Assembly: GCF_000003605.2 (NCBI RefSeq)
Contig: NW_003151253.1
Span: forward strand, 1,082,598-1,116,440
From: Saccoglossus kowalevskii
Taxonomy: Eukaryota > Hemichordata > Enteropneusta > Harrimaniidae
Direction: 5' to 3'
DNA length: 33,843 bases
The position numbers and the translations under genes were made by a program. This document shows positions 1 to 33,843 of this stretch, piece by piece. The notes beneath the pieces are model-generated. The model was not told the DNA's origin and searched no databases. It saw only the letters and a list, made by a program, of their open reading frames with translations. The stretch's first letter is position 1. Every line of letters begins with the position of its first letter.

Positions 1-2642
1 TCATCCACATTTTAAAAAGAAAATTATTCTAAAATATATGTATTCTGTATTTGACAAACAGTTCATTCGACAAATGAAAACTCACAGGAATATTTTTCAG
101 CTATTAGAACAGAATGATAGAGTTTTTATAATACTAGTTTAAAAACGCACTTCAAAGATTGCAGTGTTTGAAGATGTAGATTCTCAGGAGGCAACAGTAC
201 TGTTGACTTCTCCCTCCACTGGACACCAACTATTTAAGTTGATTTGCATACAAAGCAGAGCTTGCAACATGATAGATATTCATAAAGGGTGTTGTTTTTT
301 ACTTTTCATATAATACAGTAGTCACACAATGAGGCAGTTCATATTTGTCTCAGTGAATCATTAATTTTTGGCAGACACCTGTACTTGGACTAAAGCCAGC
401 TAAATTTTTCTGTTATCTTGCATGTTTTATGAATCTATTCACATCTAAATGCAGCACTTTTTTTGCAATGAGACATTTGTTTTTATTCTAAAATATCTGA
501 ATTACTTTGAATAAAGCTGGAAATTATGTTCCTTAAAATAATTAAACAAATAAGGCACCAATGTTTTTGTAAGATATTTACATCTTTTAAGAACATTCGG
601 TAGACTGATTCCCCACTGTTGGTTCAACCCCAAAACTTGTTTGTATTCAAAATTAATTATGACAATGCATATTTATATTGAAACAAACTATGATAAAGGG
701 AATTATATTATATAACAAAGGGCAAGGTCACCAGAGTTCAACTATGTTATTGATAATTAGCTATACATTAATTGCTTGCTTATTTTTGTGTGTGATAAAA
801 TGTGTAATAAAACGCTTTGTAGTGGTGAAAATTTCTCCGGGGTTGTACGACATGGAGGTAACTTTCACTAAGTTTTGTCTTCATGAATATCATAAAATCC
901 TGGCATCGCAATAAATAAACAGTACTCTGTATTAAGTATAATTTGATTATTAATTAAAGTAAAAGTATACAGAGCTTGAACAGTTTAATTCAAAACCCAA
1001 ATTTAATACCAAAAAATTAAAGTAATGAAAATAGAGAATGTGGTAGAGAATCAACATCATTGCTATTTATTGCTCCAAGAACTGTTGCAAATTTTAAAAA
1101 AGTACGATCTCTCCCAGTTACTAAGAAACTGCCAGCTTTATTGCACATTGGATTAGTGTACAGCATAGCTACTTGTTTGTCAAGTCTATCAACCTCCCTG
1201 CACCTATTACACAACATAATTGATTTCACTGTGTGAAAATTGCATCCAGTATCAAATGCATCACATCCGGTCGTCCTGGAGACTCGCTTAATCTCCCCCC
1301 TTCCCACGCACAATATAGAATACACAATTTCCGTTATTTGGCGACATTCATTCAGGCAATGGATTGACCAGAAACTGCAGTGATGTAGTGGATTACACTG
1401 CCTTAATCGGATAAGTTTGTAGTCTGTCTGGGAAAGATGCGGTTACCATAGCAACTTGCTGATCTTGTTAGAAGAACATGTCAATAAGACAAAGAAAAGC
1501 AGGAACGTGATTAATAACCAATTACATGCTGACAAAACTGTAAATGAAATTGTTTGGTGACTGTAATTGGCTAATCAGGGTCACCGAGTAGAGTGATTGC
1601 CCTTGTCAGTTCGTTCTGTGATGTCATTTCTTCTGTTAAGTCTGTTAATTAAACGTCAATGCTTGGATATCCCATCAGTGGAGGAAAGTACATACAGAGG
1701 GCAATAGTTCAGATATTGACTGACAGCATGACTTATTCAGGCTCAATAATCCAAACGTTTGTGAGATAGAAAAAAACATTCTATCTCATTTCCAACCTAT
1801 TATTTTTGTACATAATTTCAGTGCGATTAGAAATAATAATTGGATTTAACTTTCTTTACCAATCAAACCATCATTTCTCTTTTTTATCATCAGTGGTGTA
1901 CCGGTAATTTGTTTATACATGTATTTTATCTCAGGTGATTTTTCACGATACTGATTCATGTAAATGTATGTATCATTTTAGAAGTACCGTAAAACATCAA
2001 CATTTTTGTCACTTGAAATCTTCATGAATTTTCCCACCAAAAGGTCATTGTTTTGGACCAAATAAACAGAATAATAAGCACAGAAAATTGACAATGATGG
2101 TGGATAGATTAATATGCATATACAGAGCATAGAAGTTAGAGCTGCTTGAAAGTTAACAATGGTGGTGAATAGATTAATATGTAAATTATCTAATTAATAT
2201 GCATAGACCATAGAAGTTAAAACTACTTGAGGGAGTACAATTAGTACAAAACTTTAATTTTGGCTTTTGAACTTTTATTGGTGTTGACAAGATTTGAATG
2301 AAATGCTTTTTTTTGCAATATTTTTTTCTGATACAAAAATTTGTCTCTCACAACAACATTAAAGCAGATTACACTAATCTTTCAATAGTTTCTTCTTTTT
2401 CCGATTATGCTTTACTGGTAATGTCAGTTCAGTTCACTGAAAATGAACACATACATGTCACATGGAAAGATGTATACATGACTTGGATCTCATTACCCTA
2501 ACATTAAACATCTATATAATCTGATGCTGGAAGGAATGTATGTTTAAACAAAAAGATGTACATGTATATATTTAGTGACACTGTCAGTTGACTGTTAATT
2601 TAGAATACCGCGCATGATGACAGTTTATCAATCGTTGTTATC
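1..2642. other. AT-rich non-coding stretch, no gene recognised
   Basis: I see no recognisable exon here. The stretch is AT-rich with many short homopolymer runs. A somewhat GC-richer patch at about 1240-1500 carries an RFX X-box-like site and overlaps a 102-codon minus-strand open frame (1017-1325) of unknown meaning. At about 2094-2225 two imperfect copies of a roughly 75-bp segment lie side by side; they share a gattaatatg core and a catagaagtta core. The stretch could be intergenic or a 5' intron of the downstream ADAR gene. Confidence 0.5.
1442..1455 (+). promoter_or_regulatory. RFX X-box-like site
   Basis: The 14 bases GTTACCATAGCAAC fit the degenerate RFX X-box pattern GTNRCCNNRGYAAC at every position. 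In animals X-boxes typically lie upstream of ciliary genes. No gene start is identified nearby, so function is inferred from the motif alone. Near matches occur at 23496-23509 and 29271-29284, each with one mismatch, so the motif may simply be common in this genome. Confidence 0.3.
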
Positions 2643-2959
2643 AAAATTAAGTTAAATTCACAGTGTTTTGTCTGGGCGTTTCAAGACTTGAAATCGAAAT
2701 TCAGTTAAATTCACAGTGTTTTGACTGGGCGTTTCAGAACCTGAAATCGAAATTCAGTTGAATTCACAGTGTTTTGTCTCGGCGTTTCAAGACCTGAAAT
2801 CGAAATTCAGTTAAATTCACAATGTTTTGTCTGGGCGTTTCAAGACCTGAAATCGAAATTCAGTTAAATTCACAATGTTTTGTCTGGGCGTTTCAAGACC
2901 TGAAATCAAAATTCAGTTAAATTCACAGTGTTTTGTCTGGGCGTTTCAAGACCTGAAAT
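2643..2959. repeat. 53-bp minisatellite, about six copies
   Basis: The sequence gttaaattca or a one-base variant recurs at 2651, 2704, 2757, 2810, 2863 and 2916, an exact 53-bp spacing. Each unit continues with cacagtgttttgtctgggcg and tttcaagacctgaaatcgaa. Copies differ at only a few bases, so the array is young or homogenised. It is flanked by unique AT-rich DNA and overlaps no coding evidence. Confidence 0.95.
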
Positions 2960-5900
2960 GAACTGTCATTGTGATTGTTTGTTTGTCTGGCCACATTAGT
3001 GTACCTTACAGAACCTGTACAAAAGATAATATTATCTGTCTGAAGTGATGTATTTCTCTAAACTAAATGAAACCACCATGTTTGTTATTCCCTTTGTCAA
3101 ATATTTCACAAAATTAACCTGTATAATTTCGTTAACTTTAAAAAAAAAAAAACAATTTTGTGAGGTGTGAGAAATTATGCCCATTTGGTTCTTTTATTTA
3201 ACAAATAAATTAGACAAAAATACATTAATAAGGTGAGAATAATTGATGGCATTCATGCCTAGGCAGGTGTTTTAATAACAGTAGGGTTTATTCACACTCT
3301 GGAAAACATGCTCCGGGCCTTCATCAAGGCCTTAGACACATCCTGGAACTTTATGCTGGTACGATCGTTTATGACACGATTCTATTTTAGTCACATGCTA
3401 CATTTTCCATTGTAAACAAAGGAAAGTTTTTGAATGCGATGTAAATAAATGACACACATTTTTTCACACACACACATGAAATTTGTACCCCCATAAAATT
3501 CCAGGATGTGTGACCTTTAGTTACCAGGATGTTTGACCTTTATGGGTTATGCATATTAGCTATTTGGATGTCCCTGTTTTTGTGGTAAGATTTCAACACT
3601 TATATGCTGTGAATTAACATACAAGTGAACTGCATGACAACAATTGACCTCTCTGTGTCAGCTGGTTGATTTTTATCAGGATACACATATAAAGAACTGT
3701 CTCCATATTCCCATGCAATGAACAAAATGAACAATTTCTTCTATGGGGAACGTTTTCCAATCAGGTGACCTAATTGATGTCTCAATTCATCCCCAGCGGT
3801 ATCGTCAGCGTTTGATTTCTCATTATCTTTAAGTCGAGTTCAATTTGTACTCTTGTTTAAACGTGTCTCTGGGAATGTTGTGTCATTACGAAAACAATCA
3901 GCAATGTTGCCGCTGGGAAATAACGTTTTTTCGGTTTTGTGATCTTTTTAGCTCTTGTCTGTCATGTCTGTTTCTCGAAACTGAAACAACATCTATTTCT
4001 AGACCCATTTCAGCTCTTCAAAGAATGATCATAAAGTAAAATTGTGCTGTCTGTCTGTTGTATTCAGTATGCCCTCTAAGTTGATATGACACATCACTGA
4101 TGAACAAAGATCCTTTCTGATGCAACTAGTTGAGCACCACTGACGCAACAGAAAACCATACATTGATAGAGTGAATTTCAAAAGCAACATTATGAAATTT
4201 GTAATGCACTAAAATAAATTTCACATTTTGTAAACAAAGCGTAAACACGAAAGAAATTAGTTTTTTTTTTAGCCCTCTCCCTAGTAAAATGTCTGATAAT
4301 AATTTAGAATTTATTTATACCTATAAATTAGCTAATTTGATAACTGTTTAGCTAAGAAGGGCATATTTTAAACAAAAACATGAAATGCGTAAAAAATTGT
4401 GTTCAAAAATATGATATATTAAAAATAAATATCCGCTCATTTCATTTTATGAGTACTGGAAGGTCTTGTCTTTTCGACAAACATACCCACAATTCAACTT
4501 GCTTTCTAGGACAATGTCTCCTAACTTCTAAGTGTCAATTAATTACTTCATTACCCATCCACAATCTCATTTTTTGACAATATATTAGTCAGGGGCTTAT
4601 ACCCTCACACGTACAAGTAGAAATGTAATTTTAACTCTTTGAGCAACCTAACATTTTTCATTATTTTTGTGCATCATTTTTCTTGTTTTATTATATTTTC
4701 CTATTTTTATTAAAATTTTTATCCAAATGAAAATAATTTACAATTTTCTTGATCAAAATTTTGAAAAATTATGAAAAAACAATTGAGCGAGTTTGAAACT
4801 TTAAAAATGGTGCGTTGACTTTGGCACTCAAATGCTTGAGGACAACACACAGGAGCACTTTCAGTCCATGTCCAGTGTTGATTTTCTAAATATTCTATCT
4901 TGGCAACTGCTGTTGAGTGTGTGTAATCCTGTCACTTTTCACCATGTACACAGCCATCAATGTTTTTATTTCATGTTTGGTTACTGGACCGATTTTGTTT
5001 TTGAGTCACAGGTGAATAAATACCTGACCAAGTATTGCAATTGTACAGCGATGTGTTCCACATCAAAGTCAACATTCACAAAGTAAACTTCAGAATTTTT
5101 TAAATATTTTAACAAAACATTCAGAAATTATTTGGTCCAAAATAAAAAAAAAAAAGAAATTATTGAAAAATACTGGCAGGAAAATTATTTTCATTGCTAG
5201 AAATGTTTTCAATTTCTGTATTTTATGGCATTTGTGAAAGTCACCAACACACTTTTCCTTGCTACAAATTATACTGACTCACATAAATTCGTCTCATGGA
5301 TTTCATTCACTTTGTTCATTATAAACTTCTATTGAACATTTGCACACAAGTGTTTTGGTGGCTTCTAGAGTAGACAACTAGATTTACAAAGTAAAGGCCA
5401 AATGTACGGTACTACTTTTCTGTTGGTGGAGAGTCTTGACCTTTTCACCACCAGTTCTCTATTTTCATCACAAATTCACAAAATAGTCCCGTTTATTGTC
5501 TGCACTTTCTTTCAGACAATTGGGACAAAAATTATCAAATGTTTTGAGTAAAAACTGAAAATTAACTAAATATTGTTTGTTGGCTACAAAATAATTGTTC
5601 ATTTCCAAAAAATAGTGGACAATATATGAAAAAAGTGTCAAAAAAAGTGCAGAAAAATTTTAGCGAGAAAGTCTGGTAATGAAAAGGTTAAAAATACAAA
5701 GTAGATAGGTATTTAGCTGGTGGCTACTTCTTAACGAAAGCCCTGTAAACAAAACTTTTTTGGATAAAAATATTAAAATAAAAATAAATTCTTATTATGT
5801 TCACGTGTCCTAAAACATTATTTTATTTTTTGTAAATATAAATCCCCCCTCCCCCTCTTTTCAGCTGAAAAAATGTACAACCATAAGGTATCTGACTGAT

Positions 5901-7002
5901 GTGTACATTTCTTGTTTAGTGGATTACTGTCGAAGTGAAACGAAGTGTGCTACTGTTTAACTGTTATCCGTTACATAACATTTCTATCAAAGTGTCACCA
6001 TCAGGAGACAGCTCAGTGATTTCGAACTCCACTATCGCAAGTAGCTCACCAGTACGAATCTTTTATCTCAACAACGCAATAAAAAAAGCATTTGTTTACC
6101 GTCAATGAACCATGCACCAGTAGACTGCATGATATCCAGTCCTGTTTGTTTGCGTTTTACTTCTTTTATTTCATTTTCTAAGGCAAGTTTTCTGACCTTT
6201 TTACTGATTGTCTGGTTTATAATAACTCTTGTGTTGATTATTTTAGGTTTTGTCTTAATCTGTTCAATGTTTTCAACACCATTTATAGATTTTCCTATCT
6301 TTCTGAGCTAATATCTTGAAAAATAATTTAATGTCAGTGAAATTACGTGTGTTTTTTTGGTTTTCTTTTCGTTTTGTTTTCAATGAATTCCTGAATGAAA
6401 TATTTCATTTGATATCTTGATTACGTGTTCAAATAAAATGGAAGAGGAATTAAGCTAAATGTTTGTTTTGTTTATAACATCGGAAACCCTTAAAAAGTTA
6501 TCCAAGCATAGATAACAGGTGATTTGCATTCTGAAATATCCGAGATTTTGCTGCCATGGCATGCCACAGCACGTTCAGATTCTCAATTCCAATTCAATAC
6601 ATTTATCTTCGGCGTGGCTGGTTTGTTGTATATTCACAGAGAATCTCTCCCAGGTAAAAGACGTTTTTCTTGCAGCTGCGCTACCTTTCATTTCTCCTGG
6701 TGACATGTATTCATTCCATGCCGTCCCCCAAGTATGTTCACCACCTAGAATCATTTACATGGCTTTATTTAATTCACCCTTGATACAGAATTAATATCGA
6801 GGGTGTTTAATCTTTTGAATGGCATATATTTTCCAGCCAACCCATTTGGTGAAACATTTTAATGTATTATTCTATAATTTCTTTCCTAATTTTGAACCAA
6901 ATTTATGTAATTTCCCATTGGCTAGAGATCTTGATCAAAATTTTTTAAAAAGTGGCAGAAATTTATGCAACTTTTATTTGTGAAAGGTGACAACAGTTAC
7001 AA
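2960..7002. other. AT-rich non-coding stretch
   Basis: No exon is recognised. The short open frames here have no domain signal and run through poly-A/T tracts. Visible structure includes a 19-bp inverted repeat pair (3337-3355 with 3492-3510), a small GGCCTT/AAGGCC hairpin (3316-3331) and repeated gaccttt words around 3510-3541. Confidence 0.5.
3337..3510. repeat. Foldback with 19-bp inverted arms
   Basis: cacatcctggaactttatg at 3337-3355 is the reverse complement of 3492-3510 with one mismatch. About 136 bp separate the arms. This could be the remnant of a small inverted-repeat element; no target-site duplication was recognised. Confidence 0.5.
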
Positions 7003-7086
7003 ATTGACCCATTTGCAATAAATATTGACCTATTTGTCATAAATATTGACCTATTTGTCATAAATATTGACCTATTTGTCATAATT
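7003..7086. repeat. 21-bp tandem repeat, four copies
   Basis: The word attgacc recurs at 7003, 7024, 7045 and 7066, an exact 21-bp period. The unit is close to attgacctatttgtcataa plus one base. The first copy is the most diverged. The repeat lies immediately upstream of the larger 48-bp array. Confidence 0.95.
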
Positions 7087-7149
7087 TTGCTTATAAGTTG
7101 GTTTATATATTTTTAACAGTCTGTGATTACACTGTGATTTTTTGCTTGA

Positions 7150-8315
7150 TGTCATTATAACTATGCAATGATGTTTGGTAGTCTTAGCCGAGGTCATTAT
7201 ATCTTTTGCAATTGCATCTGATTGGTATTGTACTTGAGGTCATGGTGTCCGATTGGTATTCGTAATAACTATATATTATAACTATGCAGTCGCATCTGAT
7301 TGGTATTCTTGTAGTTTAGGTCATTATATATACGCAATGGCATCAAATTGGAATTCTCGTAGTTTAGGTCATTATATCCATGCAATGGCATCAAATTGGT
7401 ATTCTCGTAGTTTAGGTCATTATATCCATGCAATGGCGTCAGATTGGTATTCTCGTACTTTAGGTCATTATATCCATGCAATGGTGTCAGATTGGTATTC
7501 TCGTACTTTAGGTCATTATATCCATGCAATGGCGTCAGATTGGTATTCTCGTACTTTAGGTCATTATATCTATGCAATGGCATCAAATTGGAATTCTCGT
7601 AGTTTAGGTCATTATATCCATGCAATGGCGTCAGATTGGTATTCTCGTACTTTAGGTCATTATATCCATGCAATGGCGTCAGATTGGTATTCTCGTACTT
7701 TAGGTCATTATATCTATGCAATGGCGTCAGATTAGTACTCTCGTACTTTAGGTCATTATATCTATGCAATGGCATCACATTGGTATTCTCGTACTTTAGG
7801 TCATTATATCAATGTAATGGCATCAGATTAGTATTCTTGTACTTTAGGTCATTATATCTATGCAATGGTGTCAGATTAGTACTCTCGTACTTCAGGTCAT
7901 TATATCCATGCAATGGCGTCAGATTAGTACTCTCGTACTTCAGGTCATTATATCCATGCAATGGCGTCAGATTGGTACTCTCGCACTTTAGGTCATTATA
8001 TCTACCAGGGGTATGTAATGGTGTCAGTTTAGTATTCTCGTACTTTAGGTCATTATATCTATGCAATGGCATCACATTGGTATTCTCGTACTTTAGGTCA
8101 TTATATCTATGCAATGGCATCACATTGGTATTCTCATACTTTAGGTCATTATATCTATGCAATGGCGTCAGATTAGTATTCTCGTACTTTAGGTCATTAT
8201 ATCCATGCAATGATGTCAGATCGGTGTTCTCGTACTTCAGGTCATTATATCAATGTAATGGCATCACATTGGTATTCTCGTACTTTAGGTCATTATATCT
8301 ATGCAATGGCATCTG
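7150..8315. repeat. 48-bp minisatellite, about 21 good copies plus degenerate left edge
   Basis: ggtcattata recurs every 48 bp from 7319 to 7991, then after a 9-bp insertion from 8048 to 8288, giving 21 regular copies. Two or three degenerate copies extend left to about 7150. Each unit reads roughly ggtattctcgtactttaggt, cattatatccatgcaatggc, gtcagatt. Because 48 is a multiple of three and the unit has few stops, long open frames appear on both strands: + 7253-7735 and 7636-8316, - 7269-7778 and 7809-8210. They consist only of the translated repeat and are not called as genes. Variants at the aatggc[g/a]tca and agatt[g/a]g positions show independent copy drift. Confidence 0.97.
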
Positions 8316-10095
8316 ATATGCTATTGACACCCTATTACTGTGATGTGGTTGACTAACAAACATTTCCAATTTTCACACCACAAAATCTATTGCTTTCACT
8401 CCAAATGTTAAGCCATTATTTTATTTTCAAATTGTAGACACATAAAAACTCATTATTATGCAAGCTGGTGGTACATTACTGTCTATTTCATCTTAATGGA
8501 TTATATATTAGTTGACTAGATAAACCTCTGAATGGCAATATATTCTGTTTCGCCAATAGTGTGGTTGCCCCCGAGCACTTTGCTACCACTTGCTGTCACT
8601 CAGATGTTCATTACTATAATAACGTTTTTTTCTCTATTTGAAGTGCTAATTATCGTAGTTCAGGCCGGGGCATGTCATACTTACTGACGTAGTTATTGAT
8701 TATTTTTTTTTACGTGTGCGTGTGTAAAAATTTATTTAATTGTTAACACGCCATTGACATTGACTATACCGTTATTGTTTATGATGTCTGTATAAATTTG
8801 TTAAATGGTCATACAATCGAAGCGAGGTCCTCTCTTTTTCGCCGTCGCTATGTTTATCAGTAAGCTGTGTGTTTTTCTTCTTCTTTTTTTCTATAACGGT
8901 CCACAATGTTTTCTGTGTGTATGCAAATACGGTTGATGCTTTTGTTAAGAGGTATTCATGTACCAAACTGTTTAGCTAACTGTGTCCTGGTATTCAATGC
9001 CTCTCTAGCGTCTCTGTTTGGCTCTGGCTTCACTCAAATCTACTGGTCTTTATCAATAGAAGATTTTTACAACAAAGGCCTTTGTGTCGTTGCCCTGCAT
9101 GTTTAGGCACACTCGGGTGGAGCTATTCTCTGTGTCCTTTGTCATGCATGGTAATTCTATTGAAACGTGGTAACAATGGGCCCCAACCTTTCCAGCTAAG
9201 CACAAAAGTCGGTGTCAAGTCAAGCAAGCAGACACACAGACGCACTGTAAAGTGTGGTTTCTAACCCCAATTCTGTTTCTGTCAGTCTGTCGTTGATGAA
9301 GGATCCTCATTCTAGTCTAATCTGTGAAAGTTTCTTGTATTAATGGCAGGTATGTGGTCGTGGCACAGTGTGCCTCGTTAGAATTAATTCTTCCTGTATT
9401 GCCATCCATCATATTTACTCGTTACATTTGTGACGGCGTTTGACTTATTTCTAACACGCATAGTGTATATCCTAAAGGAAAATGACTTTCTCTGTGGTAC
9501 CCAGCAGTGATCTTGAGGGGGTGTAAAAAGTTTCAGTTTGTGCAAACATGCAATCGTGCATTGATACCCTCGGTACCGTCACCTTTTAATACCATTGTAA
9601 CAAAATGACACGCTTCTCAGGCTTATTTCAAACTACTGCTGTTTCTCGTTACCTCGCTGTGACAGAATCATATGTCATACACTGGTGAAATATGCTTCGT
9701 AAAATACAGTGCATATGTCAAAACCATACAGCTTCCCTAAAGAGAAAAATAAAGGGTTGTTTATCATTGACATGCATCACAGAAGCTGATGATGTAAATG
9801 GCTAACCTGGTATCAATATAAAAAAAATTATTGTTATATTCATGAAAATCTAAACAACACAAATATCTCTGCTCATTTTATGGTATTTTGTATGTTGACA
9901 TCATCTGAGAAATCAGCTTTGAACTATAACAGAGATATTTAAAGCGAGTGTGTGAATATATGCCCATCGAGTAAACATTAGAAGTTTGCCTTTTAGTCAT
10001 TTAATCATGCATGGTAAACAAAATCAGTTAATAATGTTTGTTTGGCTGCCAAAATCACACGATTAATCAAGTCTGCTGAGCTGCATAGATATGCA
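8316..10095. other. Non-coding stretch, nothing recognised
   Basis: Unique AT-rich sequence with two short overlapping plus-strand open frames (8906-9106, 9082-9264) that show no domain or family signal. I see no exon, RNA gene or mobile element here. Confidence 0.45.

Positions 10096-10171
<76 letters not shown>
10096..10171. repeat. (CTGT)n microsatellite
   Basis: A perfect tetranucleotide run of about 18-19 CTGT/TGTC units. It produces artefactual cysteine-serine-leucine-rich and glutamine-threonine-aspartate-rich open frames on the two strands. Confidence 0.99.
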
Positions 10172-13100
10172 TACCCACACTTATTTGGATTATCTGCATT
10201 TATATCTTCAGTAAACCAATATCCCAATTCTTTTCCACTGTCAACTTAACTATGTATTGTTATCTACCAAGGTAATGTCCATTGCTGCCAAGTGGTTACT
10301 ACATAGTTGGCCTTTGTGTCCAAATCTTCCTATTCACACATCTGAAAATGACATCCCATTCATGGTACTCCTCCTTTTAAAGTTGTGGTTTAGTCAATTC
10401 AAATAGACTGAAAACATCAAATTTCTTCTTCTATTTTTGTTTAAATTTTAAACAGTTAGTAGTATATGGTTGATATATAGTAGGTCTGTACTCAGTCGTG
10501 CAGAGCCCCGTTTAAAATCACAGCTGCAATTTGTTTTACAAAATTGCTCTATTCATTAAAATAATTCATATTATTTTGTTTCTGAATGATAATTAGTGCC
10601 ATGTTTGGTGAAGCACAGTTGGTTTGACGAATTCATTCACTGTTTAATTTTTAGGGGTATAAAACAGCTAAGATTATCACCATGGTGATGAATAAAACAG
10701 ATCTAATTTACACCTACATAGCATCGCTGCATTACTTTCTTTCAGACAATACTGTTGAGCGGAACGCTGATTGCAGGAAATTAGATTTTGTTTCCCTCCC
10801 TCAGATATGGAATTGCTGAAAGGAATAGTTTTGATGAACGGCTTGAGTAGAACAACATATTCACTCACAAAAAATTCACAAAGTTTGCATTTCAATTTGA
10901 CAAAGATCTGTGCGATTTTTTTTTTGCTGAATCTGTATTATATGCAAATAGAAATACAATTGAAAAGATATGCCAGTATAGAAAGAAAATTAATTTGATC
11001 ACTTTAATTTTTATTTAAAGTCAACTTTTTGATGCGAGTTGGAGGGATAAAAATTTGTGACCATGAAATTATCAATTGTCTTATTTTAAAGCAGGGAGTT
11101 ACAGTGTTATTTGGTCAATTTTAACCATTTTTGTGAATGCTCACATACACATTTTTGATAACAGTATACGGTACACTATTTTCAATAATTCAGTGAAAAT
11201 GCATTTCATGGTTGGAATTAAGAGTGATTGACTACAGTGATTGATATTCTTGTACAGAATCCTCTTGATTAAAAGTGCATTTAAACGCAAAATTGTGTGT
11301 ATTTTAAGTATACTGGATTTGAAATATGAATTTTTTGAACCATAGAATAATACTTTGGTCATTTATGTAAGTACATGAACAACTGATAAAACTAATACAT
11401 AATGTGGCCTCCAAGTCAAACATTGCCAACAATATAACAACAACAAAAGCCAGTTCTACTTGAGAACAATGTCACTTTCACCAGTGAACATAAAATCAGA
11501 CATTTTTCAGCTCAGACAGTCTGTTTCTAAAATTGTTAAATTTTGTTCTCGTAACTTCGTACTGTGTTAAATTGCTCTGGCATTAGTTGCCGGATAAAGG
11601 CTGGCCGGCAACACCAGGAGGACGAGGAGGGCTGGCACCAACAGAAAGGGTTCTCAGTCATTCCCTATCAGGCAGTTTCCACTAACAAATTAGATGGTCT
11701 CCTATTATAACTGAGCAGCAATACAATTGATTGTAATGTGGTTTTTTTTTTTTTATCTCATCTTCACCTTTTAATTAGTCCCCAGGACGTTAATTTGATT
11801 CATTTCATGCAATGGAAGTCTTTGTCATCTGATGATGTAATCAATCATCCCTTTGTTAAGCAAATTAGGTCATATGCTTCGTAGTTCAAACATGGAGAAA
11901 TCCATCATGTTATTATGTAATTACATAAAGTACTCTATTGTCACTTGGAATTTATTTTCGCTGAAGGGACGAAAGGGATGAATCAGTGAAAATAAAATCC
12001 TGTGGAAATGCTTTTTTTGCTAAATTTTAAAATCAACTCATCAAAGATCAGTGAAAATTAATTAAAATCAATTTGCTTCGTCATTTTCACAGTGAGAGGA
12101 GGGGGTACTGATTCGAAAAATTTAGAACTTCATTTTTTCCTTGAGAAATGTAAAATATAAAAATGCAAATGAGTATTTTTTTCTTTAAAGACTTCATTTA
12201 AAAACTGCTTAGTTGTTTTGCCAATTCACAGGCACAGTTAAAAGTCATATTTTTGGCGTTGCCTCTAAGCGTTGGCTCTCCTTAGATGAAAGCATAATCT
12301 TAATTCCTGTACTTTAGATCTAGTCCCAGACTTGCTTTGTTAAAGCAACTGGTTTTGACAAGGTCACTTTATGGCAGTCTAATTCAGTTATGTGATGGCA
12401 TTTTAATTACAAATACATGCTTCACGTCCAACTAATATAAATGATTACTACTGCCTGGTTATTTGTTGTTCACTTTGTGAAGTTTGCATATTTTTTTGAT
12501 TCGTGTAGCTCATTCACAGCACGATGTAGTTGTACCAGATCCTGGCAAGTTAATAAAGTTAATTTTTTATCAACCAATTTCGGAATGCTTAAAGAGATGG
12601 GCTTGTTTTACCATCGATATCTAGCTATTGTCGTTTTGATTAACCAGGTTTCCTCTCATGTTCAGTTTTTGAACTAATAACTTTTGTTATGAATTTGCTT
12701 AAATAACTGTCCAAATATTGTGGCTGTAGAGTAGTATGGTATGGTTCAAACACCAAAGACAACATTTGCACCATTTACAAAATAAATCAAGATCAAGCCT
12801 CGGAAAAATGTTGTCCAAAAATTTACTACCAGTATGACAAACATTCCCTGGATTGAAATAAGTGAAAACAACAATAAAATCTGCTTATGAAATGTGTATG
12901 TAAATTAAGTGCCTCAGTTTGCATCACCGCCAGACCTCATCTGAATCTGCGCATAGTTGTGTGTTAAATTCTTAAAACATGAATCTATAGCCTCCTCTTC
13001 CAAAATCATTTCCATCTGTACAATCTCTCACTCCCACACACACACACCCACAAAGTATTCGTCATGATTATGAGATTTTACTAAAGATAGAAATAATCCA

Positions 13101-13283
13101 ACAAAAGATCATTGTTTAGCTCTAGAAACGAATCGGATGCAAACAACATGTACAGACAACAAAAATGTTTTCAACCCCAACTGCATAACTTCTTTGTGTA
13201 TTTTCCAAATCATGTTTATGCAAATTTGTTATTTGTATCTATATCTACGCTATTCTTACCGCTTATTTTCTTTTTATTCGTAG
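10172..13283. other. Non-coding stretch, probable 5' intron of the ADAR gene
   Basis: The stretch ends in a splice acceptor at 13282-13283, so at least its distal part should be intron. No upstream coding exon of ADAR was recognised. A GC-richer patch at about 11580-11660 contains an 8-bp perfect inverted repeat (gttgccgg 11586-11593, ccggcaac 11605-11612). The open frames (10771-10998, 12441-12677 and others) show no family signal. Confidence 0.45.
13251..13283 (+). other. Splice acceptor of the ADAR coding exon
   Basis: A pyrimidine-rich tract ending ttttattcgtag precedes the exon. Upstream of it the frame stays open to an ATG at 13112, but that extension encodes a hydrophobic Leu/Phe-rich stretch that is simply the translated pyrimidine tract. 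ADAR2 proteins have no membrane segment at this position, so the extension is taken as intron. The exon begins in phase 1, with the AT of an Asp codon. Confidence 0.8.
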
Positions 13284-15361
13284 ATCAGAATGGAAGTGAG
13301 GCTGCTGGTGAAGTAAAGGAGAACATCAGTGGAGACCAAGAAGAAAATATCGCCATGGACAACGATGATCAGCCCACAAAAGAATCAGAGCAGCGTAACC
13401 TGAAACGTCCACTTGAAGATGAACAGAATAATCGTAATCTGAACGAGACTCCCCGACAGCGGCCACGCAAGAGGAAAAAGGTTCCGGGACCAGTGTTACC
13501 GAAAAATGCATTGATGCAGCTGAATGAGATTCGACCAGGTTTACAGTTTAAGTTTGTTTCGCAGAGTGGTCCGGTTCACGCGCCAACGTTTGTAATGTCG
13601 GTGGAGGTTAATGGTCAGATGTTTGAAGGTATCGGAACAACTAAAAAGAAAGCCAAATTGCAGGCTGCCGAGAAGGCATTGCGGTCATTCGTCCAGTTTC
13701 CCAATGCGTCAGAAGCCCATCGTGCAATGGGACGCCATATCATTACGTCTGATTTTACCTCAGACGCGATGGACCTCAGCGATGTGTGTCTATTTAATAC
13801 ATTTGAATCATCGCAAATGGCTGCCGGAAAAGAAATTGAAATGAGCATAACCGAACAGCCAATGGAAGAAAAAGTTCAAACTCATAACGGTACTCATCAA
13901 GAAATACCGCCCGCTGCTCTAAGTACCGGTCCCACACTACGGACACCACTATCATCACCCCCGCAAGGAAAGAACCCAATAATGCTATTAAATGAACTCA
14001 GACCAGGACTTAAGTACGAATTTGTGTCGGAGACCGGCGAGAGTCACGCAAAGAATTTTGTAATGTCAGTTGTCATTGACGGACAAAATTTCACTGGCTC
14101 TGCCAGAAATAAGAAAATGGCCAAAGCACGTGCTGCTCAGGCAGCTCTTTCCAAGATTTATAATTTGATGCCAGCCACTGCTCCTGGTCTTCAGCCAATT
14201 CCAAGTGATAACACGCAACTACAGACACCGCAAGTGCTCGCTGATCTTGTGCATAAGCTAGTACTGACTAAATTTGGAGAGTTAACGGATAATTTTACAT
14301 CTCCATATGCAAGGAGGAAAGTTCTTGCGGGTGTTGTCATGACACATGGTCCCGAGATGAATGATGCGAAAGTAATATGTGTATCGACCGGTACAAAATG
14401 CATCAATGGAGAGTACATGTCAGATCAGGGTCTGGCGTTAAATGACTGTCATGCTGAAATAGTCACACGACGATCGTTAGTGCATTATTTGTATACTCAG
14501 CTTGAGTTGCATTTAACAAACGAAGGTGACAAGTCGATATTTCAACCATGTGATGACGGACATGGATACAAGCTACGTGAAGATGTCCTGTTTCATCTTT
14601 ACATCAGTACCTCACCATGTGGTGATGCCAGGATTTTCTCTCCTCATGAGACAACTAGTGAAGGTGACTCTACTGATCGGCACCCGAATCGCAAAGCACG
14701 TGGACAATTACGTACTAAGATAGAATCCGGTGAAGGAACAATTCCTGTGAAACCAGACTCTTCGATTCAGACGTGGGATGGGGTCCTTCAGGGAGAACGC
14801 TTGCTGACCATGTCATGCAGTGATAAAATTGCTCGGTGGAACGTACTTGGAATACAAGGTGCTCTTCTCAGTAATTTTATTGAGCCTGTTTACCTGTCTG
14901 GAATCATCCTTGGATCGTTGTACCATTCTGATCATCTATCAAGAGCGGTTTACTGTCGTTCAGCTGAAATCGAAGACCTCCCGAGGTTATTTAGACTCAA
15001 TAAACCTCTGCTTTGTGGGATCAGCAACACAGAAAGTCGACAACCCGGAAAAGCCCCCAACTTCAGTATTAACTGGATGGTGACGGATGATGGAATGGAG
15101 ATAATCAATGCGATGACAGGAAAAGACGACCATGGTCGTGCTTCCAGAATATCTAAACATGCCTTGTACCAGCATTTTAAGCAGCTGTATGGAAAAATAT
15201 CCACCCTGACGCAAGAAACCCGGAAGCCGCAATGTTATAGCGAGGCTAAAGCTATGGCTGTGGATTACCAAGAAGCCAAGATACAAATGGTGAAGACATT
15301 TCAAAAAGCAGGATTAGGCACATGGGTAAAAAAGCCAATCGAGCAAGACCAATTTGTGTAA
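13284..15361 (+). CDS. ADARB1/ADARB2-like: ADAR2-type double-stranded RNA adenosine deaminase (single large exon, 5' partial)
   Basis: The family converts adenosine to inosine in double-stranded RNA in the nucleus. Residue numbers count from the in-frame ATG at 13112; the exon itself starts at residue 58. A basic patch RQRPRKRKK (115-123) resembles a nuclear localisation signal. dsRNA-binding domain 1 spans about 130-197 with KKKAK at 178-182. Domain 2 spans about 287-352 with [10 protein letters not shown] at 333-342. The deaminase domain runs from about 375 to 745. It holds the HAE motif (447-449), PCG (502-504) and SCSDK (568-572), which supply the zinc ligands His447, Cys503 and Cys569 and the proton-shuttling Glu449. 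Glu541 corresponds to the base-flipping Glu488 of human ADAR2. Lys572, Arg575, Trp576 and Trp738 match inositol-hexakisphosphate pocket positions. All key residues are present, so an active enzyme is likely. The protein ends EQDQFV, close to vertebrate ADAR2. The true N-terminus is probably in an unseen upstream exon, although ATG 13355 (residue 82) sits in a good gccATGg context and could start a shorter form. The missing introns across the deaminase are unusual. Confidence 0.95.
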
Positions 15362-15878
15362 TGGTCGTCTGTTTTGAAATTATGCAGTTGCAATTTTGGC
15401 TTCTCATTAAAAATCAGCATTGTTTTTGTATCAAAATTATCAATGCATGATTCATTTTTCAAAAGCTGTTTTGCACAACTATTTTGTCTTTTGCTGCAAG
15501 TGCAGTGGCGTTATCAACATGAAATGAAATCAGACTTGCTGTCTCCGCAGCTTACAAACTGTTAGTATATGGTGCCATTTTTCTTATCGTTAATTTTTTT
15601 TTAAATATGGACTTTAGTCTGCAACGGGATTGGCTTCCTTTGCACTAGATAAATCTCTCCCAATATAATGGGGCAGTGTTACGATGTATTTGCATCACGA
15701 GATAGGGTTGGATGGGAACAATTCAATTACAGGCGAAGAGAGCGAAATGAGAATATTGTAGCGATTTTAGTTGACATCACCGTATTATGAAAATGCAAAA
15801 TGTGGGCAACTTTAATTGACTATTGTCAGAACTTGATTTGTGAACTGTCATTGCTAGCTGAAAATTAATACTATATTG

Positions 15879-15909
15879 AGGTCATTGACCTTGTAGAGGT
15901 CAAAGGTTA
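15879..15909 (+). promoter_or_regulatory. Nuclear-receptor-like IR1 and DR1 elements
   Basis: AGGTCATTGACCT (15879-15891) is a perfect inverted repeat of the AGGTCA half-site with one spacer base (IR1). Five bases later AGGTCAAAGGTTA (15897-15909) is a direct repeat with one spacer base (DR1) and one mismatch in the second half-site. IR1 is the class bound by receptors such as FXR or EcR with RXR, and DR1 by RXR or HNF4 dimers. The motifs are seen directly; binding is inference. The pair lies about 520 bases after the ADAR stop, inside or near its 3' UTR. Confidence 0.35.
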
Positions 15910-15982
15910 GCTTAGAAAGGGATCTGAGGCGGCTTATATGATACTGATTTTTTTCTTCACAGAGAAATGTCTGACATTTGGA

Positions 15983-15988
15983 AATAAA
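15983..15988 (+). terminator. Candidate polyadenylation signal for ADAR
   Basis: First AATAAA hexamer downstream of the ADAR stop codon. In AT-rich DNA such hexamers also occur by chance, so transcript data are needed to confirm it. Confidence 0.35.
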
Positions 15989-17498
15989 TTGTAAATTTTG
16001 CGTATGACGGGCATGAAAAAAGTTGAACTTTACGTTTGTTATAGCATTTATTTGGATTATTACCTTCTATGTGATTACAGGTTTGTCAATGGGTGAAAAA
16101 TATTTACTTGCCAGAAGTCAGTTGCTATGACAACATATCAAAAAAAACGAGTTAGGTGAAAGCCTCAGAAGTTAGCATAATAAGACAAAGTTTTTTTTTT
16201 TAATATTTAATTTAATTTAGCCATAATGGAGTTTTAGTTTGACTCAAATTTTAATTCAAAACTTAAGGTTTTCTTTCATTTTTTTTGTCAGTTTTGATAT
16301 TTTTTCAGAATATACAAATATTTTATCTCATTTTTGATTTGGAAGTCTTGTGTATTATCCTGATCATGTGATAATTGAAGACCAATCAGATTAGAGATTT
16401 TATGACAATTTGCATAGTCACTGATGGGATGACAAATCTTATAGATTTTCAATGACTGGCTGTTTCACTTTTTGTTTTGCTGTTGGTGATAACTTGGAGT
16501 ATAGCCCTCTGTGGCTGAAATGAATATTGATTTTGTTTACTAGATATTTTGATCATATGTAAAAAATTATAAATTGTCTCATTTCGATCTAGAAAAAACC
16601 CTTTGCGTTAAGATTTTTTGCGGGAAATACAGCTGTTGAGCTCAATCTGGCAGTGATAATTATGTTGGGAGAAAATGAGCATGTTCATTGTTGTCATAAC
16701 AACAGCATTCATGTGACGTGAGGATGGTAGTTGGATATGTTTGCTTGGGGGCATTGGTTTGTACGATAATCTGTAATAACCAAGTTATCTATATTGACAG
16801 GAACCCATCAGTACATGTCGGCTATGCTCCCAGTGGGATATCTAAAGGTAATTACCGCCATTCACGTGCACGTGCGTTTGACAAATGAGGTCAATAAGTC
16901 ATTCATTACCTCAACAAATTCATGTTGTAAACCGATATTATCTTACTTTTTGGCATATAATGAATGTGGTAGAGCTATAATTTTGTTTTTTACCACTTTT
17001 TCTTAACCTAATTTCAGAATTTTCTTTATTGATCTGCCATACCCAAGATGCCTACCCAGAATTCTCCCCATTACCCACAATTCCACTGCAGCACAATTTT
17101 CTCTTCATTTTTTCGGTTCAATTATCCTGTAAACGAAAAATTTAATTTATGGCTTAAAAAAACAAAATCGAGATTTCGCACAACAGGAGATTGACAAATA
17201 TTCAATTCATGACTCACAAAATGGTACAAAGTATGCTGTGGGATTGTGATATCAGACCAATCATATAAACTGAGGGTTACAGGCATCTGTGTTGTCTATG
17301 ATATCAGACATATTGCCATATATAATATATTATTGCATATTATTTGATTGGTTCAGACAGTTGAAAGTTTTTTAATATGCCACATGGGGTTACTTGGCTG
17401 ACTGCAGACGGTTGCAAATAAGCATATTCTTATACGAGTAAAACAAAATATTGGACTGGTACACCCACATTGGGTGGTGATTGTAATGGAGTGTTGCA
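15989..17498. other. Intergenic AT-rich stretch
   Basis: No exon, RNA gene or transposon is recognised. Contains T/A-rich tracts and a 70-codon plus-strand open frame (16794-17006) without family signal. Confidence 0.45.
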
Positions 17499-17648
17499 TG
17501 CTAATGAGGCAGGCCATATAAGGAAATTATAGTGACTGAGTATGCTAATGAGCCAGACTATATAGGGAAATTATAGTTACTGAGTATGCTAATGAACCAG
17601 TCCATAGAAGGTAATTATAGTGACCCAATATGCTAATTAGCCAGTCTT
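17499..17648. repeat. 44-bp tandem repeat, about 3.5 copies
   Basis: tgctaatgag or close variants recur at 17499, 17543, 17587 and 17631, an exact 44-bp spacing. The unit continues with a ccag...ccatata-type segment and ggaaattatagtgactgag. The copies are moderately diverged from one another. Confidence 0.9.
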
Positions 17649-18829
17649 CATTAAGACTACTGATACATAAGAATTTGAATTAATTAATGGAAACAAAAAT
17701 TGGCTTTACAAGTTTTTTTTAATAACAAATTTGTTGGTGCCCATGTTTTAGTAAGACATCTTCCATTCTCTAAAAGAGCACAATGTTTTTTTCTTGTTTT
17801 TACTTTAAGAATTTAGATTTTTGCTTGTACTAGATGTTATATTGTGTCATGTATTTTTCTGATCTGTTCAAATCCAAAGATATTTTATATAATTCTATGG
17901 GGGCATTTCAAAACCAAAAGAAGTTGGGTATTTTGTTGGAATTTTAATCTTATGCCAATAATTAATGAATAGAAACTAATTTGTTCAATCTTTGTTTGTA
18001 TTTTGTTTTCTCCAATCATTTTATTTATAATTTATAAAAGACAGCTTATGGGTTTTCAGTTACCATAAATTAATGCATTTGGGGTGTCTTAATGTCAAAT
18101 TGACTCCCTAACTTGGTGGATAAATTCAAGATGGCTCCATTTGCACAGTTGCGATCCAACATTTTCGTTTCCTAGCTGGTCATGTGACAACACTTGCTTA
18201 AAACATGTGTGGTAAACAATGTCATGGTTCATAGTTTTGTCTTGAACCATGGCATTTATGCAGTTAGCTGTTAGTCAGTTAGCTAGGGGATTCAAATCAG
18301 AGCCCCCTAACACATGCATTAAACTATGGCATCAGGTTTTAATATTCAAAAAGCAAATGGTAGTGTCTTATTGTGTTCAAACAACATACATGAATCCACA
18401 TTTTACAAGGCTATATTAACTGCACAGTTCTGACAATGAACAATCAGTCCTCTATTTTCAAATTATAGCTGTAGTCTCCAGCAATTTTCGTTATTTTAGT
18501 TTTTGTCAAATGTATTTTTTTTACAAAACAAAGTGATTGCTTATTAGTGAAAGTTTAAAATGTATATTTCTTAGTGTCTTTTTCTATATAAAAAACATTA
18601 TTCACTGTTTAATTCTGTATAATTTGGCTCAGTGCAGAGAGAAATTTGTAAGAAATGAACTGATGTTACTATTTCATAATTACTGTAATGTTATGGAATT
18701 AGTTGCTATAGCGATGATCTAGTCATGCTTATCTTTGCATATTAAATGTGGTGACGATTTCATAATGTCTTGTCTCTTTCATTAGTTTGAATCTTGTTGC
18801 CTTATGTTCGTATTTGCCAACCAAGCCTT
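17649..18829. other. Intergenic AT-rich stretch, nothing recognised
   Basis: Unique sequence with short open frames only (for example 18537-18722) and no family signal. Confidence 0.45.
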
Positions 18830-20251
18830 GTAGAATGCCTTGTAACATGTATATGCCAAGATATGAATATGTAGAATGCCCTGTAACATGTATATACCAA
18901 GATATGAATATGTAGAATGCCCTGTAACATGTATATGCCAAGATGTGAATGTGTAGAATACTCTGTAACATGCATATGCCAAGATATGAATATGTAGAAT
19001 GCCCTGTAACGTGTATATCCCAAGATGTGAATGTGTAGAATGCCCTGTAACATGTATATGCCAAGATGTGAATGTGTAGAATGCTCTCTACATGCATATG
19101 CCAAGATATGAATATGTAGAATGCCCTGTAACATGTATATGCCAAGATGTGAATGTGTAGAATGCTCTGTAACATGCATATGCCAAGATGTGAATGTGTA
19201 GAATGCCCTGTAACATGTATATCCCAAGATGTGAATGTGTAGAATGCCCTGTAACATGTATATCCCAAGATATGAATATGTAGAATGCCCTGTAACATGT
19301 ATATCCCAAGATGTGAATGTGTAGAATGCCCTGTAACATGTATATGCCAAGATGTGAATGTGTAGAATGCTCTGTAACATGCATATGCCAAGATGTGAAT
19401 GTGTAGAATGCCCTGTAACATGTATATCCCAAGATATGAATATGTAGAATGCCCTGTAACATGCATATGCCAAGATGTGAATGTGTAGAATGCCCTGTAA
19501 TATGTATATCCCAAGATATGAATATGTCGAATGCCCTGTAACATGCATATGCCAAGATATGAATATGTAGAATGCCCTGTAACATGCATATGCCAAGATA
19601 TGAATATGTAGAATGCCCTGTAACATGCATATGCCAAGATATGAATATGTAGAATGCCCTGTAACATGCATATGCCAAGATATGAATATGTAGAATGCCC
19701 TGTAACATGTATATGCCAAGATGTGAATGTGTAGAATGCTCTCTACATGCATATGCCAAGATATGAATATGTAGAATGCCCTGTAACATGTATATGCCAA
19801 GATGTGAATGTGTAGAATGCCCTGTAACATGTATATCCCAAGATATGAATATGTAGAATGCCCTGTAACATGTATATCCCAAGATGTGAATGTGTAGAAT
19901 GCCCTGTAACATGTATATGCCAAGATGTGAATGTGTAGAATGCTCTGTAACATGCATATGCCAAGATGTGAATGTGTAGAATGCTCTGTAACATGCATAT
20001 GCCAAGATGTGAATGTGTAGAATGCCCTGTAACATGTATATGCCAAGATGTGAATGTGTAGAATGCTCTGTAATATGCATATGCCAAGATGTGAATGTGT
20101 AGAATGCCCTGTAACATGTATATCCCAAGATATGAATATGTAGAATGCCCTGTAACATGTATATGCCAAGATGTGAATGTGTAGAATGCCCTGTAACATG
20201 TATATGCCAAGATGTGAATGTGTAGAATGCTTATAAAATGTATATGCCAAG
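18830..20251. repeat. 41-bp minisatellite, about 35 copies
   Basis: gtagaatgcc recurs every 41 bp (for example 18871 and 18912). The unit reads approximately gtagaatgccctgtaacatg, tatatgccaagatatgaata, t. Copies fall into a few variants: gatAtgaatAt or gatGtgaatGt, catgTatat or catgCatat, and tatGcc or tatCcc. Two copies (near 19081 and 19740) share the same one-base deletion. The minus strand has no stop in any frame, so three overlapping open frames of 482, 356 and 312 codons arise (18802-20250, 19088-20158, 18729-19667). They encode only the repeat (for example HSTYSYLGICMLQ) and are not called as genes. Confidence 0.97.
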
Positions 20252-22258
20252 TTGTATGTTATGTCTAGTCACTACTTAATTTTGGCTCATTCAATAAAAA
20301 ATACAAATAGCATCACTATCTAATTGTTGTACTGCACGGTACCTCAATTTAGTGTAATGGCCGTACACTCTATCTGATTGCATGCATAATTACTTTGTAT
20401 ATTTATATATATATACACTCTTGGCACCTGGAAATCAGATCATTACCAGAGTGGATATTTGTATCTAGTTTTTCCCTTGTGCTACTAACATTAGTTTCAA
20501 TAACTCTTCAGCACTTTCCTTGGGAAGATATTTGTGGAGCCCTCTATGGCCAGACATTATGTTGAACCAAGCCTGCCATAGAGGGCGTCATGTAGAAAAC
20601 TAATGCCTGTTTGCAAACAATGATACGAATATCAATAACACATTGTTATAGTTACCACTTTAGTATTCACTATTCCTGTGAGTAACTTTATATTAACCAA
20701 AATAAACATCGAGAACAAATGACAAGTTTGGCATTTTCTCAGTAGTGATTAAATCTTGTACACTGCAAATACAAAAAAATATTCCAGGAGATTATATATT
20801 GATTAATACCAAATATGATGGTTTTAACAAAGAATAAAAAGTGTCACCTGTCAGTAATATGGGGTTGAACTTATCAAGACTTTGATACACATAAAACAAA
20901 AGATAAGTGTGTGACATAACTGAACTATAGAGGGCGAGATAAGTATACTGTCCATTGCAAAGCTGTATTTACACCCACTCTACAGGATATATTTTTTTCT
21001 GCAAATTATTCAATTTGATTTCATTACCTTTGAAGTGCCATAATATTGGTGGAAAAATGTGCCTATTTATATGCATTTTGAACCAAATTGTTGAGAAAAT
21101 CTTAAAAAATTCTGTAGATTTTCTTTTGTGAATAATAACACAAGTTGACTTTGATGCTAAAAACATATCACTATCTCAAGACTTTGTCTTGTTGCATTAA
21201 TTACAGTAAACTGTTAAATTTTCGGCAATAGAAATGTTTCGTAGTTTTGTCATAGCATTTACAAGTCGTTGTGACCATAGCCTGTTTACCTACATATGGT
21301 TGTGTGGGTCCTTTCCCCAACAGTCTAGAATTGTTGCTTAGACTTTTCTTGACAATTCATATTTATTCCAACGTCTCTGTGAACTATCGGTTTGATACAC
21401 TATGTAGGGGAAATGTACAACTGTCATCCAGTGCTAGGAAAATTAGCATATTCAAATTAGCAGCTATATTTATCAGCCAATCAACATCATGGATAATCAA
21501 CTGACATTGAACGAAAAATTTAGGTACCAATTCCAGTTATGGAGAAGTTGTATGAAACAGTAGGCGAGTAATCAGGCTAGTATGACCTCAGTCTTCAGGA
21601 CTCAAGTTAAGTTTCACTGCCACAGATTTTTGTCTCTCGATTGTTCGGTACGAGTTATGAAAATTCCTGATTAAAGTGTGACATAAAGGCTCCATGCAAA
21701 GTACACAAATGCGTTTCACATGAAATTTAAAAATGAAGCACAGCGATTGTGAACGCTGTCATATTGTTTGTACCATGGCCATCTTGAATTGGCCATTCTA
21801 GAATTTTCAGGGTTATATTGTGTAATCAAATTACAGAAACCGGACATTAAGCTATGCATATTCACATCAGCATTTTGATTGGTCAAAACCAAATTGTAAA
21901 AGTCATGTTCATGCAGCAAGGTGTCGAGCATTAGAAACCGGGGGAAATGAAATCAGTGTCGGCAGAACATTTGTTCTTGAATGCCCCAACATATTCTCCC
22001 TGCAACACCTTGCATGAATATTTTTTCTAAAATCAATGTTTATCAACACAAATTTCGCACATGCGTGGCGCGATGACTACCGCCCTTTACTAGTAACCCT
22101 TTACATGTGCGAGCAGAGTGGCCATTGGAGGAGATTCATTCAAATGAGACAAATATTGTCAGTATCTGGGCATGCAATTTTATTTGCATATTTACCTGAC
22201 ATTACAAATACATCCAAGTTACATCATTAATTTATACCAAAATAACAATGAATGATCA
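20252..22258. other. Intergenic stretch with a small inverted repeat
   Basis: No exon is recognised. The notable structure is a perfect 12-bp inverted pair GCCCTCTATGGC (20539-20550) and GCCATAGAGGGC (20575-20586). A further tatagagggcgag word lies near 20926-20938. These resemble the TAGAGGGC cores of the arrays in the WDR37 introns. Confidence 0.45.
20539..20586. repeat. Perfect 12-bp inverted repeat with TAGAGGGC-type arms
   Basis: GCCCTCTATGGC at 20539-20550 is the exact reverse complement of 20575-20586, with a 24-base spacer. It can form a stem-loop, or read as two oppositely oriented CCATAGAGGGC boxes. Confidence 0.7.
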
Positions 22259-22265
22259 GTACTAA

Positions 22266-22663
22266 CAGAGGTACATTACTTGGGATTTGTAACTACGGTG
22301 ACATGATACCAAGATCCCGTCACAATCTCGCTCTCGCATAAGCGTTCCAACTCAGAAAAATGCAAATGCGCATGCCCGAGGTAACTAGGATACTGGGATG
22401 TCCAGGTGGATCAAAATAGCTGCCCATGATACGACGGATTACGAGAACTATATTTTCTGTACATTTTCAATGTATTACATTTTTCACTATGATAGTGGCA
22501 AGAAAAGTTTTATTTTTTCATTACAAACCTTGAACATTGATATATGTCATGTCAGAAGATCGTAGCCTCAGTCTCGCTATCTACGAGAAGAGACTTGAAT
22601 GGGATCTTGACATGTCACCATACAGTACTATGCGAGTTGCAAACCCCAAGTAATGTACCTCTG
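22266..22663. mobile_element. Non-autonomous hAT-like MITE, 398 bp
   Basis: The left end CAGAGGTACATTACTTGGG is mirrored exactly by CCCAAGTAATGTACCTCTG at the right end. The terminal inverted repeats continue for about 29 bp with two mismatches, and weaker similarity extends inward (ggtgacatg and agatccc words on both arms). The element is flanked by a perfect 7-bp direct duplication, GTACTAA, at 22259-22265 and 22664-22670. CAG-starting ends and a target duplication close to 8 bp fit the hAT superfamily, which is inference. The interior has no coding potential. Confidence 0.85.
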
Positions 22664-22670
22664 GTACTAA

Positions 22671-23328
22671 TAACTCTTGACTACCGGTAGTATATACTAG
22701 TCTCTTGTTTGATCATTTATATCATAGAACTTGCGTGTTAAAAAACACCTCAAAACAAGTTGACTGGTTGCAAAATAACTGAATAGCATGAATGTACGCT
22801 GTTCTTTTGTGTTTGTGTTGCAGTGGCTGCGACAAAGCTTCTAACACACAGACCCTTGTCCAAGTATGAACAGATAAAAAGAGTGAGGATGGAAAAAAAA
22901 CAGTAAATGGATGTCTTGTGACCTGTCACAAAAGACCTACACACCAAAAGAAAGAAACTAAAAAATGCACTTTGTTAAAATCCAGATAGCCAATGAAATG
23001 CAATGAAATGGAGATGAAATTGCATAGATATCCCAGAATGCACAGCATTGTGAGGTCAAATACAGCAGCTGTATTAGAAGTAACTATGAAAGAAAATATT
23101 CAGAGGAATATTTCGCAAACTTTTATCTGAACACAAAGAAAATGTGACAACTTATTTAATAATAGTATCAGTGAAGCACCCCTAGTTTATTCACATTAAG
23201 CAACATTTAATAAATTAAAACACTGATTTCATGTAAATCTATCAATAATAAAACTATTTGCATTCTCAAATCTTCTATAAAAGAAAAAATGGTTAACAAA
23301 ATTTTTAATCAAACACATAACATAAATG
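22671..23328. other. Intergenic stretch between the MITE and the WDR37 3' end
   Basis: Nothing recognised apart from AT-rich sequence. A further TTTATT (AATAAA on the minus strand) at 23186-23191 is an alternative WDR37 polyadenylation signal. Confidence 0.4.
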
Positions 23329-23334
23329 TTTATT
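23329..23334 (-). terminator. Candidate polyadenylation signal for WDR37
   Basis: TTTATT on the plus strand reads AATAAA on the minus strand. It is the first canonical hexamer I find downstream of the WDR37 stop at 25420, implying a 3' UTR of about 2.1 kb. Non-canonical signals nearer the stop cannot be excluded. Confidence 0.3.
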
Positions 23335-23831
23335 AATGTGGCCCTAATGATACTCCCAGCTGATACCCTGTAAACATGTAAAAATAAAAACGAAATAAAA
23401 ATAACTTCAGCTGAAAGTACACGTTTGACTATGAAACATTATTAAATTCATAAAATAAAATCATAAGTAAACTTTATGTAATGTGACCAGATGAGTTTGC
23501 CATAGCAACCAAATTATTACAATTACAATCAAATTTCACTACCATAGTTGAAGGCTAACAGTAATGATAGCGTACTAGATACGACCGCAAACCACAGTTG
23601 TCATTTACTGCAATGGAATGAATATTGAACACACACATTGTCGTCATGACGACGCTATCCAGATACAATCAGGATTACAAAATCATCCATAAAGAAATCG
23701 TAAAAATGTTATGGTTATTACATTTTCATGTTAATTAATAAAACTATACATAAATTTTCAAGCTCCATTATTAATAATATTCAGCCTCTGAAATAATAAA
23801 TAAATCTGCCACTTAATATTAAAACTTAAAT

Positions 23832-24227
23832 AATACTAAAACTTATAACTAGTAAAATATCTTCTCAAGGGCTTTGTTTAGGCAATCTACTTTTATGTGA
23901 ATCGCAATAAGTTGCCAAAAATAATTTATATTTAATTATAATTCACAATTTTAAGATGTCTATCATTGTCCACACTGTACCACGTCCAAGGAAGACCCAC
24001 AATTCCTTGGTGCAATTCCAAGGATTGAGAATACTAAAACTTATAACTAGTAAAATATCTTCTCAAGGGCTTTGTTTAGGCAATCTACTTTTATGTGAAT
24101 CGCAATAAGTTGCCAAAAATAATTTATATTTAATTATAATTCACAATTTTAAGATATCTATCATTGTCCACACTGTACCACGTCCAAGGAAGACCCACAA
24201 TTCCTTGGTGCAATCCCAAGGATTGAG
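23832..24227. repeat. 198-bp tandem duplication, two copies
   Basis: 23832-24029 and 24030-24227 align at a constant offset of 198 bp. I count two differences: gatGtc versus gatAtc, and gcaatTcc versus gcaatCcc. At about 99% identity it is either recent or an assembly artefact. Confidence 0.95.
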
Positions 24228-24884
24228 AAATAGTCCTATGCATAATTTTAATATGTTAATTGTTAGTTATTTCCTCCACTAATTTATCAACAAGAAATTA
24301 TAAAGAGTCACACATATGGCTGTAGTTAATAATATTTTAACAGTTCAACTAAACTTTGATAATATTTTCTAGTAAATTAAAGTCATATTTACACAAGAAT
24401 AGAATTTCACAATTTTCTATTCAAAATATTTGTCCCTACAAAAAATTCTACTTGGGGAGCAACTCAGAAAATAAAACATATTTTTGCATAACCACAGAGA
24501 CACTCTTTCTATGCCATTACGAACTTATCTAAACAGAAATGTTATTCATTAATAATTTAATTTTGATTTTTCACTAAGGGATGACCAGCAGCAACTCGTG
24601 GGGTTAAATATAAAATAGAATTTAGCTCAACAATAAGTGAAGTAGAAGACAATTTTCAGTTATTCTACTGTTACCCTTCCAGAGCTTATAATATGCTTGG
24701 GTGGTTCGATGAGAGAAATTTTGTTTTTGTATACACATTTCAATAATTTCTTTGTTAATTTAGAATAAAGTACTCATAATTTTTTTTGTGGAAGAATAAG
24801 TAAAAATTGTTTTCAGTGGACCAAAACTAATTATAGAAAAAATACATAAATATGTACAAAACATGAATATCTTGTCACACGCTC

Positions 24885-24980
24885 CATGGTAGCCAAGCAA
24901 CCAACAATAATCATGATGCATGAAGATACTATCATGGTAGCCAAGCAACCAACAACAATCATGATGCATGAAGATACGAT
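24885..24980. repeat. 48-bp direct repeat, two copies
   Basis: catggtagccaagcaaccaa begins at 24885 and again at 24933. Each copy continues through caatcatgatgcatgaagat. The copies are nearly identical and lie within the probable WDR37 3' UTR. Confidence 0.9.
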
Positions 24981-25419
24981 CATGTTTCTAGAAATAAAAA
25001 CATAATAAACAGACAGGATGTAGCTTCTTTAGAGATACATACTAAAAAATGATAAGTTTATAGTTTTCAATGGCTGCACTCTCTGAAATTTGACTTCCAC
25101 TGTGGAACAAACAGCACAGTAAAGCCTCAAAACGAGAGATTGACTAAACATCAAGTCAAGTAAGTCAGATTTTTTCCCATTTTTACATTTACATTCCTTC
25201 CACAAAATTATACACACATTGCGTCCAGAGGGAATGATTTAGCACCCCCACCCCTCACCCTCTCAGCTTTCAATGTATCGTGAAACGATCAGATCAAGAA
25301 TTTGTCTCTCTTATCCTCATATTGCCAAGTAAACCCTAATTTCCTGAGGTACCGACCGATCTACAGAAAGATCAGGATGTTTCAGATAACAGTCCGTGGA
25401 ATGTGGATTGTCACTGTCT

Positions 25420-25557
25420 TTAAGATTTGTCAATGGTACCAGTCGTCAATCCGTTAATCCTCCATCCCAGAACTTGTCGATCAAATCCACAGCTGAATAA
25501 ATTACAGTTACTTCCTTCATCTAGCCAGGTGGTACAACACACCATGCGACGATGGCC
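25420..25557 (-). CDS. WDR37: WDR37 terminal coding exon
   Basis: Last of seven minus-strand exons of the WD40-repeat protein WDR37. It starts after a ttctag acceptor with GHRRMVCC, includes LFSCGFDRQ and GWRIN, and stops at TAA (25422-25420). Human WDR37 ends with a very similar segment ([20 protein letters not shown]). The residues after GWRIN are divergent, as is usual for this tail. The 138 nt make 46 codons including the stop. WD40 repeats fold into a beta-propeller that acts as a protein-interaction platform. Human WDR37 associates with PACS1 and PACS2 and its variants cause a neurodevelopmental syndrome; whether that role holds in this organism is inference. Confidence 0.93.
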
Positions 25558-26720
25558 CTAGAAGAGCAAAGAGATGTGAAAACATTGTGCATAAATGAAA
25601 TGAATGAGAGAATATTTTTATCCAGGAAAATATATTTCCTGGAATGGAAGCCAATTATGGCCCAGTGCTACAGTACAGTAGGCTGAATGGGAGTAACTCA
25701 GATCTATGCAAGAATAGACGAGAGCTCTCCACAAGACAAGTGATACACTGGGCATCAAAATAAGTCTCCATAAAGGATCTGAACTATATTAAAAAATGGA
25801 CCAAAGCTATGCACCAGACCAGTGATAAACTGGGCCAACAAAGGGGACAAGCTCTCCACTAAAACACTGGTCGAATTCATTGAAAAATATTTATCTAAAT
25901 AACATCATTTTTCTAAAACATAAAAATAGGTAAGATTAAAGCAAAATAAAAGCTGGTACGTTGTGTTGTTATTATGGTTTACATAAAGGTGCAAGTGTCT
26001 GATCAAAAAAAAAGCCAGTTGTATCCATTGTTTACTTTTCTGCCGAGTGGTACTTAACAAAACCCTTTCTCTTTTATAGATACATTAACAGCATGCATAA
26101 GTAATTACTAAAGTAAACAATAAAACCAATTCACATTATATTATATACCACATGCTACCCATTAAAAAGATATTATATTCTGTAATATCAATAAAATACC
26201 TCATTCAATTGTTTGCTTAGCTAAGTGTGTTGATCGCTTGTAAAATACATTTTATGGTTTTTATAAATTTCTACTCATATTTTAAACATATGTTAGAAAA
26301 AAAATCATAAAAAATCAATTCATCGTATCAGATGAATTTCAAATTGAGTAAACTGAGAGCAAGTAATACCACAAGTAATTGTCACTCCCTGTTTAATAAA
26401 TTCAACCTGAGATTAGACATACCTGCAGGAGTGCCATTAAGGCCCATGTACACTGGTCTCAATTTAATACCAATCATCTGTGCTGTGTGTACTGCACTTT
26501 GGATTTGTTTGTTTTCAATTCAATTCAATTCAAAATCCTAAAAGTTCATTTAATTCAAATTTACTCTGGAAAACCACCAGAAATTTTGACTGCTACAATA
26601 TTTCACAATGATCAAATGTAAACAAAACAATCAACACTGCATATTCCGCCACATAGCAACCGAAAATCCATAACAATTATCAGGTTTGAATAAAAGTGAT
26701 TCGGACAACAAATAACTCAC
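25558..26720 (-). other. WDR37 intron (1,163 bp)
   Basis: Donor CAG|GTGAGT and acceptor CTAG|GGC on the minus strand. AT-rich, with no further exon or element recognised. A 69-codon plus-strand open frame (26332-26541) lies inside without family signal. Confidence 0.85.
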
Positions 26721-26835
26721 CTGTCGACTGCTTCTTGGTAATCTCGCCAGCCTGACGCCATTTAAATCAAATAATCGTATTTGTCTGTTGTCGTGGGGTA
26801 TAGCGATGACGTTATACTGCGGCGACACCGATAAT
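26721..26835 (-). CDS. WDR37: WDR37 exon (WD repeat, IPHDNRQ segment)
   Basis: 115-nt exon with acceptor TTGTAG|ATT and donor CAG|GTGAGT. It encodes [18 protein letters not shown] followed by [12 protein letters not shown], a signature segment nearly identical to human WDR37 ([23 protein letters not shown]). The first base completes an Arg codon split with the upstream exon, and the last codon is complete, so the reading frame joins both neighbours cleanly. This is the strongest single-exon evidence for the gene identity. Confidence 0.96.
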
Positions 26836-27271
26836 CTACAACAAATAATAAATTTAAGAAATATATGAAGTTATTAGTCGTAAATCAGAGCGAAAAGTGT
26901 AATGAGCTTTAGAATGCAACAGATGTCCCGTAAATCAGAAAAGATAAATATATAGTTTCCAAGCATGCATACTACTGTATTTAGACTATTAGAAGCACAA
27001 CTTTTCACCCCATATCGCTGTACTGTAAATGACTTTTTTTAGCTAAAATTAATTTTCACTGAAAAGACTTTTTTCGGTGTTTTCATAGTTTATTTTCACA
27101 GATTATTGATGAGTTAAATGTAAATGTAAGAAAAAAAAGGTATATTCACTTGATCTTATTTTTAGTGTATCATTCCTTCAGCGAAAAGAGTGCTAGTATT
27201 ACAATAACAATGTCATGAGCAACAATCAATTAACTTTACAAACAAGTGATATCACGTTATAAATTGCTCAC

Positions 27272-27406
27272 CTATTGACAGCGGAATCAACTCGGATAGT
27301 TGTGATTGGGGTTCTCATATTCTTCAAATCCCACACTTTAACAGTTCGATCATCAGAGCCACTCACAACATTATCGCCTGATGCAAAACAGGCTGATGTA
27401 ACCGCT
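27272..27406 (-). CDS. WDR37: WDR37 exon (WD repeat, [15 protein letters not shown])
   Basis: 135-nt exon with acceptor TTTGTAG|AGC and donor AATAG|GTGAGC. It encodes a complete WD signature, [17 protein letters not shown], then [13 protein letters not shown]. The first base completes a Glu codon begun in the upstream exon and the final AG starts an Arg codon finished downstream. Human WDR37 has the same [17 protein letters not shown] string. Confidence 0.96.
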
Positions 27407-27639
27407 CTACAAACAAACAAACAAATTACTCAGAATGAATATCCCAAAAACTAAAGAATTTCTCCATGGTGTGCAGAACGATTTCCAGATACAAAAAGTT
27501 TTTTTAAAAAATGTCAAAGTGTCAAAGTTAACCAAAAAATCACAGAAAAATACGTTAAAATGTGCAAAATGTAACATCAAAATGTTGGCAGGAAAATTTA
27601 AGATGTTCAAAATAAGAATCTGATCTATGTTATACTTAC

Positions 27640-27781
27640 TCACTGTGACCTTGGAATACATTTACTGAATGAATGTTTGGATCTCGGAAGTCCCAGAGTC
27701 TAAATGTTGTATCTGTTGATGACGTCACCACTAGTTTCTGTGTAGGATGTGTACAGCAATGTGTTAATTCTTGATCATGCC
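27640..27781 (-). CDS. WDR37: WDR37 exon (WD repeat, [12 protein letters not shown])
   Basis: 142-nt exon with acceptor TTTCAG|GGC and donor GTGA|GTAAGT. It encodes [40 protein letters not shown] and QGHSE. Other GT dinucleotides lie near the donor, but only GTGA|GTAAGT keeps the frame and joins to GHSE-AVTSA as in the family (human GHTD-TVTSA). Two flanking introns are short: 233 bp downstream and 1,095 bp upstream, the latter filled by a minisatellite. Confidence 0.96.
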
Positions 27782-28876
27782 CTGAAATCAAACAAGAAAA
27801 TAAATCAATGTGAATAACAAAAATAAATTTGCTTTATTAGAAGTGTTTGTGTATGTTAACATTTTGCTACCACTAGAGGACATGGCAGAGCACTGCATAC
27901 CACTAGAGGGCACTGTGTACCACTAGAGGGCACTAAAGAGCACTACGTACCACTAGAGGGCACTACAGAGCACTGTGTACCACTAGAGGGCACTAGAGAG
28001 CACTACGTACCACTAGGGGGCACTACAGAGCACTGTGTACCACTAGAGGGCACTACAGAGCACTGTGTACCACTAGAGGGCACTAGAGAGCACTGTGTAC
28101 CACTAGAGAGCACTACAGAGCACTGTGTACCACTAGAGGGCACTACAGAGCACTGTGTACCACTAGAGGGCACTAGAGAGCACTGTGTACCACTAGAGAG
28201 CACTACAGAGCACTGTGTACCACTATAGGGCACTAGAGGGCACTACGTACCACTAGGGGGCACTACAGAGCACTGTGTACCACTAGAGGCACTACAGAGC
28301 ACTGTGTACCACTAGAGGCACTAGAGAGCACTGTGTACCACTAGAGAGCACTACAGAGCACTGTGTACCACTAGAGGGCACTACAGAGCACTGCGTACCA
28401 ATAGAGGGTAGTAGAGGACACTACAGAGCACTGTGTACCACTAGAGGGCACTAAAGAGCACTATGTACCACTAGAGGGTACGAGAGGGCACTACAGAGCA
28501 CTGTGTACCACTAGAGGGTACAACAGAGCACTGTGTACCACTAGAGGGCACAACAGAGCACTACGTACCACTAGAGGGCACTACAGAGCACTGTGTACCA
28601 CTAGAGGGCACTAGAGAGCACTGTGTACCACTAGAGGGCACTACAGAGCATAGTGTACCACTAGAGGGCACTACAGAGCACTGTACGTGTACCACTAGAG
28701 GGCACTACAGAGCACTATGTACCACTAGAGGGCACCACAGAGCACTGTGTACCACTAGAGGGCACAACAGAGCACTGTGTACCACTAGAGGTTAAAGATC
28801 AAAGTGACTAAATAATAAAACAGAGCATGAGTACTGTGTATAAGCAGCTTGGTTGCCATGACATTCATTTACATAC
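27782..28876 (-). other. WDR37 intron (1,095 bp) mostly occupied by a 30-bp minisatellite
   Basis: Donor ACAG|GTATGT and acceptor TTTCAG|GGC. About 920 of the 1,095 bases are tandem repeat, listed separately. The array lies about 85 bp from each exon. Confidence 0.9.
27869..28791 (+). repeat. 30-bp minisatellite, about 31 copies, with a CTCF-like core in most units
   Basis: The unit is ccactagagggcactacaga followed by gcactgtgta, 30 bp. I count about 31 occurrences of the ccacta-type core, all in the same orientation. Around 18-20 of them fit the vertebrate CTCF core consensus CCASYAGRKGGCRSY at every position (CCACTAGAGGGCACT, CCACTAGGGGGCACT and similar). Variant copies include agagAg, tatAggg and one-base-deleted aggc forms. 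A minus-strand open frame at 28003-28233 is only translated repeat. Confidence 0.97.
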
Positions 28877-29056
28877 CTGTTAATGACTGTATAAGTTCAC
28901 ATGTTTCTACATCATACAGATTGGCTGTCCTATCCCATGATGCAGTCACAATCTGCCGTCCATCTGGCATCCAATCAGCAGATATTATGACACCGCTATG
29001 GCCTTCTAGTACGCACTGTGGTGTCCTTATATATGTCATATTATCATTCTCTGCTC
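28877..29056 (-). CDS. WDR37: WDR37 exon (WD repeat, TASWDRTANLYDVET)
   Basis: 180-nt exon with acceptor TTTTTCAG|GAG and donor ACAG|GTATGT, phase 1 at both ends. It encodes LEGHSGVIISADWMPDGRQI and VTASWDRTANLYDVETCELI before QSLTG. Human WDR37 contains TASWDRTANLYDVET and [13 protein letters not shown] across the same exon junction, and the residues here join in the same way. The exon contributes one full WD repeat after the acidic linker coded by the preceding exon. Confidence 0.96.
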
Positions 29057-29895
29057 CTGAAAAATTAAAATAAAGAACACAAATATTATCTATATCTGAA
29101 ACTAGCAACTGTAAAGTGATCTATTTCCTCCACTGTTTGAGATGCATTCTGGGAAAGCAATATGACTAACTACAGAAGGAATTGACATTGTTAACAGTGT
29201 GTGAAATTGAAAAATAAATATGACTGCTGCGAAATTGGCTGACAAACAAAATATGGCTGCCTTTATAAAGGTTACCATGACAACACAATACAGTATATCT
29301 GAAGAGGCTCAGCTACTTCTATACAATTGTTTTGAGTAATATAAATAAATTATAGAAAAAAAATCCAAAATTACATTATTTAATAAATTTTCGAAAATAT
29401 TAAAGCATGGTGACTAATTTGCATATCAATAGTGGTTATTTTGCACACATCCAAATTATTTGAATTTGCATACATGCATTAGCTATTTTGTGTATAAAAA
29501 GTAGATAACTTGTGTATAAATAGTGGCTAATTTGAACATGAATAGTGGCTAATTTGAACATTAATATATTCTTCTGACATAGGAAGTTTTTACAAATGTA
29601 ATTGTAAAGTTGCTTTTTTGTAATTTCATATATTTACCATTTTTACCTTTTCTGGGAGAAAGTTTTTAATATGAAATTATAAGCGTTTCAACTTCCATTG
29701 TTTATTGGAGAACACTGTAAAGATTATCATGAATGATTTACTAGTGGTACGCCATATTTGTTAGAAGTTCACATTAACAAAATTTTGTTTTTATTGTACA
29801 CCAGATCCTTAGATTATGACTTTCACCATAAAAGCATACATCAGTGTTTTCTATAAGAGCACACCATTATCTGCTGACACTTTCTCCCATTCAAT

Positions 29896-30129
29896 TTACC
29901 TATCCATAGAGGTTCCAGTAGGAGATGTGTAACACCAAATTCGAAAAATACATGTAGGTCCCCTCTCAGTGACCTTCCAATAACCCTTGTAACCAGTGAC
30001 AATGAGTCTCCCTAAAGTCACAATAGAAGCACTCGAAGCAGACAACGTTATATCACGGGTTCGGGTTATGGCGAGGACAGCTTCATCGATATTTACCAGT
30101 GCAAGGGAGGTGTATGACCAAACACACAT
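29896..30129 (-). other. Unidentified GC-richer segment with a 77-codon open frame
   Basis: Within the large WDR37 intron this block stands out from AT-rich surroundings and stays open on the minus strand for 77 codons. Its translation includes VLAITRTRDITLSASSASIV and GYKGYWKVTERGP, which I do not recognise. Candidates are a degraded dispersed repeat or SINE-like element, a cassette exon, or chance. No convincing splice acceptor was seen upstream of it. Confidence 0.3.
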
Positions 30130-30669
30130 GAAATAGTTTTTTTTACAAAAAAATGAATTAACACCAACAAAAATTTATACTGGCTAACAATTTACAGAAT
30201 GAATATTAGCTGGCCTAAGGCAGCAATAAGTACACAATAGTCTACTTAGTTAATTCAAAATAGAAAATACTAAGTGCTCAATCTAATTTCTCCTATCAGT
30301 AACAGCAATCCAATCAAAATTAACAACTTACCACTAAGTCAGTAAGTATAAAATTTAACACTCGCCCTTTAACAAATAGGCCAAACATTAGAACAGTTAA
30401 AGGGGTCTACGTGAGATGTTTAGTTTCTGTTTACAACATATCAATATACTGATTAAGATTACTCTATAATTCTATATATTCATTGGTCTCCATAAAAGGC
30501 AAGGATTGGTCTAAATCTATAAATTCAAATTTTTAACAGGGTAGGATATGGGAATTTAAATTTACATTAATGTACAGACCTTTGGTAAATACCCCTGGGT
30601 GAATATCTGGACAAAATATCTGACAATGTTTTATGGGTTTGTGTTTGATCAGAGATTGTATTCCTTTAT

Positions 30670-31772
30670 CATCAATTTCAATAAAATAAAAAACAGTACA
30701 AACAAAATTTCTCATAATCAGTCAGTCAGCATTATATTGCCATCACTAGAGGGCACTGTCCTCTTCTGTCATCAATTTCAATGAAAGACCAATACAAACA
30801 AGATTCCTCATAATTAGTAAGTCAGCACTGTATTACCACTAGAGGGCATAGAATATCAATAGAGGGCGCTGTCCTCTTCTGTCATCAATGAAAGACCAAT
30901 AAGATTGCTCCTAATCAGTAAGTCAGCACTGTATTACCACTAGAGGGCATAGAATATCAATAGAGGGCACTGTCCTCTTTCATCATCAATTTCAATAAAA
31001 GACCAGTACAAACTAGATTCCTCATAATCAGTAAGTCAGAACTTTATTACCACTAGAGGGCATAGAATATCAATAGAGGGCGCTGTCCTCTTCTGTCATC
31101 AATTTCAATGAAAGACCAATAAGATTGCTCCTAATCAGTAAGTCAGTACTGTATTACCACTAGAGGGCATAGAATATCAATAGAGGGCACTGTCCTCTTT
31201 CATCATCAATTTCAATAAAAGACCAGTACAAACTAGATTCCTCATAATCAGTAAGTCAGAACTTTATTACCACTAGAGGGCATAGAATATCAACAGAAGG
31301 TGTTGTCCTCTTCCACAGTCCCTCTATCACTCTTCCATCACTAATTTCAATGAAAGACCAGTACATACAAAATTTCTCATAATCAGTCCGTCAGCACTAT
31401 ATTACCACTAGAGGGCACATAATATCAATAGAGGGCACTGTTCTCTTCTGTCATCAATTTCAAGGAAAGACCAGTACAAACAAGATTGCTCATAATCAGT
31501 AAGTCAGCACTGTATGACCACTAGAGGGCATAGAATATCAACAGAAGGTGTTGTCCTCTTCCATCACTAATTTCAATGAAAGACCAGTACATACAAAATT
31601 TCTCATAATCAGTCCGTCAGCACTATATTACCACTAGAGGGCAGAGAATATCAATAGAGGGCGCTGTTCTCTTCTGTCATCAATTTCAAGGAAAGACCAG
31701 TACAAACAAGATTGCTCATAATTAGTAAGTCAGCACTGTATGACCACTAGAGGGCGGAGAATATCAACAGAA
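30670..31772 (+). repeat. Tandem array of roughly 110-bp units, about ten copies, each with paired TAGAGGGC cores
   Basis: accactagaggg-type words recur near 30741, 30835, 30936, 31047, 31156, 31267, 31404, 31516, 31629 and 31743, mostly 100-113 bp apart with one 137-bp unit. A typical unit reads caatttcaatgaaagaccag, tacaaacaagattcctcata, atcagtaagtcagcactgta, ttaccactagagggcataga, atatcaatagagggcgctgt, cctcttctgtcat. Segments around 30901-31017 and 31125-31240 are nearly identical, so pairs of units have also been duplicated together. Two TAGAGGGC cores lie 20 bp apart in most units. Confidence 0.93.
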
Positions 31773-32086
31773 GCCACTTCAGAACTTCTCTTTTAGTCTT
31801 CTAAATTAAGTTTTTGTATGCATGTTATTAAAAACTAAATAAAAATGCACGAATACTGAAAATTACAATCTGAACTCTGACCTATAACCTTTAACCTCCC
31901 CCACAACCATGCTATATTTATCATTTATAAAATAAAATCAAGGTTTCAACTGGACTTTGACTGACAAACAATTATATTCAGGTCTATTTGTGTAAGGCGA
32001 CAAAGTCGAGGATGGCAACCAATAATTAATAATAATAATTTTAAAAATCTTGTTTCAAAAACTAAGTTGTCAAATAAAACACTAAC

Positions 32087-32147
32087 CTGTTCCATCAACA
32101 TCTTCTTTATCAGAAGTGTCCAAGTCATCATCTCCTGACGACGGTCG
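32087..32147 (-). CDS. WDR37: WDR37 exon (acidic linker)
   Basis: 61-nt exon with acceptor ACCATAG|CGA and donor ACAG|GTTAGTG. It encodes RPSSGDDDLDTSDKEDVDGT, an acidic inter-repeat linker. Human WDR37 has an acidic Asp/Glu/Ser-rich insert at the same place, between its SGDQTAHIW and TASWDRTANLYDVET repeats. The residue sequence is only loosely conserved, so the call rests on position, splice sites and matching phases (0 in, 1 out). Confidence 0.88.
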
Positions 32148-32627
32148 CTATGGTAGAAATCAACAATGACATTTGTAAGTAAAATCTACAACAATTCACT
32201 CATGTGTTACTTGTTGTTATGCTATACACTAGCATGTTTCACATACTATTGACCTCCCACCAACAATAGATTAAAATTTGTAGTAACTTTGTACTGCCCA
32301 ATCAAAAGCCCTCAGCAGACACACCTGAAAAAATTTGTCGACAGTATTTTGAATATGGCATTTCACATTAAATGTTCTTTTTTATGAATGTAAGAGAATG
32401 GCATCATTGGAAACACACCGAAGAGTAGTGTAGCGACAGAGATTATTTAACACATAAAATATGATCTGGGGTAACCACACATTGACGACGCCCACTAAAC
32501 AACACATAAATAATATATACCATTTGAACAAAACCCATTAGATCTTGAGATACTATGTGCAAGTAACAGGACAACAAAGTTCCTAGAATATTTGCGACAA
32601 CCATCAATTACCAGCATCCGTACTTAC
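32148..32627 (-). other. WDR37 intron (480 bp)
   Basis: Donor CAT|GTAAGT and acceptor CATAG|CGA on the minus strand. No element recognised inside. Confidence 0.85.
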
Positions 32628-32698
32628 ATGGTCTTCAGGAACAGACTGAGGAATATTTACGAATGATCTCCAGACATGCGCTTCATGATCACCAGATG
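32628..32698 (-). CDS. WDR37: WDR37 exon (SGDHEAHVWR segment), most 5' exon in the window
   Basis: 71-nt exon with acceptor ATCACAG|CAT and donor CAT|GTAAGT. It encodes SGDHEAHVWRSFVNIPQSVP followed by EDH. Human WDR37 has SGDQTAHIWR with a similar proline-containing tail here. The exon starts with the last two bases of a split codon (expected Ala), so at least one coding exon lies upstream. The preceding WDR37 segments (coiled-coil N-terminus and first WD repeats) were not found between 32699 and 33843 and must lie beyond the right edge. Together the seven exons give about 280 codons, slightly over half of a roughly 490-residue family member. Confidence 0.92.
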
Positions 32699-33007
32699 CT
32701 GTGATATAATAATAAAAATTATTATTATTATTATTTAACATACATTATTATAGCACCGAAAATATTTGGATTTGCCATTCCGTAAAAAGCTGTATCAGCA
32801 CACGTTCCAAAACTTATCAGCACCCATTCAAGCATTCAGATTTTCCAAATATGGAGTAAACTACGTCATTTACGTGTTACAAATCATTAACGTCAAGTTC
32901 AAACACTCTTCTCTGTTAACATTTGATACAGAAGCGTTATAGCATACAATGAAAATAGAATCCTGTGACTGAGCCCAAACATTTTCACAGTGCAAAACGC
33001 AATTATA
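32699..33007 (-). other. WDR37 intron, right part, no exon seen
   Basis: AT-rich sequence with a short (att)n run at about 32712-32735. It ends at the TA target dinucleotide of the pogo-like element. Confidence 0.6.
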
Positions 33008-33147
33008 CAGTAAAACCTGTCAAAACCGACCATGACTGGGACCGGGATCTATGGTCGGTTTTCAGAGGGAGTCGGTTTATTCAGGGTGGGCGTAACTTCG
33101 ATTAAAACAACAATTACATGTGCTGTAAACATGGGACAAATGAAAGA

Positions 33148-33168
33148 CACCGGAGTTTGCCTCCGGTG
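33148..33168. repeat. Perfect hairpin in the transposon end
   Basis: caccggag (33148-33155) and ctccggtg (33161-33168) form a perfect 8-bp stem with loop tttgc. Confidence 0.8.
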
Positions 33169-33177
33169 ATTATGAGT

Positions 33178-33253
33178 GTAGGAAAAAAAAACCCTAGGAA
33201 AAAAAACCCTAGGAAAAAAACCCCTTAGGAAAAAAACCCCATAGTGAAAAAAA
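33178..33253. repeat. Short A-rich tandem repeat (about 14-bp unit, 4-5 copies)
   Basis: Units of the form taggaaaaaaaccc repeat with small length differences across 33178-33253, inside the pogo-like element. Confidence 0.85.
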
Positions 33254-33559
33254 ACACTTTTATTTATTTAAATGTATTTACATTTATTGTATTGTTTCAA
33301 TAAAATAATTTACCAAACAAGACAAGAATATTATGGTATGTACATGAAATCAATAAACATTAAAATAACTGTTGGAACAGACCGGGTAAGTATCGTGTAT
33401 CGTAACTGAAGGCGTCCATTTTGAATGAAATTACAACGTAAGTTCACGTGAGCTACCTGTAATTATCATAATTTATGCAGACAGTCGATTTTGCTGTTAA
33501 GTCAATGAATCAAATTACGATGTAAAAAAATCATCAAGTTTTGACTGCTTTAAAGAACA

Positions 33560-33814
33560 TCATTTTTCAACGATTTTGTTTTTTGTTGGAATTATGAAAT
33601 TTTGGATATCTGTCAAGTAACTGGAGTCTTTGTTTATTGTGAAGTTCTGTAATCTTGTCAACATGTCTAGCACATCGCCATGCATCAAGTCACTGTCGTC
33701 ATGGGGTTCAATAATTTGACTGTCATTGCAATTTGTGTCATCGTTGTCTGTAGATTCATGGTTTTCTTTGTCTACAATAAAATTCTCAACAATCTGTTGC
33801 TCCCACTCGCATAC
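33560..33814 (-). pseudogene. Decayed transposase C-terminal fragment (pogo-like), partial
   Basis: On the minus strand a frame is open for 84 codons and ends with TGA at 33562-33560. It encodes an acidic tail with WEQQIVENF, NDDTNCNDSQ, EPHDDSD and VLDMLTRLQNF. An acidic C-terminal tail of this type is usual in pogo/Tigger transposases, but no catalytic residues are in the window. Upstream the same frame meets TGA at 33817-33815, while the next frame continues open to the window edge, which suggests a frameshifted, inactive copy. The assignment leans mainly on the adjacent terminal repeat. Confidence 0.4.
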
Positions 33815-33843
33815 TCATACATTGCTTCAGTCGGTATATGTTC

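Follow-up and report, generated by a model that had tools for sequence, protein, structure and literature searches.

A minisatellite with repeated CTCF-type sites of one orientation in an intron of a WDR37-like gene of Saccoglossus kowalevskii

A tandem repeat in which the vertebrate CTCF core recurs many times, always in the same direction, might be a cluster of sites for a CTCF-like factor, a working insulator, or an ordinary minisatellite built around a frequent word. The locus that raises this question lies in a 33,843-nucleotide stretch of contig NW_003151253.1 of the hemichordate Saccoglossus kowalevskii, referred to from this point on as the window. The repeat, array A (27870..28791, + strand), comprises 31 tandem units in one orientation with a modal length of 30 bp and the consensus CCACTAGAGGGCACTACAGAGCACTGTGTA, its end at about 28791 being that of the last, partial copy as set by Tandem Repeats Finder, which reports a period of 30, 29.0 copies and 87% matches. 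Exactly 30 bp is the length of 24 of the 31 units, the others measuring 14 (the partial last copy), 20, 29, 29, 34, 40 and 40 bp, which bears out the initial annotation in its description of about 31 same-orientation units at a regular 30 bp. The consensus divides into three 10-bp sub-repeats (CACTAGAGGG, CACTACAGAG and CACTGTGTAC); units of 20 or 40 bp correspond to steps of 10. With several head-to-tail units in the size range of about 10-100 bp, array A, as known from one assembly, is a minisatellite (VNTR). A coding role for the long frames on its + strand was set aside, since a 30-bp period predicts such frames.

Array A occupies about 922 of the 1095 bp (~84%) of its intron (27782..28876, - strand), which has a GT donor at 28876 and is followed by the next exon from 27781. 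The preceding exon spans 28877..29058 (start approximate), and the following one 27639..27781 (end approximate). The host is a minus-strand gene encoding WD40 repeats, which we take to be WDR37 from the likeness of its exons; a PDB search returned general WD40 proteins among the best 60 of 668 matches. The intronic location claimed at the outset therefore stands, with the name WDR37 as a probable assignment. An ADAR2-like reading frame (13097..15361, + strand; ADAR2 structure match, E 3.3e-218) is mentioned for context, and the ADAR2-like (13097-15361) and WDR37-like (25423-33814) genes are adjacent and convergent. Human ADARB2 and WDR37 are neighbours too, on 10p15.3, and the two may form an ancient gene pair. 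Elsewhere in the window, a 41-bp unit, TGTAGAATGCCCTGTAACATGTATATGCCAAGATGTGAATG, is repeated in 35 copies at 18829-20255, with long open minus-strand frames and no CTCF-type site, and a 48-bp unit, a multiple of three, is repeated about 22 times at 7275-8325, with long frames on both strands of up to 237 aa. Two 198-bp copies at 23832-24229 are 99% identical and hence a recent duplication.

The repeated core fits the CTCF consensus both by exact matching and by matrix score. All 18 exact matches to CCASYAGRKGGCRSY in the window are on the + strand and within array A, in agreement with the 18-20 units previously credited with an exact core, and 100 dinucleotide shuffles gave 0 matches. For scoring we used a version of the vertebrate CTCF matrix MA0139.1. 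By this measure, array A has 33 + strand sites at p<1e-5, of which 20 score at least 20, and a single minus-strand match that passes p<1e-4 only. Among 1000 column-permuted matrices, none reached the best score and one reached the number of matches. The consensus unit was equalled by 0 of 5000 shuffled units, and by 1 of 300 in another run, so the weight-matrix scan that had been proposed as a check comes out above shuffled repeats. Outside array A and a second array described below, array B, the window holds eight matches at p<1e-4, about chance level. The human c-MYC CTCF probe, as given in PMC9474293, carries CCAGTAGAGGGCACA, which differs from the array A core at 2 of 15 bases, and a CTCF site of BLV is listed as TGGCCGCTAGAGGGCGCCG in PMC10236774. 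Selection on the core was not seen inside array A: across the 24 units of full 30-bp length, the core does not vary demonstrably less than the linker (changes at 14 of 360 versus 24 of 360 positions, p 0.13). Of the 14 changes in the core, 11 disrupt the consensus, and nothing suggests that every copy of array A is being kept functional.

A plainer alternative in the initial annotation was that the core is a common dispersed word of this genome, with no relevance to CTCF. To weigh it, counts were made across the 572-Mb assembly, which is partly N (56,066 of 170,000 sampled bases). The full 15-base consensus has 473 matches (256 on the + strand, 217 on the -) where composition predicts 13.3, an enrichment of about 36-fold; the reversed control has 9. 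Reversed controls contain CpG, for which observed/expected is 0.73 here, and they run somewhat low as a result, so that composition figures are preferred. For the consensus and for the CCAS form discussed below, the first 100 places each were listed and array counts cover those places; among the 100 for the consensus, 10 fall in a 33-bp array on contig C352 and the other 90 outside that array. The exact core CCACTAGAGGGCACT occurs 51 times (reversed control 0), of which 15 are in array A, 9 are in the C352 array, which is otherwise unrelated, and 27 are on 27 other contigs, one of these (on C1650) sitting in a 57-bp array. The flanks of 12 of the 27, read as 41-bp stretches with 13 bp on either side, are unrelated by eye apart from one base either side. 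These bases follow the matrix: all 12 sites have a purine at position 3, just ahead of the core, and 11 of 12 have one at position 19, just behind it. Within the word, TAGAGGGCRSY is preceded by CCAS in 239 matches and by CCAW in 59, and C/G is preferred over A/T at matrix position 7 by about 6.5-fold when composition is corrected for and visible arrays are removed.

The fit to the vertebrate matrix is nevertheless partial. Matrix position 2, where MA0139.1 prefers G, is G in just 1 of the 12 flanks read. The variant CCASCAGGKGGCRSY, with C at position 8 and G at position 11, has 7 matches (reversed control 2, expected 1.6), a scarcity that indicates a factor whose taste is unlike that of human CTCF, or else another protein. 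At motif position 11 it is A that this genome favours, which points to a local CTCF whose preference has shifted or to a related factor as the reader of the site. Also, CCAWTAGAGGGCRSY, the A/T variant at position 7, is itself enriched 16-fold, so part of the consensus excess belongs to a shorter word, TAGAGGGC, which ranked first among 535 8-mers of the same composition in the first sample, with 17 of its 20 copies there in one array. Even so, the 36-fold enrichment, together with matrix-like preferences at positions that the query had left free, disfavours an irrelevant word, and the genome-wide counts favour a CTCF-type site.

A search for the factor itself was uninformative. The human CTCF finger region found no CTCF fingers in the parts of the genome that were searched (best matches 36-44% identity), and neither did fingers 3-6 alone (top match 47%). 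YY1 fingers, expected to be near-identical across animals, served as the positive control and were likewise missed (top match 49%); the search was therefore blind, and absence of CTCF is not concluded. Another candidate binder, the sea-urchin-specific insulator protein, was set aside, as no sequence link was seen to what is described of it in PMC3784565.

Array B (30742..31778, + strand), which the initial annotation did not list within this finding, is made up of about nine units of 113 bp and lies in a different intron of the WDR37-like gene. Its sites read CCACTAGAGGGC on the + strand, and part of its units also contain TCAATAGAGGGC, 20 bp further on. At p<1e-4 it has 16 matrix matches on the + strand and 3 on the -; at p<1e-5 there are 13, all on the + strand, the three minus-strand ones being weaker. 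In both arrays, AGCACTGT lies upstream of the core, followed by GTA or CATA-like bases in array A and ATTA-like bases in array B, so that the registers are one base apart. The likeness of the two upstream flanks was equalled by 27 of 5000 shuffles (14 comparisons, uncorrected), as against at least 1109 of 5000 for the C352 array and the 12 single sites, and the likeness of the linkers was matched in 33 of 2000. Because of the common upstream flank, arrays A and B probably share one origin, and independent origins were rejected as the simplest view. One unit of array B, searched against the genome, returned 10 matches, every one at array B itself.

How readily could a minisatellite acquire such a word by accident? 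In 153,334 unmasked bases of sampled sequence there are 15 arrays with a period of 12-200 and no fewer than 3 copies, and 1 of the 15 includes TAGAGGGC. Short-spaced triples of TAGAGGGC give 990 matches (reversed control 0), as compared with 295 for a scrambled CpG-free word and 290 for its reverse; since the scrambled word forms many too, such totals mainly reflect a handful of large satellites. When distinct arrays are counted instead on the listed contigs up to C1253, the range reached by the first triple listing, there are 10 for TAGAGGGC (7 if a four-member family is counted once) versus 2 for the scrambled word, a mild excess in keeping with the word's own abundance, so that chance capture is enough. 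By a hand estimate from about 1 array per 10 kb and from CCASTAGAGGGCRSY sites that number no more than about 205 once visible arrays are left aside, about one captured site is expected and three or four are seen (array A, C352, C1650 and perhaps C2263), and the idea that CTCF sites are special seeds of arrays finds no support beyond chance. These figures, along with the lack of extra conservation in the array A core, are what an inert minisatellite would look like in a minisatellite-rich genome, with a frequent word inside it by chance and nothing of consequence bound. We consider that account possible but doubtful, as the captured word looks non-neutral, its 15-base consensus being enriched largely outside arrays in the places listed.

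Other arrays with the word take several forms. Regularly spaced CCASTAGAGGGCRSY is found at G000:C352:343253-344188 (33 bp) and G000:C1650:170716-171072 (57 bp), while G000:C2263:75299-75334 has a single pair at a distance of 21 bp. Sample L021, drawn without regard to the word, contains at 5165-5870 (G000:C4723) a 21-bp array of about 34 copies of TGTAATTATGGTAGAGGGCGC with 17 TAGAGGGC words and a poor score against the 5' half of the CTCF matrix. At G000:C1253:82-5669, 32-bp units of TAGAGGGCATCATAGGTGTTTATGTAACACAC form a satellite that takes up at least 5.6 kb among the places listed. A dispersed family of 28-bp arrays, containing ATTGAGTTGCCATAGAGGGCA / CCATAGAGGGC, recurs on C127, C254, C346 and C803; in CCATAGAGGGC the gap from CCA to TAG is one base shorter than in the CTCF core, and it may be a variant spacing or the site of some other factor.

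The recurrence of the 28-bp family on four contigs means that some copies of TAGAGGGC are dispersed repeats, and it gives some substance to the notion of a mobile element that spreads the word as a passenger. That notion appears quite unlikely for the word at large. Copies with common flanks, as expected of a dispersed transposable element, were seen neither in the 12 of 27 exact sites read, where likeness does not go past one base over 13 bp on each side, nor in the search with the array B unit, which has no copy elsewhere in the genome searched. The linkers of array A, C352 and L021 are also not alike, and the 28-bp family is a separate repeat.

On balance, we think it probable, if not by much, that array A is a minisatellite that captured a CTCF-type site, that arrays A and B derive from one ancestral segment, and that the word is read by a CTCF-like factor. 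A CTCF-type site and its flank, already present in the WDR37-like gene, would have been caught in a local tandem duplication. The ancestral segment would have been AGCACTGT, a few bases and ACCACTAGAGGGCA, and would have given rise to the 113-bp array in one intron and to the 30-bp array, with its three 10-bp sub-repeats, in another, where slippage and unequal exchange may have produced the roughly 31 same-orientation copies. Judging from the genome-wide motif statistics, a CTCF-like zinc-finger protein of this species would genuinely target the word, and the species' CTCF would favour CCASYAGAGGGC in vitro. On motif evidence, CTCF binding at array A is plausible. If bound, the array would serve as a homotypic cluster, its many overlapping chances of binding giving a high average occupancy. 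The footprint of CTCF is larger than the 30-bp spacing, so neighbouring units could hardly all be filled, which speaks for a higher mean occupancy rather than 31 loaded proteins. Any effect as a cohesin roadblock or in enhancer blocking would be modest at best, with a strength that varies with copy number.

A bolder extension, to which we give little credence, assumes a CTCF-like factor with a preference shifted to A at position 11 (YAGAGGGC), whose sites repeatedly nucleate tandem arrays (A, B, C352, C1650, possibly L021 and others). Binding, through replication or topological stress, would promote expansion, and the resulting length-variable homotypic clusters would be evolving rheostats of local chromatin contact.

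Array A might instead act in RNA, if the WDR37 pre-mRNA, which is antisense to the motif, formed a hairpin that acted on splicing or was a substrate for ADAR editing. The WDR37-sense RNA does fold well (z -6.2 versus dinucleotide shuffles), and a long, imperfect hairpin is seen at window 28540-28800 on the minus strand. A tandem repeat of the unit also folds better than all but 5 of 200 tandem shuffles (z -2.0; for the other strand all but 36 of 200, z -0.9), although the signal is weak once this tandem control is applied. An RNA role would leave the genome-wide enrichment of the DNA motif unexplained, and we regard it as very unlikely.

The CTCF-bound macrosatellite DXZ4 has one CTCF site per unit, in a single orientation, and the CTCF sites of protocadherin clusters are far more widely spaced and tied to promoters. 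Like DXZ4 (PMC3491370, PMC3218863), array A is a tandem array with CTCF sites, bound in the one case and predicted by motif in the other, but DXZ4 as presented there is mammalian and X-linked with 3-kb units, whereas array A is a minisatellite with 30-bp units and sits in a gene of an invertebrate. Protocadherin clusters (PMC7087399) resemble array A in their many tandem CTCF sites, with the difference that function has been shown for theirs in the work described. Similar in form are the VNTRs in the promoter and intron 2 of human SLC6A4, the serotonin transporter gene, which according to PMC2848977 are bound by CTCF; the intronic one, Stin2, is likewise a short-unit tandem repeat, with 9-12 copies and CTCF detected by ChIP. 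Those VNTRs have 16-17-bp units and measured binding, as against the 30-bp units and about 31 copies of array A, which are known from sequence. Side-by-side repetition of CTCF sites is also the design of the synthetic arrays pIHLME (n=0-21; PMC9474293) and STITCH (PMC7200164), which, unlike array A, are hand-made constructs whose insulation was assayed in human cells. In the pIHLME data given, same-orientation arrays of 0-21 copies of the c-MYC probe insulate more strongly as copy number rises, and 3 copies did not insulate.

Such precedents bear on the proposal that array A is a directional insulator or loop anchor at work between ADAR and the WDR37 promoter. The strong sites of array A and those of array B do point one way; in human cells, insulation is reported for synthetic CTCF arrays (PMC9474293, PMC7200164), and tandem CTCF sites insulate at the Pcdh and globin loci covered in PMC7087399. 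In the portions of the studies drawn on here, CTCF motifs are enriched at domain boundaries of echinoderms (PMC13317027) and a CCCTC-like motif at those of squid (PMC9023564), and CTCF-like motifs are detected at loop anchors of cephalopods (PMC12407938). However, tandem duplication alone yields a uniform orientation, for which selection is unneeded, and array A sits within a gene body. In the same echinoderm report, CTCF motifs are neither patterned in orientation nor enriched at loop anchors (PMC13317027), and in squid no motif directionality is identified in the account of PMC10658182. With a core no better conserved than its linker, near-chance capture of the word and, as far as these sources go, no orientation pattern in echinoderms or squid, the suggestion of an insulator, a loop anchor or a sink for CTCF is unsupported, and a working insulator seems rather unlikely.

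A literature search showed no invertebrate minisatellite with CTCF sites among the papers that it listed, which does not prove that there is none, and judged by its sequence array A would be a new invertebrate short-unit tandem repeat of CTCF type. If bound, as in the reading that we favour, it would be nature's equivalent of the synthetic same-orientation CTCF arrays with which insulation is studied, in an animal that is neither a vertebrate nor a fly. More important than the array itself are the genome-wide counts, which show strong enrichment of a vertebrate-like CTCF consensus, in the form AGAGGGC, in the genome of this species. Were the CTCF of this species to prefer AGAGGGC, that is CCACTAGAGGGCACT over CCAGCAGGGGGCGC, those counts would be explained.
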